Origin: Sphingobium sp. EM0848
GTDB lineage: Bacteria; Pseudomonadota; Alphaproteobacteria; Sphingomonadales; Sphingomonadaceae
Length of the DNA stretch: 64,000 nt
Direction: 5' to 3'
Assembly (NCBI RefSeq): GCF_013375555.1
Contig: NZ_JABXWB010000005.1
Span: 372,001 to 436,000 of the forward strand
The notes beneath the pieces were generated by a model. That model was not told the origin of the DNA, did no database searches, and was given only the letters and a program-made list of their open reading frames with translations. The position numbers and the translations under genes are program-made. Shown piece by piece: positions 1 to 64,000 of this stretch. The stretch's first letter is position 1, and each line of letters opens with the position of its first letter.

Positions 1-1597
1 TCGTGGCCTCTTCATGCAGTTCGTAGGCAGCGTTGCGCGTAACTTCCAGCAGAGCCTCATAAGGGGTGACCCGCTCCTCCGGACCGAGGATGTCGTTCGA
101 CCGGGTCCGGCGTGTCACCGCCGACCAGATAAGCCGAATCATGTCGGGCGGAACCACCGGGGAATCGTTATGAATGGTCGGATGCAGCCCAAGATCGAAC
201 GCATCGCGCTGGGGCGAGATATGTTCGGCACGCGGCAATCCCAACGTCACCTCGCGGTGCCAATCGCCCCAGTAGAAAGTGTGCGCGGCGAAGAAGGACG
301 GCTCGATGTCCAGCGCCTTCATCTCTTTCAACTGGTCGACGCGCGCGGTCTGGGAATGGATCGCGATCGTGCGTTGCAACGGCTTGCCGCTAGCCTGCCC
401 TACTGCCCGGACGCTGTCGATCAACTGCTGGATTGCCGCGTCGCCGTTGACGTGGACGAAGACCTGCCAATCGTGATCTGCCGCCTTGCGCAACAGCCCC
501 TGCAGGACGTCGTCCGGAATCTGCCGATAGCCGCTATAGTCGTTCTCGCGCCCCGGAGGCACGATATGATAAGGATGGGTCAGCCACGCGGTGCGCCCCT
601 GCGGCGAGCCGTCGGCCAGGATCTTTACCCCCGCTGCGCGCAAATGCTGCGTGTATGTCCGCGCAAAGGGAACCTGGTCCAGCCCCGTCGGCCAGGCCTG
701 CATCAGCGGCAGGGCATGAATATCGAGAAAGAGCGCATTTCGCTTCGCAGCCGCCTGGAGCAGGGTCCATGTCTCAGGCAGGGAGGCGCCATCCTGCGCC
801 GTGGTCAAGCCGTTACTGGCATAGATTTCCTGCGCTTTTTTGAGCTGCTCTATTTGTTTTTCCAGAGTGGGGCGCGGGGTAACGGCATAAGCAACAAAGA
901 TAGCGCTTTCCTCGACCACCCCCGAGGCCGTCTTGCCGTCGGCTTCGCGCCGGATAACGCCGCCCGGCGGATCACGTTCGGGATGCAGCATCCCTGTCAG
1001 TTCCAGCGCCTTTGTGTTCATCGCCGCAAGGTGCCCCGAGACGTGGCCGAGTATGATGGGGCGGTCGGCGGAAACGGCATCCAGCTCCTGACGCGTCGGA
1101 TGGCGCCTTTCTGTAAGCTCGGCATCGTCGTAGCCCATGCCCATCAACCAGCCGTCCGGATGAGTCTGCGCATATTGGCGCAGGGCGCCCTGAAGACTCG
1201 CGATGTCCTTGACCGTGCCTACGGGGGGGGGCTGCAGCGCGGCAAGATCGGCCTGCTGCGCAAGGCCGGTGATATGGCCATGCGCATCGATGAAACCAGG
1301 TAGCAGGGTCTTGCCATGAAGGTCGACCACCTTGGTCGCACTTCCGCGCATACGCTGGATCTCAGCTTCGCTGCCCACCGCGATGATCTTGCCATTCCTC
1401 ACGGCCAGCGCCTGCGCGCGCGCATCGGGCGCCGTCATCGGGACAATATTTCCGTTCACAAACAGGATATCCGCTTTTCCCGCTGCAAGGGCCTGCAACG
1501 GCACCGTGGCTAGCAGGGTCGCCAGCGCCACGCTCACCGCGCTTCCGGCTATTGCAGCCCTTTGCTTCCTGCCAACTTTCAAGGGGATTGCAAACAT
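1..1597 (-). CDS. Exported amidohydrolase of the YtcJ type (3' end outside window)
   Basis: The frame stays open from an ATG at 1597 to base 1 without a stop, so about 532 codons are present and the C-terminus is missing. It starts with a signal peptide (basic residues, then a hydrophobic stretch ending in LQALAAG) after a GGGAGG ribosome site. The metal-binding motif GFIDAHGHI lies near residue 80; later motifs HVNGDA, TIAIHSQ and LHPTIHNDSP match the amidohydrolase-3 (YtcJ-like) family. These are zinc hydrolases of amide, carbamate or related bonds; the substrate cannot be read. A run of nine G (1223-1231) encodes three prolines and does not break the frame. It lies 52 bp downstream of the acyl-CoA synthetase and is probably cotranscribed. 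Confidence 0.88.
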   Translation of the reverse strand, partial: MFAIPLKVGRKQRAAIAGSAVSVALATLLATVPLQALAAGKADILFVNGNIVPMTAPDARAQALAVRNGKIIAVGSEAEIQRMRGSATKVVDLHGKTLLPGFIDAHGHITGLAQQADLAALQPPPVGTVKDIASLQGALRQYAQTHPDGWLMGMGYDDAELTERRHPTRQELDAVSADRPIILGHVSGHLAAMNTKALELTGMLHPERDPPGGVIRREADGKTASGVVEESAIFVAYAVTPRPTLEKQIEQLKKAQEIYASNGLTTAQDGASLPETWTLLQAAAKRNALFLDIHALPLMQAWPTGLDQVPFARTYTQHLRAAGVKILADGSPQGRTAWLTHPYHIVPPGRENDYSGYRQIPDDVLQGLLRKAADHDWQVFVHVNGDAAIQQLIDSVRAVGQASGKPLQRTIAIHSQTARVDQLKEMKALDIEPSFFAAHTFYWGDWHREVTLGLPRAEHISPQRDAFDLGLHPTIHNDSPVVPPDMIRLIWSAVTRRTRSNDILGPEERVTPYEALLEVTRNAAYELHEEAT

Positions 1598-1649
1598 CGT
1601 ATTCCTCCCTGGCATTCTCGATTCCGTGACTTTACGCTTCTTGTTTGCT

Positions 1650-3353
1650 TCACGCTTCACGCTTCACCGCGCTTACGGCGAGGGCCCGCCGATCAACCTT
1701 GTCCAGGGCATTGAGCGGCAGCGCATTCATGAACAATATGCCCCGCGGAACCTTGTAGCGGGCGATCTTCCCGGCGAAGTGTTCGATAAGCGTGGCTGCG
1801 TCCGTCGCCTGCCCCTTGCGCAAGACCACCGCCAGCAGCAGCACTTCGCCCAGCCGATCATCGGGAACGCCGAATGCCGCCGCCTGGTCGACCGCCGGAT
1901 GGGTCAGCGCCACGGCCTCGACCTCGGCACAGCCGATATTCTCTCCGCCGGAAATGACGATGTTCTTCTTCCGGTCGACGACATGGAGATAGCCATCGGC
2001 ATCGAGCCGTCCGAGATCGCCGGTCGCGACCCACCCGTCCTGCTTCGTGCGCGCGGTGTCTTCGGGCCGGTTGCAGTAACCGATCATTATCGTTGCCCCG
2101 GCGATGCAGATTTCGCCCACCTCGCCCGGCGGCACATCGACGCCCGCGTCATCCACGATGCGCACATCGACAATCGGGATCGGGCGGCCGGACGAGGTTG
2201 GCCGATCAAGCAGGTTCTGCCCGGCGATGCCGTTGACCGACCCCGTTTCCGTCTGTCCGTAGCCATTGCTGACCATCACCCCTGGAAAGGCCGTGGTCAG
2301 TTCGGAGAGGAGCTTCGGCGTGATTCCCTGCCCGCCGACCGACAGGAAACGCAGGTTAGACAAATCCCGCCCTTCGCGGGGTGCCTTGAGCAGATCCCAC
2401 AGCATCGCGGGCGAGCCGGAGAACCCGGCCAACCGTTCCTGTTCCAAAAGATCGATCACGTCGCCGACACGCCATTTGCTGATCATGACGATCTTGCCAC
2501 CGCGCCGCAGGCTGGGCAGCAGCACCCCGTTGAGGCCGGAGGAATGGAACAGCGGATAGACCAGCATCACGCTGGGCTGTACCGCCGGCTTGACCGTCAG
2601 GCTTTCCAACGGCGCCCCCGCCTGAATGGCCACATTGGCCATGCTGTAATCGATCCCCATGATCGTCGTCATCAGCGCGCGTTGGCTAAGCAAGATGCCT
2701 TTTGGGGCACCCGTGGTGCCGGTGGAGAAGATCACCACCGCCTCATCGCCCGGCCCCATCGCAGCGGCTTGGAACGACGCACCGGCGTGGCACACCAGCA
2801 CATCGTCGAAAGCTAAAGCGCCGGGCAGTGATGTCGCCTGTTCTCCGGCTGTCAGGATGACCAGCCGTTCCGCGCGCCATCCTTCCGCCACATGGACGGC
2901 GATGAAGGGCTCCGCGATCAGCGCCTTGGCCTGCGTATCCTCCAGCGCCAGCATCAGTTCCGTTGCCGATGCGCGATAGTTGACCAGAACTGCCGTTGCA
3001 CCAAGCGCGGAAACCGCAACGAAGGCAACGATCCATTCCGGCCGGTTGTGCATCGCGATCGCGACCCGATCCCCCTTGCCCAGCCCGGCTTCGGCCAGCG
3101 CCGCCTTCAAGGCTGCCGCTTTGGTGAAAAGCTCGCTGTAGGTGAGCGTGCCGGTCGGCCCGCTGAGGCACAGGGCATCGGTGTACGCCATGGCTTCCGC
3201 ATAGACATCCGCGATCGCGCGCGGGCCATGCCGGAACACCCGACACAGGCGCCCTTCGACCAACTCCTCGATCAGTTCGAACGGGGCCCCGGGTGCTGTC
3301 AGTGGATTGGTAGCGAGCAATCCGGAACACGCTACGGACTGGGTATGGGACAT
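1650..3353 (-). CDS. AMP-dependent acyl-CoA synthetase
   Basis: A 567-residue class I adenylate-forming enzyme that activates a carboxylic acid to its CoA thioester through an acyl-AMP. Visible motifs in order: phosphate-binding loop STGTTGAPKGI near residue 210, NGYGQTET near 365, the hinge region VVDRKKNIVISGGENI near 460 and the C-terminal catalytic lysine segment LNALDKVDRRAL near 550. Length is normal for the family. The ATG at 3353 follows an AAGGA site. Substrate is unknown. It is first in a leftward operon with the exported amidohydrolase and diverges from the AraC gene, which suggests hydrolysis of an amide or ester outside the cytoplasm followed by CoA activation (inference). Confidence 0.9.
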   Translation of the reverse strand: MSHTQSVACSGLLATNPLTAPGAPFELIEELVEGRLCRVFRHGPRAIADVYAEAMAYTDALCLSGPTGTLTYSELFTKAAALKAALAEAGLGKGDRVAIAMHNRPEWIVAFVAVSALGATAVLVNYRASATELMLALEDTQAKALIAEPFIAVHVAEGWRAERLVILTAGEQATSLPGALAFDDVLVCHAGASFQAAAMGPGDEAVVIFSTGTTGAPKGILLSQRALMTTIMGIDYSMANVAIQAGAPLESLTVKPAVQPSVMLVYPLFHSSGLNGVLLPSLRRGGKIVMISKWRVGDVIDLLEQERLAGFSGSPAMLWDLLKAPREGRDLSNLRFLSVGGQGITPKLLSELTTAFPGVMVSNGYGQTETGSVNGIAGQNLLDRPTSSGRPIPIVDVRIVDDAGVDVPPGEVGEICIAGATIMIGYCNRPEDTARTKQDGWVATGDLGRLDADGYLHVVDRKKNIVISGGENIGCAEVEAVALTHPAVDQAAAFGVPDDRLGEVLLLAVVLRKGQATDAATLIEHFAGKIARYKVPRGILFMNALPLNALDKVDRRALAVSAVKREA

Positions 3354-3575
3354 CTACTTATCCTTAAGCAAGCTGCGGGATACAGGAAAAAATACGAGCG
3401 TCCCGAGAGGCCCCTAATCTCGGAAATTCGGATCCAGGCAAGGGCAAAGAACCTTTCAAAAATAACGATGCATCCAAAAACTAACATTTTCCGATATGAG
3501 ACGAGCTTTTAGAATCAGGACCAATTCGTTAACTCTGTGGGCACAGACGGAAGGTTCTGTCGGAGAGGTGCATCG

Positions 3576-4451
3576 ATGATTGAACAGACGCTCGTGGGGC
3601 CTAAGCGCACCTATGAACTCGATGCGAATTTCGTACTTCCCGGTATTGATGTGCAAATACGCACCTATCATCGTGAGGCACCTACCCACACTGGTATAGT
3701 ATGCTCCCGTCACCTACTCTCCGTCAGCCTTAGCGGGCGGCCCCGTAGCTCCATCGGACGCTATATCCCGGATCGGCGAGAAACTGAGCCTTTGCATTTG
3801 GGGAATATCATATTCGTTCCGGGCGGCGTACCGGTAGTTGGCTACGGACCAGGTGGCGTTGAGCAGAGTCTATCGTGCCGGTTTGACTTTGGCGCCTTCC
3901 CGGAATTGGCCCAATTCGAACGAGACATATCAGAGGATTGGCTGCGAGCCTGTGGAGATATTCGCGCGCCGCAAATGAAAGAAATGATGCGGCGTCTTGC
4001 ATTTGAATTACGGTCGCCTGGCTTCGCGCGTGAAACTATAATCGATCTACTTGTTCGCGCAGCGATCGTCGACGTCGTGCGCTGCACCCGGCAACCTGAA
4101 GAAAAGAAAAGACATTATTCGGGTGGACTTTCACCGATGCAATTGCGGCGATTGACCGACTATATCACCAATTCCCTCGAACGCAGCCCAACGATTCCAG
4201 AATTGGCACGGGCCTGCGATGTCAGCGCGGGACATCTGATGCGCAGCTTCCGCCAATCAACCGGTGAAACGATCCACGCCCATGTCCAGCGGATCCGTAT
4301 TGAAAGAGCCAAACTCCTGTTGAAGGAGAAACGGTCGGTCAAGGAAACGGCTTATCTGCTTGGCTTTGCTACCCCAAGCGGTTTTGCGGTAGCCTTCAAG
4401 CGATTACATGGACAAACACCTTCCGAATTTCGCCGTAGCGCATCGTGCTGA
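3576..4451 (+). CDS. AraC family transcriptional regulator
   Basis: A 291-residue regulator. The C-terminal 100 residues hold two helix-turn-helix units typical of AraC/XylS proteins (IPELARACDVSAGHLMRSF, then the IRIERAKLLL helix and SVKETAYLLGFATPSGFAVAF). The N-terminal part is a sensor domain I cannot assign. The ATG at 3576 is preferred over a GTG at 3537 because a GGAGAGG ribosome site lies seven bases before it. Divergent from the acyl-CoA synthetase across 222 bp, so it probably controls that operon. Downstream lies a transposon scar, so right-hand partners may be lost. Confidence 0.88.
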   Translation: MIEQTLVGPKRTYELDANFVLPGIDVQIRTYHREAPTHTGIVCSRHLLSVSLSGRPRSSIGRYIPDRRETEPLHLGNIIFVPGGVPVVGYGPGGVEQSLSCRFDFGAFPELAQFERDISEDWLRACGDIRAPQMKEMMRRLAFELRSPGFARETIIDLLVRAAIVDVVRCTRQPEEKKRHYSGGLSPMQLRRLTDYITNSLERSPTIPELARACDVSAGHLMRSFRQSTGETIHAHVQRIRIERAKLLLKEKRSVKETAYLLGFATPSGFAVAFKRLHGQTPSEFRRSASC

Positions 4452-4477
4452 GGTGCGGCCGAAGATAGCGGCGGCAG

Positions 4478-4642
4478 ATGGAGCAGGCGACCCAAGGCTT
4501 TGCTGAGGTGCAGGTGCTGCCTGGTCCGATAGCGATGATCGGACCGGCAATCATCGTTGAGTTCGAGCGGGCGATCGCGCGCATTCCCGCCGGCGCTTCG
4601 CCAGGGCTGGTGTCGGCAATGCTGCGGTCGATCAAGCCTGGT
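4478..4642 (+). pseudogene. IS66 TnpA C-terminal remnant
   Basis: The in-frame peptide (FAEVQV, then IIVEFERAIARIPAGASPGL, then SAMLRSIKP) resembles the C-terminus of the IS66 accessory protein TnpA, which ends with a beta-hairpin and a valine/leucine-rich helix. The helix-turn-helix part is missing, and no TnpB or TnpC follows: the reading frame runs straight into a tautomerase fragment. Identification is from pattern memory only. Confidence 0.5.
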
Positions 4643-4672
4643 CCCTGTTTCCTCTGGTGTTCGGATGGGCCC

Positions 4673-4831
4673 GTGCCACATGTGATCGTGAAACTTTGGT
4701 CGGGGAAGAGCGAGACGCAAAAGCGCGAGCTGACCGATGCTATAGTCAGCGCGACCCGCCGCGTGTTGGGCTATAGCGAAGATGCGGTTTCGGTTGCCTT
4801 TGAGGAAGTGCCGCCTGGCGCTTGGACCGCC
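4673..4831 (+). pseudogene. 4-oxalocrotonate tautomerase-like gene, 3' truncated
   Basis: A GTG codon followed by CCA would give an N-terminal proline after methionine removal, which is the catalytic base of the tautomerase superfamily. The peptide continues PHVIVKLWSGKSETQKRELT and SVAFEEVPPGAWT, matching a tautomerase subunit of about 70 residues up to roughly 15 residues from its end. The frame then continues into antisense IS481 sequence. It is fused in frame to the upstream IS66 remnant, so a chimaeric protein is conceivable. Most likely a decaying fragment. Confidence 0.6.
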
Positions 4832-4977
4832 TGCTCGCCGCGTCTGCGCCACTTGCGGACTGCCTCGTCGCTGATGCCATAGCGCTTGGCCACGACACTG
4901 GCGGGCTCGGTAGAACGGGCAATTTCCGCCCGCACAGCAGGCGTGGTCCGGGCCTGGGGATGTATCTGCACCATCAC
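4832..4977 (-). mobile_element. IS481-type transposase N-terminal remnant
   Basis: On the minus strand an ATG at 4977 opens MVQIHPQARTTPAVRAEIAR followed by VVAKRYGISDEAVRKWRRRG, the N-terminal helix-turn-helix of IS481-family transposases. After about 47 residues it enters the tautomerase fragment in antisense. The DDE catalytic domain is absent, so this piece cannot transpose. Confidence 0.7.
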
Positions 4978-5719
4978 GAAACCTCATCAGCAAGAGCGGC
5001 AAAGCGCCACGCGTGATCCGCGATGGCGCTACTTACCAAGTCCCAATGATGTCTCGCAACCAGACAGCTAAGGCCAGACTGGAAAGCAGCCGGCTTTGAT
5101 CCCGTTATCGCCGATCTCCCGGCTTTGCGCTGGAAGGCACTCAATCTCGAGCGTTTACAACGGAACAATCGACCAAATTCGCCGGCCAATTGCGGACGCT
5201 CGAAGACTGTCTCTGGCTCGACTCGACCGGAGCGGAAGTCGTTCCTACCACATAACATAGCCGCCAATCTGGAGGCGCCAATCAGCCATGTTATCGCTGA
5301 TGGCAGAGGCCGTGGGCGGAAGCAGATACGCCCTCGAGCGATCGACTGCCAGAAGCGGCAATGGTGCTCACGCTGCCAAGCAGGGGGCGGCCGGGTGAAC
5401 GTAGCCTCTCTCGGGTACAGCGTTCTGATACTCGACGGCCTGCCATGTTCACGACCTCCAATCTCTCGGTGTTGCGACGACCGGTTGAATCCGCCCTATA
5501 GGCGCCGATCTCAACTCCGCGCTTCAGGTGAATAGGAAATAGAATCAATATAGTATGCACTCTTTGGTGGGATTCCACTTCGATGTCGGCCCACACGCTT
5601 CACCGATGGTCAAGAGAAAATCCGTGACCGTTAGCGGCCACTCTCACCCATTCCTCCACAGCGGCTAATCATTTCTTAAGTATGTTGACCTAGGCAGTCC
5701 TCTTCAAGACGAGGAAAAG
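4978..5719. other. Intergenic stretch without recognisable gene
   Basis: About 740 bp between the IS481 remnant and the HlyD-type gene. Several open frames of 80-136 codons exist on both strands, but none shows a domain, ribosome site or residue composition I can recognise. It probably contains further decayed insertion-sequence material on the left and the promoter of the 5720 gene on the right. Confidence 0.5.
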
Positions 5720-6943
5720 ATGAGCGTCGAAGTCAAGCTTCCACCTGAGGACATGGCGGAGTTCCGGCTGTCGCAACAGCCGAAGACAAAGCGCCTCTCT
5801 CTCCCGCGCCGCGTACTTGTCGGCGGCTTGCTGTCGGTGATGGCGCTTGCGGTGTTGATACGCAGCTTTATTTTCACAACAGGCTACAACACGACATTAG
5901 TCGCGGACATGGGCGTCGTCAGGGCGCCGGTCTCGGGTATTGTCGATCAGTTGAGCGCCGATGTCGGTGATCGTGTCACGCATGACCAGTTGCTGGGATC
6001 ATTCGCTGTCCCTGTAGGACTGTCATCGGCCGTGCAAGCCGGATCGGAAGATATCGACCAGTTGAAGGCTAAGCTGGTGAGTATCGACGCCCGGACCGCA
6101 GCGATCAATGAAGATACTGCCCGCATTCGAAGGGAATCCGGCCTCTACCGTTCGCAAAAATCGTTGCAATTGCGCAGCGTCAGTATGGAGGCGTCGGCTG
6201 AGCTTGCCGCCACGCAGGCACGCCTCGATTTTTCGCAGGGGCAATTGGCGCGGACTCATGCGCTTGCCAAGCAGGGGTTCATCAGCACGGCTGGCCTGCA
6301 AAGGGCGGAACAGGATCAACGCGCCGCGCTGGCGGATCGCGACGCAGCCTTGGCCCGTCAACGCACGGATAGCCTGGAAGCTCATGCTGCCGGTCAAGGT
6401 CTGTTTCTCAACAATGGATATAGCGACGTCCAATATTCCACGCAGCGCCTGAGCGATCTCAATCTGGCCCTGAGCCAGCTACGCGGCGAAAAGGACATTC
6501 TGACTGCGACCCTTGCCAATGCGGAGCGGCTGACCGGCCACAACAAGAACAGCGCGACAAGGCGCCTGCAATTGCCGCTTCAGGCCAGCGTCAATGGCCG
6601 CGTCTGGGCCAAGGTCGCGGCGGCTGGGGAATCCGTGCGGGAGGGAGATCCCATCTACATGCTCGCTGATTGCTCCTCCTTCTTCGCCTATTTCACGGTC
6701 GGCCGCAGCACGTACAGCAAGCTCAACATTGGCGCCCCCGTGCAGTTCATCGCATTTTCCAATGGTGATCGTTGGCCTGGCACCATCGTTAACATGGGCG
6801 TCAGCAATCCGTCACAACTCAGGGTCACCAGCCAGATTTCCGAGCCTGCGCAGGGCGAATATCTGATTGGGGCCCGGATCACGCTCGATGCAAAGGACCA
6901 GAAGCGGTGCCCGGTGGGCACGGCGGGCCGGGTGGTTCTGTAG
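5720..6943 (+). CDS. HlyD-type membrane fusion protein of polysaccharide synthase
   Basis: A 407-residue protein with a short cytoplasmic N-terminus, one membrane segment (about residues 31-50), a biotinyl-lipoyl-like half (VRAPVSGIVDQLSADVGDRV near 75), a long alpha-helical hairpin (residues 110-260) and the second lipoyl half (LPLQASVNGRVWAKVAAAGE near 290). This is the layout of HlyD/EmrA adaptors. The ATG follows an AGACGAGGAAAAG ribosome site. The glycosyltransferase starts six bases after the stop, so the two are translated as a unit. By analogy with Alg44 it may join the inner-membrane synthase to the periplasm (inference). Confidence 0.85.
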   Translation: MSVEVKLPPEDMAEFRLSQQPKTKRLSLPRRVLVGGLLSVMALAVLIRSFIFTTGYNTTLVADMGVVRAPVSGIVDQLSADVGDRVTHDQLLGSFAVPVGLSSAVQAGSEDIDQLKAKLVSIDARTAAINEDTARIRRESGLYRSQKSLQLRSVSMEASAELAATQARLDFSQGQLARTHALAKQGFISTAGLQRAEQDQRAALADRDAALARQRTDSLEAHAAGQGLFLNNGYSDVQYSTQRLSDLNLALSQLRGEKDILTATLANAERLTGHNKNSATRRLQLPLQASVNGRVWAKVAAAGESVREGDPIYMLADCSSFFAYFTVGRSTYSKLNIGAPVQFIAFSNGDRWPGTIVNMGVSNPSQLRVTSQISEPAQGEYLIGARITLDAKDQKRCPVGTAGRVVL

Positions 6944-6949
6944 CGCGCC

Positions 6950-8896
6950 ATGAATGCGGTCGAGATTCCGCCTTATTTCTGGGGTTTGGCGACCCTCGCG
7001 CTCTGCCTGCTCGTCTTCCCTCTGCTCCACCCGACAAACCGTCTGCACCGGCTGATCGTCAGTGGGGCCGCGATCCTGTCGATTCTGGTTTATATGGGAT
7101 GGCGTCTGGTCGCGACGCTCGATCTGACAACCCCAGTCGCCGCCCTTCTGTCCATCGGCTTCTTCATGCTGGAAGTCTGTTCCACCCTGGGCGGGATGCT
7201 GGTGCTGTTCGTTCTGACACGCCGGGGAAACCGGTCGCAGGATGTCGCCCGGAACATCCGCTGGCTTCGCACGACCCAGCCTACCGCCGCCATCTTCATC
7301 TGCACCTATAATGAAGAAGTCGGTATTCTAGAGCGCACCCTCACCGGTGCGCTGAACCAAAGCTACCCGGCAAAAGTCTATATGCTGGATGACGGCCACC
7401 GCCCGGAAGTAGAGGCGCTTTGCCGGCGCCGTGGCGTGGAATGGCTCACCCGAACCGACAACAGGCATGCCAAGGCAGGGAATATGAATGCCGGCATCGC
7501 AACGCTCGCAGCGCGCGGCGAAATGCCGGACTTCGTCGCCATTCTCGATGCCGACTTCGTGCCCCTGCCGAATTTCATGAAGCGCTCCATCGCCTTGTTC
7601 AAGGATGCTGCCGTGGGCGTGGTCCAGACCCCGCAGCATTTCTTCAACCCCGATCCGCTGCAACATCGGATCAAGGGACATCTCGACCTGCCGGATGAGC
7701 AGCGCTTTTTCTTCGACACTTTGCTCCCAGCCAAGGATGGCTGGAACACCGCCTTTTCCTGCGGCACATCGTCGGTCGTACGCACAAGCGCCCTGACGCA
7801 GATCGGCGGCTTCCCGACCGACAGCATTACCGAGGACATGCTGCTGTCGATCCGCATGAAAGAGCACGGCTTCTTCACCGCCTATCTCAATGAAAAGCTG
7901 AGCCTGGGCCTCGCCCCGGAGGGGATTGGCGAATATTGCACCCAGCGTATTCGCTGGTGCGTGGGTGCGATGCAGATCGTCCGCAGCGCTGACGGGCTGT
8001 TTTCCCGCAGACCGCTGAGCTGGATCGATCGGATGAGCCTGGCGGAGACATTGCTTTATTGGGTAGGTAGCTTTCCCTTTCGTCTCGCCTGCCTGCTGGT
8101 GCCGATCCTTTATTGGACGACGGGCCTCACCATCATGGACGCACCCATGGACCAGCTTGCAGCGTTCCTGCTACCGCGCATCCTGGTGGAAGCCTTCGCC
8201 ATCAGCTGGTATTCCAATGGGCGCATCATGCCTTTGCTGACCGACACGTCTCAACTGTTGATCGCCCCGGAGATCGTCGCAGCGTCACTGCACACGCTTC
8301 TGTTCCCCGGCGAGCGGCCCTTCAAGGTGACCAACAAGGGCGGGGACCGTTCGCACACAGTCATCCACTGGAAGTTGTTGTCGCGTTTCGCCATTGTACT
8401 GCTTTTCACGGCAATGGGAATGCTCGTGAGCTATTGCTCGCCGCTGGCACCCACATTCTTCTCGGACCAGAAGGGCGTTGTCGCCTTCTGGAGCATGTAT
8501 AATGTCCTGGTCTGCATAATGGCGATGATCGTGTGCGTCGAAACGCCGCGCAGGGCCGATGAGCGCGCGCCGATCGGCGGGACGGCTGTCTTCAGCGCCG
8601 CCGATTCCGAGACTGTCGTGCAGTTGCTCGACATTTCATCGAGCGGCGTGGCTTTCGCCAATGAAGGCGGCTGGAAGGTCGGAGACAGAGGGACGATCTC
8701 CATCAAGGAATTGGGTGAGATGCCGGCATCGATTGCGCGGATCACCGATAACGTGGTGGGAGCAAAGATATTGCTTTCCCCACAACAGCAAACCGCCCTG
8801 ACGCATTTTCAATTCGCCGGCGAGAGAATGCGCACGCCGGATGTGTCGACGCTGGGCAGCTTCATAGCCTTGATAAGAGGGCTCGCCTTGAGTTGA
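6950..8896 (+). CDS. BcsA-like glycosyltransferase with C-terminal PilZ domain
   Basis: A 648-residue membrane family 2 glycosyltransferase. N-terminal membrane segments (residues 5-95) precede the catalytic domain with D147-D148-G149, D200-A-D202, T294-E295-D296 and Q332-R-I-R-W336, the full set used by processive synthases. Further membrane segments follow (about 365-530). The C-terminus is a PilZ domain with RxxxR (R535 to R539) and DISSSG (561-566), the two motifs that bind cyclic di-GMP. It therefore probably polymerises a beta-linked glycan under c-di-GMP control. No BcsB, BcsC or cellulase gene is beside it, so calling it cellulose synthase is not justified; the polymer is unknown. Confidence 0.88.
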   Translation: MNAVEIPPYFWGLATLALCLLVFPLLHPTNRLHRLIVSGAAILSILVYMGWRLVATLDLTTPVAALLSIGFFMLEVCSTLGGMLVLFVLTRRGNRSQDVARNIRWLRTTQPTAAIFICTYNEEVGILERTLTGALNQSYPAKVYMLDDGHRPEVEALCRRRGVEWLTRTDNRHAKAGNMNAGIATLAARGEMPDFVAILDADFVPLPNFMKRSIALFKDAAVGVVQTPQHFFNPDPLQHRIKGHLDLPDEQRFFFDTLLPAKDGWNTAFSCGTSSVVRTSALTQIGGFPTDSITEDMLLSIRMKEHGFFTAYLNEKLSLGLAPEGIGEYCTQRIRWCVGAMQIVRSADGLFSRRPLSWIDRMSLAETLLYWVGSFPFRLACLLVPILYWTTGLTIMDAPMDQLAAFLLPRILVEAFAISWYSNGRIMPLLTDTSQLLIAPEIVAASLHTLLFPGERPFKVTNKGGDRSHTVIHWKLLSRFAIVLLFTAMGMLVSYCSPLAPTFFSDQKGVVAFWSMYNVLVCIMAMIVCVETPRRADERAPIGGTAVFSAADSETVVQLLDISSSGVAFANEGGWKVGDRGTISIKELGEMPASIARITDNVVGAKILLSPQQQTALTHFQFAGERMRTPDVSTLGSFIALIRGLALS

Positions 8897-8982
8897 GCGG
8901 GAGCCGGACTTCATCCCTGTCGTCAATCCCGAAGATCCAGCAGTCGCGTAGCAAGGAAGAGCTTCTCGCCCGGTCCGCACCC

Positions 8983-9952
8983 TCATCGACCGGCGCGCGG
9001 CGTCCGTCTGATAGCCCGAATCGACGCCATGCCGGGAACAAGCGGTAACCAGAGCGTGAACAGGCGCAGAAGCATGATCGCCGCAAAAGCCGCCTCCAGA
9101 CCGACGCCCAGCAGATGGAGTGCTCCGACAGATGTCGCTTCAAAGCTGCCCAGTCCCAATGGAACCGGCCCCAAGGTCGTCACCACTGATGCCATAATGA
9201 GCGCTATGAACGCCGTTCCGAACGCAACTTCCTGCCCAAGTCCATGAAGGCAGGCGAACAAGGTTCCGGCATCGGCAAGGAAGATCATGGCATTGCAGGC
9301 CGTAACGGCGGCGACAAGGGCGGGATCGCGCAAAAGATCGGCGGGTGCCTGGGCGACTGTTTCGAGCAATTTTCGTATGAAATCCAGTCTACCGATTTTA
9401 TCGGGCAACTGCCTGCGCCCTCGGCGCCGCAGCCAAAGCGCCAGAGCAGGGATCGCGAAGGTCACGACGAGAAACAGCGTGATAATCCCCGCCATCAACG
9501 GCGTCGCACGGTCATGCAGCCAAAGCAGCAGAAGCGCGATGACAGCAAAAAGGGCGTAAGCCGCGTAAAAGCCGATCATCGAGATCAACAGCGCAGCAAC
9601 TGCGGTGCCCTTCGTCACACCAAGCCCGCGCAATTGATCGACAAGCAATATGTTGCCCCCCCATGCCCGCGCTGGGGAGAACCTGATCGACAAACAATTT
9701 GGTCAGGGCAATCCGTAACAGCGGCCCGATGGGACGGGGCGTGGAAGCGTGGCGCAGCACAACCGACCATCCCCCTGCGACGCTGGCATAAGTGGACATC
9801 TGAAGCAGCAGGGCGATGCCGATCCAGCCGGGCTCCGCCTGCGTCAACAAGGCCGCGAACTGCCGAACCTCCCCCCAATGGATGATCGCGCCAACCAGAC
9901 CGGCCACCAGAATGACCGCAAGGAACCAGCTTCGCCATCGCGTGGGGGCCAT
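8983..9952 (-). pseudogene. YbhN/UPF0104-like integral membrane protein, frameshifted
   Basis: Two overlapping minus-strand frames together give one protein of about 320 residues of the lysylphosphatidylglycerol-synthase transmembrane family (YbhN/UPF0104), with seven or eight hydrophobic segments. The first frame (ATG at 9952 after AGAGGAAA; a GTG at 9991 is an alternative) reads LTKLFVDQVLPSAGMGG, and the second continues NILLVDQLRGLGVTKG. They are separated by one extra base in a run of seven G (seven C at 9656-9662 on the plus strand). Six G would restore the frame. Either a real phase-variable or broken gene, or a sequencing error. Function of the family is poorly defined (lipid flipping or export). 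Confidence 0.75.
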
Positions 9953-10098
9953 GCGTTTCCTCTGATGATGAACAGACCGAAATTCTGGCACTTTACTCAG
10001 GCCACCCGCCGAACGAACCCCGCACAGTTACGTAGTTTAACGGATTCGGATAAGGAACGGGATAAGCCAGTGCAGGCGGTGATCCCGATGAGGCCAAG

Positions 10099-12684
10099 AT
10101 GACATCCTTTCCTCTGCCGCGACTCCGGTATCGCGCCCATGACATGGTCGAGCCGATGGCCCCAGGACAGGTCACTGCGATCCCTGAGGAGTACTGGCAT
10201 TGCACCCCCACTGAAATCCTCGCCGCACTGCACGCAAGCGACCAAGGGCTGTCCTCTGCCGAAGCCAACCGCAGGTTGACGGTCAACGGTCCCAACACGC
10301 TGTTTGAAAGAAGAGGGCGGCGCCTGTCTGCCGATCTGGTGCGGCGTCTCGGCAATCCGCTCGTGCTGATGCTGCTCGCCGCGTCCACGGTCGCGGGGAT
10401 GACGGGGGACATGACGAGCTTCGTCATAATCCTGTCCATGGTGCTCCTTTCCACTGTGCTCGACACCGCGCAGGAACGCCGCGCTGAAGCGACCGCCGCG
10501 GCGCTGCGGGCATCGATCGCCCTGACCGCGACGACATTGCGCGACAAGGCCACGTCGACCCTGCCCGTGGTCGATCTGGTGCCGGGGGATGTGGTGATGC
10601 TGTCGGCAGGCGATCTCATCCCCGCCGACGGCCTTGTCCTTTCCGCCAATGCCGCACAGGTTAATCAGGCTGTGCTGACCGGCGAACCCTTCCCGATCGA
10701 AAAGTCACCCGGCGCCAATCCCGGTGCCACCATGGGCGAAGCAGGTAATCTGCTGCTGCACGGCAGTTCGATGATCGGGGGCAGCGCGACCATGCTGGTG
10801 GTCCGGACCGGCAGCCGCACGCAATTCGGCGGCATCGCCCGATCACTGGACGACGAACAGCCGCCGACCGCCTTCGAACGGGGCATCCACCGGCTGGGCC
10901 TGCTGATCGTCCGGCTGACGATCTTCCTGGTACTCTTCGTCCTGCTGGCGCATCTGGCGCTGGGCAGGCCTCCGGTCGAATCCTTCCTCTTCGCCATGGC
11001 TCTCGCCGTGGGCCTGACGCCCGAACTGCTGCCCATGGTGATGACGATCGGGCTGGCGCGCGGTGCCCAGCGCATGGCGGCGGCCAAGGTGGTGGTCAAA
11101 CGGCTGTCCGCGATTCACGATCTGGGCGAAATGGACATATTGTGCACCGACAAAACGGGCACGCTCACTCAGGCGCGGATCGCGATGACGGGGCATCCTG
11201 GCATTGACGGCGCGGACAGTGAGCGCGTGTTCGAACTCGCCGCGGTCAACGCCCGTTTCGAAAGCGGTCTGAGGAGTCCCCTTGACGACGCTCTGCTCGC
11301 GCATACCGGCGATCATCCGCTTACCGGCTGGGACAAGCTCGATGAACGCCCCTTCGATTTCGAGCGGCGGCGGATATCCGTGCTGGCCGAACGGCGCGGC
11401 GAGCGGATCGAGATCGTCAAGGGCGCGCCGGAAACTGTCCTTGGCCTGTGCGACCGGGCCGAAACGGCAGACGGGACATTCGTGCTGATGGACGCTGCAT
11501 TGCAGGCGAGCCTGCGGACCATGCACGACCACCATGCCGCCCAGGGCTTGCGCCTGCTCGGCATCGCATGGAAACCTGCGTCGGGCCGCACCCGTATCGA
11601 AACCGACGATGACGACCATCTGATCTTTGCCGGCTTCTGCCTCTTCCTCGACCCGCCCAAGACGTCGGCCGCCGCCGCGATCGAACGGCTGGCAACCGCC
11701 GGCGTCAGGGTCAAGGTCATATCCGGCGACGCCCCGGTCGCCGTCCAGCATCTGATGGAAACGCTGGGACTGCCCAACGCGCCAATTCTTGGCGGAGATG
11801 AAATCGCCAGGCTCGATGATCAGGCACTGGCTGCGCGGGTGGAAACCGTGAATCTGTTCGCGCGCGTCACGCCTGACCAAAAGCTCAGGATCGTGCGCGC
11901 GCTTCAGGCGCGGGGACATACGGTCGGCTTTCTAGGCGACGGCATCAACGACGCGCCTGCGATCAGGGCGGCCGATGTCGGCCTTTCCGTCGATGGTGCG
12001 ACCGATGTTGCGCGCGAGGCGGCGGATATGATCCTGCTTGCGCCAGACCTCGGCGTTCTGGCCGACGGCGTCGCCGAAGGCCGACGGACCTATGCCAATA
12101 TCCTGAAATATATCCGCATGGGTACCAGTTCCAATTTCGGCAATATGTTGACCATGGCGCTCGCCTCGCTCTTCCTGCCCTTCCTGCCGCTGACACCGGT
12201 CCAGATCCTTCTCAACAACATGCTCTACGATCTGTCGCAGACGAGCATCCCGTTCGACCGGGCCGACAGCCGCGACCTTGCCGCCCCCCATGGCTGGGAC
12301 ATGCGCGGTCTTGTCCGCTTCACCTTCATCATGGGCCCATTGTCGTCGCTGTTCGACATCGCCACTTTCGGCGCCCTGATCGCGCTGTTCCATGCCGATA
12401 TTCCAACATTCCGCACGGCCTGGTTCGTCGAATCCATGGCGACCCAGATATTGGTGGTGTTCGTCATCCGGACTTCAGCGCCGCTCTGGCGGCAACGGCC
12501 TCACCCCCTTCTGGTGGCCACAGCCGCCCTCTGCCTTGCAATGGCGATCCTGCTGCCGTTCCTGCCGGTCGCTTCGGCACTAGGTTTCGTCTCGCCGAGC
12601 CTTCCCATTGTTGCCGCCACGGCGCTGCTGGTCGCAGCCTATCTCGTCGCAGCCGAAGGATTGAAGCGCGTGGCGATGCGGTAA
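10099..12684 (+). CDS. mgtA: P-type ATPase, magnesium-translocating (MgtA/MgtB type)
   Basis: An 861-residue P-type ATPase. Visible: N-terminal cation ATPase domain, TGE dephosphorylation motif (T194-G195-E196), phosphorylation site D351-KTGT, nucleotide-binding region, hinge GDGINDAP (D614) and a ten-helix membrane plan with four C-terminal helices. Length, the segment VNQAVLTGEPFPIEK and the C-terminal LTPVQILLNNMLYDLSQTSIPFD fit the P3B magnesium importers rather than calcium or heavy-metal pumps. It imports Mg2+ (possibly Ni2+ or Co2+) across the inner membrane using ATP. The start at 10099 follows a modest GAGG; an internal ATG at 10144 is possible. No MgtC or PhoPQ gene is adjacent. Confidence 0.9.
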   Translation: MTSFPLPRLRYRAHDMVEPMAPGQVTAIPEEYWHCTPTEILAALHASDQGLSSAEANRRLTVNGPNTLFERRGRRLSADLVRRLGNPLVLMLLAASTVAGMTGDMTSFVIILSMVLLSTVLDTAQERRAEATAAALRASIALTATTLRDKATSTLPVVDLVPGDVVMLSAGDLIPADGLVLSANAAQVNQAVLTGEPFPIEKSPGANPGATMGEAGNLLLHGSSMIGGSATMLVVRTGSRTQFGGIARSLDDEQPPTAFERGIHRLGLLIVRLTIFLVLFVLLAHLALGRPPVESFLFAMALAVGLTPELLPMVMTIGLARGAQRMAAAKVVVKRLSAIHDLGEMDILCTDKTGTLTQARIAMTGHPGIDGADSERVFELAAVNARFESGLRSPLDDALLAHTGDHPLTGWDKLDERPFDFERRRISVLAERRGERIEIVKGAPETVLGLCDRAETADGTFVLMDAALQASLRTMHDHHAAQGLRLLGIAWKPASGRTRIETDDDDHLIFAGFCLFLDPPKTSAAAAIERLATAGVRVKVISGDAPVAVQHLMETLGLPNAPILGGDEIARLDDQALAARVETVNLFARVTPDQKLRIVRALQARGHTVGFLGDGINDAPAIRAADVGLSVDGATDVAREAADMILLAPDLGVLADGVAEGRRTYANILKYIRMGTSSNFGNMLTMALASLFLPFLPLTPVQILLNNMLYDLSQTSIPFDRADSRDLAAPHGWDMRGLVRFTFIMGPLSSLFDIATFGALIALFHADIPTFRTAWFVESMATQILVVFVIRTSAPLWRQRPHPLLVATAALCLAMAILLPFLPVASALGFVSPSLPIVAATALLVAAYLVAAEGLKRVAMR

Positions 12685-12691
12685 CGCCGGT

Positions 12692-12790
12692 TCATGGCGT
12701 AATCAGAACCTTGAGCCCCCGGGCCTCGACCGCCACTGATTGCAGCAGCACCGCCAGCCCGATCGGTCCAGCGCCAACGATGCCACGCTG
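12692..12790 (-). pseudogene. Alcohol dehydrogenase-like C-terminal remnant
   Basis: The minus frame reads GIVGAGPIGLAVLLQSVAVE and ends VLITP before a stop. GxGPIGL is the nucleotide-binding turn of medium-chain dehydrogenases, but it joins directly to what looks like a shortened C-terminus, so most of the gene is deleted. Confidence 0.4.
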
Positions 12791-12921
12791 CTCGCTCCTA
12801 ATCTGGCAATTGAACCGATTGCCTCTTGCATGGTACAAACGGGGGTCACTGGAGCGTCCGTTTGGGGCGCCTCTTGGGCGCATTTTTTGAGACTCCGGTG
12901 AGCAAATGAGGAGTTCCTCCG

Positions 12922-13248
12922 ATGAAACTCAAGACCCTCCTCCTTGGCGCCACTGCCATATTGCTTGCGCCTACGCTTGCATATGCCGCCGGTGGAAACG
13001 GTGCCACAAGTCCCGGATCGACGAACGGCGTAGGCTATAACCATTCCCAGGTGACGGAGACCGGCCAGCCTGGACAAACATGTGGCGTAAACGGACCGCC
13101 TCCCGGCCAAGCGGCGGATGCGCCTGGCTCTGCATTTAATCCCGATGGGACTGCCGGCTCTGTCTACGCTGGTCAACAGCTCCAGAATTCACGCAATACG
13201 GCCTCCGTGTCGCAATATGATGTCGCTTGCTCCAACCAAACGCCTTGA
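12922..13248 (+). CDS. Small secreted protein of unknown function
   Basis: A 108-residue protein with a clear signal peptide (MKLKTLLLGATAILLAPTLA, cleavage after AYA) and a mature part rich in Gly, Asn, Gln and Ser. It has two cysteines and short motifs GSAFNPDGTAGSVYAGQ and NTASVSQYDVAC. A GAGGAG ribosome site lies eight bases before ATG. I do not recognise a domain. It stands alone between a dehydrogenase remnant and a convergent TonB-receptor gene. Composition suggests a flexible periplasmic or extracellular protein. Confidence 0.7.
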   Translation: MKLKTLLLGATAILLAPTLAYAAGGNGATSPGSTNGVGYNHSQVTETGQPGQTCGVNGPPPGQAADAPGSAFNPDGTAGSVYAGQQLQNSRNTASVSQYDVACSNQTP

Positions 13249-13408
13249 ACTGCGCTGTTGCACTATGGTCCAACCCTGCGCGTCATTTTGCACTGGCGAT
13301 TGCTGAACTTGCGGCGTGATGACACTTTTCCCGCTGGGGTGCGGTGATGCGCCGCTCCAATGGGAGGGTATTCTTGAACCTCAATTATTGAGCTCACGAG
13401 GCCCCCAA

Positions 13409-13451
13409 GAGCATCATGCGGAAAAGTGGGAACCGGTCTTCCGCACGTTGC
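13409..13451. repeat. Hairpin repeat of the GAGCATCATGCGGAAA type
   Basis: The sequence GAGCATCATGCGGAAAAGTG followed by GGAACCGGTCTTCCGC forms a hairpin (GCGGAA with TTCCGC). A variant of the same element begins at 39365. Similar short palindromes are dispersed in alphaproteobacterial intergenic regions. It lies between two convergent genes and could also end transcription. Confidence 0.55.
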
Positions 13452-13502
13452 TGTAGTCTCGTGGCGCATGGCAGGCGAGGTTCACCAACCGGCATCGGGA
13501 CT

Positions 13503-16076
13503 TCAGAACGTCTTGCGTAGTTCGAACATGACCGCGCGGCCAACAGCGTTGAGATAGGCTGGCTGATAGGCGAGCGGCGTCACCCCTTGTGCGTCGACGA
13601 CCCGTTGACGGGCGTTGGCGATATTGGTTACGGTAATGCTGATCCGCCCATTCCGAACCCAGCTGCTTCCTGGGAATAAGCGCTGTGTGCTCGTAAATAC
13701 CGTAAGATCGAAGTCGGCCAGTGCCTCAAAGTGGAGCTGACTGGTTGTGCTTGTGCTGACAAATAGCGTGGTTGGGCTTTGCCAGGCGCCGGTTAGGCGA
13801 ATTCCGGAGCCCCGGTCGGTGAAGGAAATAACGCCGTTGATCAAGTGACGCCGTGAACCACCGGCCGGGTCGATTGCGCCGTCGTGGAGCAAATCAATGC
13901 GAGAGAGACTGGAAACGAGCACCGCTGTGCTTTCGAGAAATATGGTATGCGCAAAGTTCACCTCCAGCCGTGGCCTCGGCAGGTCGACGAAGGCTGGATT
14001 GGTGTTTTCACCACCTACTCGCACTGAAGGATCGCTTGGGATCGACCGATGGTAGAAGGGGATGACGAAGGAGACACTGTATCGCAGTGCTTTTTCCTGT
14101 AAGCTGGCGAAGTTGGCCGGCCGGCCATCCACTTGGATCAACTGGCCCGAAGCATCGCGAATGAACCGGTCAGGGAAAGCAGCCATCTCCGCCGCGCTGG
14201 CGGTCGAAACGACGCCAACCTGGTCACGGCTTCTCCTGTCAGTGTACGCCGCCTGCAATTGCAGATCATAATGCGGCAGCGGCGTTATTGACAGCGCCAC
14301 TCGGTAGACGTCGTCGGTCTCTGGCTTTAGCCCCCGATTCCCGCCAGTTGAATAGGTCACGTCCACGGTCTCGTTGCGCACGGGATCATAGGTGCGGACG
14401 TTCTGATAGACCCTTGCAGGTGCGGCCAATATGCCCAAATCGACTGGGTTGCGGGTGCGGTTAAAGCCTCCATTTATCCGCAGCCATGGCCGCAGCTGCC
14501 AGCCGACCGCCCATGAATAACGGTCGAGTGAAGCTTCATCCGTGAGTTCTGTCCGGGCTATATCGAATGACAGTTCGAGATCACCGAGCGGTGAAAACGC
14601 CTTTTGCTTGTTGGTGATCGGAATTGTGATGCCCATCTGCTCGGTAACGTCCGTTCGGCTGAGCAGCGTTCCTCCAAACGACCCGCTTGGCGTAAGCGTG
14701 CCGTGCCCAGCGACAACTGAAGCACGAACTCGAACGTCGCCTGCCGGCAACGAGAAGAGCGGTCCATCAATATTTGCATGTGCCTCGTAGCGCGATGTGC
14801 GACTGCGGCTCAGGTCGATGCTGACCGGAATGAGCGAACCCAACGAAGGATCAAAGGGATTTCTCCGCATGTCGAGTATGATGAAGCCAGGGAATGCAGG
14901 AGATTGGACGATATCGTTCCGGTATTCAACAATGCGGCTTTCGTAATGGCCGCCCAGGTTGGCATGCCATTTGCCTAAATTGGCATCGAAATTCAGGAAA
15001 AGCGATCCGCCGATGGAGTGGCTGCGGTTTTGAAGTGGATGAGCCAAATCGCTGCGGGCAAGCAGGACATCGCGCGAAAATGGCGTATTGATGTTGTCAG
15101 CACTGATAAGGAGCAAAGCGGAAGGCAGGCCAGCCAGCCCATGGCTGTCACCCCACTCAAGATTTCCGCTGAGCGAGGCCGCGAACCAGGATGCAAGTTG
15201 TTTAGTCCAGGCGAGGCTCCCCACATAATTCCGGCTGGCCTGAAGCAGGCTGCGATAGCGACCAAGATCGGTTGTATTTGCCAAGCCGCCCCCGGCGGAG
15301 AAGTCAACGAGCGATGGGTGCAGATTGTTTGCCGGCACGGCTGCGATACTAACGGGAAACCCAACCAGCGCGCTTAGCCGAGGATCAATCGCGACGGCCC
15401 CCAGCGCCGGGATTATGTTGCCGGTCGGGTCATATGGCTGATCTTGCTGTGGCTGAATGATCCCTCGGTCGGCCTCGCGCAACAGGCCGGAATAATGTGC
15501 CCGCAAACTGAGATTGAAGCGGTCTCCATCCCGAATTCGAGTCAGGAGCACTTCGCCGCTGTCTCCGTTCCAATGCCCCTCGGTCGCAAGGTTGTGGCCG
15601 AAGGTAGCCGTGACGCTCGTCATCTGACTACGCAGCACTATGTTGTAGGCTCGCTGATTGGGCGCACCGCCAATTCTCTCGGCAGACCCGCGCGGTAATA
15701 CGTCAATGTGGGAAATCGCTTCGGTTGGGTAATTCTCAATAGCGCTCCGGCTTTGGACGGGCTGGCCGTTGACAAGCAATACAGGCTGCTCATCGCCGTC
15801 CTTCGCAGCAATCTTATCGATCGCCTCGCCAACAGTACTAACGACGTAGGAAGTCAAGCGATCGGTATCATATGTCTGTTCGGGTGAGATTCCGTTTAAT
15901 GCGGCAATCAGTGCCGGATTGGCGGTGACGATGATCGCAGGCCGGGTGAGCTCATTTATCTGCTCGCTAACGCTGGCAACACTCGTGGAGGACTGGCCCT
16001 CAGTCGCTAGCGCGGCTGTAGGCGCCATCAACACCAGTAGCGAGGCCAGCGTGCCAGGAACTCCAAAGACTTTCAT
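13503..16076 (-). CDS. TonB-dependent receptor-like outer-membrane protein (atypical)
   Basis: An 857-residue protein with a signal peptide (FGVPGTLASLLVLMAPTAALA) and a plug-like N-terminal part in which a short secretin-type segment (TVGEAIDKIAAKDGDEQPVLLVNGQPV) and IDVLPRGSAERIGG replace the usual RGP-GTLYG plug signature. The remainder is a beta-barrel of alternating hydrophobic strands ending with FELRKTF, whose terminal Phe suits BAM insertion. The ATG at 16076 is chosen; a GTG at 16091 is in frame and neither has a strong ribosome site. No catabolic partner is adjacent. The ligand is unknown. Confidence 0.75.
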   Translation of the reverse strand: MKVFGVPGTLASLLVLMAPTAALATEGQSSTSVASVSEQINELTRPAIIVTANPALIAALNGISPEQTYDTDRLTSYVVSTVGEAIDKIAAKDGDEQPVLLVNGQPVQSRSAIENYPTEAISHIDVLPRGSAERIGGAPNQRAYNIVLRSQMTSVTATFGHNLATEGHWNGDSGEVLLTRIRDGDRFNLSLRAHYSGLLREADRGIIQPQQDQPYDPTGNIIPALGAVAIDPRLSALVGFPVSIAAVPANNLHPSLVDFSAGGGLANTTDLGRYRSLLQASRNYVGSLAWTKQLASWFAASLSGNLEWGDSHGLAGLPSALLLISADNINTPFSRDVLLARSDLAHPLQNRSHSIGGSLFLNFDANLGKWHANLGGHYESRIVEYRNDIVQSPAFPGFIILDMRRNPFDPSLGSLIPVSIDLSRSRTSRYEAHANIDGPLFSLPAGDVRVRASVVAGHGTLTPSGSFGGTLLSRTDVTEQMGITIPITNKQKAFSPLGDLELSFDIARTELTDEASLDRYSWAVGWQLRPWLRINGGFNRTRNPVDLGILAAPARVYQNVRTYDPVRNETVDVTYSTGGNRGLKPETDDVYRVALSITPLPHYDLQLQAAYTDRRSRDQVGVVSTASAAEMAAFPDRFIRDASGQLIQVDGRPANFASLQEKALRYSVSFVIPFYHRSIPSDPSVRVGGENTNPAFVDLPRPRLEVNFAHTIFLESTAVLVSSLSRIDLLHDGAIDPAGGSRRHLINGVISFTDRGSGIRLTGAWQSPTTLFVSTSTTSQLHFEALADFDLTVFTSTQRLFPGSSWVRNGRISITVTNIANARQRVVDAQGVTPLAYQPAYLNAVGRAVMFELRKTF

Positions 16077-16255
16077 CGCCTGCGCTTTCACGAAACGAGA
16101 TGCGTAAACGTCAGCCGTTGCGCAGTAATCCTACGTAACATTCGAAAGGCAAGGCAAGCTGATTCGATAGGATACCGAATTGTCCAACAGAGCGGCCATA
16201 GACACTGCCTATGATGGCTCGATGAACGAAGGACCACTCCGGGCCTTCGGCTCTC

Positions 16256-16576
16256 AAACAGGATCTGGACAGCGCGGAGATTTCCGGTAGCCTTGCGGAT
16301 GATCGATGCCGTGGTTCGGCGCAGAGAATGGGTACCATAATCCTCGCTAGGCAGCCCAATTCCCGTGACCCAATCATCGACAAGGCGGGCATATTGCCTG
16401 GTGCTTATGTGGGCAGCGTGGTCGGTACGGCCGGGGAATGCATAATCCTCCAGGGGTCCACCCCGCAGCTCGAGCCATTTGAGGAGGCTGGCGCGAACAT
16501 CTGCCATCAATTCAAATTGAACCGGCCTGCCGGTCTTTTGCTGAACGACAGTCGCCCGTGTTCGAATTTTCCGATC
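16256..16576 (-). pseudogene. Tyrosine recombinase (integrase) catalytic-core remnant
   Basis: The peptide TRATVVQQKTGRPVQFEL, EDYAFPGRTDHAAHISTRQY and YGTHSLRRTTASIIRKATGN is the middle of a phage-type integrase, with the conserved HxLRR box. The N-terminal arm and core-binding domains are missing, and after RAVQIL the expected LGH and catalytic tyrosine segment is replaced by unrelated sequence. It lies between the amine operon and the atypical receptor gene, so it may mark the edge of an acquired segment. Confidence 0.65.
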
Positions 16577-16614
16577 ACAAACAATCGGGGTTTTCCGGGT
16601 AAAATCGCGACAGG

Positions 16615-17412
16615 TTAGAGCGCAGCAGTCCTGACAGTGAGCCATTGCGACAGACTGCCCAATGGTCCAGCACTGTCATGGATAATGCTGTGCGTCAGGC
16701 CACCGCCAGAGCGGCCGAAGGATACTGAGACATCAAGGCCGAGCCACTCGCCAACAGGCTCGCGGAAGAGATGTGCGGTGAGATCAAGATTCGGGAAAGC
16801 CGTCGTGGCTGGCGAAGTCAGCGGAGAAATGCCGTTCGCAATGTCGGCCAACATCATCAAACGGGCCGTCGGCGACACAGACTCTCCTTCGACCAGCTGA
16901 CAGGATGAGCGTACCCAGGCGCTTGCTCTTCCGGGCCGTTCCTCCTTGCGGCGAACCTCCACACTCCGAATAAAACCGCCAGGCCAGAGTAAAGTCGGAT
17001 CACAGGACGGCATCGCGTCGACTGGGTCGATGGGATGCAGATTGGTCGCGGCCAGTGCGTGGCTGTCATAGCCCTTCGCCAGCCACGCGCGCAGGATAAC
17101 GGCCGGGCGCCCGCCATGGTTGAGCCGGGCTTCCACCAGCTCGATCGTCCGTCCCGGCCGAATGACCGCGACGTCGATACTGACCGCTTCCATCGGGATC
17201 GTGCCCAATATGTCATAGGACAGGCGCCCGATCTGCAACCGATCGGTCCGGCGGCCATGATGATCCGCCTCTATGACGTGGGCCATGAGGCCGAGCGCCG
17301 GCGCGACATGCTGTTCCGCCACATTCCACGCGCCGCTGACATGTTCGCTTGGCATGAACCGGTTCGTATCAATCCGGCGGAAATAGGCGCTTGATCCGCC
17401 GGTTGCATGCAT
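16615..17412 (-). CDS. Acyl-CoA thioesterase family protein
   Basis: A 265-residue protein with the double hot-dog pattern of the TesB/4HBT_3 thioesterase family: an N-terminal half with PSEHVSGAWNVAEQHVAPAL and a C-terminal half ending VSFGRSGGGLTHSIIHDSAG. It should hydrolyse an acyl-CoA to acid and CoA. The ATG at 17412 has a GGAG nine bases upstream; an in-frame ATG at 17430 without a ribosome site is the alternative. It is last in the amine operon, starting 16-34 bases after the acyl-CoA ligase stop, and may recycle CoA or remove dead-end thioesters (inference). Confidence 0.75.
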   Translation of the reverse strand: MHATGGSSAYFRRIDTNRFMPSEHVSGAWNVAEQHVAPALGLMAHVIEADHHGRRTDRLQIGRLSYDILGTIPMEAVSIDVAVIRPGRTIELVEARLNHGGRPAVILRAWLAKGYDSHALAATNLHPIDPVDAMPSCDPTLLWPGGFIRSVEVRRKEERPGRASAWVRSSCQLVEGESVSPTARLMMLADIANGISPLTSPATTAFPNLDLTAHLFREPVGEWLGLDVSVSFGRSGGGLTHSIIHDSAGPLGSLSQWLTVRTAAL

Positions 17413-17445
17413 GAAATTCTTCTCCGTCATCTCAATGAGCGCCAA

Positions 17446-19077
17446 TCAGGCGCGAAGGTCAAGTTCCGCCTCCATGATCCGACGCATTTCGAATTTTTGC
17501 GCTTTACCCGTCACCGTCATTTCGAAGCTTTCGACGATGCGGACATAACGCGGCATCTTGAAATGCGCGATCCGTCCACGGCAATGATCCAATATGTCCT
17601 GCTCGGACAGGCTAACGCCGGATTTAGGAATGATCCAGGTGCAGACTTCCTCGCCATATTTGGCGTCGGCCACGCCGAAGACCTGCGCGTCGGCGATCGC
17701 CGGATGGCGTAACAGAAACTCCTCGATCTCGCGCGGATATATATTCTCGCCGCCCCGGATGATGAGATCCTTGATGCGGCCGGTGATCCGCACATAGCCC
17801 TTCTCGTCCATGGTCGCGAGGTCGCCCGAATGCATCCAGCCCTCGACATCAATCGCCTCGGCCGTACGCTCCGGATCGTTCCAGTAGCCCAGCATCACAG
17901 CATAGCCGCGCGAGCAATATTCACCCTGCTCGCCAAAGGGCAGGATAGTGCCGTCGGGCCCGACAATCTTCGCCTGGGCGTGGGGATGGATGCGTCCGAC
18001 CGTGGCGACCCGCTCCTCCAGTGGATCGTCTGTCACCGTCTGGGTCGTGAGCGGGCTGGTTTCGGTCATGCCGTAGCCGATGGTGATTTGCGTCATGTGC
18101 AGCCGGTCCATCACCTGCCGCATGACCGTCTCCGGACAGGGCGACCCTGCCATGATCCCGGTGCGCAGCGTCGACACATCATGGCCGGCGAGATCGGGAT
18201 GGTTGAGGATGGTGATGAACATGGTCGGCACGCCATGCAGCACGGTGCAGCCCTCCGCCGTGACCGCCTCCAGCACCAGCTTCGGGTCATAGGCCTCGCC
18301 GGGATAGACCATCGCCGCGCCGCTGGTCAGCGCCGCCATATTGCCCAGCACCATGCCGAAACAATGGTAGAGCGGCACCGGGATGCACAGCCGGTCGGCG
18401 GCCGACAGGCGCATCGTCCGGCCCGAGAAATAGCCGTTATTGAGGACGTTGCGATGGGTCAGCGTCGCGCCCTTTGGCTGGCCGGTGGTGCCGCTGGTGA
18501 ACTGGATGTTGATGGGGTCGTTGCGGTCGAGCGTCGCCTCGATGACGGTCAGGCGGTCCGTATCGGCATCGCGCAGCAGGTCGGCCCATGACAGCAGGCC
18601 GTCATGCCGCTCCTCTCCCAACAGGACGATATGGCGCAGGTCGGGCAGCGCTTCCGCCCCGATCTCCCGCAGCATCGCCACATAGTCGCTGCTCTTGAAG
18701 CGCGACGCCGTGACCAGCACGGAGCAGCCCACCTTGTTCAGCGCATAATCGACCTCGCTGGTGCGGTAGGCGGGGTTGATGTTGACCAGGATCGCGCCGA
18801 TCCGCGCCGTGGCAAACTGGATGACCGTCCATTCCGCGCAATTGGGCGCCCAGATGCCGACCCGGTCGCCCTTCCCGACGCCCAGCGCCAGCAGCCCAGT
18901 CGCGGCCCGGTTCACCTCGTCCAGAAATTGCCGCCAGCTCCAGCGAATAGCCTGATGTCGCGACACCAGCGCCAGCCCTTCGCCATTTTCCTCCGCGACC
19001 TTCAGCAAAGCCGTACCGATGGTCATTTCCAGCAGCGGGACGTCGGTGGCGCCCCGCGTGATCGACAGGCCGCTCAT
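17446..19077 (-). CDS. AMP-binding acyl-CoA synthetase (FadD type)
   Basis: A 543-residue adenylate-forming ligase. Motifs: IQFTSGTTGQPKGATLTHRN near residue 190, IGYGMTETSP near 340, hinge ITGRIKDLIIRGGENIYPRE near 430 and catalytic lysine in TVTGKAQKFEMR near 525. It overlaps the aldehyde dehydrogenase stop by four bases (ATGA), so it is translationally coupled. In context it probably activates the acid made from the amine-derived aldehyde, for example a phenylacetate-like or fatty acid. The exact substrate is not visible. Confidence 0.9.
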   Translation of the reverse strand: MSGLSITRGATDVPLLEMTIGTALLKVAEENGEGLALVSRHQAIRWSWRQFLDEVNRAATGLLALGVGKGDRVGIWAPNCAEWTVIQFATARIGAILVNINPAYRTSEVDYALNKVGCSVLVTASRFKSSDYVAMLREIGAEALPDLRHIVLLGEERHDGLLSWADLLRDADTDRLTVIEATLDRNDPINIQFTSGTTGQPKGATLTHRNVLNNGYFSGRTMRLSAADRLCIPVPLYHCFGMVLGNMAALTSGAAMVYPGEAYDPKLVLEAVTAEGCTVLHGVPTMFITILNHPDLAGHDVSTLRTGIMAGSPCPETVMRQVMDRLHMTQITIGYGMTETSPLTTQTVTDDPLEERVATVGRIHPHAQAKIVGPDGTILPFGEQGEYCSRGYAVMLGYWNDPERTAEAIDVEGWMHSGDLATMDEKGYVRITGRIKDLIIRGGENIYPREIEEFLLRHPAIADAQVFGVADAKYGEEVCTWIIPKSGVSLSEQDILDHCRGRIAHFKMPRYVRIVESFEMTVTGKAQKFEMRRIMEAELDLRA

Positions 19078-20477
19078 CGCTTGACGTTGATGACTTGCAG
19101 CTGGGCATATTCGGCCAGCCCTTCTTCGGCCTGCTCGACGCCCAACCCTGAGTTTTTGAAGCCGGCCATGGGGATATGCGGCCCGATGGCGATATGCTGG
19201 TTGACCCAGACCTGCCCGCTTTCGATCCGCGCCGCGATGTCCGAAGCACGCGCCACATCGGCCGACCAGACCGACCCGCCCAGCCCATATTCCGACGCAT
19301 TGGCTCTGGCGATCACATCCTCCACATCATCGAATTTTATGAGCGGCAGGATCGGGCCGAACTGTTCCTCATCAACGATCTTCATGCCGTCGGTCACGTC
19401 GCGCACGATGGTCGGCTGGATGAAATAGCCCGCCCGTTCGATGACCTGACCGCCCGCGATGACCTTGCCTTCTGCCATGGCCGCGTCCAGAAAGCCCTTC
19501 ACCTTCTCATATTGCATGGCGTTCTGAATCGGACCGATCTGCGTGCCCTGCTCCAGTCCGTCGCCCACGATGGCGGCCTGAGCCAGCTTGGCCAGTTCCT
19601 CGCACATCGCGTCGTAGATGTCGGCATGGACATAGGCGCGCTTTACCGCCAAGCAGACCTGCCCGCAATTCAGAAAAGCATTGCCGAAGATCGCCTTAGC
19701 CGTTTCGCGCACATCGACATCCTCCAGCACGATCGCCGGATCATTGCCGCCCAGTTCCAGCGTCACGCGCTTCAGGCTGTCGGCACCACTGGCAGCAATG
19801 CGCTTGCCGGTCGCGGTCGATCCGGTGAAGCCGATCTTGGCGACATCGGGATGGGCGGTCAGATGCGGCCCAAGGTCATTGGCATCGGTGATGATATTGA
19901 CCACGCCAGCCGGGAATATTTCGCGGCAAAGCGCGCCCAGCGCCAGCGCGGTCACCGGGGTTGTGGGCGCAGGTTTCAGGACGATGGCATTGCCGGCCAG
20001 CACTGCCGGACCGATCTTCCAGCAGGCGACCAGCAACGGGAAATTCCAAGCGATGATTCCGACCACAACGCCCAGCGGCCTGTGCTTGACCGCAATATAG
20101 CCGGCCTCATCATCCTGAATCACCCGGTCAGGCAGTTCCAGCGTCGCATAGTGGCGCAGGAAACCCTCGGTCCAGGCAACCTCTCCCTGCGCTTCAGGCA
20201 GCGGCTTGCCCTGTTCCTGCGTCAGCAGGCGCGCCAGTTCGAGACCATTGGCGGCAACCGCATCGGCCAGCGCAACCAGCTTAGCCTGTCGTTCGGCAAA
20301 GGGCACTGCCGCCCAGCCAGGCTGCGCCGCCTTGGCCGCGGCGATGGCTTCATCCGCCTGACGCGCCGAAGCACGAGCCACGGTCGTGAAGGGCACACCG
20401 GTCGCAGGATTGACCACCTCCATCTGCAGCGCACCGTCGACCAGATCGCCGCCGATCAGCAGCTTATAATCCGCCAT
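19074..20477 (-). CDS. Aldehyde dehydrogenase
   Basis: A 467-residue NAD(P)-dependent aldehyde dehydrogenase with the Rossmann loop FTGSTATGKRIAASG near residue 215, the general-base glutamate in LELGGNDPAIVLEDVDV near 250 and the catalytic cysteine in NCGQVCLAVKRAYVH near 285. Length and C-terminal bridging motif are standard. It follows the TonB receptor by 42 bp, across a strong hairpin, with AAGGAGAGGAAG before ATG. In the amine operon it should oxidise the aldehyde released by the amine dehydrogenase to the acid (inference from order). Confidence 0.92.
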   Translation of the reverse strand: MADYKLLIGGDLVDGALQMEVVNPATGVPFTTVARASARQADEAIAAAKAAQPGWAAVPFAERQAKLVALADAVAANGLELARLLTQEQGKPLPEAQGEVAWTEGFLRHYATLELPDRVIQDDEAGYIAVKHRPLGVVVGIIAWNFPLLVACWKIGPAVLAGNAIVLKPAPTTPVTALALGALCREIFPAGVVNIITDANDLGPHLTAHPDVAKIGFTGSTATGKRIAASGADSLKRVTLELGGNDPAIVLEDVDVRETAKAIFGNAFLNCGQVCLAVKRAYVHADIYDAMCEELAKLAQAAIVGDGLEQGTQIGPIQNAMQYEKVKGFLDAAMAEGKVIAGGQVIERAGYFIQPTIVRDVTDGMKIVDEEQFGPILPLIKFDDVEDVIARANASEYGLGGSVWSADVARASDIAARIESGQVWVNQHIAIGPHIPMAGFKNSGLGVEQAEEGLAEYAQLQVINVKR

Positions 20478-20491
20478 CTTCCTCTCCTTTG

Positions 20492-20513
20492 GGGAGCCGG
20501 TCGTCCGGCTCCC
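20492..20513 (-). terminator. Intercistronic hairpin after TonB-receptor gene
   Basis: GGGAGCCGG, four-base loop, CCGGCTCCC: a perfect nine-pair stem just after the receptor stop and before the aldehyde dehydrogenase ribosome site. There is no U-tract in the operon direction, so partial attenuation or 3'-end stabilisation of the upstream message is more likely than full termination. Confidence 0.6.
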
Positions 20514-20519
20514 ATTATT

Positions 20520-22697
20520 TTAGAATTTCGCGCCAACCGTTACACCATAGCTGCGCGGATTGCCGATATGGTTATAATCGAAGCCAAAGCCCGCGAGCAA
20601 ATCGACCCGTGAAGTGAAGTAGAACTTCTTGGTCAGATTCTTCGCCCAGAGAGAGGCGTTGAAACGCCCATTCTTGCTTTCCCAGTCAATATGGCCGCTG
20701 AGCAGGGCATAACCCTTTTGCTTCAGGCGGGGGATATTGAGCACTTCGAAATATTGGCTCGACTGATAAGCGACTTCGGGATGGACCGAGATATTGCCGA
20801 AGCTGCCGTCCACCACCGTCCAGTCGATCCCGCCATTCAACGTCAGGGCCGGTGCATTGGACAGATGATTGCCCGACACGTCAACGCCGCTGACGGTGCC
20901 CTGCTTGATCTTCGCCGAAAGCAGCCCCATGCCCGCACGCATGGTCAGATCGTCGGTCGCCCGAATGGTCAGTTCAGCTTCGCCGCCATAGATACGCGAC
21001 TTGGGAATATTGAGAAGTGTCTGCGCGGCGCTTGCAGGATCGACGTTGATGAACTGCTGGTTCTTGTAATCATAATAGAAAACCGCAGCATTTAGCGTGA
21101 CTCGGCGATCCCAGAACTGAGTCTTTGCACCCAGTTCATAGGATGTGACCTGCTCCGCCTTGGCAACCGACAGTTCCGACGGATCAAAAAATGCCTGAGC
21201 ATTAAAGCTCGGTGCGCGATATCCACGGCTGACACTGACATAGATCAGATTACCGCCTGCCAGCTTATAGTCGACGCCGATCTTGCCTGAGAAATTATCC
21301 TTCTTGAAGCGGAGGTCCGACAGAGGAATGAGTGTTGCGACAACATTATTGTCCACACCCAGCGCCTGCGAAATGAAGCCGCTCTGTCGCCCCGTATCAT
21401 GGGTATAGCGCAGGCCACCGCGTAGCGTGACAGCCTCCCCGATCTTATATTTGAGATCAGAATAGATGGCGTAGCTCTTCTTGACCTGATCGAACTGGTT
21501 CTGGATTTTGCAGGCAACGGGCAAGCCGTCTGCACAATCCTGCCCATTGATCACGCCGTCTTCATTGACATCGACATCTGTAGCGATTTCGAAAGCAGTG
21601 CGATTGAACACTTTTTCCCGATTGAAGTAGGCACCCAGAATGAAGTCGAACGGGCCTCCAGTGTCACTGGTCAGGCGCAGGTCCTGCGCGAATTGGCTGG
21701 CCTTGTCATAATAGGGGATTTCCAGCAGTTTCGAGGCCGTCCCGTCTGTATCCTCCCGGAAGAAGAGCTTGCCTCGGTCATAGGAAGTAATGCTGGTCAG
21801 CGCCAGACTGTCGGAAAGATCGACATTGGTTGTCAGAGCCACCGAAGTCGTGCGCGCGCGGCGTCGGTCAGGCACGTCGGAGGCGATCTGCCAACGCGAC
21901 AGGCCGGGACGGTTTATGGCTTCGGGCTGCGCATAAATGCCGTAATTTTGGGGATTCTGGAAACTGGTCGACGCGCGCAGAACAAAGGTCAGCCCCTCGA
22001 CTGGCTCAGCCTTCAGCGTGCCGCGCACCGCATATTCACGGGTGCTGGCAAGGTCAGGCATTCCCGGAACGACATTCTTGAACCAGCCGTCCGCCCGCGC
22101 AAAGGTGCCTGCCACGCGCAGCGCGGCCTTTTCACCCAGCGGGACATTGACCGCGCCATTGGCCTCATAGCGGCTATAATTGCCATATCCCAGGTTGATA
22201 TAGCCGCTGGTCTCGCCCAGCTTTGCCTCGCGGCTGATGATGTTGACCGCGCCGCCCGTCGTGTTCTTGCCATAGAGCGTACCCTGCGGTCCGCGCAACA
22301 CTTCGACCCGTTCCAGATCGTACATGGCGACGCCCAGAAAGGCGAAATTTCCCTTATAGACTTCATCATAATAGGTTGCGACCGGGCTGGACTGGTTAAG
22401 GCTATAGTCCGACATTGAAACGCCACGTAGAGCGAAGATCGGTGTGTTGTCTCCAACGATCGACGTCAGTTGAAGATTGGCAACCTTGGTCACAAGACTA
22501 TCGACATTGCTGATGCGTGACTTGGCCAGACTATCGCCACCGATCGCGGAAACAGAAATCGGCACCGATTGCACATTTTCTGATCGCTTGGCAGCCGTCA
22601 CGACGATTTCGCCCTGCGGCGTCTCCTGTGCGAGCGCCTGTCCTGACAGGACAAGGCTGGTCAAGGCGACTGCTACCCCTAGATAATGTTCCCCCAT
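20520..22697 (-). CDS. TonB-dependent receptor of the amine operon
   Basis: A 725-residue outer-membrane receptor with a signal peptide (cleavage near QALA-QE), a TonB-box-like EIVVTAAKR, plug domain with VEVLRGPQGTLYGKNTTGGA near residue 125 and a barrel ending GVTVGAKF with terminal Phe. The ATG follows GGAGGATAAGTCC. It lies 15 bp after the cytochrome genes inside the amine dehydrogenase operon, so it probably imports the amine or a larger molecule that carries it. Energised transport of a simple amine would be unusual, because small amines cross porins. Confidence 0.9.
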   Translation of the reverse strand: MGEHYLGVAVALTSLVLSGQALAQETPQGEIVVTAAKRSENVQSVPISVSAIGGDSLAKSRISNVDSLVTKVANLQLTSIVGDNTPIFALRGVSMSDYSLNQSSPVATYYDEVYKGNFAFLGVAMYDLERVEVLRGPQGTLYGKNTTGGAVNIISREAKLGETSGYINLGYGNYSRYEANGAVNVPLGEKAALRVAGTFARADGWFKNVVPGMPDLASTREYAVRGTLKAEPVEGLTFVLRASTSFQNPQNYGIYAQPEAINRPGLSRWQIASDVPDRRRARTTSVALTTNVDLSDSLALTSITSYDRGKLFFREDTDGTASKLLEIPYYDKASQFAQDLRLTSDTGGPFDFILGAYFNREKVFNRTAFEIATDVDVNEDGVINGQDCADGLPVACKIQNQFDQVKKSYAIYSDLKYKIGEAVTLRGGLRYTHDTGRQSGFISQALGVDNNVVATLIPLSDLRFKKDNFSGKIGVDYKLAGGNLIYVSVSRGYRAPSFNAQAFFDPSELSVAKAEQVTSYELGAKTQFWDRRVTLNAAVFYYDYKNQQFINVDPASAAQTLLNIPKSRIYGGEAELTIRATDDLTMRAGMGLLSAKIKQGTVSGVDVSGNHLSNAPALTLNGGIDWTVVDGSFGNISVHPEVAYQSSQYFEVLNIPRLKQKGYALLSGHIDWESKNGRFNASLWAKNLTKKFYFTSRVDLLAGFGFDYNHIGNPRSYGVTVGAKF

Positions 22698-22712
22698 GGA
22701 CTTATCCTCCGT

Positions 22713-23183
22713 TCATGGTTTTCCCTGTTCCGATCCTGCATTTTCAAATTCTGCGACCAGCCGCGCTCTTGTAGCGACGCGGTCGAGCCGCAGGGGATTG
22801 CGCCGCAGCGCGCCGATTTCCTCGGCCGTATAGGGCCTGAAATCGGGAGGCAGATGCTCTGCGTCGAATCTGTGCAACGTCCAGTTGACCAGTTCCGCCA
22901 GCCGCCTGTCGTCCAGATTGACGGTCGCAACGCCGGGCACCTGGCCGACAAATTCCCGCCCGCCCGGCACCGTCAGGAAACGGCCGACAATGCCGCGCAT
23001 CGGCGGGTTGGAACGGTCATCTCCACCACCGTCCGGGCGATGGCAGCCCTGACACTTCAATATATAGTCCTGATGGGCCTGGGCGGCATTGGTGACACCC
23101 GGTATCGGCTGCTCGCCCGCCCGCGCCGCCAGCGCTACGGTCATCGCAGCAAAGGCCGTCAGGACGAGCGGCGCACCTTTCAT
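22713..23183 (-). CDS. Periplasmic monohaem cytochrome c
   Basis: A 156-residue protein with a signal peptide (MKGAPLVLTAFAAMTVALAA) and one haem site C-Q-G-C-H near residue 45; a possible axial methionine is in NPPMRGIVG. Only one CxxCH is present, so it is not a MauG-type dihaem enzyme. It starts inside the end of the neighbouring cytochrome gene (four-base overlap). Likely an electron acceptor from the quinoprotein amine dehydrogenase or the next carrier toward the oxidase. Confidence 0.85.
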   Translation of the reverse strand: MKGAPLVLTAFAAMTVALAARAGEQPIPGVTNAAQAHQDYILKCQGCHRPDGGGDDRSNPPMRGIVGRFLTVPGGREFVGQVPGVATVNLDDRRLAELVNWTLHRFDAEHLPPDFRPYTAEEIGALRRNPLRLDRVATRARLVAEFENAGSEQGKP

Positions 23184-23635
23184 TTGCCGCCCGCTCCTTC
23201 ATGCAGCTTCGCGACATCTGCAGCACTCAATCCGCCGCCACCCGCCCGATAACCGGCGACCTCCTTGTCGGTGAAGGGGCGAAAGGCCGGGCCAGCCTTG
23301 GCGATGGTGCCGCCGACATGGTTCAGCACGGCCGCGATGCCCGCATCGTCCAGCCCGCCCTGCGCAGGCATCATGCCGCGATAGGGCTTGCCCTCCACCA
23401 TGATCGGGCCATTCAGCCCCTTGATCACGGCCAGCGCCAGATAGCGGCGTCCTTCCGGCCTGGCCGCCAGCAAGCGAAAATCGGCATTGAGCGGCGGATA
23501 GGCCCCCGGCACGCCTGCTCCCGTCCGGGTGTGGCAGGCAGCGCAACGGTTATAGATGGTCGCACCATCAGGCGCGGCATGGGCAGGCGCGAAGGCCATG
23601 AACGCGACCGGCAGAACGGACAGAAGCGGCCTCAT
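23180..23635 (-). CDS. Periplasmic monohaem cytochrome c
   Basis: A 151-residue class I cytochrome c with signal peptide (MRPLLSVLPVAFMAFAPAHA), haem site C-A-A-C-H near residue 31 and the axial methionine region MMPAQGGLDDAGIAAVLNHV. The ATG at 23635 overlaps the stop of the light-subunit gene as ATGA. A longer frame starting at 23680 lies inside that gene and is rejected. The position directly after the light-subunit gene is where amicyanin (mauC) sits in methylamine clusters, so it may be the direct electron acceptor of the TTQ enzyme (inference). Confidence 0.87.
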   Translation of the reverse strand: MRPLLSVLPVAFMAFAPAHAAPDGATIYNRCAACHTRTGAGVPGAYPPLNADFRLLAARPEGRRYLALAVIKGLNGPIMVEGKPYRGMMPAQGGLDDAGIAAVLNHVGGTIAKAGPAFRPFTDKEVAGYRAGGGGLSAADVAKLHEGAGGK

Positions 23636-24177
23636 TTCGGCTGCTCCAGTGCGGTGCCGACAATCGCCGCGACCGAGCAATTATAAACGCTGCTCTCCGT
23701 GCCCAGGCACCAATTATAATCGTTGTTGGACTGGGGCCGGACTTGCGGCCGATCGCCCTCGTTGCGATTGCACAGGCACTGGCCGCAGGATGTCGTGCCG
23801 CAACAGTCATTGTAGCTGATGATATAGGCGCGGCCGTCCGCCGGGTTGGTGCAGGTGCCGATCCAGGTGATCGGCGACATTTCCGTGCCCGGCGGGCAGC
23901 TGTTCACCGTCCCGCCGCAGCAGGAACAGAGGAAGCCGTCGATCGCGCAATAGCGCCAATAATCGCAGCTCGCCTGATTGCCGGGATCCTGCATCGTGCC
24001 CGACGTCATTTCCGGGCGCGCGGCATCGGGGTGGGTGGCAGCGCGCGCCACCGGCAGGGCGGGAAAGGCGGCTGCGCCTGTCATCCCAGCCCCCAGCCAG
24101 GCGAGCAGTGAACGACGGGACGTGCTGCGCGCAACGCCCCGCGCCAACTTTTCGGTCAGCTTGTCAAAACCGGCCAT
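23632..24177 (-). CDS. aauA: Aromatic amine dehydrogenase light (TTQ) subunit
   Basis: A 181-residue precursor of the small catalytic subunit of tryptophan tryptophylquinone amine dehydrogenases. A Tat-type signal (SRRSLLAWLG, R21-R22) is followed by a mature part with fourteen cysteines for the disulfide web. The cofactor tryptophans correspond to W105 (PITWIGTC) and W156 (NNDYNWCLG), and the catalytic aspartate to D124 (NDCCG). The signatures GFLCSCCGGT and SPITWIGTC match the aralkylamine enzyme of Alcaligenes faecalis more closely than methylamine dehydrogenase, from memory of those sequences. The conserved threonine after the last cysteine is serine here (S168). Product acts in the periplasm with the heavy subunit. 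Confidence 0.92.
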   Translation of the reverse strand: MAGFDKLTEKLARGVARSTSRRSLLAWLGAGMTGAAAFPALPVARAATHPDAARPEMTSGTMQDPGNQASCDYWRYCAIDGFLCSCCGGTVNSCPPGTEMSPITWIGTCTNPADGRAYIISYNDCCGTTSCGQCLCNRNEGDRPQVRPQSNNDYNWCLGTESSVYNCSVAAIVGTALEQPK

Positions 24178-24180
24178 GGG

Positions 24181-24771
24181 TCAGGCCTCCTTCCGGCGAC
24201 GGGCGAGGAAATCCTGGATCGACGCGACACCGCGCTCCTTCGCCTCGAACAGGCTTTCCAGATGCTCGCGGCTGTTGATGAGGCCCAGAGAGGCAACCTT
24301 GCCACCTTCATCCAGCAGGACCGCATAGGGCAGCTTCGCCACGCCGTAGGCCCGGCCCAGCGCCTCGGACAATATTAGCGGCAACCCCTCCAGCCCATGC
24401 TCGGTCGCCATGGCGCGATAGGCGGACTTCGACCCGTCGCCAGCGATCACCACATCGATCCAATCCGCTTCGGCCCGCGCAGCCGACCGCAGTACTGGCA
24501 TCAGCGACTTGCAGATCGAACAGTCCGGAGAGGCAAAGAAGAGAAGCTGGCTACGCCCGTCTCGCTTGCCCCCGATGGTGAGCTTTGCATTGTCAATGGT
24601 GGTGACATCCATCGGCGTCGCCGTTTCACCGATCTTCACGCCCTGATGCAGGGTTAGTGCACCGGCTGGGGCGATCCGCTCGTGCAGGATACCGACCTGC
24701 CGCGCGAGTGCGGCGATGAGCAGCGCCTGGGCAACGACCGCCGCCCACAGCAAAATCTGGGAAGTCAGCAT
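24181..24771 (-). CDS. mauD: Amine dehydrogenase maturation protein MauD-like
   Basis: A 196-residue membrane-anchored thioredoxin-fold protein: N-terminal hydrophobic helix (residues 4-22) and active-site FFASPDCSICKSLMPV with a C-x-x-C pair. MauD helps form or correct the disulfides of the light subunit. The ATG at 24771 overlaps the MauE stop by one base (TGATG); a longer in-frame start at 24984 lies within mauE and is rejected. The gene ends three bases before aauA. Confidence 0.9.
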   Translation of the reverse strand: MLTSQILLWAAVVAQALLIAALARQVGILHERIAPAGALTLHQGVKIGETATPMDVTTIDNAKLTIGGKRDGRSQLLFFASPDCSICKSLMPVLRSAARAEADWIDVVIAGDGSKSAYRAMATEHGLEGLPLILSEALGRAYGVAKLPYAVLLDEGGKVASLGLINSREHLESLFEAKERGVASIQDFLARRRKEA

Positions 24772-25262
24772 CAGTTTTTCCTCCACGAAGGCTGGGGAAT
24801 GGCGAGAATTTCCGAAGCGCCCAGAAAGAGCGCCAGAAAAGCGGCGGCGGCGAAGGGCGCGTCCAGCGTGAACGGCGCCTGCGGGACAAGAACCGCTCCA
24901 GCAGCCAACAGCGCCAGCGCGACCGGCCGCAGGATCTGCGCCAGACCGACGGGCCGTTCCCGTGCCACCAGATCGCATCCGCAATCAAGCGACTGACCGC
25001 GACGGCGCAGCAAGGCCAGCGCATAGCCTGCCCAGAGCGCGATAGCGATGACTGCCCCGACAAGGCGCAAGGCCGGCACCAGCCAGCATAGCGCGGCGGT
25101 CATTTCTGCCGCTCCCGCCGCGATCAGCAGCAGCGGCCCGGCCTGCTGGCGAGCCCCGGCCAGACGCGCCGCGGCCAGAGCGAGCCGCTCGCGGTCCACC
25201 GCCTTGTGCACCGCCGACATACCCAGCAGCATCGCGAGGAAGAGAGGCAGCGCCGCCATCAC
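24771..25262 (-). CDS. mauE: Amine dehydrogenase accessory membrane protein MauE
   Basis: A 163-residue protein with four hydrophobic segments (about residues 4-20, 42-60, 65-83 and 105-150) and a cysteine pair in LDCGCDLVARERPVG between segments. MauE belongs to the DoxX/VKOR-like membrane proteins that pass oxidising power to MauD for light-subunit disulfides. It overlaps the heavy-subunit gene by four bases at its start and mauD by one at its end, so the cluster is tightly coupled. Confidence 0.88.
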   Translation of the reverse strand: MMAALPLFLAMLLGMSAVHKAVDRERLALAAARLAGARQQAGPLLLIAAGAAEMTAALCWLVPALRLVGAVIAIALWAGYALALLRRRGQSLDCGCDLVARERPVGLAQILRPVALALLAAGAVLVPQAPFTLDAPFAAAAFLALFLGASEILAIPQPSWRKN

Positions 25263-26428
25263 GGCACCGCGATCACAAAGGGGTTGGCCGCAACCGTCGC
25301 GCCCAAAGTGCGAACGAAGGCACCGCTCGCCGCGTCATGGACGTCAATCACGCCATCCGTCCGCGCGACGATCAGTTGCGGCTTGTCCTCATGTGTAACC
25401 GCGATCGCCAGCCCCTGCCCCTTCAGCGCGATCCGTGACAGGCGCATCTTCTTAACAGGGTCGACCACCCAGACTTCGGTTCCGCCGTCCTTATGGCTGC
25501 CTTCCTTGCCATTGGGGCTCATCAACACATAGAGCAACCCCTTGGCGTCGGCGCTAATGACCTGCCAGCCGCCAGGTCGCCATTGCGGCGCACCGCCTGC
25601 CGCCGTGCCGACGCTGAACATGCCTGGCAAAGGCCGGGCGACCGGGCCGGACAGGTCGATGCCCTGGATCATGCCATAAAAGCTGACGAACCAGGCCGTG
25701 CGCCCGACCATCGCCGGAGTGCCGAACAATGGCTGCTTGTCGATATCATGGACCTTGGCGATGCTCTTGGAGGAAGCCGCCTGCCCCTTGTCATCCAGAG
25801 CCACGCTGAACATGGATCCATCGGCGCACAGGCTGCTGAAGCCGCGATCCCCGCTGGGATAGATTTGCGTGCAGCCGGGAAGGTCGATCTCGTTCAACAC
25901 CTTGCGACCTTCCAGATCGACGACCGTGACGGATTGGGCCGGGGTGAAATTGGCAACAAGCGCCCATTTGCCGCCATTGGTGAACTGGAACAGATTGGGA
26001 TAGGTGACAGACAATTGCCGCTTGCCGCCGGGCAGCAAGATCTCACCCTTGGGCTGGAGCGATTTCATATCCCATATGGTTATCGCATCCGTCCGCTCTC
26101 CACGGGTCAGGCGGCTGTAGAATGTTTCCGCAGTGTAAATCTCTCCGCGCTCGGGCGACACCAGTTCATTGGCGAACTGCGCGGCGCGCACCAACCCCTT
26201 GAGTGGTCGCCCCGGCGAGGCCGTATCGACCACCGCCAGTTTCCCGTCCAGGATCGAGGCAAAGTTCAGATCATGGATCAAAACCCAGCTTTTGGGCCAG
26301 GTTTCCGGCAGGCTACCGACATTAGGTATCTGCTCTTCCGGCAGAGGTTTGGGATAGTCTGCCGTGCCTGCCAGCGCAGGTCCCGACACGACTGCAAACA
26401 GCAACGCACTAAGGGCAATCGACCGCAT
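25259..26428 (-). CDS. aauB: Aromatic amine dehydrogenase heavy subunit
   Basis: A 389-residue periplasmic protein with signal peptide (MRSIALSALLFAVVSGPALA) and a seven-bladed propeller pattern. Family segments are FYSRLTRGERTDAITIWD, FVSFYGMIQGIDLSG, QWRPGGWQ and LMSPNGKEGSHKDGGTEVWV. These resemble the heavy subunit of aralkylamine dehydrogenase more than MauB. It scaffolds the TTQ light subunits in an alpha2-beta2 enzyme and shapes the substrate channel. It is first in the leftward operon; mauF, which precedes mauB in methylamine clusters, is absent here. The start has a GGTGGGAGGAACC ribosome site. Confidence 0.92.
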   Translation of the reverse strand: MRSIALSALLFAVVSGPALAGTADYPKPLPEEQIPNVGSLPETWPKSWVLIHDLNFASILDGKLAVVDTASPGRPLKGLVRAAQFANELVSPERGEIYTAETFYSRLTRGERTDAITIWDMKSLQPKGEILLPGGKRQLSVTYPNLFQFTNGGKWALVANFTPAQSVTVVDLEGRKVLNEIDLPGCTQIYPSGDRGFSSLCADGSMFSVALDDKGQAASSKSIAKVHDIDKQPLFGTPAMVGRTAWFVSFYGMIQGIDLSGPVARPLPGMFSVGTAAGGAPQWRPGGWQVISADAKGLLYVLMSPNGKEGSHKDGGTEVWVVDPVKKMRLSRIALKGQGLAIAVTHEDKPQLIVARTDGVIDVHDAASGAFVRTLGATVAANPFVIAVP

Positions 26429-26495
26429 GAGGTTCCTCCCACCAGGAGGCGGCTTATGTCCGCTCGAGCAAAATATGACGAAACAGCAACAAATC

Positions 26496-26531
26496 TGTCA
26501 AGTGACCTAATTTTGTCAGATGACATAATTT
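26496..26531. promoter_or_regulatory. Tandem 18-bp repeats with palindromic core, likely operator
   Basis: Two directly abutting copies: TGTCAAGTGACCTAATTT (26496-26513) and TGTCAGATGACATAATTT (26514-26531). The second contains the perfect inverted repeat TGTCA-GA-TGACA, and the first is imperfect by one base. They lie between the divergent aauB and TetR genes, 68 bp from the aauB start and 72 bp from the TetR start. Probable binding site of the TetR protein or of another dimeric regulator. Confidence 0.7.
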
Positions 26532-26602
26532 ATCCGAACCAATATAGTTGACGTCCACAAGCCGAAAATGGCGTCATTTCATTAGGATGAGTTAAGGAAG
26601 CA

Positions 26603-27238
26603 ATGATCGAACTCGACATCCCAGAACGCGACGGCGGCTATTCCAAGGGAAATGAGACACGCGAACTCATCCTTCGCACCGCTCTCGAAATCCTGATCGA
26701 GGAAGGGTATCGCGCCATGAGCATGCGGCGAGTCGCGATCGCCTGCGGAATGAAATTTGGCAATCTCACCTATCATTATCGCAGCCGGGAAGACCTTGTC
26801 CGCGAACTGCTCGAGGCTGTCATCCGCAGCTATGAGGTGGAATTCGACCAGATCGTCCACATGTCCAGCGCTTCGGCGCAGGAGCGGCTGCAGCGGATTT
26901 GCACCTTCATATTGGAGGATATCCGTAGCAAGAAGACGACGCGTATTTTCCCCGAACTATGGGCACTTTCCAACCATGACGCCTTCGTCCTGGCGCGAGT
27001 TCAGGAGCTTTACGGTCGCGCCCGTGCACCGCTGATCGAGATTGTAGGCGATATCCGTCCCGATTTGCCGATAGCCGACCGCGAAGCCATCGCCCTTTTC
27101 ATTTCGGCCTCCATGGAGGGGATGACCCCATTTGCCGGCTATGAAAAGCCATTTGAGCCGCTGATGCCCAAGCTGAGCGATATCGCCATTCATTCATTTG
27201 TTTCGCTCGTTGAGACCTTTGGTCGCGACAGTAATTGA
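26603..27238 (+). CDS. TetR family regulator, divergent from amine operon
   Basis: A 211-residue protein with an N-terminal TetR helix-turn-helix (residues 20-66: TRELILRTALEILIEEGYRA, then VAIACGMKFGNLTYHYRSRE) and a helical ligand domain. The ATG follows TTAAGGAAGC. Divergence from the heavy-subunit gene and the tandem palindromes between them suggest it represses or activates the amine operon and itself. The inducer would be the amine or a CoA product (inference). Confidence 0.88.
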   Translation: MIELDIPERDGGYSKGNETRELILRTALEILIEEGYRAMSMRRVAIACGMKFGNLTYHYRSREDLVRELLEAVIRSYEVEFDQIVHMSSASAQERLQRICTFILEDIRSKKTTRIFPELWALSNHDAFVLARVQELYGRARAPLIEIVGDIRPDLPIADREAIALFISASMEGMTPFAGYEKPFEPLMPKLSDIAIHSFVSLVETFGRDSN

Positions 27239-27303
27239 GCAGGGACCATGTGGTTGGCGATCTGTTTGGAGATGGCAAGAACACTTCGGACCTTGAGGGA
27301 TAC

Positions 27304-27408
27304 TAGAGCATGATCCGATCAGGTTGAATCAGATCATGCTCTCATTTTCTTTTGTTTTCCGCATTTTCCGAGTCGTCAGATGTTCCCATCTGACTTGAAA
27401 ATGCTCTA
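27304..27408. repeat. Two-hairpin dispersed repeat
   Basis: The element starts with AGAGCATGATC (27305-27315) paired with GATCATGCTCT (27332-27342), then has a second hairpin GTCAGATG-ttcc-CATCTGAC (27375-27394), and closes with ATGCTCTAA, complementary to the opening. A related copy is at 50469-50573, sharing the second hairpin and the tail. The right end supplies the stop codon of the AraC gene at 27406. Confidence 0.75.
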
Positions 27409-28275
27409 AACGTTTGAAGCGGTCTTGCGATAGATATGCGGCGCTACGCCTGTCGCGCGCTTAAAAGCGGCTGAAAAAGCGCTGGGCCCTGAAAAGCCGA
27501 GCTTGTAGGCGATCTGTTTCAGAGGCAACTGCGTCTCGATGAGCAAGGTGCGCGCGCGACGGAGTCGGATGTCCTCAACATAGCGCGTGATCGTTGTCCC
27601 TGTAGTCGCCTTGAACAGCCGACGGAGATGTGAAGGGCTCACACCACATAATTCGGTGAGTTTGGTCAATGTGACCGCATGCCCCTCGGCTTCTTCGGCA
27701 TATTCCCGGATTCGCGCGAGTTGCCAACCAGCCAGCACACCATCGCCATTGGTCGGCAGACAATGGCGTGCCAAGCTACGTCCGAGTTCGGCGAGCGCCA
27801 GGCGGCTCAGCCCATCGACAGCAAGCAGGTGAGCAAAGCCGGGACTACCGACCTCGTCGGCCATCATCCACAATGTACGCTCGAGCAGTGGCGTGCTGGC
27901 CTTGAAACAGGCTTCCAGGTAGTCGGTGCTGTCATAGCTTGCAATCCCCGTGCAAGCTTCGAAAAAGGCGGCTTCGAAATCGCAATAGATTGCTGATTGG
28001 ATCGGGTTCTCTCCGCTTAAGCGTGCCTTCCAATCTACACCGGCCGGAATGCAGTTGAACCGGCTCATCGGCACAAATTTCCGAGAACTGCCATAGCAAG
28101 CGTAGCCATGCGGACGGTTGACGTCCGACAGCCACATTCCGATCTGATAAGTCTGCTCACATCCCGAGAGTTCAGGCGGAAGTTTGCCACCCTGCGGCTC
28201 ACACAGCCTGACGACAGCATCATCGATTGTCGTCGTAGCGAGCCGTCGCTCATTCCAGGATGTCGATGCCGTCAA
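27406..28275 (-). CDS. AraC family transcriptional regulator
   Basis: A 289-residue regulator with an uncharacterised N-terminal sensor half and the C-terminal double helix-turn-helix (LTKLTELCGVSPSHLRRLFK, then IRLRRARTLLIETQLPLKQI and LGFSGPSAFSAAFKRATG). Its last codons lie in the dispersed repeat, so the C-terminus (TASNV) may have been shaped by repeat insertion. It faces away from the SnoaL/OYE genes across about 200 bp and is the likely regulator of that unit. Confidence 0.88.
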   Translation of the reverse strand: MTASTSWNERRLATTTIDDAVVRLCEPQGGKLPPELSGCEQTYQIGMWLSDVNRPHGYACYGSSRKFVPMSRFNCIPAGVDWKARLSGENPIQSAIYCDFEAAFFEACTGIASYDSTDYLEACFKASTPLLERTLWMMADEVGSPGFAHLLAVDGLSRLALAELGRSLARHCLPTNGDGVLAGWQLARIREYAEEAEGHAVTLTKLTELCGVSPSHLRRLFKATTGTTITRYVEDIRLRRARTLLIETQLPLKQIAYKLGFSGPSAFSAAFKRATGVAPHIYRKTASNV

Positions 28276-28478
28276 TTACCTGCCTCTCCTCATCGCATTC
28301 TAGATAGATTGCCGTCCGAGCGCAATCTTGTGAACCTTACCCGCAGGCGCCTGACCGTGTCATGCAATGACCATCTCAAAATGAGCGCTACGAACATGAA
28401 TGAGCGCTTTGCGTATCACGCGACAATAGCGACTCTCAACCGTAGCGCGCTAACAGAGGATATTGATGGGAGGCTGGC

Positions 28479-28601
28479 ATGGAACCAGAAATGTCGACAG
28501 AGGAGCTATTGAAGCTGGCCGGCGGACGCTTTGAGGCCGTGGGCAATGGTGATCTTGAAGGCGCGATGACACTGCTGGTCGACGAACCGGCCAATGCATG
28601 A
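28479..28601 (+). pseudogene. SnoaL/NTF2-like gene, N-terminal remnant
   Basis: A 40-codon frame starts at ATG 28479 after GGGAGG and reads MSTEELLKLAGGRFEAVGNG then LEGAMTLLVDEPANA before TGA. This is the first helix and strand of a SnoaL-like fold, cut by the stop. A second 43-codon frame overlaps the stop as ATGA (28598) but is not recognisable. The next gene downstream is an intact relative, so this may be a decayed duplicate. Confidence 0.45.
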
Positions 28602-28733
28602 TGGCGTGTCTCGGCTTCAATGACGATGTGCTGTGCACCGTCTCCATGGAATTCCGTCCGCTTGCACAATCTTCGCTTCGCCGTGTCCGCGAAGCGGTAT
28701 GTTCATCTCATCATGAAAATTAGGATTATCTGA

Positions 28734-29168
28734 ATGTCCCGATCACTTATCAATCTCATCTCGGTCGCGCACCGGCACGCGCTTACCGAGGGCGCGCAGG
28801 ACGTCGACGCCATCATGGCGACGATGGAAGGGGAGCCCGTCTACGAACTCTATCCGGTTGGCAAGCGCTTCTCCGGCATGGCCAATACGCGGCGCTATTA
28901 TGAGCATTTTGTCGCGCATGTGCAGCAGCGGATGCGGGGCGCGGCGCCGGTAAGCCAATCCTTCGGCCCTGACGGGGTGGTCGAGGAATATACGATCTCA
29001 ATCCTGCTCGATGGCGCAACCGAGCCTTCGATGCACCGCATCATGGCGATCCTCACCTTTGGCGAAGAGGGCTTGAGCGGCGAACGAATCTACTCGGATG
29101 AGGCTTTCCTGCGCACGCTGCTCGGGCCGCTGTGGGCCGAACTCGAGCCGATCGAACTTCATATCTGA
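28734..29168 (+). CDS. SnoaL/NTF2-like protein
   Basis: A 144-residue protein of alpha+beta cone type (SnoaL-like polyketide cyclase/NTF2 superfamily): an N-terminal helical part with VDAIMATMEGEPVYELYPVG and central beta strands PVSQSFGPDGVVEEYTISIL and MHRIMAILTFGEEGLSGERIY. Members bind small hydrophobic ligands and act as isomerases, cyclases or dehydratases; which is not visible. It precedes the flavin oxidoreductase, separated by a TonB-receptor tail fragment. Confidence 0.72.
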   Translation: MSRSLINLISVAHRHALTEGAQDVDAIMATMEGEPVYELYPVGKRFSGMANTRRYYEHFVAHVQQRMRGAAPVSQSFGPDGVVEEYTISILLDGATEPSMHRIMAILTFGEEGLSGERIYSDEAFLRTLLGPLWAELEPIELHI

Positions 29169-29231
29169 GCTGGCGGACCGCTTCATTTGACGCGGCTGCG
29201 CCCATTCAAAACCGAAAGGAAGGAAAAGGGG

Positions 29232-29348
29232 GACAATCTCACCAACCAGAAGAACCTGTCCAATGGCATTGATTTTGGAGCGCTCGGTTTTGCCGGCGCC
29301 ATCTTCGAACGGCCTGTCAGCTATGGCTTCGATGTCGGGGTCAGCTTC
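29232..29348 (+). pseudogene. TonB-dependent receptor C-terminal tail
   Basis: The in-frame peptide DNLTNQKNLSNGIDFGALGF then AGAIFERPVSYGFDVGVSF is the last strands of a TonB-dependent receptor, ending at the usual terminal Phe but lacking a stop. It matches the tail of the receptor at 45735-48029, which reads NLTNQKNLDFAIDFGSLGFA and ends DAKISF. The rest of the receptor gene has been lost. Confidence 0.8.
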
Positions 29349-29410
29349 CAGCATCATTCCATCCGGCGACCTCGTGCAGCCACCTTATATTTCTGGATAA
29401 TTCTCAAGCT

Positions 29411-31537
29411 ATGGCAAACCTGTCGCACCTATTTTCCCCCGGCCAGATCGGGCCGCTTGCTTTGCGCAACCGGATCGCTGTCACCGCCATGGGGGCGTCC
29501 CTTGCCGAAGTAGACGGGCAATGCGGTCCACGCATCATTGCCTATCACGAAGAACAAGCGAAGGGAGGCGTCGGCCTTGTCATCACTGGCGTTGCAGGGG
29601 TCGCGTGGCCGGTCGGCGCCAACCAAACCAATCAGATCGCCATTTCGGACGATCGCTTTCTTCCAGGGCTGACAGCTCTCACCGAAGCGGTGCACCGGCA
29701 TGGTGCGAAAATCGCCGCGCAGATCCACCATGGCGGCCTTGTCGCGATGCAGGACATGCTGGCCGGCCGACCGATCTGGGGACCGTCATTGCCGCCTGCA
29801 CCGAGTGGAGATTTCACCGCGAGTTTCTTGCTGGAGGAACTCGCCGAGGCGCCATTTAGCCGAGTGCGTGACATCGACGTCAAGGTGATGACGGTCGATG
29901 ACATCCACCATGTGGTCAAGCAATTCGCAGATGCCGCCGATCGGGCACGGCGTGCCGGCTTCGACGGTGTCGAGATACATGGCGGCCACGGCTATTTGCT
30001 CTCCTCCTTCATTTCACCCAAGACCAATGTCCGGACCGATGCCTATGGCGGGTCGCTCGAAAATCGGGCGCGTTTCCTGCTCGAGGTCATTTCCGCGGTG
30101 AAGGCCCGCACAGGCGGTGCAATCGCGCTATGGTGCAAACTGGATTCCCGTGAAGTCGGGGTGAAGAATGGACTGACGATAGAGGATAGCGTGCAAATCG
30201 CGCGCTTGGCAGAGCAGGCTGGCGCTGAGGCCATCACCGTCACCGCTTATCATGATGCGGGGCAGCCCAAACTGCACTCAGGATCGCACACACCACACGA
30301 ACCGGGCGTGAACCTCCCTTATGCCGCACGGATCAAGGCGGCCGTCAATATTCCGGTGATCGCCTCAGGTCGCGTTGAACCGGAAGCCGGCGACCGAGCG
30401 ATCGCGAAGGGCACGATCGATTTCGTGTCGATGGGGCGCAAGCTGCTTGCCGATCCTTATCTGCCTGCCAAACTGGCCGAAGGACGGGAGCATGATGTGC
30501 GGCCATGCATCTATTGTTACACCTGCATCAGCGCGATTTATCTTGGCCAACCGATGCGCTGCGCGGTCAACCCGGAGCTCGGCTTTGAATATCAGCGGCC
30601 ACTGCAGCAGCATGGCGGCAGACGGGTTGTTGTCATTGGCGGCGGCCCGGGTGGCATGGAAACGGCCCGGCGGCTCGATGCGATGGGGCACAAGGTCGTC
30701 CTGATCGAAGAGGGGGAGCGGCTCGGCGGCACGCTCCGCTTTGCTTCCCTCGCCTATCCAGCCAACGAGCGATTGCTTGACTGGCTGCGCCACCAGATCG
30801 AGATGTCGGCTGTCAAGGTGCGGCTGCGCACCCACGCGACGCTGGAGGTGATGCACGCGCTCGCACCTGATGCCATCGTTGTTGCGACCGGCGCGGTGCG
30901 CGGTCTGACACCGATCCCAGGCAATCACTTACCCCATGTGTTGAGCGGCGATGATCTGCGCGGACTCATGCTCGGGAAAGGGGGAGAGGCCCTCAAGCAG
31001 AAAGTGGGTCTGGCCACACGCATTGCGGCGAAAGTCGGTGCGGCGACCCGGCTAACCTCTAATCTGGCCTTCGTGCGCGAAGCGACGAAGACCTGGATAC
31101 CGTTAGGGCAGCGCATCGTCATCATCGGAGGCGAGCTTGTCGGGCTCGAACTGGCCGAGTTCCTTATCGAGCGCGGTCGTGAAGTGGCGGTGGTTGATGA
31201 AGCACCACGTTTTGGTGCGGGCCTGACAATTGTGCGGCGTATGCGTCTTCTGGCCGAACTGGCAGAACATGGCGTTCGCCTATGCCCGCAAGCGAGCGGT
31301 ATCGCCATCGAGGAAGGTCTGGTCCACTTCGTGGATAAAGAGGGATCGCAGCAGGTCGTACCAGCCGATCATGTTGTCATTGCCAAGGGAGCGACCGGCG
31401 ATGCCAAATTGGCTGAGACATTGAGTTTAGCGGGCTTCGAGGTCCATGTGGTCGGCGATTGCCGCGGGGTCGGCTATATAGAGAAGGCAATGCATGATGC
31501 AGCAGCCGCCGCACTGGCTGTCTCTATTGCACGCTAA
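29411..31537 (+). CDS. Old-yellow-enzyme/FAD-dependent reductase (2,4-dienoyl-CoA reductase type)
   Basis: A 708-residue multidomain flavoenzyme: N-terminal FMN TIM barrel (residues 5-350, with HGGHGYLLSSFISPKTNVRT), an iron-sulfur cysteine cluster C-I-Y-C-Y-T-C then C about eleven residues later (near 360-380), and a C-terminal FAD/NAD(P) half with VIGGGPGGMETARRLDAMG and VIIGGELVGLELAEFLIERG. This is the build of 2,4-dienoyl-CoA reductase, BaiCD and NADH:flavin oxidoreductases, which reduce activated double bonds. Substrate unknown; neighbours (SnoaL, AraC) hint at a terpenoid, steroid or lipid (weak inference). Confidence 0.88.
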   Translation: MANLSHLFSPGQIGPLALRNRIAVTAMGASLAEVDGQCGPRIIAYHEEQAKGGVGLVITGVAGVAWPVGANQTNQIAISDDRFLPGLTALTEAVHRHGAKIAAQIHHGGLVAMQDMLAGRPIWGPSLPPAPSGDFTASFLLEELAEAPFSRVRDIDVKVMTVDDIHHVVKQFADAADRARRAGFDGVEIHGGHGYLLSSFISPKTNVRTDAYGGSLENRARFLLEVISAVKARTGGAIALWCKLDSREVGVKNGLTIEDSVQIARLAEQAGAEAITVTAYHDAGQPKLHSGSHTPHEPGVNLPYAARIKAAVNIPVIASGRVEPEAGDRAIAKGTIDFVSMGRKLLADPYLPAKLAEGREHDVRPCIYCYTCISAIYLGQPMRCAVNPELGFEYQRPLQQHGGRRVVVIGGGPGGMETARRLDAMGHKVVLIEEGERLGGTLRFASLAYPANERLLDWLRHQIEMSAVKVRLRTHATLEVMHALAPDAIVVATGAVRGLTPIPGNHLPHVLSGDDLRGLMLGKGGEALKQKVGLATRIAAKVGAATRLTSNLAFVREATKTWIPLGQRIVIIGGELVGLELAEFLIERGREVAVVDEAPRFGAGLTIVRRMRLLAELAEHGVRLCPQASGIAIEEGLVHFVDKEGSQQVVPADHVVIAKGATGDAKLAETLSLAGFEVHVVGDCRGVGYIEKAMHDAAAAALAVSIAR

Positions 31538-31734
31538 TCGAACGCCGCTCGTGTCCTACAGCTGTGGAACGCCATAATGTCATCGAGGATGCTGCATCCT
31601 GACTAATCCGGATCATGCTATCGTAGCGCTTCAAAAGTCCGCTTATCGCGGACGCCTGCCGGATAGCTGCCTGATCGGATTGTCCTAGCGCAAGCCAATC
31701 AGCTTTCGGTCCGTGTGGCTGCACCAAGGACCGT

Positions 31735-32841
31735 TCAATTGAAATCGGAAAGGGAGTAGCTGGTGCTTCGTCCGCCGCCTTCGTCGCGGATGAAAATTGC
31801 CTTCTCGACAAGATCCTGAATGTCTCGCAGCGCCGTATCGGAGGAGACCTTTGTGATCTTTGCCCATTTCGACGAGTTCAGCTTGCCCTCGAAGCCATTG
31901 AGCAACCGATTGATCATGTCCCGCTGTCGGTCGTTCATCGGAACATCCCCGAAGCGTTCCCAGAAACGCGCTTTGCTTAGCACCGCGGACAAGGTCTGTT
32001 GGGCGCCATCGAAGGCACGACCTAAGCAATCCAAGAACCATTCCAGCCAGGACGTTATGTCGAGGTCGCCTTTCTGCGTTGCCTCGAGCAGATCATAATA
32101 AATTTTGCGTTCCTGTCGGATCTGGGCCGACATGCTGTAGAAGCGCTGGGCAGTATGTTCGGCGCGGGCAAGTGCAAGATCGGCGATCGCGCGCGCGATC
32201 CGACCATTGCCATCGTCGAAGGGGTGGACATTCACGAACCAGAGGTGTGCGATTCCAGCCTTTATGACCGGATCGATGCCAATATCGGATTCGAACCAGC
32301 GAACGAACCCGTCCATCTCCAGCTCCAACCTGGTTGCAGCCGGCGCCTCATAATGCACGCGCTCGCGTCCGATGGGGCCGGACACGACCTGCATGGCCCC
32401 CGTTTCGTCGATACGCCACCCGCCGACAGTGATGGCCGTCATTCCGCTTCTACCGGTAGGAAACATCGCAGCATGCCAGGCAAACAGCCGATCGGTGGTA
32501 AGTGGTGCGGCATAATTTTGGGTGGCGTCAAGCATCATTTCGACCACGCCCTCGACATTGCGATCCGCTGGAACCAACCCGGCGATATCCATCCCCAGAC
32601 GACGCGCGATCGATGAGCGGACCTGGTCTTGATTGAGATGCTCGCCCTCGATCTCGCTGGATTTGAGGACATCCTGCGTAAGTGTCGCAAGGACGGCCTC
32701 GTTCCGCATGTCGAAGCCCAACGCGCTCATATGACCGATCAGTCGGCCCTGCTGGTGACGGACCGCACCCAGCCTGGTTGCGAGTCGTTCGTCTCGCCAC
32801 GTAAAGTTCGGCCATGAAGGAAGTTCGTGGATGTACGTCAT
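31735..32841 (-). CDS. Fic family protein with C-terminal winged helix
   Basis: A 368-residue protein: Fic N-terminal domain, the inhibitory-helix motif SSEIEG (about residues 61-66), the catalytic Fic motif HPFDDGNGR (about 206-214) and a C-terminal winged helix (WAKITKVSSDTALRDIQDLV, then GGGRSTSYSL). Fic enzymes transfer AMP from ATP to hydroxyl side chains of target proteins; the S/TxxxE(G/N) helix before the domain makes this a self-inhibited class II enzyme like SoFic of Shewanella. The ATG at 32841 is inside the first element of an operator array, so autoregulation by the winged helix is plausible. An in-frame start at 32907 would lie within the array and is rejected. Confidence 0.88.
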   Translation of the reverse strand: MTYIHELPSWPNFTWRDERLATRLGAVRHQQGRLIGHMSALGFDMRNEAVLATLTQDVLKSSEIEGEHLNQDQVRSSIARRLGMDIAGLVPADRNVEGVVEMMLDATQNYAAPLTTDRLFAWHAAMFPTGRSGMTAITVGGWRIDETGAMQVVSGPIGRERVHYEAPAATRLELEMDGFVRWFESDIGIDPVIKAGIAHLWFVNVHPFDDGNGRIARAIADLALARAEHTAQRFYSMSAQIRQERKIYYDLLEATQKGDLDITSWLEWFLDCLGRAFDGAQQTLSAVLSKARFWERFGDVPMNDRQRDMINRLLNGFEGKLNSSKWAKITKVSSDTALRDIQDLVEKAIFIRDEGGGRSTSYSLSDFN

Positions 32842-32939
32842 ATTCACCGCTTCATTTGCGGTGAATATAGGTCTTATTCGCCGCATCGCAAGCGATATTC
32901 TCCGCAATATATGCGGTGATAAGGCTGCTATTTACCGCA
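32841..32939. promoter_or_regulatory. Array of six 11-bp half-sites in fic promoter
   Basis: Six copies of TATTCxCCGCA or its complement occur in 99 bp: TATTCACCGCT at 32841, TGCGGTGAATA at 32857, TATTCGCCGCA at 32875, TATTCTCCGCA at 32896, TGCGGTGATA at 32912 and TATTTACCGCA at 32929. Starts are 16-21 bp apart. The first two form an inverted repeat that covers the fic start codon. The arrangement suits cooperative binding by a repressor, possibly the Fic protein through its winged helix. Confidence 0.8.
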
Positions 32940-32989
32940 GAGCGTGTCAAGGTGGGAACCGGCTCCGCTACTGATACGCGGGTTCCAGG

Positions 32990-33214
32990 TCAATTTCCAT
33001 GATCTGATCCACCTCCATAGTCGCGTTCCAACTCCGCGCGAAATTTCGCGATCAATTCCTTCTCAGTTGGTCGGAGCGGCGGACTCTCTGTAAGTTCGAC
33101 GTCCTTTGGCGCTGGCCGGGGTTCGCTCGGATTTTTGGATGGCAGCGAAGCTGGGGGAACGGGCGCAGCCCTATTGCCTGGAACAATGCTCTTAAAAAGG
33201 GTCCCTTCTGTCAA
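32990..33214 (-). CDS. Doubtful small protein
   Basis: A 74-codon frame from a TTG upstream of the fic promoter. It is proline-rich in the middle and has a charged C-terminal helix (TEKELIAKFRAELERDYGGG). No domain is recognised and no good ribosome site exists; it may be the end of a decayed gene. The surrounding 570 bp otherwise holds only the fic operator array and the upstream region of the receptor gene. Confidence 0.22.
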   Translation of the reverse strand: MTEGTLFKSIVPGNRAAPVPPASLPSKNPSEPRPAPKDVELTESPPLRPTEKELIAKFRAELERDYGGGSDHGN

Positions 33215-33479
33215 CGTTCGCTTAGAGGTACGGTGCGGAGCTCCACAAATGACTGAGTTTGGCGCATCACGAAGCCCACCGGTCTTATCGCCGAACGTTC
33301 GATCGATGAAGCGATGCCAAGTCGGCCGTTATTCGCCACATGGGTGAACAGTGTAGTGATGATGGTGCGCTTTATCGCCAAGGAACGTCAGTTATCGTTC
33401 CACTCAAGAAATGGGCCAGGCAAGAAAGAGGCCACATAATAACGGCCCTAAAGGAGCTGGCGCAGGAGAGGGAGGATTT

Positions 33480-35795
33480 ATGATAATTCGGAACGCTGCA
33501 TTTTGCGCAGTCATGACCGCGACAGCACTGAGTTCGTCAGTGGTGCTGGCACAGCAAGCCGCCGAGGGAGAAACGACAGGAAATCCGGCAGCCAGCGAGG
33601 GCGACATCATCGTTACCGCCCAGCGTCGGGAGGAGCGGCTTGTCGATGTGCCGATCTCTGTTTCCGCGGTCGGCTCCGCTGCGCTCGAGCGCGCCCAGGT
33701 AAGCACCGTCAGCGATCTTGCGACCCTCGTTCCCAATATCCAGATCAATGAGACGATCGGCAACAGCTTCGGTCCGCTGATCACGATCCGTGGCCTGTCG
33801 CCTTCGGCCGACACCAGCCTGGCCCGTGACCAACCGGTGGGCCTCTATATTGACGGCGTGCCAATCGGAAAGTCGACCGGCGCCGCATTCGACACAGTCG
33901 ATCTTGAGCGGGTCGAGGTGTTGCGCGGCCCACAGGGCACGCTCTATGGCAAGAATACCATCGGTGGTGCGGTCAACATGATCACGCGTGAGCCGTCCGG
34001 CGAGTTCGGCGGACAGTTGCTGGTCGGTGGCGGCAGCTATGGGCAATATACCCAGCGCCTGTCGATCGACCTGCCCGAGATTGCCGGTTTCAGCGCCAAG
34101 GTCGGCCTCGTGACCAAGCTCGACGACGGCTATTTCCGCAACACGACGCTCCACGACCATTATGGCAAGCAGGAATTGTGGGCGGGCCGTTTCGACCTGA
34201 TGTGGCGCCCATCGGGCAATTTCAGCGCCCGCTATGCCTATGACGTCAGCGACAGCAAAGGAACGCCAAACCAACTCGCGCTGACGGCCGCCACAGGATC
34301 GGGCTCGACCGCTTTCGTCAATGCTCTGGTTGCACCCTATGTCGTAGACAAGCGGACGCGCGACACCGGTGCACAGAGCGCCCGCCTCAGCAATTTCCGC
34401 ACCACCGGCCACGCGCTGACCCTTGAATGGCAACCCGGCATCGGCGACATGACGCTCAAGTCAATCACTGCGCGGCGAACCGCCTTCACCAATTCAGCAA
34501 GCGATTTCGACGGCACGCCCCTTGACCTGCTCCGCATAGTGCTTCGCAACAAGTACAGGCAGTTCACGCAGGAAGCGCAGGTATTCGGGACGGTCGGCGA
34601 CTTTAAATATACGCTGGGCTTCTTCTATCTCGATGACCATTATGACGTCTACAATCCGCGCTGGAATTTCCAGTTCGGCGGCAACGCCTTCGATATCAGC
34701 GCACGCGGGGGACATTCGAAATCCTATGCCGGCTATGGCCAGCTCGCCTGGACGCCGCGTGCGCTCGACGAACGGCTGACGGCGTCGGTGGGACTGCGCT
34801 ACACCCGCGAATCCAAATATGCCTATGAGTTGCTGCTCTCAAACTCAGCCTATCGTCTCAATCCCGCAGCCCCCGGATCGGGCGTGTTCCTGCGCGATGC
34901 GAACGGCAATCCGATCACCCGCAGCGGCGGACCAGCGGCCGGAGCCCGGCCAGGCGCCGGGGGCATCGGCTATACCGATCTCAGCCCACTCGAAAATTCG
35001 GGGGTCTGGAAGCGCTTCAACCCCGAATTCAACATTCTCTATAAGTTCCAGCCGGATTTCTCGGTCTATGGGCGCGTCGCGACCGGCTTCAAGAGCGGGG
35101 GGATCAACGACACGGCAGCAACCAATGCAGCCTTCCTGACCCCCTATAATCCCGAAAAGCTGACCTCGTTCGAACTCGGCGTCAAATATGCCGGATGGAA
35201 CAATGCCCTGCGCCTGAACGCCGCCGTCTATCATTCTATCTACAAGCAATTTCAGGCGGGCGTGTTCGTTCCGTCGCTCGTAACCACCAACATCATCAAC
35301 GCGGGCGAAGCCAAATTCACCGGCTTCGAAGTCGAGGGCGCGCTGCGGCCGACCGATAATCTAACCTTCAACTTCGGCGGCGGCTATGTCCACGCGCGTT
35401 ACACCGATTTCATCCTGCCAGACGGCACCGACGTCACCAAGACCTATGTGCTGTCGCGTGTGCCCAAGTGGAACTATCAGATCGGCGCGCTCTATCGCCA
35501 GAATGTCCATGTCGGGCGACTGGAGGCAAGCCTCAACTATAGCTGGCGCAGCAGCCAGTTCTCCTCGATCACGCCCGATCCACTCGCCAAGATGCCGTCC
35601 TACGGCCTGTTGGACGGGCGCCTCGCGCTCACGGAGATCAAGCTCGGCGGCGGCACGACAGCCGAACTCGCTTTGTGGGGCAAAAACCTGACGGACAAGG
35701 AATATCTGGTCAGCGCGATCAATCTCAGCTTCCTGACGATCAGCCAATATGGCGATCCGCGCAGCTTCGGCGGCGAGCTGCGCATCCGTTTTTGA
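33480..35795 (+). CDS. TonB-dependent receptor
   Basis: A 771-residue outer-membrane receptor. The ATG at 33480 follows GAGGGAGGATTT; an upstream in-frame start at 33411 lacks a signal peptide. Signal peptide (cleavage near VLAQQ), TonB box-like DIIVTAQRREE, plug with VEVLRGPQGTLYGKNTIGGA near residue 150, barrel of about 22 strands and terminal ELRIRF. First gene of a rightward catabolic block: an MFS transporter follows 13 bp later. The ligand is probably a hydrophobic organic compound consumed by the downstream oxygenase genes (inference). Confidence 0.93.
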   Translation: MIIRNAAFCAVMTATALSSSVVLAQQAAEGETTGNPAASEGDIIVTAQRREERLVDVPISVSAVGSAALERAQVSTVSDLATLVPNIQINETIGNSFGPLITIRGLSPSADTSLARDQPVGLYIDGVPIGKSTGAAFDTVDLERVEVLRGPQGTLYGKNTIGGAVNMITREPSGEFGGQLLVGGGSYGQYTQRLSIDLPEIAGFSAKVGLVTKLDDGYFRNTTLHDHYGKQELWAGRFDLMWRPSGNFSARYAYDVSDSKGTPNQLALTAATGSGSTAFVNALVAPYVVDKRTRDTGAQSARLSNFRTTGHALTLEWQPGIGDMTLKSITARRTAFTNSASDFDGTPLDLLRIVLRNKYRQFTQEAQVFGTVGDFKYTLGFFYLDDHYDVYNPRWNFQFGGNAFDISARGGHSKSYAGYGQLAWTPRALDERLTASVGLRYTRESKYAYELLLSNSAYRLNPAAPGSGVFLRDANGNPITRSGGPAAGARPGAGGIGYTDLSPLENSGVWKRFNPEFNILYKFQPDFSVYGRVATGFKSGGINDTAATNAAFLTPYNPEKLTSFELGVKYAGWNNALRLNAAVYHSIYKQFQAGVFVPSLVTTNIINAGEAKFTGFEVEGALRPTDNLTFNFGGGYVHARYTDFILPDGTDVTKTYVLSRVPKWNYQIGALYRQNVHVGRLEASLNYSWRSSQFSSITPDPLAKMPSYGLLDGRLALTEIKLGGGTTAELALWGKNLTDKEYLVSAINLSFLTISQYGDPRSFGGELRIRF

Positions 35796-35808
35796 TCGGG
35801 GGCGCTTC

Positions 35809-37047
35809 ATGGCAACGCTTTCATCCCGATCGCTGGTCGAGTCACGGTGGGTGCTGCCCTTTCTCGGGGCAGTCATCTTCCTGACCGCGATCGGCAATAT
35901 TGGACTGGTGTCGGTGATGCCGGCAATCGGCCGGACGCTCCGCATTCCTGATTTTCTCGTCGCCGGTATCTTCTCATTTTCAGCCCTGACCTGGGCTGTC
36001 ACCTCGCCCTTCTGGGTATTGCGCATTGGACGCGCCGGGCCAGCCTTTTATATTCGCGGCGGCCTTATCGGCTTCATCGTGTCGATGGGAGGCTGCGCGC
36101 TGTCGGTCGAACTGGGTCTGATGGGCTTGCTGCCGCCGCTGGCGACCTTCGGCTGCTTTGCGGTGCTGCGGTCGATCTACGGCCTGTTGGGATCCGCAGC
36201 AGCAACCGCGACGCAGTCGCTGATCGCGGCAAGGACAGACGGAACGCAGCGGACTCAGGCGATCGCCGGACTTGCAGGTGCGCTCAGCCTGGGAACGATC
36301 ATCGGCCCCGCTATCGCGCCTACGATGATGATCAGTCCACTGGGACCGCTTGGACCCATGCTCGGCTTTGCGATGCTGGGCATATTGACGCTCGCAGGAA
36401 GCTATATGTTTCTTCCCGCAGCATCGCCGCGACAGGTGGCGGTCTCCGCCACCCCTGACGCGCCGTCGTTGACAAGCGTATGGCGGCGCAAGGCCATCGG
36501 ACGTCATCTCAATTTCGGCATGTTGCTCTGCTCAGCGCAGGCGATCAACCTCTATACGATCGGCTTCGTGATCATCGACCGGACGCCCCCCGCCGCCCTG
36601 ACCGCACAACAGATGATAGGAATCGCGATGACCACTGGGGCGATCGCTGCGCTGCTCGCCCAATGGGGACTGGTGCGGCTGCTATTGCTTTCACCCCTGG
36701 CGATGATGCGCGCCGGGGCTGCGCTGGCGTGCATGGGCAATATAGCGGCCATGCTGAATGACAATGTCTGGGCGGCAGTACTGGGCTTTGCCCTCGCAAG
36801 CTTCGGCTATGGCCTCGCCAGACCGGGGTTCAGCGCCGCGGCGTCGCTTGCGGGAACGGCGAAGGAACAGGTCGGCATCGCGTCGGCCATCTCCCTGATC
36901 GCTGGTGCGTCAATCAGCGTCCCGCCGATCGCCGCCTCGATGGCTTATCAGATATGGCAGCCAGCACCCTTCGCGATTGCGGCCGTGATCGGCGGCGCGC
37001 TGCTGCTCGATTATCTCGTCCGGCCCATTGTGCATGACGAGCAATAG
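35809..37047 (+). CDS. MFS transporter
   Basis: A 412-residue protein with twelve hydrophobic segments and the MFS fold; the loop between segments 2 and 3 (WVLRIGRAGPAFY) is a weak form of the DRxGRR motif. The ATG at 35809 lies after GGGGGCGCTTC and 13 bp after the receptor stop, so the two probably form a pair moving a substrate across outer and inner membranes. Direction of transport is not visible. Confidence 0.85.
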   Translation: MATLSSRSLVESRWVLPFLGAVIFLTAIGNIGLVSVMPAIGRTLRIPDFLVAGIFSFSALTWAVTSPFWVLRIGRAGPAFYIRGGLIGFIVSMGGCALSVELGLMGLLPPLATFGCFAVLRSIYGLLGSAAATATQSLIAARTDGTQRTQAIAGLAGALSLGTIIGPAIAPTMMISPLGPLGPMLGFAMLGILTLAGSYMFLPAASPRQVAVSATPDAPSLTSVWRRKAIGRHLNFGMLLCSAQAINLYTIGFVIIDRTPPAALTAQQMIGIAMTTGAIAALLAQWGLVRLLLLSPLAMMRAGAALACMGNIAAMLNDNVWAAVLGFALASFGYGLARPGFSAAASLAGTAKEQVGIASAISLIAGASISVPPIAASMAYQIWQPAPFAIAAVIGGALLLDYLVRPIVHDEQ

Positions 37048-37175
37048 TGCGTTGCTGCGGAGCCGCTTTTTCCCGCGCGCAAAGCGCATAGTGTCGGATC
37101 ATGGTCATGTCGCCGGTTCGGCCCCACGCGGGCTGGGCCGGGGCATAGGGTGCAAGAGTAAGGCGGAGAAGGAAC

Positions 37176-38369
37176 ATGGACCGTTATCTAGTCATTTCGT
37201 CGGACGGCCATGCAGGCCTGCCGCCCGAAAAATATCGCGACTATCTCGAATCCAAATATCATGTGCAGTTCGACGAGACGGTCCAGCAGGAGATCAAGGC
37301 ACGCGAAGAGCATGAAAAGCGCTTCCTGATCGATGATTTCAACACAAAATGGCGCGCACGGGTCGGCGAAGGGCTGGAAGGCGCATGGAATGGCGTCATC
37401 CGCAACCGAGTGCTGGACGGTGACGGCGTCACGGCCGAAGTCCTCTTCCCGGACGGCATCACGGAACGCAATGCGCCGCCCTTTGGTGCCGACATCGGAT
37501 TGAAGCCCTCTCCCGCGCGTGCCGAATTGCAATGGGCGGGAGCCCGGGCGCATAACCGCTGGCTCGCGGACTTCTGCAAGGACGATCCGCATCGCCGCAT
37601 CGGTCTTGCCGTGATCCCGGCGCTCTACGATCTCGACGAAACCACGAAGGAAATCGAATGGGCGCGGAAAAATGGACTCAAGGGCGTATTCTTCCCCGCA
37701 CTGACCGAAGGGTACGATCTTTACAATCACACCAAATATCACCGGATCTGGGCGATGCTCCAGGATCTCAACATGCCGCTGCATTTCCATTCGGGCGCAT
37801 CGCCGGCCTATGACACCACGCAGCCCGGCTGGATCGGCACTTATTTGTGCGAATTCGCCTTCTGGATGACGCGGCCGCTATGGTCGATGACCTTTGGTGG
37901 AGTGTTCGAGGAATATCCCCAGCTCAAAGTCTGTTTCACCGAAGCGGGTGGCGAGTTCTGGTTCCCTTGGGTGATGCAACTGATGGACATACGCGCCTCA
38001 GCCAAGCACACGAGCGGAAAGCTCGGCGATTATTATGCCAATATGAGCATGAAACCGAGCGAGTATTTCGCGCGCAACATCTGGGTCGGCTGCTCAGCGC
38101 TGCCTGACGAAGAAACGACGCAGGCCTATTACGACATCGGCGTCGACCGCATCCTGTGGGGTACTGACTATCCCCATCCCGAAGGAACCTGGCCGAGCAC
38201 GCTTGAAAAGATGACGATCAGCCTCGGCGGCCTGCCTGACGACGACATCCAGGCGATGCTCGGCATCAACGCGCTTGACGTCTATGACGTCGATGCCGAC
38301 GCGCTGTGGAAGATCGCAGGCAAGATCGGTCCACGGCGGGAGTTGTTCGTCAAACAGGCGGCGGAATAA
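37176..38369 (+). CDS. Amidohydrolase-2 (ACMSD-like) family protein
   Basis: A 397-residue TIM-barrel metal enzyme of the PF04909 family. Visible metal and active-site motifs: ISSDGHAG at the start (D-x-H in place of H-x-H), PLHFHSGASP near residue 205, and WGTDYPHPEG near 330. Relatives decarboxylate or hydrolyse aromatic ring-cleavage products and related acids. The AGGCGGAGAAGGAAC before ATG is a good ribosome site. It follows the MFS gene by about 130 bp and precedes a LysR gene. Confidence 0.88.
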   Translation: MDRYLVISSDGHAGLPPEKYRDYLESKYHVQFDETVQQEIKAREEHEKRFLIDDFNTKWRARVGEGLEGAWNGVIRNRVLDGDGVTAEVLFPDGITERNAPPFGADIGLKPSPARAELQWAGARAHNRWLADFCKDDPHRRIGLAVIPALYDLDETTKEIEWARKNGLKGVFFPALTEGYDLYNHTKYHRIWAMLQDLNMPLHFHSGASPAYDTTQPGWIGTYLCEFAFWMTRPLWSMTFGGVFEEYPQLKVCFTEAGGEFWFPWVMQLMDIRASAKHTSGKLGDYYANMSMKPSEYFARNIWVGCSALPDEETTQAYYDIGVDRILWGTDYPHPEGTWPSTLEKMTISLGGLPDDDIQAMLGINALDVYDVDADALWKIAGKIGPRRELFVKQAAE

Positions 38370-38458
38370 GCTGTCGAACCCTTCCCCGGAAGGGAAGGCA
38401 TATGAGCATTGCATTCGGGCGTCTGCTTGATAGCATCCCGGCCTTTGGGGGTGGGAAG

Positions 38459-39364
38459 ATGTCGAGTTGGCGGGGAATCGAGGAATTTCTGGCGGTGGTC
38501 GAACAGGGAAGTTTCACCGCCGCCAGCGACCAGCTTGGCGTTTCCAAATCCTATATCAGCAAGACAGTGCACGAACTGGAGGAACGGCTGGGAGTCCAGT
38601 TGCTCGTCCGCACCACGCGCCGCCTGTCGCTCACCGGCGCGGGCGAGAGCTTCCACCGCGAATGCTCAGATCTTCAGCAGCGCCTGAGCGAGGTCGAAAA
38701 GCAGGTGGGCCGTTATAGCACCGAACCAGTGGGACGGCTGCGCGTGGGGCTCAGCGACATTTTCGGATCGGATTTCATGTCGGCGCTGCTCGCCGAATTC
38801 AGCACCGAACATCCCGGCATCGTTATCGAACCCATTGCCTATCTCAACGAGAATGAAATCGTTCAGGAGCGGTTCGATGTGGTCATCCGCTATGGCACCC
38901 TGCCGAATTCGAATCTGCGCGCGCGGACTTTTGGCTATCTGTCCTATTGCCTGTGCGCCGCGCCAGCCTATGTCGCGGCCCGGGGATGGCCCGAGATGCC
39001 GCAGGATCTGCTGCATCACGATTGCCTGACCGACCTCAGTACGACGATGAGCTTCAACGACGACGTCAGCGTAAAGGTCAACCCACGGTGGATGAGCAAC
39101 AGCGGCATCGCACTGCGCAGCGCAGCACGCAAAGGCCTGGGCATCGCAAGTCTGCCCGTCAGCATCGTCCGTCAGGATCTTTCAAGCGGTGGAATGCTCG
39201 CGCTCGATGCCGAATGGTCTTTTTACGACAGGAAATGTTGGGTCGTCTATTCGCCGGGCATCATGTCGATCGCGACACGCGCCTTCATCGATTATCTGGT
39301 CCGCCAATTCTCCCGCGTGAAGGTCCGCCCATCAATGGCGGCATCGCTCGCCGCGCGTTATTAG
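38459..39364 (+). CDS. LysR family transcriptional regulator
   Basis: A 301-residue regulator with N-terminal winged helix (IEEFLAVVEQGSFTAASDQL, then VSKSYISKTVHELEERLGVQ) and a periplasmic-binding-like effector domain. The ATG at 38459 gives the normal distance to the helix-turn-helix; an ATG at 38402 with a better ribosome site (AAGGGAAGG) would add 19 residues. It is in the same direction as the flanking catabolic genes, unlike most LysR regulators, and is followed by a hairpin repeat and the Rieske operon. Confidence 0.85.
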   Translation: MSSWRGIEEFLAVVEQGSFTAASDQLGVSKSYISKTVHELEERLGVQLLVRTTRRLSLTGAGESFHRECSDLQQRLSEVEKQVGRYSTEPVGRLRVGLSDIFGSDFMSALLAEFSTEHPGIVIEPIAYLNENEIVQERFDVVIRYGTLPNSNLRARTFGYLSYCLCAAPAYVAARGWPEMPQDLLHHDCLTDLSTTMSFNDDVSVKVNPRWMSNSGIALRSAARKGLGIASLPVSIVRQDLSSGGMLALDAEWSFYDRKCWVVYSPGIMSIATRAFIDYLVRQFSRVKVRPSMAASLAARY

Positions 39365-39490
39365 AGCATCATGCGGAAAAGCGGGCGAGCCGGAGGCACG
39401 TGACTCCGAGCTCGGGTTTTCTGCATAAGATGATGCACAACAAAAATTAGAGCGCGCGTCCTGCGTCCGATTTAACGCAGCGCGCTCTAA
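39365..39490. repeat. Hairpin repeats between LysR and Rieske genes
   Basis: Two palindromic units. The first begins GAGCATCATGCGGAAAAGCG, a variant of the element at 13409, with an inner stem GAGCCGGAG/CTCCGAGCTC. The second (39447-39490) is TTAGAGCGCGC paired with GCGCGCTCTAA with an inner TGCGT/ACGCA. They could end the LysR transcript or be dispersed repetitive elements. Confidence 0.65.
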
Positions 39491-39619
39491 ACCTGTCAAT
39501 CTTCTCCACATTGTTCGCCATCACGCACAAACTGTGCGCGATTTGGGTCTTACGTCCGGCGCGTCAAGCGATACACTTGACCCAGAAGAGCCGTCCAGCA
39601 AGGTCGGCCAGCCGGGAGA

Positions 39620-40636
39620 ATGACGTTGCCAAAGGTTGAACGCTTTCCGATGCCGATTCCCTATGGCTGGTTCGGGATCGGCTATGCTGCCGAACTGAAA
39701 GTGGGCGATGTCCGTGCAGTCCATTATTTCGGGCGCGACCTCGTGTTGTTCCGCAACGAAGAAGGCATGGCCGGGTTGCTCGATGCCTATTGCCCACATC
39801 TGGGGGCGCATCTTGGGCAGGGTGGCCGGGTTGAGGGCGACAGCATCCGCTGCCCCTTCCATGCCTGGGCCTTTCGGCCCGACGGCTTTTGCAGCGCCAT
39901 TCCCTATGCCAAGGCATTCCCGCCGCGCGCCAAACGGGAGCCGCTGGCACGATCCTATCCCATCGAAGAGAAGAGCGGCATCATCTGGGCCTGGTATCAT
40001 CCCGATGATGTGGCGCCCATGTTCGACGTCATCGATTATCCCGAATTCACCGACCCAAGCTGGGCCGAGCCGACGAAGCGCGAATGGCGCTTCGCCAGCA
40101 ATCCCCAGGAAATTGCCGAGAACGGTGTCGACGTCGCACATTTCGCCTATGTCCATGCCATGGACGCAGTGCCCGAGGGAGAAACCCATTATGACGGCGT
40201 ATTGCGACACAGCGTCGCGCGGGGTCATCGCACCATCGACCTGCCGACAGGCGAGCGCAAACAGCTCCCTTATTCGGTCAAAACAGTCCAGAATGGCGCC
40301 GGACAGAAATTCACACGGTTGAGCGGGCTCGTGGAACTCTCGCTGCTCGTGATCGCAACTCCAGTCGAGGCCGACGACGTCGAGCTCCGCTTCTGCTTCA
40401 CTCACCCGAAGGTAGAACCCGGATCACCGCAGGAACAGGCAATTGCGCAGGCGATCGAGAATACCTGCGGGCAAAAGGGTGTCGAGGGTGACATACCGAT
40501 CTGGCACAACAAGATTCACCGCGCCCAGCCCTTTCTGTGCGATGGCGACGGTCCGATCCTGCGCTTCCGGCGCTATTTCGAGCAATTTTACGCCGACGGT
40601 CCAGACGGCACTCGCCTCGTCGAAGCGGCCGAATAA
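39620..40636 (+). CDS. Rieske non-haem iron oxygenase (KshA-like)
   Basis: A 338-residue oxygenase. The Rieske cluster is C-P-H near residue 59 and C-P-F-H near 77 (CPHLGAHLGQGGRVEGDSIR, then CPFHAW). The mononuclear iron site is NGVDVAHFAYVHAM (two His plus a later acidic residue) near 172. Length and motif spacing match the 3-ketosteroid 9-alpha-hydroxylase (KshA) and related monooxygenase group. No reductase or ferredoxin gene is next to it, so electrons must come from elsewhere. The ATG at 39620 lies very close to its GGGAG; the TTG at 39626 could be the true start. Confidence 0.88.
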   Translation: MTLPKVERFPMPIPYGWFGIGYAAELKVGDVRAVHYFGRDLVLFRNEEGMAGLLDAYCPHLGAHLGQGGRVEGDSIRCPFHAWAFRPDGFCSAIPYAKAFPPRAKREPLARSYPIEEKSGIIWAWYHPDDVAPMFDVIDYPEFTDPSWAEPTKREWRFASNPQEIAENGVDVAHFAYVHAMDAVPEGETHYDGVLRHSVARGHRTIDLPTGERKQLPYSVKTVQNGAGQKFTRLSGLVELSLLVIATPVEADDVELRFCFTHPKVEPGSPQEQAIAQAIENTCGQKGVEGDIPIWHNKIHRAQPFLCDGDGPILRFRRYFEQFYADGPDGTRLVEAAE

Positions 40637-40707
40637 CCCACCCCCCTGTTCCGCTCCGGCGGACCCGTCCGAACACTGCGCCCGCAGGCGCCAATGGGAG
40701 AGTTGCG

Positions 40708-41508
40708 ATGTCGAGATTGCGTTATATCCAAGGTCCTGTCGAAACCCGTGCTCCAGGGATGCTCAAAAATACTGTCTATGGCATCCGCGCGACCTATGAG
40801 ACCGACCCCGAAGTGATCGCGGCGCTGCTGCCGCAACCGCTGGTCGCGGTTGAGCGGCCCGAAATCTGGCTGCAAATGGCGCATGTCGCGATGCATGTGA
40901 CCGAAACAGACACGGTCGAAATCGGCGCCCTGACGGTCGGCGTCAACTGCACCCACGAAGGCGCGCCGGGCGCCTATTGCTTCCATATGGCGATGGAAGG
41001 GGAAACCGTCGTCACCTCCGGCCGCGAACGTTTCGGCGAGCCGAAGAAGATCGCCGAGACGCATTTCGAACGCAATGGCGATCACCTTCGCGCGACCTGC
41101 TCACGGCACGGCGTCGCCTATTTCGAGATCGAGGGGACGATCGGCGAGGCCATCGACGCCCCGCTGTCGTTCGAAGAGCATCTGTTCTGCTACAAGGGGA
41201 TGCCATCGATCGACACGCCCGGCGAGTTCGATGGCGATGTCTTCCTGACGCGCCTTAACTGGGTCCGCAACTATAGCAGCCGACGCGCGATGCACGGGAC
41301 AATCACCCTGCGTGAATCGCCCTATGATCCTCTCGTCGACATTCCGGTCCGCCGCATCACCGACATGCAATATGTCGAAGGCGGCACCGCGACCGGCGGC
41401 ACGATCCTGCGTACGGTGCCGGGCGAATGGATCGCACCGCATTGGGTCGGGCGCAATGACGACCCACGCAACACCGGCCTTGAAATCGGCACGCGGAAGG
41501 CCGCCTGA
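40708..41508 (+). CDS. Acetoacetate decarboxylase family protein
   Basis: A 266-residue protein of the ADC fold (PF06314). The Schiff-base lysine region GRERFGEPKKIAETHF near residue 112 matches the family motif. Members decarboxylate beta-keto acids or act as aldolase-dehydratases. ATG at 40708 follows GGGAGAGTTGCG; upstream in-frame codons lie in the Rieske gene region and are rejected. Its stop overlaps the SDR start by one base (TGATG), placing it firmly in the operon. Substrate probably derives from the Rieske product. Confidence 0.85.
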   Translation: MSRLRYIQGPVETRAPGMLKNTVYGIRATYETDPEVIAALLPQPLVAVERPEIWLQMAHVAMHVTETDTVEIGALTVGVNCTHEGAPGAYCFHMAMEGETVVTSGRERFGEPKKIAETHFERNGDHLRATCSRHGVAYFEIEGTIGEAIDAPLSFEEHLFCYKGMPSIDTPGEFDGDVFLTRLNWVRNYSSRRAMHGTITLRESPYDPLVDIPVRRITDMQYVEGGTATGGTILRTVPGEWIAPHWVGRNDDPRNTGLEIGTRKAA

Positions 41509-42377
41509 TGCGGGATTTTTCCGGCCGGGTGGCGGTCGTGACCGGCGGAGCGAGCGGCGTGGGCAAGTGCTTGTGCGCCGACCTCGCCCGCAACGGCGCG
41601 CATGTGGTGATCGCCGATATCGACCCGGCGCGGCTCGAAGCCGTTCGCGCGGAAATCGACAAGCTGGGCAAGGGCGAAGTGCTTGCTATTGCCTGCGACG
41701 TCACGAAGGAGGCATCGGTGCGATCGCTCGCCGACCAGGTATTCGACCACTTCAGGACGGTACACCTCCTCTTCAACAATGCTGGCGTTGGGCTGGGCGA
41801 AGCACAGCGCAAGATCTGGTCGCTGCCGCTCAGCGACTGGCGCTGGGGGATCGACGTCAATATGTTAGGGGTCGTTCACGGCATCGCCGCCTTCGTACCG
41901 CGAATGCTCGAAGCGGGGCAGGAAGGCGTGGTGATCAACACGGGGTCGACCAACGGCGGGCTGCGATCGCTTCCCAACACGCCCATCTACGCCGCAACCA
42001 AGGCCGCGATCACCAGCATCTCCGAAGTCCTCCACCAGCAATTGCTACGTGAGGGTGGACAGTTGCGCGCCGCCATCCTCTTCCCTGGACCGCATACGGT
42101 CAACACCGCGATCATGGCTTCGGGCGAAGTGCGCCCCTCCGACTATGTCGAGGATGAGGCGCAAACCAAGGTTGCCTATCGGACGATGGAGGATCTGGTG
42201 CGCACCACCGGCCTCAAACTCAAGCTGACGGAACCTGAGGAAGTGTCGGCTTTTGCACTCGCTGGCCTTCGCGCAGGGCGCTTCTGGCTGCTGCCCGACA
42301 GCGCGGACAATGACAGGCTGATCGCGGCGCGTACCGAACAGATATTGGCGCGGCAGGATCCGCCGTCCGCATGGTGA
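41508..42377 (+). CDS. Short-chain dehydrogenase/reductase
   Basis: A 289-residue classical SDR with nucleotide motif TGGASGVG (residues 12-19), NNAG near 88, catalytic serine in NTGSTNGG and Y-A-A-T-K near 165. The acidic residue after strand 2 (IADIDP) suggests NAD preference. Located between the ADC-like and MFS genes, overlapping both; likely oxidises or reduces a hydroxyl/keto group in the same pathway. Confidence 0.9.
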   Translation: MRDFSGRVAVVTGGASGVGKCLCADLARNGAHVVIADIDPARLEAVRAEIDKLGKGEVLAIACDVTKEASVRSLADQVFDHFRTVHLLFNNAGVGLGEAQRKIWSLPLSDWRWGIDVNMLGVVHGIAAFVPRMLEAGQEGVVINTGSTNGGLRSLPNTPIYAATKAAITSISEVLHQQLLREGGQLRAAILFPGPHTVNTAIMASGEVRPSDYVEDEAQTKVAYRTMEDLVRTTGLKLKLTEPEEVSAFALAGLRAGRFWLLPDSADNDRLIAARTEQILARQDPPSAW

Positions 42378-43723
42378 CGGCGGCAGCGTCCGGCGCACCG
42401 GCGGCAGACCGGCCAGCAATGAAGGCTGCCATGCCCGGCAGCGTCTATCGCTGGCTGGTCGTCACGATCCTGTTCGCCGGCTATTGCTTCAGCGCGATCG
42501 ACGCGCGCGTACTGACGCTGATGGTCGAACCGATCCAGAAGGATCTGGGGCTGGGCGATTTCGGAATGAGCCTGCTCCAGGGTTTCGCCTTTTCCGTACT
42601 GTATAGCGTCGCGGCGCTTCCGATAGGCCGTTTCGTCGACCGCACGAAGCGGCGCGCGACGCTGATCGTTTGGGGGGTGGTGCTCTGGTCGGCGATGACC
42701 GCCGCTTGCGGCTTCACAAGCAGCTTCATCGGCCTGTTCCTTGCCCGTGTCGGCGTCGGCGTCGGCGAGGCGACGCTCAGCCCGACGGCTTATTCGCTGA
42801 TTAGCGACTATTTCGAACGGCGGCGACGCGCGCTGGCAATCAGCTTTTATGCGGTCGGCTACCCGATCGGTGGCGGACTCGCACTGTTGTTGGGCGGCTG
42901 GCTGCTGGGCCACTTTACCAAGACAGGGGGCTGGACGCTGCCGCTGCTCGGCACCTTTGCCCCGTGGCAGGCGGTGTTTCTCTGCGTCGCGGCGCCGGGG
43001 TTGATCCTCGCGGCACTGATGATGACGATCCGTGAACCTGTGCGGCAGGACGTGGCAGCGGATATTTCGGCCAAGAGCAGCCTCCGTGAGGGCTTCGATT
43101 ATATCGCGCAACGCTGGATGCTGTTTGGTTCGCTCATCGGCTCGCTGAGCCTGATCGCGCTGCTGGCAATCGGAACGGCGCTCTGGTTCCCGACCTTCCT
43201 CATCCGCAGCTATGGCATGACCCCGACAGAGGTCGGCCTGTTCTATGGACTGGTGATGCTTGTTTGCGGAACCGTCGGCACCCTGTCGGGCGGCTGGCTG
43301 GCCGGGAAGCTCATGCAGGGTGGGCGGGCGGACGCGAACATGCGCGTCGTGCTGATCGCCACACTACTGAAGGGCCTGCCCATCATCGCCGCGCCGCTGA
43401 TGCCAACGGCTTTCCTGTCGCTGACCATGATGGCGATCGGCACGCTTCTGGGCCAAGCGTCGCAGGGGGTGATGCTGGCTGCAATTCAGGACGTTACCCC
43501 CAATCAGCTTCGCGGACAGGTGACGGCGATTTCGCTTCTGTGCGTCAACCTGGTCGGGACCGGCCTGGGAGCCAGCGTCATCGCCGCAATCACCGACTTC
43601 GGCTTTGGCAACCAGGCCGCACTCGGATATTCGATTGCGATCGCAGGGGCCGTCGTATTGCCGGTCATCGTCGCGCTCTTGCTGATGGTGTTGCCGCATT
43701 ATCGACGGGCGGTAGAAGCCTGA
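42371..43723 (+). CDS. MFS transporter (spinster-like)
   Basis: A 450-residue twelve-segment transporter with GRFVDRTKRR between segments 2 and 3 and a central hydrophilic loop near residues 220-245. It overlaps the SDR gene by seven bases; an ATG at 42420 is a possible later start. It ends the operon and probably moves a substrate or product of the oxygenase pathway across the inner membrane. Confidence 0.87.
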   Translation: MVTAAASGAPAADRPAMKAAMPGSVYRWLVVTILFAGYCFSAIDARVLTLMVEPIQKDLGLGDFGMSLLQGFAFSVLYSVAALPIGRFVDRTKRRATLIVWGVVLWSAMTAACGFTSSFIGLFLARVGVGVGEATLSPTAYSLISDYFERRRRALAISFYAVGYPIGGGLALLLGGWLLGHFTKTGGWTLPLLGTFAPWQAVFLCVAAPGLILAALMMTIREPVRQDVAADISAKSSLREGFDYIAQRWMLFGSLIGSLSLIALLAIGTALWFPTFLIRSYGMTPTEVGLFYGLVMLVCGTVGTLSGGWLAGKLMQGGRADANMRVVLIATLLKGLPIIAAPLMPTAFLSLTMMAIGTLLGQASQGVMLAAIQDVTPNQLRGQVTAISLLCVNLVGTGLGASVIAAITDFGFGNQAALGYSIAIAGAVVLPVIVALLLMVLPHYRRAVEA

Positions 43724-43782
43724 GCCTGTCGGACGACGCGGTGGATGCCACATCCGCGACCAGTTGTCGTTCATGCACTTTG

Positions 43783-44052
43783 GAGGCGGCGGAACCGGGT
43801 CTCATCAACTATGTTTGTGCGAAGGAGGATATCGTCACTGAGGTCCGCAAGATTGCGGTCGAAATCGCAGCCAATCCTGGCTGGGCCGTCCGTTGGTCAA
43901 AGGCCACCGTCAACAAGCAATTCAAAACGCAACCGGATCAGATACTGTTACTGTCCATCACCTATGAGGCCGCGACCATGATGACGCACGACTATAAGGA
44001 AGCAGCCACAGCCTTTTCGGAACGACACGAGCCCGAGTTCAAGGTTTTGTGA
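43783..44052 (+). pseudogene. Enoyl-CoA hydratase C-terminal remnant
   Basis: The frame reads EAAEPGLINYVCAKEDIVTE, then EIAANPGWAVRWSKATVNKQ and ends EAATAFSERHEPEFKVL. This is the last 89 residues of a crotonase, lacking the CoA-binding and oxyanion-hole half. No start codon or ribosome site belongs to it. Its end overlaps the convergent SnoaL-like gene by 14 bp. Confidence 0.8.
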
Positions 44053-44518
44053 TGCAAGCGCTATTGAACGACAAACGCGCCAGCCCGGAATTCAGCGCTC
44101 GCGCCTCCTCCGATCCGTCGAGCGAACGATTTACCCTTCGTGAAACCTTCCATCCCTCATCGGTCCGTACCAGCTGCCACAGATTGGCCGAAACACGGTG
44201 CGCTTCCCAATTGTCGCCACACTTCCGAAACACGATGGAGTAGGTGTGCGCGATTGCGCAGTCACCGTCCAGATCAATGACCGGTGGGCTCAGAACATGA
44301 GCCGCCCCGCCATGGATCAGGCCCTGATGGCTTTCTCCTTCCAGCAGCGCCTGGATTGCCGCTCGCCCCTGATAACTGCCGAAACCGCCGACCTCATAAA
44401 TTCCGTCTTCGGTCCACAGTGCCGCCGCGCCTGCACAGTCACCGGCATCGGCGAGCGGACCATAGCGGGCGATCAGTTCGCGGATCGCTTCCCTATCCTC
44501 CAGCGCAGCGATCCGCAT
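44039..44518 (-). CDS. SnoaL-like protein
   Basis: A 159-residue protein with the SnoaL_4 pattern: IAALEDREAIRELIARYGPL, then GDCAGAAALWTEDGIYEVGG and strands IDLDGDCAIAHTYSIVF and WQLVRTDEGWKVSRRVNRSL. Such proteins act on hydrophobic ring compounds as dehydratases, isomerases or binding proteins. ATG at 44518; a TTG at 44536 overlapping the previous stop is also possible. Last gene of the leftward unit with the DUF1214 protein and a TonB receptor. Confidence 0.8.
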   Translation of the reverse strand: MRIAALEDREAIRELIARYGPLADAGDCAGAAALWTEDGIYEVGGFGSYQGRAAIQALLEGESHQGLIHGGAAHVLSPPVIDLDGDCAIAHTYSIVFRKCGDNWEAHRVSANLWQLVRTDEGWKVSRRVNRSLDGSEEARALNSGLARLSFNSACITKP

Positions 44519-44532
44519 CGGGAGGGATGCTG

Positions 44533-45627
44533 TCAAAGCTTCACGACCTTGCACTGCGGAACGGGATGCTCCGCTGCCTCGATCCAGCGCCACAAGCCCG
44601 TACCGCTCCGGTGACCAGACAGGTCGATCCAGTTGCCATAGCCCGGATCACGATCAGCACAGACAAGGATGACGCTACCGTCCTCCTCATATTTCGCCTG
44701 CGCACCGTTCACCCAGACCTTGCGGTTCACATGGTCCATGGATTCCATCCACCAATTGTCGATCTGGAAATTCCAGAAACGGCATTCAGGCGGCTTGGCT
44801 GTGATGACCAGTGCCTCGTCCGGCGCGAGATCGTAATAGATATGGCCGTACCAGATTTTCGGGTCACCCCCTGCCCGCTGATAGACAGATTGTTCCTTCC
44901 CTTCATAGATACGGTTGGGCTGCTCCATGAACCATTGGGTCCAGTCAGCGAAGGTGTTCGCCGTACCGCGCACCCATGCCGCCGCCCCGTTGAGCTGCGT
45001 CTCTATGGTTTCAGGCGTGAGAATGGCGGGCACCAACGGCCCATCGCTGACCCGTTCAACGCGAACGTCGGCCGCCACTTCCATCTTCCTGTCGTTGAAG
45101 GTCTGGCGAATGATGAGCAGTGTCGTGTCATCGGCCATCGGCAGCCAGTTGCCTGGCTTTTCCGTTTTACTGACGATGATTTCGAAACTGCCATCGGCCG
45201 CAATCTCCATGTCGGCCAGTTCAATCTCGCCGGTCGATGCCATGGTCCCGTCGATTGCATAGCGATTCGCCTTGGACCCGATCGAGAAATAGGGAACGCT
45301 GTTGCGCTTGCCTGTGATGCGATAGTCGCGGTCGCCACGTACGACGATCTGCTGATAGAGGTTGTCAGGATTGTCGGCACCGATCTTTATGGCATCATCG
45401 CACAACAGAAAGAGTCGAGGAAAATCGGGATCGCTGGAATCCACGAGCATGTTGAGCGCGGTGCGCGTGAGGCGGCTCAGATAACGCAGCCCTTCGGCCT
45501 GATCAATCGGCGTGTTCGGGGCATGCGGCCGGTCGAGAATTTCGCCTGCTTCAGCCAGCCTTTCACAAAAGGCTCGCCAGATTGCTGCCAGCTTCACTTC
45601 GCCTGTCGAGCTTTCATCCATTGCCAT
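44533..45627 (-). CDS. DUF1214 domain protein
   Basis: A 364-residue protein. The C-terminal half has the DUF1214 signature ECRFWNFQIDNWWMESMDHV followed by a positively charged segment and ADRDPGYGNWIDLSGHRSGT. The N-terminal half holds FPRLFLLCDDAIKIGADNPD. Reaction unknown; genes of this family often occur beside sphingomonad and mycobacterial steroid or terpenoid genes. No signal peptide. Between a TonB receptor and a SnoaL-like gene, separated from the receptor by 107 bp with a hairpin. Confidence 0.8.
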   Translation of the reverse strand: MAMDESSTGEVKLAAIWRAFCERLAEAGEILDRPHAPNTPIDQAEGLRYLSRLTRTALNMLVDSSDPDFPRLFLLCDDAIKIGADNPDNLYQQIVVRGDRDYRITGKRNSVPYFSIGSKANRYAIDGTMASTGEIELADMEIAADGSFEIIVSKTEKPGNWLPMADDTTLLIIRQTFNDRKMEVAADVRVERVSDGPLVPAILTPETIETQLNGAAAWVRGTANTFADWTQWFMEQPNRIYEGKEQSVYQRAGGDPKIWYGHIYYDLAPDEALVITAKPPECRFWNFQIDNWWMESMDHVNRKVWVNGAQAKYEEDGSVILVCADRDPGYGNWIDLSGHRSGTGLWRWIEAAEHPVPQCKVVKL

Positions 45628-45699
45628 CGCCTACTCTCCTGCAGGTCCATGGGTTGCGTTGTCCTCGCTTCCCTTATTGTCTTGCCCTGACCAACAAGT

Positions 45700-45724
45700 G
45701 GCGGGCCGGAAATCCCGGCCCGCC
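45700..45724 (-). terminator. Intercistronic hairpin after TonB-receptor gene
   Basis: GGCGGGCCGG, five-base loop, CCGGCCCGCC: a perfect ten-pair stem ten bases after the receptor stop. In the operon direction it precedes the DUF1214 gene. The placement mirrors the hairpin at 20492-20513. It may attenuate downstream genes or protect the receptor mRNA. Confidence 0.62.
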
Positions 45725-45734
45725 TCCGTTTCGA

Positions 45735-48029
45735 TCAGAAGCTGATCTTGGCATCGACGCCGAAGGTGCGCGGCTTCTTGTACGAACCCGCCGCAAAGCC
45801 CAGCGAACCGAAGTCAATCGCGAAGTCCAGATTCTTCTGGTTGGTCAGATTATCACCCCAGACGCCAAGTTCCAGCTTGCCGCTGCCCAGCGTTATGTCC
45901 GACAACGCCAGGCGCGCCCGCAGGTTGTGGTCGGGCCGCGAACGGGTTTCCACATTGAACGGGTTCACCCGGTCCAGATTGTGGAAGTAGACCGTGCTGC
46001 GATAGGCATAGTCGACGCGCGCAGTCAGTTCCCCGATGCTCACCGGAACCACATATTGCGCACCGACATGAGCGTTGAACTTCGCCGTCTGCGGCATGCG
46101 TGCCTCATCGGCAACGTTGATGATCGCGTTGGTCGTCGGATCCAGATAGAGGTAGGTCTTGTAGGTCGGATCCGTATAGCCCAGCGACCCATCGAAGGTC
46201 AGGCCCCGCACCGGTGCAACGGTCAGTTCGCCTTCAACGCCACGGAAGCGCACCTTGCCAGCATTCACGATCAGCGAGGTCACGCCGCCACTGCCGGCCG
46301 CGAACTGGTTGATCTGCTGATTGCTGTAGTCGGTCTGGAACACCGCGACGTTCAGGCGAACGCTGCGGTTGAAGAATTCCGACTTGATGCCCGCCTCATA
46401 GGACTTCACGTCTTCCGGCTTGAAGATGTTGATGACGCTCGCGCGCGGGTTGATGCCGCCCGATCGATAGCCCGACGATGCCCGGACATAAGCCATGATC
46501 GCGGGGGTAAAGCGATAGTTCAACGAACCCAGCCAGGACACATTGGTATAGTCGACATTGCCGTGCAGCGCAGGGTTCACGTCGCCCGAGATGGTCAGCG
46601 TCTTGCGGTCGCCGGTGAAGCGGACGCCACCGGTCAATTCCAGCTTGCCGTCGAACATGGCGGGCTTCCAGCTCGCCTGGCCGAAAGCAGCCATGGATTC
46701 GGCCGTGCCGCCAAAGGCCTGGACCGGTGCGAGGTTCAGACCCGCCTGTCCGCCGGGCAGCACGAAAGTCAGATTCTGACGGTTATATTCCGACGACTTT
46801 TCGTAGAAATAATAGAGGCCAGCGACATAGGAGAGGTCACCCATGTTACCCAGCGCCTGGAATTCCTGGCTGAACTGCCACTGCCGCTGCGGCGCGTTGT
46901 TGCCGTTAATCGGCGTGACGGCCCCAACGGACGGCGCAAAGGTGACAGGGTCCAGCACGACGCCCTTCAGGTAACCGTTACCACCCAGCGTCAGGATCGT
47001 GTCCTGGTTGAACTTGCGATAGGCAGTAATCGACTTCAGCGTCAGTTCATCGATCGGCTCATAGGCGATCGTCAGCGAGTGGCCCTGGATTTTCGCACGG
47101 GCGTCATAACGCAGATTACCGTCGTTATCGACGAAGCCAGCCTGGTAGACATGCTTCTGGCGGTCTGGCGAGACAAGGAACGGATCACCGCCCAGCGAAG
47201 CCGACTGCCCGAAATAATTCTTCACGTCATCGGTGGCATACAGCATCTGGAAATAGGGCGCGGTGCCGCGGCGGTCATTATAATCGAAGCTGTAGTTGAC
47301 CGTGACCTTGCCCAGATCGGCCTGCAGGCCGACCATGATCGCATCGGCGTTGACGGCGCCCGGATCCTTGCTGTCGGGGGTGTAGAAATTGTCGATATAA
47401 CCGTCGCGCTGACGATGCATGAGCGACAGCGACGCCTTGATGGGTGATCCACCGATATAGCCGGTGTCTACGCGCGCCTTGGTGAACCATTCGTTGAAGC
47501 TGCCATAGCCAGCCTTCACATCCAGTGCAAAGTCGTTGGCCGGCTTCTTCGACACGAGCTGGATCGCGCCACCCACGGTGTTGCGACCAAACAGCGTACC
47601 TTGCGGCCCACGCAGAACTTCGATCCGCTCCAGGTCGACAAGGTCGAACAGCGCACCGGCGGAACGCGCAACATAGACGCCGTCCAGATAGACGCCTACG
47701 CCCTGTTCGGCGACCGACGACGGTTCCTGATTGCCGATGCCGCGAATATAGACCGATGCTGCGGTCAGGCTGGTCGACTGCTGCATGATCGAGAGGTTCG
47801 GCGTGAACTGCGGAATCGAGGTCACATCGACGATGTTCTGCTTTTCCAGAAACTCGCCACCCAGCGCGGTCACGGCGACCGGAACGGTCTGCATCGATTC
47901 CGCAGTACGACGCGCTGTCACGATAATGTCACCCAGGCCGGTACCACCGGCCTGTTCCTGCGCCATCGCCGGCGATGCCAGCAGCCCCATGAGAATCGCA
48001 ACATGGCTACTGTGACCGAACAAACTCAT
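45735..48029 (-). CDS. TonB-dependent receptor
   Basis: A 764-residue outer-membrane receptor with signal peptide (cleavage at AMA-QEQ), TonB-box-like DIIVTARRTAE, plug motif IEVLRGPQGTLFGRNTVGGA near residue 125 and barrel ending DAKISF. ATG at 48029 follows GGGAGAGGCAT; an in-frame upstream start at 48152 would extend into promoter sequence. Its tail is closely similar to the receptor remnant at 29232-29348. Likely ligand uptake for the DUF1214/SnoaL pathway. Confidence 0.92.
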   Translation of the reverse strand: MSLFGHSSHVAILMGLLASPAMAQEQAGGTGLGDIIVTARRTAESMQTVPVAVTALGGEFLEKQNIVDVTSIPQFTPNLSIMQQSTSLTAASVYIRGIGNQEPSSVAEQGVGVYLDGVYVARSAGALFDLVDLERIEVLRGPQGTLFGRNTVGGAIQLVSKKPANDFALDVKAGYGSFNEWFTKARVDTGYIGGSPIKASLSLMHRQRDGYIDNFYTPDSKDPGAVNADAIMVGLQADLGKVTVNYSFDYNDRRGTAPYFQMLYATDDVKNYFGQSASLGGDPFLVSPDRQKHVYQAGFVDNDGNLRYDARAKIQGHSLTIAYEPIDELTLKSITAYRKFNQDTILTLGGNGYLKGVVLDPVTFAPSVGAVTPINGNNAPQRQWQFSQEFQALGNMGDLSYVAGLYYFYEKSSEYNRQNLTFVLPGGQAGLNLAPVQAFGGTAESMAAFGQASWKPAMFDGKLELTGGVRFTGDRKTLTISGDVNPALHGNVDYTNVSWLGSLNYRFTPAIMAYVRASSGYRSGGINPRASVINIFKPEDVKSYEAGIKSEFFNRSVRLNVAVFQTDYSNQQINQFAAGSGGVTSLIVNAGKVRFRGVEGELTVAPVRGLTFDGSLGYTDPTYKTYLYLDPTTNAIINVADEARMPQTAKFNAHVGAQYVVPVSIGELTARVDYAYRSTVYFHNLDRVNPFNVETRSRPDHNLRARLALSDITLGSGKLELGVWGDNLTNQKNLDFAIDFGSLGFAAGSYKKPRTFGVDAKISF

Positions 48030-48140
48030 ATGCCTCTCCCTGAACAAGATCGCCTGTGGCGAAAAAACCTTTATCTGCGTTTTATGGATTAGATCCAAAT
48101 ACGTAAGTGAAATAACATTCACGCCAATCACAACATTATT

Positions 48141-48163
48141 CGTAAAAATCAATCAATTTTTCG
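48141..48163. promoter_or_regulatory. AT-rich inverted repeat upstream of receptor
   Basis: CG-t-AAAAAT-caatca-ATTTTT-CG forms an inverted repeat about 112 bp before the receptor start. It may be an operator or part of the promoter; the AT content is far above the surroundings. Confidence 0.35.
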
Positions 48164-48208
48164 TCTGCATGACATACCCCCTCTGAATGACCCGGAGACT
48201 GCCGCCGG

Positions 48209-48575
48209 GTGACGGCATTGCTGTGTCATGCGGGACGGAAAGCGAACCATAAGTGGGTCGAACGGATATGGCAGCGTGAGGGTCTTAAGGTTCCGCCGCA
48301 CCAGCCAAAAGGCGGACGCCTGTGGCTCAACAACGGAGCCTGCATCCGTCTGCGGCCTGAATATCCAGGGCATGTATGGGCGAAAGGCGCACGCATGATG
48401 GCCGTAAATTCCGTATCCTGACCATCATCGACGAGATCAGCAGGGAATGCCTTGCGCTCATCGTTGCGCCGCAACTCAAGCATGAGGATGTGTTGGCGGA
48501 GCTGGCCGACATGTTCGTCACGCATGGACCACCAGCGAATACCCGGATCACCTCACCAATCCAGCCGGCCTGATT
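48209..48575 (+). pseudogene. IS3-family transposase (OrfB) fragment
   Basis: Two frames hold consecutive pieces of an IS3-type integrase: NHKWVERIWQREGLKVPPHQ with RLWLNNGACIRLRPEYPGHV, then after a short deletion RTHDGRKFRILTIIDEISRE and APQLKHEDVLAELADMF. The first catalytic Asp region is damaged at the frame change (the usual WAYDF is replaced) and the C-terminal half is absent. No terminal repeats are visible. Confidence 0.82.
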
Positions 48576-48593
48576 CCTCTTGCCGCCACCGTC

Positions 48594-48683
48594 TCAGTCG
48601 AAACTGACCTTCGTGTTCCTGTTATTGACGAGGGAGACCCCATCGCCCTTGAGATCAAGTACGGTAGGCGAGATGATGCTCAA
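48594..48683 (-). pseudogene. RTX/calcium-binding-type protein fragment
   Basis: The minus frame reads SPTVLDLKGDGVSLVNNRNT then KVSFD and stops. The pattern P-x-V-L-D-L-x-G-D-G followed by strand and F-D is typical of large RTX or hemolysin-like surface proteins. Only about 30 codons remain, so the assignment is weak. Confidence 0.35.
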
Positions 48684-48684
48684 C

Positions 48685-48882
48685 CTAAACGCCACCCTTG
48701 AACTCCGCCTGTTCGATCCCGGCCGCCTTAAACAGCAGCCGCGTGTCCCCTTCCCCCTTGCCTGTGATGGACACGCGCAGCCGGGGCCGACCGCTATTGC
48801 CGCGTCCGCATCCGGCCAGCAGCACGCAGGCCGCACCCCCGGCACCCAAAAGGCTGCGGCGCGACCAGATCTCAGCAGCCAC
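48685..48882 (-). pseudogene. Sulfonate/nitrate ABC substrate-binding lipoprotein, N-terminal fragment
   Basis: A 65-codon frame from GTG 48882 with a lipoprotein signal SRRSLLGAGGAACVLLAGC (lipobox LAGC), then RPRLRVSITGKGEGDTRLLF and KAAGIEQAEFKGGV before a stop. This matches the start of SsuA/TauA-like binding proteins, which are about 330 residues long; the rest is missing. It overlaps the end of a small upstream frame, as operonic genes do. Confidence 0.65.
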
Positions 48883-49006
48883 CGGCACCTTCCTGTCGGG
48901 AGGCGGCACGTTCAAACAGGATCACATTCGGATCGCGCAAAAATTCCCGCCGCACTGCATCGCGCAGGCGAACCCAGCCATGGATAAGGGAACGTAACAG
49001 GCTCAT
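48872..49006 (-). CDS. Small basic protein of unknown function
   Basis: A 44-residue frame from ATG 49006 after the ribosome site AAAGGACT. The peptide MSLLRSLIHGWVRLRDAVRR then EFLRDPNVILFERAASRQEG is an amphipathic basic helix. It overlaps the start of the sulfonate-binding-protein fragment and diverges from the FAD/NAD(P)-binding gene at 49102. Likely the leader gene of a former sulfur-transport operon. Existence as a protein is unproven. Confidence 0.45.
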   Translation of the reverse strand: MSLLRSLIHGWVRLRDAVRREFLRDPNVILFERAASRQEGAGGC

Positions 49007-49101
49007 AATAGTCCTTTCCAGAGGGTTGAGATTTTATCTATTTTATTGGTAGAGATAATTCTCACAAGCAATGCTGGGCGAACATTAGAAATGCTTGATC
49101 C

Positions 49102-50454
49102 ATGCTGAAGGTCGACCATGCCGCCATCATCGGCGGCGGATTCAGCGGCACCTTGCTCGCCATCAATCTGCTGCGCCATGGTGCGCTCAAGGTGACGATG
49201 GTGGAACGCCATGCCGATCGGCTAGGACGCGGCCTGGCCTATGGAGCGGCGCAGGCCGGCCATATCCTCAATGTGCGGGCGGCCAATATGAGCGCCCTGC
49301 CCGACCAGCCCGGCCATTTCGCCGACTGGCTTGCTTGGGCTCAACTGGGTCAGGAGGGCAGCTTTGCCACGCGGCGCGACTATGGCGCCTATCTCTGCGC
49401 AATGCTGGATGAAGTGCGCGCACTGGCGAAGAGCCGGCTGACGGCGCTGGCGGACGAGGCGGTCGACCTGCATTTGCTCGATCATGGCGTGCGGATCGAA
49501 CTGCGTTCCGGGGCCAGCCTGACCAGTGATGCCGTCGCGCTCGCCCCCGGCAATCTGCCGCCACATGATCTGCCCGCCTTCACCGATCTTGGCCGTCCCG
49601 CTTATGTCAACGATCCCTGGGCGGCCGATATCGCGCAAGATTTGCAGGCGGATGACCAGATTCTGCTGCTGGGCACTGGCCTGACCGCCGTGGACTGCGC
49701 GCTCAGCCTGGACGGAGCGGGTTTTCGCGGTCGGATCATCGCGCTGTCCCGGCGCGGCCTTGCCCCGCACAGCCACGGCCCGGCAACCGCCTCCGCACCC
49801 GGCGGCGACCGTCCGCAAGGCCCGCTTTCAGCGCTGGTGCGCGCTGTCCGTGCCCGCGGCGCAGCCATCGGCTGGCGCAATGCAGTGGACGAACTGCGCC
49901 CCTTCACCCAGGATATGTGGCGCGCGGCCAGTGCGGAGGAGCGCAGTCGTTTTCTGCGGCATCTGCGTCCCTATTGGGATGTGCATCGCCATCGGATCGC
50001 GCCGCGGGTGGCCACTCGGTTAACGGCAATGCAGGCGGAAGGGCGCCTGGAGATAGGCGCGGCCAAGGTGGCAGGAGCCGATACGCACGACAAGGGGCTG
50101 ATCGTCCATCTGCGCCGCCGTGGGGAAAGTCGAACAGAACAGCTCTCTGTGGCTCGCGTCATCAACTGCACAGGCCCGTTGGGCGATCTACGCCGCGCCC
50201 ATGACCCGCTGCTGCGCGCGTTGGCCGCGCGCGGCGATATCCGTTCGGATCCACTGGCGATCGGCATCGACGTCGATCGCCAGTGCCACGCCATCGCCCG
50301 CGACGACTCGGCCCAGCAGCGGTTGTTCGTGGTCGGGCCGATGACACGCGGCGCTCACTGGGAAATCGTGGCCGTGCCCGACATCCGCCGTCAGGTCTGG
50401 GCATTGGCGCGCGAAATCACCAGCGCTCATTGGGTGGAAGCCGAAGGGCTATAG
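49102..50454 (+). CDS. FAD/NAD(P)-binding protein
   Basis: A 450-residue protein with N-terminal dinucleotide fold AAIIGGGFSGTLLAINLLRH (residues 8-27), a second nucleotide-binding segment ILLLGTGLTAVDCALSL near 190 and C-terminal VINCTGPLGD near 355. It fits the PF13454 family of FAD-dependent proteins resembling YdhS. Function not established. It is divergent from the remnants of a sulfonate-transport operon and starts 96 bp from the small basic protein, so it may once have taken part in sulfur assimilation (inference). Confidence 0.85.
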   Translation: MLKVDHAAIIGGGFSGTLLAINLLRHGALKVTMVERHADRLGRGLAYGAAQAGHILNVRAANMSALPDQPGHFADWLAWAQLGQEGSFATRRDYGAYLCAMLDEVRALAKSRLTALADEAVDLHLLDHGVRIELRSGASLTSDAVALAPGNLPPHDLPAFTDLGRPAYVNDPWAADIAQDLQADDQILLLGTGLTAVDCALSLDGAGFRGRIIALSRRGLAPHSHGPATASAPGGDRPQGPLSALVRAVRARGAAIGWRNAVDELRPFTQDMWRAASAEERSRFLRHLRPYWDVHRHRIAPRVATRLTAMQAEGRLEIGAAKVAGADTHDKGLIVHLRRRGESRTEQLSVARVINCTGPLGDLRRAHDPLLRALAARGDIRSDPLAIGIDVDRQCHAIARDDSAQQRLFVVGPMTRGAHWEIVAVPDIRRQVWALAREITSAHWVEAEGL

Positions 50455-50468
50455 CATGCGCGGTTACT

Positions 50469-50573
50469 AGAGCGGTTTGCGATCTGATCGAATCAGATCG
50501 ACCGCTCTATTGCTTTGTTTCGCCGCGATTTCTTAACCGTCAGATGATGCCATCTGACTGGAAATCGCTCTAA
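50469..50573. repeat. Two-hairpin dispersed repeat
   Basis: AGAGCGGT (50469-50476) pairs with ACCGCTCT (50501-50508) around an inner palindrome GATCTGAT-cga-ATCAGATC; a second hairpin GTCAGATG-atgc-CATCTGAC lies at 50539-50558, and GCGATTTC pairs with GAAATCGC around it. Same build and same second hairpin as the element at 27304-27408. Confidence 0.75.
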
Positions 50574-50730
50574 CGTCCGGCAATATCAATCCAAGTTAAG
50601 CCTGCACCTGCCAGACGAAGAATTTCCCCATCCCTGAAGCCGCTGCTCACAAACAAACTTGACCAACTCACCCAAAGCGGCTTTTCCATCCTATTATTCG
50701 ATAGTCGTGCCTTTCCCGACATCGGGGCTA

Positions 50731-50868
50731 TCAATGGCTTTCCCACGGATTGAATAGGGATACGCCGGTCGCGTCAAAATCCGCGACATTGCGCGTAACC
50801 ACTGTAAGGCCATGAGCCAATGCGGTTGCGGCGATCCAGCCATCACGCTCGCTTACAGGATCGGGGAC
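50731..50868 (-). pseudogene. VapC-type PIN toxin C-terminal fragment
   Basis: The peptide PDPVSERDGWIAATALAHGL then TVVTRNVADFDATGVSLFNP-WESH matches the last 45 residues of VapC toxins, including the conserved D of the second acidic pair and the TRN-DF motif. The N-terminal PIN half and any VapB antitoxin are missing, replaced by an IS5 fragment. The preceding 50574-50730 holds nothing recognisable. Confidence 0.78.
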
Positions 50869-50876
50869 ATGGAGCG

Positions 50877-51017
50877 CAGCGCACGCCAGCGAACATTCTC
50901 GACCGTGAAGAAATGCAGCGCCTCCAGAAACCATCGGTCGTCCGCCGCCTTGCGGCTACGGCGCGGCAAACACGCCCGGAATACCAGCAACATGTGCTCC
51001 CAGTCTTCTTCGCTCAT
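50877..51017 (-). pseudogene. IS5-family transposase N-terminal fragment
   Basis: From ATG 51017 the frame reads MSEEDWEHMLLVFRACLPRR and ADDRWFLEALHFFTVENVRW-RAL, the start of an IS5-group OrfA, then enters the VapC fragment. Only 47 codons remain. The two fragments abut at about 50870. Confidence 0.75.
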
Positions 51018-51187
51018 CGGCGTCGACAGTCTTCCGACCCCTTCGTTCAGTCGAAATCCTATGAATCAGAGCAGGTTCATCTTGTGGATAGTAAATTTTC
51101 AACGTATCCAAATTCGTCCACACGACCTAATCTCGACGTAACCTATGATTTCGACCTTCTCGTCTACAAGATGACACGCCAGCACTT

Positions 51188-52207
51188 CTATTTTATAGCC
51201 ATTGTTCCTACGGCATGGTCGAAAAACTCGTTTTCATTCATCCTGACATACAGGTTAACGAGTGCCAGGGCCACCTGCGCCACAATGAACCCCAGGATCA
51301 TGTCGATCAGATAGTGCGTGCCTTCGACGGGCGTGGAAAGCAACATCGCCGCGTTCAACGCCACGATCAGCCAGCGTAGCCGGGCGATGCGCCAGCCCAT
51401 TGCCATGTAGAGCACCGCTGCGGCCGTATGGAAGCTGGGTGCAGAGACGATCCCCCGCAATTGCCCAAGATCGACGATATGCACTTCATGGTTACGCAAC
51501 GCCGGAATCAGGCCGGACTGCCACAATTCACTTTCCGGCATATAGTTGATCGGCCCGTGCCACAGATAGGAAAAGGGACCAACCGCCGGGACCAGGCTGA
51601 ACAGCAATAGCGTCATCAGCGCCGCCAGCCAGAATCCGGCAAGGAAACGATAGGCTCGTTCCCTTTCACCCGTCCAAGCGCAATGCCACAGCAACAAGGC
51701 AGGCGTGACATAGATGCTGCGATAGGCGGCCGTTCCCAGAAATTGGAGAAGCTGATAGGCCGATACCAAGCGGTACCACTTCAGCCAATCGAACCCCAGC
51801 GCAAGATCGATGCGGTGTAGGGCGGCATCTGCATATCCGCTTGTCAAGGCCGCGACCGGATAGCTGGCGCTGGCCCCCATCAGCGAAATCAACGTGAAAA
51901 GCCCAGCATATTCGCAGAAATGAGCAACCGCAGTTGAGTGCCTCCAATCCACCCATGGCAATCCAATACGCACAAGCAGCATCGCCAACCCTCCCGCATA
52001 ATAAGGGAGATTGCTTGATAGCCACGGATCGAAATGCAGCTTGGCCATGTGCATCAGCACGGTCAATGCAAGCACGCCCAGCATCAATGCCACAAGCAGA
52101 TGCCGACTGATCGACCATCTTGGCTCTCGCACGACAGCCTGTTTCGCCGTTATCGACTGATCGACGGTCACCTCATGAGCGGACCAGAGCGACTGTATCA
52201 GTGACAT
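51188..52207 (-). CDS. PAP2/AUR1-like integral membrane phosphatase or transferase
   Basis: A 339-residue protein with about six membrane segments and the lipid phosphatase motifs SAPSFHTAAAVLYMA near residue 255 and THYLIDMILG near 300 (catalytic histidines). The architecture is that of PAP2_3/AUR1-like proteins, which include inositol-phosphoceramide synthases and membrane lipid phosphatases. In a sphingolipid-making organism a role in lipid head-group chemistry is possible (inference). ATG at 52207 is preferred; a TTG start at 52252 is in frame. Confidence 0.8.
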   Translation of the reverse strand: MSLIQSLWSAHEVTVDQSITAKQAVVREPRWSISRHLLVALMLGVLALTVLMHMAKLHFDPWLSSNLPYYAGGLAMLLVRIGLPWVDWRHSTAVAHFCEYAGLFTLISLMGASASYPVAALTSGYADAALHRIDLALGFDWLKWYRLVSAYQLLQFLGTAAYRSIYVTPALLLWHCAWTGERERAYRFLAGFWLAALMTLLLFSLVPAVGPFSYLWHGPINYMPESELWQSGLIPALRNHEVHIVDLGQLRGIVSAPSFHTAAAVLYMAMGWRIARLRWLIVALNAAMLLSTPVEGTHYLIDMILGFIVAQVALALVNLYVRMNENEFFDHAVGTMAIK

Positions 52208-52252
52208 GACATGAGTCCGATGAGGCAAAAGCAGGGCAAAGTTCGTGCGCAA

Positions 52253-52660
52253 TACCGATCTCTGCTTAAGGGCGAATGAACAGAATGCCCGTAGATCGGC
52301 TTGCTTATCGCGCCACCTCAGTCGTTCAGATCGCTAAATTGGTAAAAAGTCGATCCAGCTGCGGTCATGAGCAAGATCGAAAATGATGCGCAGACAGAAT
52401 CAGCCGTGGGCGGCAGGCTCAGTCCCCGTGGATATAATTTCTGCCGAGCTATAGCCTCAATGGTTGCGGATCATCCGGCAAATTGGAGCCTGGATGCCAT
52501 GGCAGGCCTCTCCTTCACGGGGCATCCATTGGCCGTCCGGATAAGCAGAAGTTTTTCTTTAATTCAATAATTGATTTCTCTAATGCCTATGGGACGTCCT
52601 GAAGCTTGGCAAGCCGCCTTTAGGGCGGGTGAGAAGGTCGTCGCTTAAAGAAATGCGGGG
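52253..52660. other. Intergenic stretch with possible AraC fragment
   Basis: About 400 bp between divergent genes. A plus-strand frame at 52367-52570 contains FCRAIASMVADHPANWSLDA, faintly like the start of an AraC helix-turn-helix, but it breaks off and has no ribosome site. Otherwise I see no gene; the right end should carry the promoter of the 52661 gene. Confidence 0.35.
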
Positions 52661-53467
52661 ATGAAGATGAGTTACGAGCACATAGTCTACGAAGAGGCCG
52701 ACGGCCTTGTAACGATCACCATCAACCGCCCCGAAAAGCTGAATGCGCTGGCGGCGCAGACACTGGAAGAATTGATCCACGCCGTGGACCGCGTCCGTGA
52801 CGAGGGAAGCGCCCGCGCGCTTCTGTTGACGGCCCAGGGCCGCGCCTTCTGCTCCGGCGCCGATCTAACGGCGAGCGGATCGGAAGAAGCGCGCCTGCCC
52901 GCCGGCCCCCCCGATGCGGGAGCAATGCTCGAAACGCTGTACAATCCGCTGCTGGAACGGTTGCGGCGGCTACCAGTGCCACTGGTGGTAGCGGTCAATG
53001 GCGTAGCGGCGGGCGGAGGCTGCGGCTATGCGCTGGCTGGCGATATCGTGATCGCCGCGCGGTCTGCTTATTTCCTCCAGCCCTTCGCCAATATCGGGCT
53101 GGTGCCCGATGTCGGATCGACCTGGATACTGCCGCGCCTGATCGGCCGGGCCCGCGCCAACGCCATGATGCTGCTGGGCGAGCGCATTTCCGCCGAGCAG
53201 GCGGCGGAATGGGGCATGATCTACAAGGCAGTTGAGGATGATGCCCTGATGGAAGAAGCCCGGGCCGTCGCCCTACGGCTGGCTGCGGGGCCGACGCGCA
53301 GCTATGGATTGATCCGGCAGGGGATTGCCGACTGTCTGGAGGTCGGCCTGACCGACGCACTGGCGCTGGAACGGCGCAACCAGCGCATCGCAGGCCGCAC
53401 TGCCGATCATCGCGAAGGCGTGGCCGCGTTTCGCGAGAAACGGAAGCCGGTTTTTACCGGCCAGTGA
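52661..53467 (+). CDS. Enoyl-CoA hydratase/isomerase family protein
   Basis: A 268-residue crotonase. CoA-binding and oxyanion-hole segments are AFCSGADLTASG near residue 65 and VNGVAAGGGCGYALAGDIVI near 112; the C-terminal tail EGVAAFREKRKPVFTGQ is typical. A second ATG at 52667 is equally possible. Residues at the catalytic glutamate positions (NIGLVPDVGSTWILPRLIG) suggest an isomerase or hydratase like PaaG; the reaction is not fixed by sequence. It is convergent with the MDR gene across a strong terminator. Confidence 0.9.
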   Translation: MKMSYEHIVYEEADGLVTITINRPEKLNALAAQTLEELIHAVDRVRDEGSARALLLTAQGRAFCSGADLTASGSEEARLPAGPPDAGAMLETLYNPLLERLRRLPVPLVVAVNGVAAGGGCGYALAGDIVIAARSAYFLQPFANIGLVPDVGSTWILPRLIGRARANAMMLLGERISAEQAAEWGMIYKAVEDDALMEEARAVALRLAAGPTRSYGLIRQGIADCLEVGLTDALALERRNQRIAGRTADHREGVAAFREKRKPVFTGQ

Positions 53468-53477
53468 GCAGCATTCC

Positions 53478-53504
53478 GATCAGGGTTCGTCGGAAACCCT
53501 GATC
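53478..53504. terminator. Bidirectional terminator between convergent genes
   Basis: GATCAGGGTT (53478-53487), seven-base loop, AACCCTGATC (53495-53504). It lies ten bases after the enoyl-CoA hydratase stop and overlaps the stop-proximal codons of the MDR gene, so it serves the rightward gene and perhaps both. Confidence 0.65.
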
Positions 53505-54496
53505 AGCAATTTGCCGTCATGCTGGCCAGTGAACAGCAGTTGCAGGCTGTCAGGCGCCTTCTCCAGCCCCGGCACGACATGATCCTTCCACTTGATCCGG
53601 CCCTCCGCGATCCAGCGACCAAGGTCCGCAAAGGCCTCGCCCGCGCGCGCGAGATAATCGATGACGATGAAACCGCGTACCGTCAGCCGCTGCATCAGGA
53701 TGCGCCCGAAATCAGCTGGCCCCGGCACCGGCCCCTCGTCATTATAGGCGGAAATCAGGCCACAGAGGATCATCCGGCCATTGCGGTTGAGGCGTGAAAA
53801 GACCGCCTCCATGATCGCGCCGCCGACATTTTCAAAGTCGATGTCGATGCCCGTCGGACACAGCCGGTCCAGCGCGGCACCGACCTCCTGCGCCTTATAG
53901 TCCACAGCCCCGTCGAACCCCAATTCCTCGGTCAGCCAGTCGCATTTGGCCGCGCCCCCGGCAATGCCGACGACATGGCAGCCCTTGATCTTCCCGATCT
54001 GGCCGGCGATCGACCCCACCGCGCCTGCCGCCGCGGAAAGGACGAGCGTTTCGCCTTCCTTGGGCTGGCCGATGTCCAGCAAGCCGAAATAGGCGGTCAG
54101 CCCGGTTGGCCCGAGTACCGACAGATAGGCTGTCAGCGGAATGCCGGGCGCGACATTCAGCTTGCGGGTCATGCGCTCCGGCGAGACGGTATAATCCTGC
54201 CAGCCGCCCATGGCGGGCATGACGATATCGCCGGGCGCAAAACGGTCCGAACGGCTTTGCTCGACCACGCCAATGGTCGTGCCGCGCATGGTGTCGCCGA
54301 TCTGGACCGGCGGCAGATATTGTTCCCGATCGCTCATCCAGATGCGGTTGGTCGGGTCGAGCGAAAGATAGATGTTGCGCACCAGCAGCTCGCCGTCGCG
54401 CAATTCGGGCAGCGCTTCCTGCACCCAGTCGAGGTCCGTCTCCACCAGCGCCGCCTGAGGCCGGTGCCGCAATACCCATTTGCCGTTCTTTGTCAT
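53480..54496 (-). CDS. Zinc-independent MDR oxidoreductase (leukotriene B4 dehydrogenase-like)
   Basis: A 338-residue medium-chain reductase with NIYLSLDPTNRIWMSDREQY near the N-terminus, nucleotide motif LSAAAGAVGSIAGQIGKIKG near residue 160 and FENVGG near 225; no zinc ligands. It belongs to the NADP-dependent prostaglandin/leukotriene reductase group (YncB, CurA), which reduce alpha,beta-unsaturated ketones. Eleven bases after the upstream enoyl-CoA hydratase gene, so cotranscribed. Confidence 0.9.
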   Translation of the reverse strand: MTKNGKWVLRHRPQAALVETDLDWVQEALPELRDGELLVRNIYLSLDPTNRIWMSDREQYLPPVQIGDTMRGTTIGVVEQSRSDRFAPGDIVMPAMGGWQDYTVSPERMTRKLNVAPGIPLTAYLSVLGPTGLTAYFGLLDIGQPKEGETLVLSAAAGAVGSIAGQIGKIKGCHVVGIAGGAAKCDWLTEELGFDGAVDYKAQEVGAALDRLCPTGIDIDFENVGGAIMEAVFSRLNRNGRMILCGLISAYNDEGPVPGPADFGRILMQRLTVRGFIVIDYLARAGEAFADLGRWIAEGRIKWKDHVVPGLEKAPDSLQLLFTGQHDGKLLIRVSDEP

Positions 54497-54507
54497 GAGG
54501 CTGTTCC

Positions 54508-55311
54508 CTATGGCATGTCATGCAAGGCGCCGCCTTCTGCCACGAAGCGGCACATGATGTCTGTGGCCGCGCCATCGGCGCGGAGGAGTTCGGCGAAAGT
54601 CACCAACTCAGCCTGCAACCGCTCCGCCGGTGGATTGTCGCGCGTGAGGCGGAGGATCGCGGCGACCGCCTGGAGCGACCGCGCCGCATAGCCCTCCGCA
54701 ATCTCAATGGCACGGTCGAGGGCGCTGGGCACCACTTCATCGACAAGACCCAGTTCCAGTGCCACAGCCGCATCGACCACCGCGCCGTCCAGCATGAAGC
54801 GACGCGCCCGATGACCACCGATGAGGCGCGGCAGGCGCTGCGTTCCGCCGCTGCCGGGGAAGATACCGATGCGGATTTCCGGCAGGCCGATGGCCGTCAC
54901 GCCAGCCCCGGCGATGCGGGTCATGCAGCACAGCGCAATCTCGAACCCGCCGCCCATGCAGACGCCATCAATCGCGGCGATGACGGGCTTCTCCGCCGTT
55001 TCGATCAGCCTCCCGAGTCGAGGAAATGGCGCGTCGACAAAGGACTCCGGCGCAATCGCGCCCGCCTGCAACGCCTGTGCGGCGCGGACGATCTGGGACA
55101 CATCGGCGTGGCGGATGAACACGCCTTCCTGCCCGCCCGTCAGCACAACCGCGCGCACGTCCGGGTCATCCAGCACGGCGCGCAACGCATCGGCCAGCAA
55201 TATCGCACCCTTGTTGGGAATGAGGCCGGAGGGCGGATTATGATAGGCGATGATGGCAACAGCGCCCTGTCGGCTCGTCCGAACCTCCATTTGCCCGGAT
55301 TCCATCACCAT
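54508..55311 (-). CDS. Enoyl-CoA hydratase/isomerase family protein
   Basis: A 267-residue crotonase with HADVSQ in the first CoA-binding loop (TGGQEGVFIRHADVSQ near residue 65), oxyanion-hole GVCMGGGFEIALCC near 118 and EIRIGIFPGSGGTQRLPRLI with a conserved acidic residue near 148. Starts the leftward unit with the MDR reductase and diverges from the APH-type kinase gene over about 100 bp of AT-rich sequence. Confidence 0.9.
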   Translation of the reverse strand: MVMESGQMEVRTSRQGAVAIIAYHNPPSGLIPNKGAILLADALRAVLDDPDVRAVVLTGGQEGVFIRHADVSQIVRAAQALQAGAIAPESFVDAPFPRLGRLIETAEKPVIAAIDGVCMGGGFEIALCCMTRIAGAGVTAIGLPEIRIGIFPGSGGTQRLPRLIGGHRARRFMLDGAVVDAAVALELGLVDEVVPSALDRAIEIAEGYAARSLQAVAAILRLTRDNPPAERLQAELVTFAELLRADGAATDIMCRFVAEGGALHDMP

Positions 55312-55412
55312 CTCCCTTGATTGTCCATATTGGCTCCGAGGCCTTTATACGCTAATCAATCGCATAGCTAAGAAAAATCGGTAAAATAAAATAGCATCGA
55401 AAGAGGATCGCC

Positions 55413-56480
55413 ATGCACAGGGTCGACACCATGCCCTTTCCCCGCTCGCTGGAGGATATCAGCGCTGAGTGGCTGACATCAGCCCTTGCCGAAGCCTATC
55501 CCGGCACGCGCGTCGATGGCCTCTCCTTCGGCACGATCATCCGGGGCATGGCGACCAAGGCGCAGGTGCATCTGCACTATAATGCGGCCGGACTCGCTCA
55601 TGGCCTGCCGCCCTCCGCCTGGATCAAGTCGGGCTTCGACGCGACCAATGCCGACCTCATGTCGCATTCGGTGGCGGAGGTGGAGTTCTTCCGCGATCTG
55701 GCGCCCGGCCTGTCGATCAACCTTCCCCACTCCTGGCTTCAGCTTGTCGACCCCAATGCGCCCAATGGCCTGCTGATGCTGGAGGATCTGACGCTCCGCA
55801 ACGCCCGCTTCGGCCGCCAGACAACGCCGCTGGAACCCGAGGAGATGCGCCGCGTACTCACGCTTCAGGCAGGCTATCATGGCGCTTATTGGAAAAGCCC
55901 GAAGCTCGACGCGCTGGGCTGGCTGAAGCGCGGCGGCATGCTTGTCGAAAGCGATGTGTGCGGCATCTTCCTCGACTTCTGGCCGACCGCTTCGGCCGCA
56001 CCGCGCTGGGACCATGTTCCCAAAGCCCTGCGTGACCCGGCCCTGATCCGCCGCGCCATCGACCAGTTGCATGCCAATGACATCCGCGACGCAAACTGCA
56101 TCGTCCATGGCGACGCGCATCAGGGCAATTTGTTCTTCAATACCGACGGAACGCCGGGTTATCTCGACTGGGCGACGATCATGTATGGCCACTGGGCCTT
56201 CGACGTCGCCTATCTGATGGTCGGATCGCAGAGCGTCGAAAACCGCCGCGCGCTGGAAAAGGAACAACTCGCCTTCTATCTCGACGCGCTGGAGGCGGCC
56301 GGCGGCGAGAGAATCGCTTTCGACAGCGCATGGCTCGCCTATCGGCAGCATGCCATGTGGATGTTCATGACGACATTATGCCCGGTGGAGTTCCATCCGG
56401 AGGAAATCTGCGTCCACAATGCGGAGCGCGCCTGCACCGCCATCACCGATCTCGACAGCGTCGCCGCATTGCTCGGCTAA
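55413..56480 (+). CDS. APH-fold phosphotransferase
   Basis: A 355-residue protein with the aminoglycoside-phosphotransferase/choline-kinase fold: phosphate-binding region in TIIRGMATKAQVHLHY, catalytic loop CIVHGDAHQGNLFF near residue 229 and metal-binding YLDWATI near 250. Related proteins occur beside acyl-CoA dehydrogenases and phosphorylate small alcohols. The substrate is unknown, but it is a paralogue of the protein starting at 63150, so two related kinases bracket this cluster. GAGGATCGCC precedes ATG. Confidence 0.88.
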   Translation: MHRVDTMPFPRSLEDISAEWLTSALAEAYPGTRVDGLSFGTIIRGMATKAQVHLHYNAAGLAHGLPPSAWIKSGFDATNADLMSHSVAEVEFFRDLAPGLSINLPHSWLQLVDPNAPNGLLMLEDLTLRNARFGRQTTPLEPEEMRRVLTLQAGYHGAYWKSPKLDALGWLKRGGMLVESDVCGIFLDFWPTASAAPRWDHVPKALRDPALIRRAIDQLHANDIRDANCIVHGDAHQGNLFFNTDGTPGYLDWATIMYGHWAFDVAYLMVGSQSVENRRALEKEQLAFYLDALEAAGGERIAFDSAWLAYRQHAMWMFMTTLCPVEFHPEEICVHNAERACTAITDLDSVAALLG

Positions 56481-56495
56481 CATAGGAACACAGCC

Positions 56496-57428
56496 ATGCA
56501 CCACCCCTTCACGCTTGCCGACACCAGCCGCCACACCCCCGACATGGAGGATGAAAGCTGGCAGGAGAGTTTCTTCCTTGGCTGGACCGATATCCGCAAC
56601 AAGGTCTGCGGCCACCACCATATCAGCCTCTGCCCCTATCTGGGTTTCGCCCATGTCTGGACCTGGCTGATCGTCGACGGCGTCGAAGTCGCCCGCAGTC
56701 AGGAGAACCGGATTCCCCTGCCCGATAGGGACCTGCGCGACATGAAGGTCGGCATCCTGCATTTCATCGCCGGGGAATCGATCCGCCAACTTCACCTGAC
56801 CGCCGATTTCCAAGGCGCGAAGGTGGAGGTTGACTATGAAGGCTTTACCGACCCCGTCCATGTCGAGATCAACACCGGCGGCAAGCTGAAGCTCGGCTCG
56901 CTCCACTATGAGTCCATGGGATCGGTCAGGGGCAGCATCACCATGGGCGACCGCGTGATCGCCATCAACGGCAGCGGCTGGCAGGACCATAGCTGGGGTC
57001 CACGCCGGCTCTCCAGCAATCCGGCGGGCCGATGGGTGTTCGCGGTGTTCGGCTCCGACCTTGCCTTTTCGCTCTATGTACTGTCGGCGGCCGGGCAGAG
57101 CTTCACCTTCGGCTATGCGCTCGTCAATGGCGAAGTCGATCCGATCGAGAGCGCCGAAACGGGCTTTGTCGTGGCCGATGACGGCATTTCGCCGATCAGC
57201 AACGATAGTTTGCTCTGGACCCGCTCAGGCCGGGCATGGCGGATCACGGGCAAGGTGATCGGCACCGCGCTGGTCGGCGGGCCGGGCTGGACGGGCGACG
57301 GCTTCCACTGGTGGATGGACGGGCTGACGCGGTTCGAATGCGGCGGCCGTGTGGGCGGAGGGATATTGGAAGTGTCGACGCTCAAGGCGCCGACCGATGA
57401 GATCAAGGCCATATTGAAGGCCCAATGA
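56496..57428 (+). CDS. CrtC-like (DUF7064-type) protein
   Basis: A 310-residue protein with two lipocalin-like halves of the hydroxyneurosporene-synthase superfamily. Visible: MEDESWQESFFLGWTDIRNK near the start, GSGWQDHSWGPRRLSSNPAG near residue 160, and WTGDGFHWWMDGLTRFECGG near 275. CrtC relatives hydrate double bonds of terpenoids, but catalytic residues cannot be confirmed here, so a binding or isomerising role is possible. It starts 15 bp after the kinase stop, in the same operon. Confidence 0.72.
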   Translation: MHHPFTLADTSRHTPDMEDESWQESFFLGWTDIRNKVCGHHHISLCPYLGFAHVWTWLIVDGVEVARSQENRIPLPDRDLRDMKVGILHFIAGESIRQLHLTADFQGAKVEVDYEGFTDPVHVEINTGGKLKLGSLHYESMGSVRGSITMGDRVIAINGSGWQDHSWGPRRLSSNPAGRWVFAVFGSDLAFSLYVLSAAGQSFTFGYALVNGEVDPIESAETGFVVADDGISPISNDSLLWTRSGRAWRITGKVIGTALVGGPGWTGDGFHWWMDGLTRFECGGRVGGGILEVSTLKAPTDEIKAILKAQ

Positions 57429-57433
57429 GGCCA

Positions 57434-57464
57434 GGGCGGACCGGCGATTGGGGCCGGTCCGCCC
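57434..57464. terminator. Bidirectional terminator between convergent genes
   Basis: GGGCGGACCGGC (57434-57445), loop gattggg, GCCGGTCCGCCC (57453-57464): a twelve-pair stem between the CrtC-like gene and the GMC oxidoreductase gene. Confidence 0.75.
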
Positions 57465-57470
57465 CGTCCT

Positions 57471-59108
57471 TCAGGCGGCTTCCCGTTTCGGCAGCGCAGC
57501 CTTGCGGCGGATCACATCAGCGGCCCGCCAGGCCATGGCCATAGTCGGCCCCTGCGTATTGCCCGACGGCATCACCGGCATGACCGATGTGTCCATCACA
57601 CGCAGCCCCTCGACGCCGCGTACCCGCAGTTCCGGATCGACCACCGAGTCGGCATCATTGCCCATCCGGCAAGTGCCCACGGTATGATAGCCGCAGGTCG
57701 CGAAGATGTCGTAGGCCTTCAATATTTCCTCATCGCTCTGATAGTCCGGCCCCGGATTGGTTTCCGCCACGATCATATCCTTGAGCGGCGGCTGAGTCGC
57801 GAATTTCCGGGCGGCATGCACCGCATCAATCATCGCGCGCCGGTCGAGCGCAGTCGCGCGATGATTGGCGATCGTCTCGGGCGCCGCCAGCGGATCGGTG
57901 TCGGTGATATGCACGCTGCCGGTCGACTCCGGCCGCAACGGATAGACCACCGCCGACATGCCGGGGAAAGGCTCTGTCGTCTTGCCCATCTTCGTGAAGT
58001 CGACGCTGTGCGGCGCGATCAGGAACTGGGTATCGGGCCGGTTAAGCCCCGGATTGCTCTTGAGCCAGGCACCCATGTCGAAGGTCGCAGAACTGAGCGG
58101 CCCCTTCCGGGTCAGCAGATAGCGCAGGATCGTCCGCAACAGCCGGAAACCGCGATGATCACGATTATAGCTGTGACTGGGGTCCCTCAGCTTCCACTGC
58201 ATCAGCAAAGCACGATGCTCGATCATATGCTCGCCCACTTGCGGCAGCGGCGCCACGACATCGATGCAGAGCTTCGCCAGCCGGGCGGGGTCGCCGATGC
58301 CGGAACGCTCCAATATGCCGGGCGTCGCCATCGCGCCGCCGCACAGGATGGTTTCCGCACCGCGCACACTCTGCTCCGCGCTATCCTTGCGATATTGCAC
58401 GCCGACCGCGCGCCTGCCCTCAAATAGCAGCTTGTCGACCGTCGCGCCCGAGATCACCGTGAGATTGGGCCGCTTGCGTGCAGGCTCCAGATAGGCCGTC
58501 GCTGCGCTTTGCCGCACGCCGCCCCAGATCGTCCGGGGATTATAGCCGATACCCTCATCATTATCGGGGAGGTTGATATCCTGTTTGACGGGCAGTCCCA
58601 TGCTGCGGCCCGCCGCCAGTATCGCCTCATGCCATTTCATCCGCACATCCGGGCCAGGCAGAGAAATCCTGAGCGGCCCCTTGCCTCCCCGGTCCTGCCC
58701 CGCGCCCAATTCATGCTGCTCCAGCGCGGCATAGGCAGGCCCGATATGCTGCCAGCCCCAATCGTCGCTGGACAATTCGGCAATGGCGTCGAAATCGGCC
58801 GGTTGACCACGCACCCACATCAGCCCGTTGACCGATGTCGACCCGCCCATCACCTTGCCCCGCAGCCAATATTCCGTCTTGTTGGCGTTGGTTTCTTCCG
58901 GCTTAGTGGGATAGGTCCACAAATTGCTGGGCCGGTTCATCAGCAGCGCTACGGCCTTTGGAACCTTGTAGAGCGGATTCCTGTCGCTGCCGCCTGCCTC
59001 GATCAATGCGACCTTCACATCGGGGTCTTCGGTCAACCGATAGGCAAGCACGCATCCCGCGGCACCCGCGCCCACGATGACATAATCATAGTCCAGCCCA
59101 TCAGCCAT
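57471..59108 (-). CDS. GMC family oxidoreductase (choline dehydrogenase-like)
   Basis: A 545-residue FAD alcohol oxidoreductase. FAD-binding YVIVGAGAAGCVLAYRLTED near residue 9, GMC signature GKVMGGSTSVNGLMWVRGQP near 84, catalytic histidine in CGYHTVGTCRMG near 470 and partner asparagine in SGNTQGPTMAMAWRAADVI near 515. It oxidises a primary or secondary alcohol to aldehyde or ketone; no export signal. Divergent from the Rieske gene over 274 bp in which I see no further gene. Confidence 0.92.
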   Translation of the reverse strand: MADGLDYDYVIVGAGAAGCVLAYRLTEDPDVKVALIEAGGSDRNPLYKVPKAVALLMNRPSNLWTYPTKPEETNANKTEYWLRGKVMGGSTSVNGLMWVRGQPADFDAIAELSSDDWGWQHIGPAYAALEQHELGAGQDRGGKGPLRISLPGPDVRMKWHEAILAAGRSMGLPVKQDINLPDNDEGIGYNPRTIWGGVRQSAATAYLEPARKRPNLTVISGATVDKLLFEGRRAVGVQYRKDSAEQSVRGAETILCGGAMATPGILERSGIGDPARLAKLCIDVVAPLPQVGEHMIEHRALLMQWKLRDPSHSYNRDHRGFRLLRTILRYLLTRKGPLSSATFDMGAWLKSNPGLNRPDTQFLIAPHSVDFTKMGKTTEPFPGMSAVVYPLRPESTGSVHITDTDPLAAPETIANHRATALDRRAMIDAVHAARKFATQPPLKDMIVAETNPGPDYQSDEEILKAYDIFATCGYHTVGTCRMGNDADSVVDPELRVRGVEGLRVMDTSVMPVMPSGNTQGPTMAMAWRAADVIRRKAALPKREAA

Positions 59109-59382
59109 CTGCGTTATTCCTCATTCGGATTGGTCCACCACAAGGAGCAGCCCGGCCCGCAAATCAGCCAATTGCGCGAGTGCGGACAGAACCAGAATGT
59201 TGAACCTTTCATAATATTTAATTGTTTGATTATATCCATGATAACGAGCTTATTTCTGGTTCGCAATCGCCTGCGGCGCGATGCAGGGATAAATTTTGGG
59301 CATCGCGCCCCTTGATCTCTCTAACGAGTTAAGGCATATCTATCGTTATTAGTTTTAATGATGGATGAGGGAAGGAAGAGCG

Positions 59383-60564
59383 ATGTCCACCACGACCGCG
59401 CCGCGTCCGAGTGAAAAGAACGTTCCGGTTCTAGATAGTCTTAGTACCGGCCAGATCGATGCGATCCGGCGCATTCCGCCGCATGCCGATGCTGAGGCGC
59501 CCGCGATCGACGCCCGCCGCCCGGCCGCCATTTTCTGCGACCAGGCGCGATTCGATCTGGAATGGGAAAAGCTCTTCCGGGCGGTGCCGGTCCCGGTCAC
59601 GCTTTCCGCCCTCATTCCCGAACCGGGCAATCTGATTGCGGTCGAAAGCTACAACGTCCCGATCATCATTACCCGGGCGAAGGATGGCGAAGTCCGTGCG
59701 TTTCTCAACGCCTGCACGCACAAGGGATCGAAGCTGGTCGAACATTGCAACCCGCAGAGCGCGGCGCGCCTGACCTGCCCTTATCATGCCTGGACCTTTG
59801 GACTGGACGGCAAGTTGATCGGCGTACCCCGCGCGGAAACGATCGCCAATTTCTCGAAGGCGGACCGGCCGCTGGCGCAACTGCCCTGCCGTGAGGCGGG
59901 CGGACTGGTCTGGGTGGGGCTGGATCGTCATCGCAGCTATGATTTTTCGGCGATCGAAGGTCAGTTGGCGGAAGATCTGGGCGCGCTCAATCTGTCGGGC
60001 GGACATGTCTACGGCCGCAAGACGTTTGACCTGAAGGCCAATTGGAAACTGGTTCTTGAACCGTTTCTGGAAGGTTATCATGTCCAGCGCCTGCACGCGG
60101 AATCGGTGGGCCCAATGTTTGCCGATACGCCGACCATTACCGATCGACTTGGTCCACATTTCCGTCAGACATCAGGCAAGGTGAACTTCGATCCTTCCCT
60201 GATCACGCCGGAAGAGAATATCCATAAATCCGTCACCTTCGCCTATCAATTGATCCCGAATTGCGTCGTGATCACAAGTCCTTATTATATCAGCGTGATG
60301 ATCCTCGCGCCGCGTGGCCCTGATCGCACGATAGTCGAATATGCGATGGTAACCCGCGAAGCGCCGGACAACCCGAAGGCCGAGGAACTGTTCGCCAAAT
60401 CCTATGATATGATTCTGGGCGTTTTCGGCGGCGAAGATTTCCGCGCCGCAGAATTGTCGCAAGCCGGCCTTTCGACGGGCGCCATTGACGATGTGATCTA
60501 TGTTGGACTGGAGGACAAGATTCCAGCCTTCTACGAAACGATAGAGCGTCATATCGACAGCTGA
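59383..60564 (+). CDS. Rieske oxygenase, large (alpha) subunit
   Basis: A 393-residue aromatic-ring-hydroxylating-type oxygenase. Rieske ligands in NACTHKGSKLVEHC and CPYHAWTF near residues 110-135; mononuclear iron site EPFLEGYHVQRLHAESVGP near 225, ending with a conserved acidic residue near 330. No beta-subunit, ferredoxin or reductase gene follows, so it is a single-component terminal oxygenase using shared electron carriers. ATG at 59383 follows GGAAGGAAGAGCG; an ATG at 59365 lacks this. Confidence 0.9.
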   Translation: MSTTTAPRPSEKNVPVLDSLSTGQIDAIRRIPPHADAEAPAIDARRPAAIFCDQARFDLEWEKLFRAVPVPVTLSALIPEPGNLIAVESYNVPIIITRAKDGEVRAFLNACTHKGSKLVEHCNPQSAARLTCPYHAWTFGLDGKLIGVPRAETIANFSKADRPLAQLPCREAGGLVWVGLDRHRSYDFSAIEGQLAEDLGALNLSGGHVYGRKTFDLKANWKLVLEPFLEGYHVQRLHAESVGPMFADTPTITDRLGPHFRQTSGKVNFDPSLITPEENIHKSVTFAYQLIPNCVVITSPYYISVMILAPRGPDRTIVEYAMVTREAPDNPKAEELFAKSYDMILGVFGGEDFRAAELSQAGLSTGAIDDVIYVGLEDKIPAFYETIERHIDS

Positions 60565-60577
60565 CAGAAAGGGAAAA

Positions 60578-60609
60578 GGGACAGGACGGATCGATTTCCG
60601 TCCTGCCCT
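60578..60609. terminator. Terminator between convergent genes
   Basis: Stem CAGGACGGA/TCCGTCCTG with flanking GGG/CCC pairs and a six-base loop, between the Rieske gene and the GFA gene. It sits 14 bp past the Rieske stop. Confidence 0.65.
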
Positions 60610-60614
60610 GACTG

Positions 60615-61016
60615 TCAGGGATTGCGTTCAAATTTGTGCTGACCTGCCGGCAACTCTACCCAGGGCATCGCCGTGGAAGTCCAGACGCTGACCGCAGGGA
60701 CATAAGGTGAGGGATCATCCAGGGTCCCTGCCTTGACGATGAGCATGCCCTTGCCATCCGTGGGTTCGGAAAAAACCGACGAACCGCACGTGCCGCAGAA
60801 TTTCCGCATCACCGGATTGCCCGAAAATGTGTCCTTATCCTCATAAACCGTCAGTTCGCCCTCCTGAGTGACAGCGGACGCCTTGAACAGCAGATTGACG
60901 GAAAAGGCACTGCCCGACTGCCGCTGACAATTACGGCAGTGGCACTGCGCGACCACTATCGGTTTCCCCTCGCAACGATAGCGCACCGCGCCGCAGTTGC
61001 ACCCACCTTCTATCAT
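60615..61016 (-). CDS. GFA family zinc protein
   Basis: A 133-residue protein of the glutathione-dependent formaldehyde-activating (GFA) family. Zinc ligands in GGCNCGAVRY, CHCRNCQR and FCGTCGS fit the two-zinc pattern. Most GFA-family members do not act on formaldehyde; the substrate is unknown. ATG at 61016 follows GGAACAAGGGA; a longer frame to 61211 overlaps the acyl-CoA dehydrogenase gene and is rejected. Confidence 0.85.
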   Translation of the reverse strand: MIEGGCNCGAVRYRCEGKPIVVAQCHCRNCQRQSGSAFSVNLLFKASAVTQEGELTVYEDKDTFSGNPVMRKFCGTCGSSVFSEPTDGKGMLIVKAGTLDDPSPYVPAVSVWTSTAMPWVELPAGQHKFERNP

Positions 61017-61159
61017 TCCCTTGTTCCTTTCCTGCTGTGCTCGGGCAATATTTGAAATTGCCGTGTCATGGCCGCGCCTGGGACCGGTTCGATATACCGC
61101 AACAGAACATGCTGGAGCCGACTGGAACAGCCGGCTCCTCGCAAAATGCGGAAAACAGG

Positions 61160-62338
61160 TCAGCCATGCGCCTTCAGATAATCGCGCTTGATCTTCTTTG
61201 CGAGGCTCCATTTATGGACCTCGGTCGGACCGTCATAGATACGGAAGGCGCGGATTTCGCGGAACACCTGCTCGACGATCGTATCGCCGGTAACGCCCGT
61301 GCCTCCCATCACCTGCACGCAATTGTCGGCGATCTTCATCAGCGCCTCGCTGACCGCGACCTTCGCCATGGAGCTTTCCACCGTGCCCAGCGATCCGCTG
61401 TCGAGCACGCCGGCGCACCAGTCGATCATCAGTTCGCACTGCTGGAGCAGAATCATATTCTCGGCCAGCATGAAACCGACGCCCTCATGGTCGATCAGCA
61501 GCTTGCCGAAGGCTTCCCGCTTGCAGACATAAGCGGTCGCGATCTCCTGCGCCCGGCGGCAGCTCCCCAGCCAGCGCATGCAGTGCGAAAGCCGCGCAGG
61601 GCTAAGGCGGACCTGCGCATATTTGAAGCCCTCACCGCTCTGCCCCAGCATCTGATCGGCCGGCACGCACAGATTGTCGATCCTGAGGGTAGCATGCCCC
61701 CCCGGCATGGAGCTGTCGATCGTATCGGGCACTGCCTCGATCGTAATCGCCGGATCGGGCAGGTCGACCAGGAACATGCAGGCTCCCCCCGTCCCATCAG
61801 TAGCTTCGGACTTGGCCATGACGATGCCGACCTTAGCCCCCTGATAGCCGGTGATGAAGCGCTTACGGCCGTTGATCACCCAATGGTCGCCGTCCAGATG
61901 GCAGGTCGTCTTCATCATCGACGGGTCCGAACCTGCCCCGCCTTCGGACGCCGGTTCCGTCATCAGAAAGGCCGAGCGTGCGCGCCCATCGATCAGGGGT
62001 TTAAGGAAACGCGCCTTCTGCGCCTCCGTCCCGACATGGCCGAGCAGATACATATTGCCCTCGTCCGGCGCCATGGTGTTGACCGCCAGCGGCCCCAGCG
62101 GACTGAGGCCCGAGGGGATCAGCACGATCGCCGTCTCGCGCTGGGTCAGATGGCTGCCGTCCGGCAGGATGTGCGGGGTCAGAACGCCAGCGGCGCCCGC
62201 CCTTTCGCGCATCTCCATAACCAGCTCGTCGGACGGGCCATGATGCCCCTTGGCACGCGGATCCTGTTCATAAGGGACAACGACATCCCGCACGAAGGCT
62301 TCCACCTTGGCGGCAATGGACAATGCACGATCGGTCAC
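61160..62338 (-). CDS. Acyl-CoA dehydrogenase
   Basis: A 392-residue flavoprotein with FAD/acyl-binding segments AFLMTEPASEGGAGSDPSMM and DHWVINGRKRFITGYQGA near residues 122-165, and C-terminal RIYDGPTEVHKWSLAKK near 375 containing the typical acidic residue. It oxidises an acyl-CoA to the 2-enoyl-CoA, passing electrons to ETF. Divergent from the GntR gene over 95 bp that carry a palindromic operator. Confidence 0.92.
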   Translation of the reverse strand: MTDRALSIAAKVEAFVRDVVVPYEQDPRAKGHHGPSDELVMEMRERAGAAGVLTPHILPDGSHLTQRETAIVLIPSGLSPLGPLAVNTMAPDEGNMYLLGHVGTEAQKARFLKPLIDGRARSAFLMTEPASEGGAGSDPSMMKTTCHLDGDHWVINGRKRFITGYQGAKVGIVMAKSEATDGTGGACMFLVDLPDPAITIEAVPDTIDSSMPGGHATLRIDNLCVPADQMLGQSGEGFKYAQVRLSPARLSHCMRWLGSCRRAQEIATAYVCKREAFGKLLIDHEGVGFMLAENMILLQQCELMIDWCAGVLDSGSLGTVESSMAKVAVSEALMKIADNCVQVMGGTGVTGDTIVEQVFREIRAFRIYDGPTEVHKWSLAKKIKRDYLKAHG

Positions 62339-62374
62339 GAGTCACTCCTGTGTTGCGCCTCTTTCATGCTACAT

Positions 62375-62389
62375 GATTGTAGAACAATC
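62375..62389. promoter_or_regulatory. Palindromic GntR-type operator
   Basis: GATTGT-aga-ACAATC is a perfect inverted repeat between the divergent acyl-CoA dehydrogenase and GntR genes, 36 bp before the former start. FCD-type GntR proteins bind short TTGT...ACAA palindromes, so this is probably the operator for both genes. Confidence 0.65.
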
Positions 62390-62433
62390 AATTGGAACTT
62401 GCTGTTTGAACAATGTGTGGCGATAGAGAAGCC

Positions 62434-63102
62434 ATGGACGATCTCTCTGCCGGAACAGTGCAACGCGTATATCAGGGCCTGCTGGCCGATCTCGACCATG
62501 GCCGCATGGTGCCGGGCCAGAGGCTGGTCGAAACCGATCTGGCGGCGCGCTTCGGCGCGGGGCGCAATGCTGTGCGGGAAGCAATGCAGAGGCTGGCTGC
62601 ACGCGGCGTGGTCGATCTGTCCCGCAACCGTTCGCCCGCCATCCGTCGACTGGACGAGGACGAGACGATGGAGGTGCTGACCGTCGCTCAGGCCATGACG
62701 GCGCTGGTACTGAGCGCGGCGGCCACGCATTTCGACAGCGCGAGCCATGGCGCGGCGCTGGACGATATTCGGGCCCAACTGGAGGCGGCGGCGGGCGAGG
62801 ATGAGATCGCCGATTTCGGCCGGGCGAGGCGGCAATTCTACCGCGTGCTGCTCGACATTGGCGGCAATCGGGAACTGAAGCGCCTCTTCCCCGCCATCGC
62901 CATGCACATCATCTACGCACAATATCCGAGCCGACGGCTGCGCGGCATCCGCCTGACCGACTATCGGGAGATGATCGAGGCCGTACGCCGTAGCGATGCG
63001 GAGCAGGCTGCGGCGGCCGGGGGCCAGCATGTCGAGCATGTCCGCACCGTCATTGCCGAGCAGCTTGCAAGGCAAAGGCTGGAGGCCAGCGCGTCGCCCT
63101 GA
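62434..63102 (+). CDS. GntR family regulator (FCD type)
   Basis: A 222-residue regulator: N-terminal winged helix (RLVETDLAARFGAGRNAVRE, then AMQRLAARGVVDLSRNRSPA) and an alpha-helical FCD effector domain in which DIGGNRELKRLFPAI and a following pair of histidines resemble metal ligands. ATG at 62434 follows AGAGAAGCC; an ATG at 62413 is in frame. It precedes an APH-fold kinase gene by 47 bp and faces the acyl-CoA dehydrogenase, so it likely controls both. Confidence 0.88.
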   Translation: MDDLSAGTVQRVYQGLLADLDHGRMVPGQRLVETDLAARFGAGRNAVREAMQRLAARGVVDLSRNRSPAIRRLDEDETMEVLTVAQAMTALVLSAAATHFDSASHGAALDDIRAQLEAAAGEDEIADFGRARRQFYRVLLDIGGNRELKRLFPAIAMHIIYAQYPSRRLRGIRLTDYREMIEAVRRSDAEQAAAAGGQHVEHVRTVIAEQLARQRLEASASP

Positions 63103-63149
63103 AACAAGGAAAGGGCCAGCCAAAGGCCGATAAATGAGAGGAAAAACCG

Positions 63150-64000
63150 ATGCCGGATGTGAGCGCGGCGCTGTTACCACCGGAGTCCATCGACGCCATA
63201 TCCGCCAAGTGGATGACGGCGGCTTTGAGCACCAACTTCCCCGGAACGGAGGTCACTTCGGTCACAGTCGGGACAGTCATCCATGGCACGGCGACCAAGG
63301 TACGGCTGCTGCTCACCTATAATGACGAAGGGCATCGCCACCGCCTGCCGCCGACCATGTGGCTCAAGGCCGGTTACGAACCCCATGCCGAGCAGCAAAT
63401 GGCGGTCTATGCGGGCGAAACCTGTTTTTATCGCGATCTGGCCCGGACGATGGAGATCGGCTGCCCGATCGCCTATTTTTCCTACACCGACAGCGCGACA
63501 GCCGGTTCCACGCTGATCCTTGAAGATCTGATGGCACGCAATGCGACCTTCGGCAACGCGACCCGACCGATTTCACCGACACAGGCAGCCGCGATGCTCG
63601 ACCTGCTTTCCACGCTGCACGCCCGCTATTGGCGCGATCCGTTTCTCGATACGCTGGGCTGGCTGAACGGCGGCGGCGTACTGCTTGAAAGCGGCGTACC
63701 AGACATGGTCTATAACCAGAGCAATTTCGACCGGATGCTCAACCTGCCGCGCGGTGCGTTCATCGCTCCGGAACTGCGCGACCGCGAGAAGCTGAAGGCA
63801 CTGCTCATCCGCCTGCTGGAGCATGACCGCGACCACGCCCTTTGCCTCGTCCACGGCGACCCGCATCTGGGCAACAGCTTCTGGCTGCCTGATGGCTCGC
63901 CCGGTTTTCTCGACTGGCAGACGGCGATGCACGGCTATTGGGCACATGATGTCGCCTATGCCATCACTGTTAGCCTGAGCGTCGCGGACCGCCGCCATGC
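63150..64000 (+). CDS. APH-fold phosphotransferase (3' end outside window)
   Basis: 283 codons of an aminoglycoside-phosphotransferase-fold protein are visible: VGTVIHGTATKVRLLLTYND for the nucleotide loop, LVHGDPHLGNSF near residue 234 for catalysis and FLDWQTAMHGYWAHDVAYAI for metal binding. It aligns throughout with the kinase at 55413-56480 (ILEDLMARNATFGNATRPIS versus MLEDLTLRNARFGRQTTPLE), so the two are paralogues. GAGAGG precedes ATG. C-terminus is cut by the window end. Confidence 0.85.
   Translation, partial: MPDVSAALLPPESIDAISAKWMTAALSTNFPGTEVTSVTVGTVIHGTATKVRLLLTYNDEGHRHRLPPTMWLKAGYEPHAEQQMAVYAGETCFYRDLARTMEIGCPIAYFSYTDSATAGSTLILEDLMARNATFGNATRPISPTQAAAMLDLLSTLHARYWRDPFLDTLGWLNGGGVLLESGVPDMVYNQSNFDRMLNLPRGAFIAPELRDREKLKALLIRLLEHDRDHALCLVHGDPHLGNSFWLPDGSPGFLDWQTAMHGYWAHDVAYAITVSLSVADRRH

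Follow-up and report, generated by a model that had tools for sequence, protein, structure and literature searches.

In the genome of Sphingobium sp. EM0848 we identified a cluster of ten genes that belongs to a widely conserved sphingomonad gene set. The set probably takes up an amine through a receptor of its own in the outer membrane, uses a cofactor derived from tryptophan (TTQ) to oxidise it, and feeds the product to metabolism. We consider it likely that the cluster is an operon for the breakdown of a single class of primary amines, in which proposed steps of uptake, oxidation and CoA activation are combined with a TTQ-forming step, tentatively assigned to the second of its two cytochromes, cyt2. 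In this scheme a TonB-dependent receptor (TBDR) would draw the amine across the outer membrane, and the periplasmic TTQ dehydrogenase AauB2A2 would turn it into an aldehyde and ammonia. Electrons from TTQ would pass to the Met-ligated cyt1, or to another cytochrome c, and from there to the respiratory chain. The aldehyde dehydrogenase (ALDH) would convert the aldehyde to the acid, and the ligase would convert the acid to a CoA ester for further breakdown. MauE and MauD would fold the light chain and form its disulfide bonds, TTQ would be formed without MauG, with cyt2 as the candidate for this step, and a divergent TetR regulator would probably repress the operon. Sphingomonads are known degraders of difficult compounds, and such an operon would provide them with a route reserved for an amine, including a specific port of entry in the outer membrane. 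Identification of the amine would reveal a natural substrate of TTQ enzymes.

Gene content and layout of the cluster

The window, that is the whole stretch of 64,000 nucleotides that was analysed, contained ten closely packed genes on the (-) strand between 16615 and 26428 (Table 1). All ten had been predicted at this position from the sequence, and each matched its named family except cyt2, which had no Pfam match. The original prediction had also described four-base overlaps at many junctions, and this could be upheld only in part. With the start codons checked, plain four-base overlaps were found at aauA/cyt1, cyt1/cyt2 and ALDH/ligase. The aauB/mauE overlap is a possible fourth, measuring four bases with the GTG start of mauE and one base with the ATG start. 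The mauE/mauD overlap was one base with the ATG start, a value of -4 requiring a CTG start instead. The other junctions were gaps of +3, +15 and +42, and the thioesterase followed at 0 (TTG start) or +15 (ATG start). The Rfam and tRNA scans returned no matches. An AraC regulator at 27406-28275 was considered as QhpR and rejected, since it scored 59 bits against a cut-off of 250 bits.

Table 1. Predicted genes of the cluster and the adjoining regulator.
Feature	Coordinates	Strand	Profile matches and start codons
aauB-like TTQ amine dehydrogenase heavy chain, 389 aa	25259..26428	-	PF06433 154 bits (cut-off 21)
MauE-type membrane accessory protein	24771..25262	-	PF07291 44 bits; start GTG 25262 or ATG 25259
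MauD-type thioredoxin-like accessory protein	24181..24771	-	TIGR02661 174 bits, cut-off 188.6 (read from 24774); ATG start 24771
aauA-like TTQ light chain, 181 aa	23632..24177	-	PF02975 167 bits (cut-off 25)
cyt1, monoheme cytochrome c, Thermus c552 type	23180..23635	-	PF00034 (Cytochrom_C) 37 bits
cyt2, monoheme c552-type protein without axial-Met loop	22713..23183	-	no Pfam match
TBDR, 725 aa	20520..22697	-	Plug and barrel domains: PF00593 144 bits, PF07715 55 bits
ALDH	19074..20477	-	PF00171 495 bits; PDB 8yen 489 bits
Acyl-CoA ligase, AMP-binding, PRK12583-like	17446..19077	-	PF00501 328 bits; NF009233 807 bits, cut-off 832
4HBT_3 acyl-CoA thioesterase, last gene	16615..17445	-	PF20789/PF13622 (4HBT_3/3C); start TTG 17445 or ATG 17430
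Divergent TetR/BetI-like regulator	26603..27238	+	PF00440, PF13977; adjoins aauB in most loci

A predicted TTQ amine dehydrogenase of the aau branch

The pairing of a PF02975 light chain bearing the TTQ residues with a PF06433 beta-propeller heavy chain places the predicted enzyme in the MADH/AADH family, as had been proposed. In an alignment to PDB AADH/MADH (3c75/2agl) the light chain retained both TTQ tryptophans and the catalytic Asp, which were kept in the window and in nearly all of the 157 aligned rows (we take the TTQ and catalytic residues to be W109, W160, D84 and D128). Both chains were closest to AADH or MADH structures, the best PDB matches of the heavy chain being the AADH entries 2h3x and 2hkm (166 and 165 bits). 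The heavy chain fell under the methylamine dehydrogenase equivalog cut-off of TIGR02658 (154 vs 454), and that of TIGR02659 was likewise missed (174 vs 197). In the tree, four mau rows separated from the aau side with 100% SH-aLRT. The placement on the aau branch and the gene order aauBEDA supported the prediction of an aau-type, not a mau-type, TTQ amine dehydrogenase, and the mauF and mauG families were absent among the ten cluster genes. As regards the substrate, the tree does not bear out the label "aromatic-type" given originally: the A. faecalis AADH lay on another branch, with a long terminal branch.

Comparison with known clusters

The arrangement had been called unlike the classical clusters. 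Judged by gene content, the additions relative to classical aau clusters are the TBDR and the ligase, whereas both cytochromes, and sometimes the ALDH, are already known there. A Cupriavidus plasmid and Burkholderia arboris (L195; by HMM) carry aauBEDA with two cytochromes and an ALDH, and a Pseudomonas plasmid carries aauBEDA with two cytochromes. The aau cluster of A. faecalis, which we take to consist of aauBEDA with a small cytochrome behind it and neither mauF nor mauG near, shares with the window the aauBEDA core, the small cytochrome next to it and the TTQ residues. The window differs from it by the TBDR, the acyl-CoA ligase, the thioesterase, the TetR regulator, a Gln at the gate and the change of T172 to Ser. 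The mau clusters (P. denitrificans, L194; Methylobacterium, L197) have the B-E-D-A core and its order in common with the window, but themselves carry mauF, mauJ, MauG (where the locus is not cut), NapGH-like genes and mostly amicyanin. The TBDR and ligase were absent from their annotated stretches. Four mau loci gave no cyt1 or cyt2 match, whereas two others, L215 and L218, gave weak matches of the cyt1 type. On plasmid pNL2 of N. aromaticivorans (L191) the order TBDR-cyt-aauBEDA-cyt2 repeats the coupling of a TBDR to a TTQ dehydrogenase and the position of cyt2 after aauA. There, however, the TBDR lies upstream and is 28% identical, an ALDH and ligase are not annotated in the stretch, and 3-oxoadipate and catechol genes follow.

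Conservation of the gene order

A search of sphingomonad genomes recovered the same order. Of the related loci, 56 extended for more than 6.5 kb on the downstream side; the TBDR lay downstream in 50 of these, and the TBDR, ALDH and ligase were all present in 40, in agreement with the claim that they form one unit with the dehydrogenase. Since this order is common to tens of other genomes, the arrangement is not due to chance. The TBDR was absent from the gene run in 35 of the 150 light-chain loci with enough flank. Receptors directly behind cyt2 were 59-93% identical to that of the window, except in five loci at 27-49% (L028, L073, L076, L079 and L081). At other positions in these loci the TBDR matches were 24-33% identical, except for two of L075 (59 and 64%). 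The TetR regulator was part of the conserved block. The thioesterase, although present in the window as predicted, was found in six places only, namely the window, L002-L005 and L038, where the copy does not directly follow the ligase. By this distribution it is a lineage-specific last gene, restricted to a few lineages.

A c552-type protein without the axial-Met loop

Both cytochromes are c-type as predicted, but cyt2 is not an ordinary one. The first, cyt1, matched 2fwl/1c52 with 91 bits across most of the chain, including the loop with the Met ligand. It was matched in only 109 of 155 loci, a point against its proposed role as the partner of cyt2. Profile match and fold comparison gave cyt2 the class I cytochrome c552 fold, but the profile match left it without a counterpart of residues 50-71 of Thermus c552 (1c52), Met69 included, and this axial-Met loop was missing throughout the aligned cyt2 family. 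The column before a near-invariant Pro (148/149) held Val, Leu or Ala in all 149 lettered rows. No further ligand was invariant; a Met/Leu column (Met in 88/150) and a His column (75/132) were present. From this alignment the cyt2 heme seems to be without an axial ligand, and its sixth site should be open. The cyt2 of the window has a single CxxCH, as against the two hemes of MauG and the bacterial diheme peroxidases. It matched no Pfam family at E<=0.001, PF03150 included, and no diheme peroxidase was among the matches listed in its fold comparisons.

At the threshold used, cyt2 occurred in exactly the same 39 of 397 family genomes as the TTQ light chain and was absent from the others, and in 51 of 51 copies it lay directly downstream of the light-chain gene. 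None of the seven mauF loci had a cyt2 match. One genome has two additional aauB/aauA copies (L214, L217), and these lacked both cyt2 and mauG. Natural cyt1-cyt2 fusions also exist. They have two c-hemes, only one of which has a loop with a Met, and in four of the 35 fusions (P0147-P0150) the Val-Pro-Gly stretch differs and contains Met. No fused gene adjoined aauA in 369 genomes, where the best six candidates per genome were scored. A predicted model of a fusion had a pTM of 0.57, too low for placing the two hemes.

cyt2 and TTQ maturation

From work on A. faecalis, aau clusters are not known to carry mauF or mauG. A literature search that covered subscription journals thinly gave, among the matches listed, no paper joining AADH with a TonB receptor and no report of TTQ maturation in AADH. 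For 156 loci with cyt2, the stretches retrieved gave no mauF or mauG HMM match above the thresholds that were set. A MauG elsewhere in the window's own genome was rejected as maturase, since a transposase-like ORF interrupts the one PF03150 gene that was matched there.

There is nearly an even chance that cyt2 is merely a dedicated electron acceptor or relay, and that TTQ maturation is autocatalytic or due to an unlinked enzyme. It is a c-type cytochrome of c552 fold, a partner taking electrons from AauA would show the same tight linkage to aauA, and some gene of the MauG family occurs in 28 of 51 good genomes with the light chain. Yet the loss of the axial-Met loop across the aligned family would be unusual for an electron carrier, an ordinary carrier is already supplied by cyt1 or, on pNL2, by a c-550-like protein upstream, and 22 of 45 good genomes with the light chain gave no MauG-family match. 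The constant linkage to the light chain, the missing Met loop and the MauG-less genomes together suggest cyt2 as a candidate TTQ-maturation protein, either on its own or together with a partner heme that has a Met ligand, a role that we regard as possible at somewhat less than an even chance. With slightly more reserve still, we propose that cyt2 founds a new TTQ-forming family of c552 proteins without the Met loop, whose heme would be free to bind peroxide or oxygen and which, next to a c552 with a Met ligand or joined to one in a fusion, would form a split counterpart of the diheme MauG. The cyt2 protein would then do the same job as MauG, the TTQ-forming diheme enzyme, and its fused relatives also have two c-hemes, but cyt2 itself is of the monoheme c552 type. 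Against this, the mutual exclusion of cyt2 and mauG follows a single deep split of the tree and is thus close to one evolutionary event. If the proposal is true, the cyt2 family would answer how AADH-type enzymes gain TTQ without MauG, and TTQ biogenesis would have been invented twice.

Substrate and uptake

We infer that the substrate is a primary amine, R-CH2-NH2, whose acid becomes a CoA ester. On plasmid pSWIT01 of R. wittichii (L242) a PQQ alcohol dehydrogenase takes the place of the TTQ amine dehydrogenase; behind it stand the same ALDH (81%) and ligase (72%), and a different TBDR lies nearby. Since the pair also stands behind a PQQ dehydrogenase, it would serve the aldehyde whichever quinoprotein forms it. 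No substrate was assigned from the ligase, since fatty-acyl and feruloyl-CoA synthetases scored alike. In the heavy-chain column aligned with the Phe of AADH and MADH, which we take to be the gate, Gln stood in 76 of the 77 rows that had a letter there and a TBDR downstream. A bulky amine or amine conjugate, as suggested originally, may be the substrate and would fit this Gln and the presence of the receptor, both of them indirect signs. If the cluster were instead an ordinary phenylethylamine or tyramine system like that of the A. faecalis AADH, with the TBDR and ligase as accessories, then the kinship of both chains to AADH or MADH structures would be expected, and the HpaD-like LigB dioxygenase, gamma-glutamylputrescine-synthetase-like enzyme and P450 found upstream in a few related loci would be in keeping with it. 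We consider this unlikely, however, given the gate Gln in place of the Phe of AADH, and given that the ligase and the enoyl-CoA hydratases found directly after or close behind it in seven loci point to the shortening of a chain and not to the phenylacetate route.

The nearest solved relatives of the TBDR were the pesticin (FyuA) and colicin I receptors of the siderophore/colicin class, with weak matches, and relatives of 47-53% occurred on plasmids in mixed contexts, so no ligand was assigned from the sequence. Instead of the amine, the receptor might bring in iron, heme or a siderophore to supply the two cytochromes, in agreement with these PDB matches and with TonB-siderophor as its best NCBIfam subfamily (168 vs a cut-off of 223.5). 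We consider this improbable: the receptor sits in the middle of a catabolic operon across many genera, on pNL2 a different TBDR lies upstream of aauBEDA, and a sphingomonad TBDR is reported to import a lignin-derived aromatic (PMC6874591).

Layout of the operon

The TTQ amine dehydrogenase operon is real and conserved, and it is a new form of the aromatic amine dehydrogenase (aau) kind. Reading leftward, the gene order is aauB (heavy chain), mauE, mauD, aauA (light chain), cyt1, cyt2, TonB-dependent receptor (TBDR), aldehyde dehydrogenase (ALDH), acyl-CoA ligase and thioesterase. Four-base overlaps occur at the aauA/cyt1, cyt1/cyt2 and ALDH/ligase junctions; aauB/mauE overlap by four bases (GTG start) or one (ATG start), and mauE/mauD by one base if the ATG start is taken. 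The thioesterase junction is 0 (TTG start) or +15 (ATG start), and the other spacings are +3, +15 and +42.

Coordinates of the operon, its cytochromes and other features
Feature	Position	Strand	Remark
Operon	16615-26428	-	ten genes
cyt1	23180-23635	-	c552-type, with Met ligand loop
cyt2	22713-23183	-	c552-type, without axial-Met loop
TetR/BetI-like regulator	26603-27238		divergent from aauB; domain match
Tyrosine-recombinase-like fragment	16088-16645	-	PF00589, 27.7 bits; abuts downstream end of operon
Second long ORF	13503-16091	-	TonB receptor-like by eye; just downstream of operon
Fic-domain protein	31735-32730	-	
KshA-like Rieske oxygenase	39620-40636	+	
CCP_MauG-family (PF03150) match	L189:8334-10403		outside the window

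TTQ dehydrogenase chains

The window light chain is the single PF02975 match of its genome (5.64 Mb, 5 contigs, 100% complete). Its closest relatives in species genomes, a search that may leave out records of the same or a very near genome, are from Sphingobium (91-93%) and a Sphingopyxis MAG (91%). Both chains score under the methylamine dehydrogenase (mau) equivalog cut-offs. Aligned to PDB structures of the methylamine and aromatic enzymes, the light chain carries the TTQ tryptophans and active-site aspartates. Across 157 aligned rows, both TTQ columns are Trp and the D128 column is Asp in every lettered row, and D84 is conserved in all but four: Ser replaces it in two rows without TBDR, and His or Gly in one row each with TBDR upstream. 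At the position of Thr172, the window and 83/83 lettered rows with TBDR downstream have Ser. In the heavy chain, the Phe column of the AADH 'TAFNGH' motif is Gln in the window and in 76/77 lettered rows of that class (the other has His, and three further rows have a gap), and Phe in 3/4 mau rows. Residues are named by AADH numbering, and the catalytic and gating roles are those of the AADH/MADH residues.

Conservation of the receptor coupling

The original prediction had described amine oxidation, receptor and CoA activation in one unit and proposed seeking the same gene order in sphingomonad genomes; this coupling indeed recurs. Among the best 80 of 212 light-chain loci in species genomes, with gene runs allowing 900-base gaps, the receptor lies downstream in the same run in 50 of the 56 loci with >6.5 kb downstream, and TBDR, ALDH and ligase occur together in 40 of these 56. 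Across 150 loci from all sources, duplicates included, TBDR is downstream in 85, upstream only in 17, absent despite enough flank in 35, and 13 are too short; the 143 distinct light chains divide into 67, 16, 32 and 10, with 18 unclassified. Of 12 loci outside the family, 9 lack a TBDR in the run, whereas the other 3 have it upstream. In a 77-row tree, built by a quick method with one row labelled by hand, the window falls in a 27-row clade (100% SH-aLRT; 24 downstream, 1 upstream, 2 none), N. aromaticivorans pNL2, with TBDR upstream, belongs to a different clade of 9 rows (TBDR upstream in 7, none in 2), and another clade holds 14 sphingomonad rows, all lacking TBDR. These counts and clades make receptor coupling a repeated sphingomonad feature.

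Sphingopyxis, Sphingosinicella and a small number of others carry an additional ligase between ALDH and ligase, and enoyl-CoA hydratases follow in 7 loci. After the ligase, L009, L013, L014, L037 and L046 carry a long propionyl-CoA-synthase-like ORF (about 1566 residues to the locus end), whose domains are of the AMP-binding, enoyl-CoA hydratase and zinc-ADH types. Upstream of the operon, L007, L008, L009, L011, L014, L037 and L040 encode a glutamine amidotransferase, a P450, a gamma-glutamylputrescine-synthetase-like enzyme and an ALDH, with a LigB dioxygenase in 6/7 and a QhpR-type regulator in four; this gene set is perhaps a second amine route.

Linkage of cyt2 to the light chain

The light chain is present in 39/397 family genomes, and cyt2 (E<=1e-18; best 10 candidates per genome scored) in the same 39 and in 0/358 others. 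It lies just downstream, on the same strand, of 51/51 light-chain copies; the 1/52 cyt2 copies without a light chain is at a contig end. In another class, where the best 6 candidates of each of 369 genomes were scored, 8/8 matches to the cyt2 half (E<=1e-30) adjoin a light chain, and no fused cyt1-cyt2 gene was found. Cyt1, matched in only 109/155 loci, is therefore a less constant partner.

In the survey of 166 loci (143 distinct light chains), 156 have cyt2 and in every case no match to mauG or mauF, and 5 have mauG and mauF without cyt2. Two have mauF alone, both on contigs ending early, and three have neither: L032 is cut, and the others are extra copies in one genome. In these two (L214 and L217, genome G888), aauB and aauA form a pair in whose vicinity mauD, cyt2 and mauG all went unmatched; a third copy in that genome does have cyt2. 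The exclusion is a strong association, yet close to a single event, because it largely reflects one deep split.

The cited passages describe TTQ formation in methylamine dehydrogenase as dependent on MauG (PMC7876137, PMC6405878, PMC7699789); they make no mention of how AADH matures. PF03150, the MauG family, occurs in 25/48 light-chain genomes (23/45 good ones, 22/45 having no match) and in 10/11 further ones (5/6 good), 3 of those 11 holding mauF. The only such match in the window's own genome is split by a transposase-like ORF.

A search with the fusion P0001, which is truncated at its start, returned natural two-heme fusions (P0121-P0158, among 120 of 561 matches listed), proteins of about 300 residues holding cyt1 and cyt2 halves. 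In the alignment (35 of 36 proteins, P0205 being left out for its degenerate first half; the shorter P0122 and P0156 were not among the 36), Met is invariant in the first half and the second half is without the axial-Met loop; in P0147-P0150 (4/35) the Val-Pro-Gly stretch differs and contains Met, and one fusion reads CQGCP instead of CQGCH. We tentatively hypothesize that cyt2 makes TTQ, at somewhat less than an even chance; the main rival explanation is that it serves plain electron transfer.

Proposed working and related modules

The predicted pathway is likely as follows: the TBDR would bring the amine in, the periplasmic TTQ enzyme would convert it to aldehyde and ammonia, electrons would pass to the cytochromes, and ALDH and ligase would complete the pathway in the cytoplasm. 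R. wittichii pSWIT01 has the same ALDH (81%) and ligase (72%) after a PQQ alcohol dehydrogenase and also carries a TBDR close by, which suggests a module whose first quinoprotein is exchanged according to the end group, alcohol versus amine. Sphingopyxis polyethylene glycol operons also contain a TBDR-ALDH-ligase set. On N. aromaticivorans pNL2 (L191), TBDR, cytochrome and aauBEDA-cyt2 are followed by 3-oxoadipate/catechol genes, and an amidase and a ring dioxygenase lie upstream.
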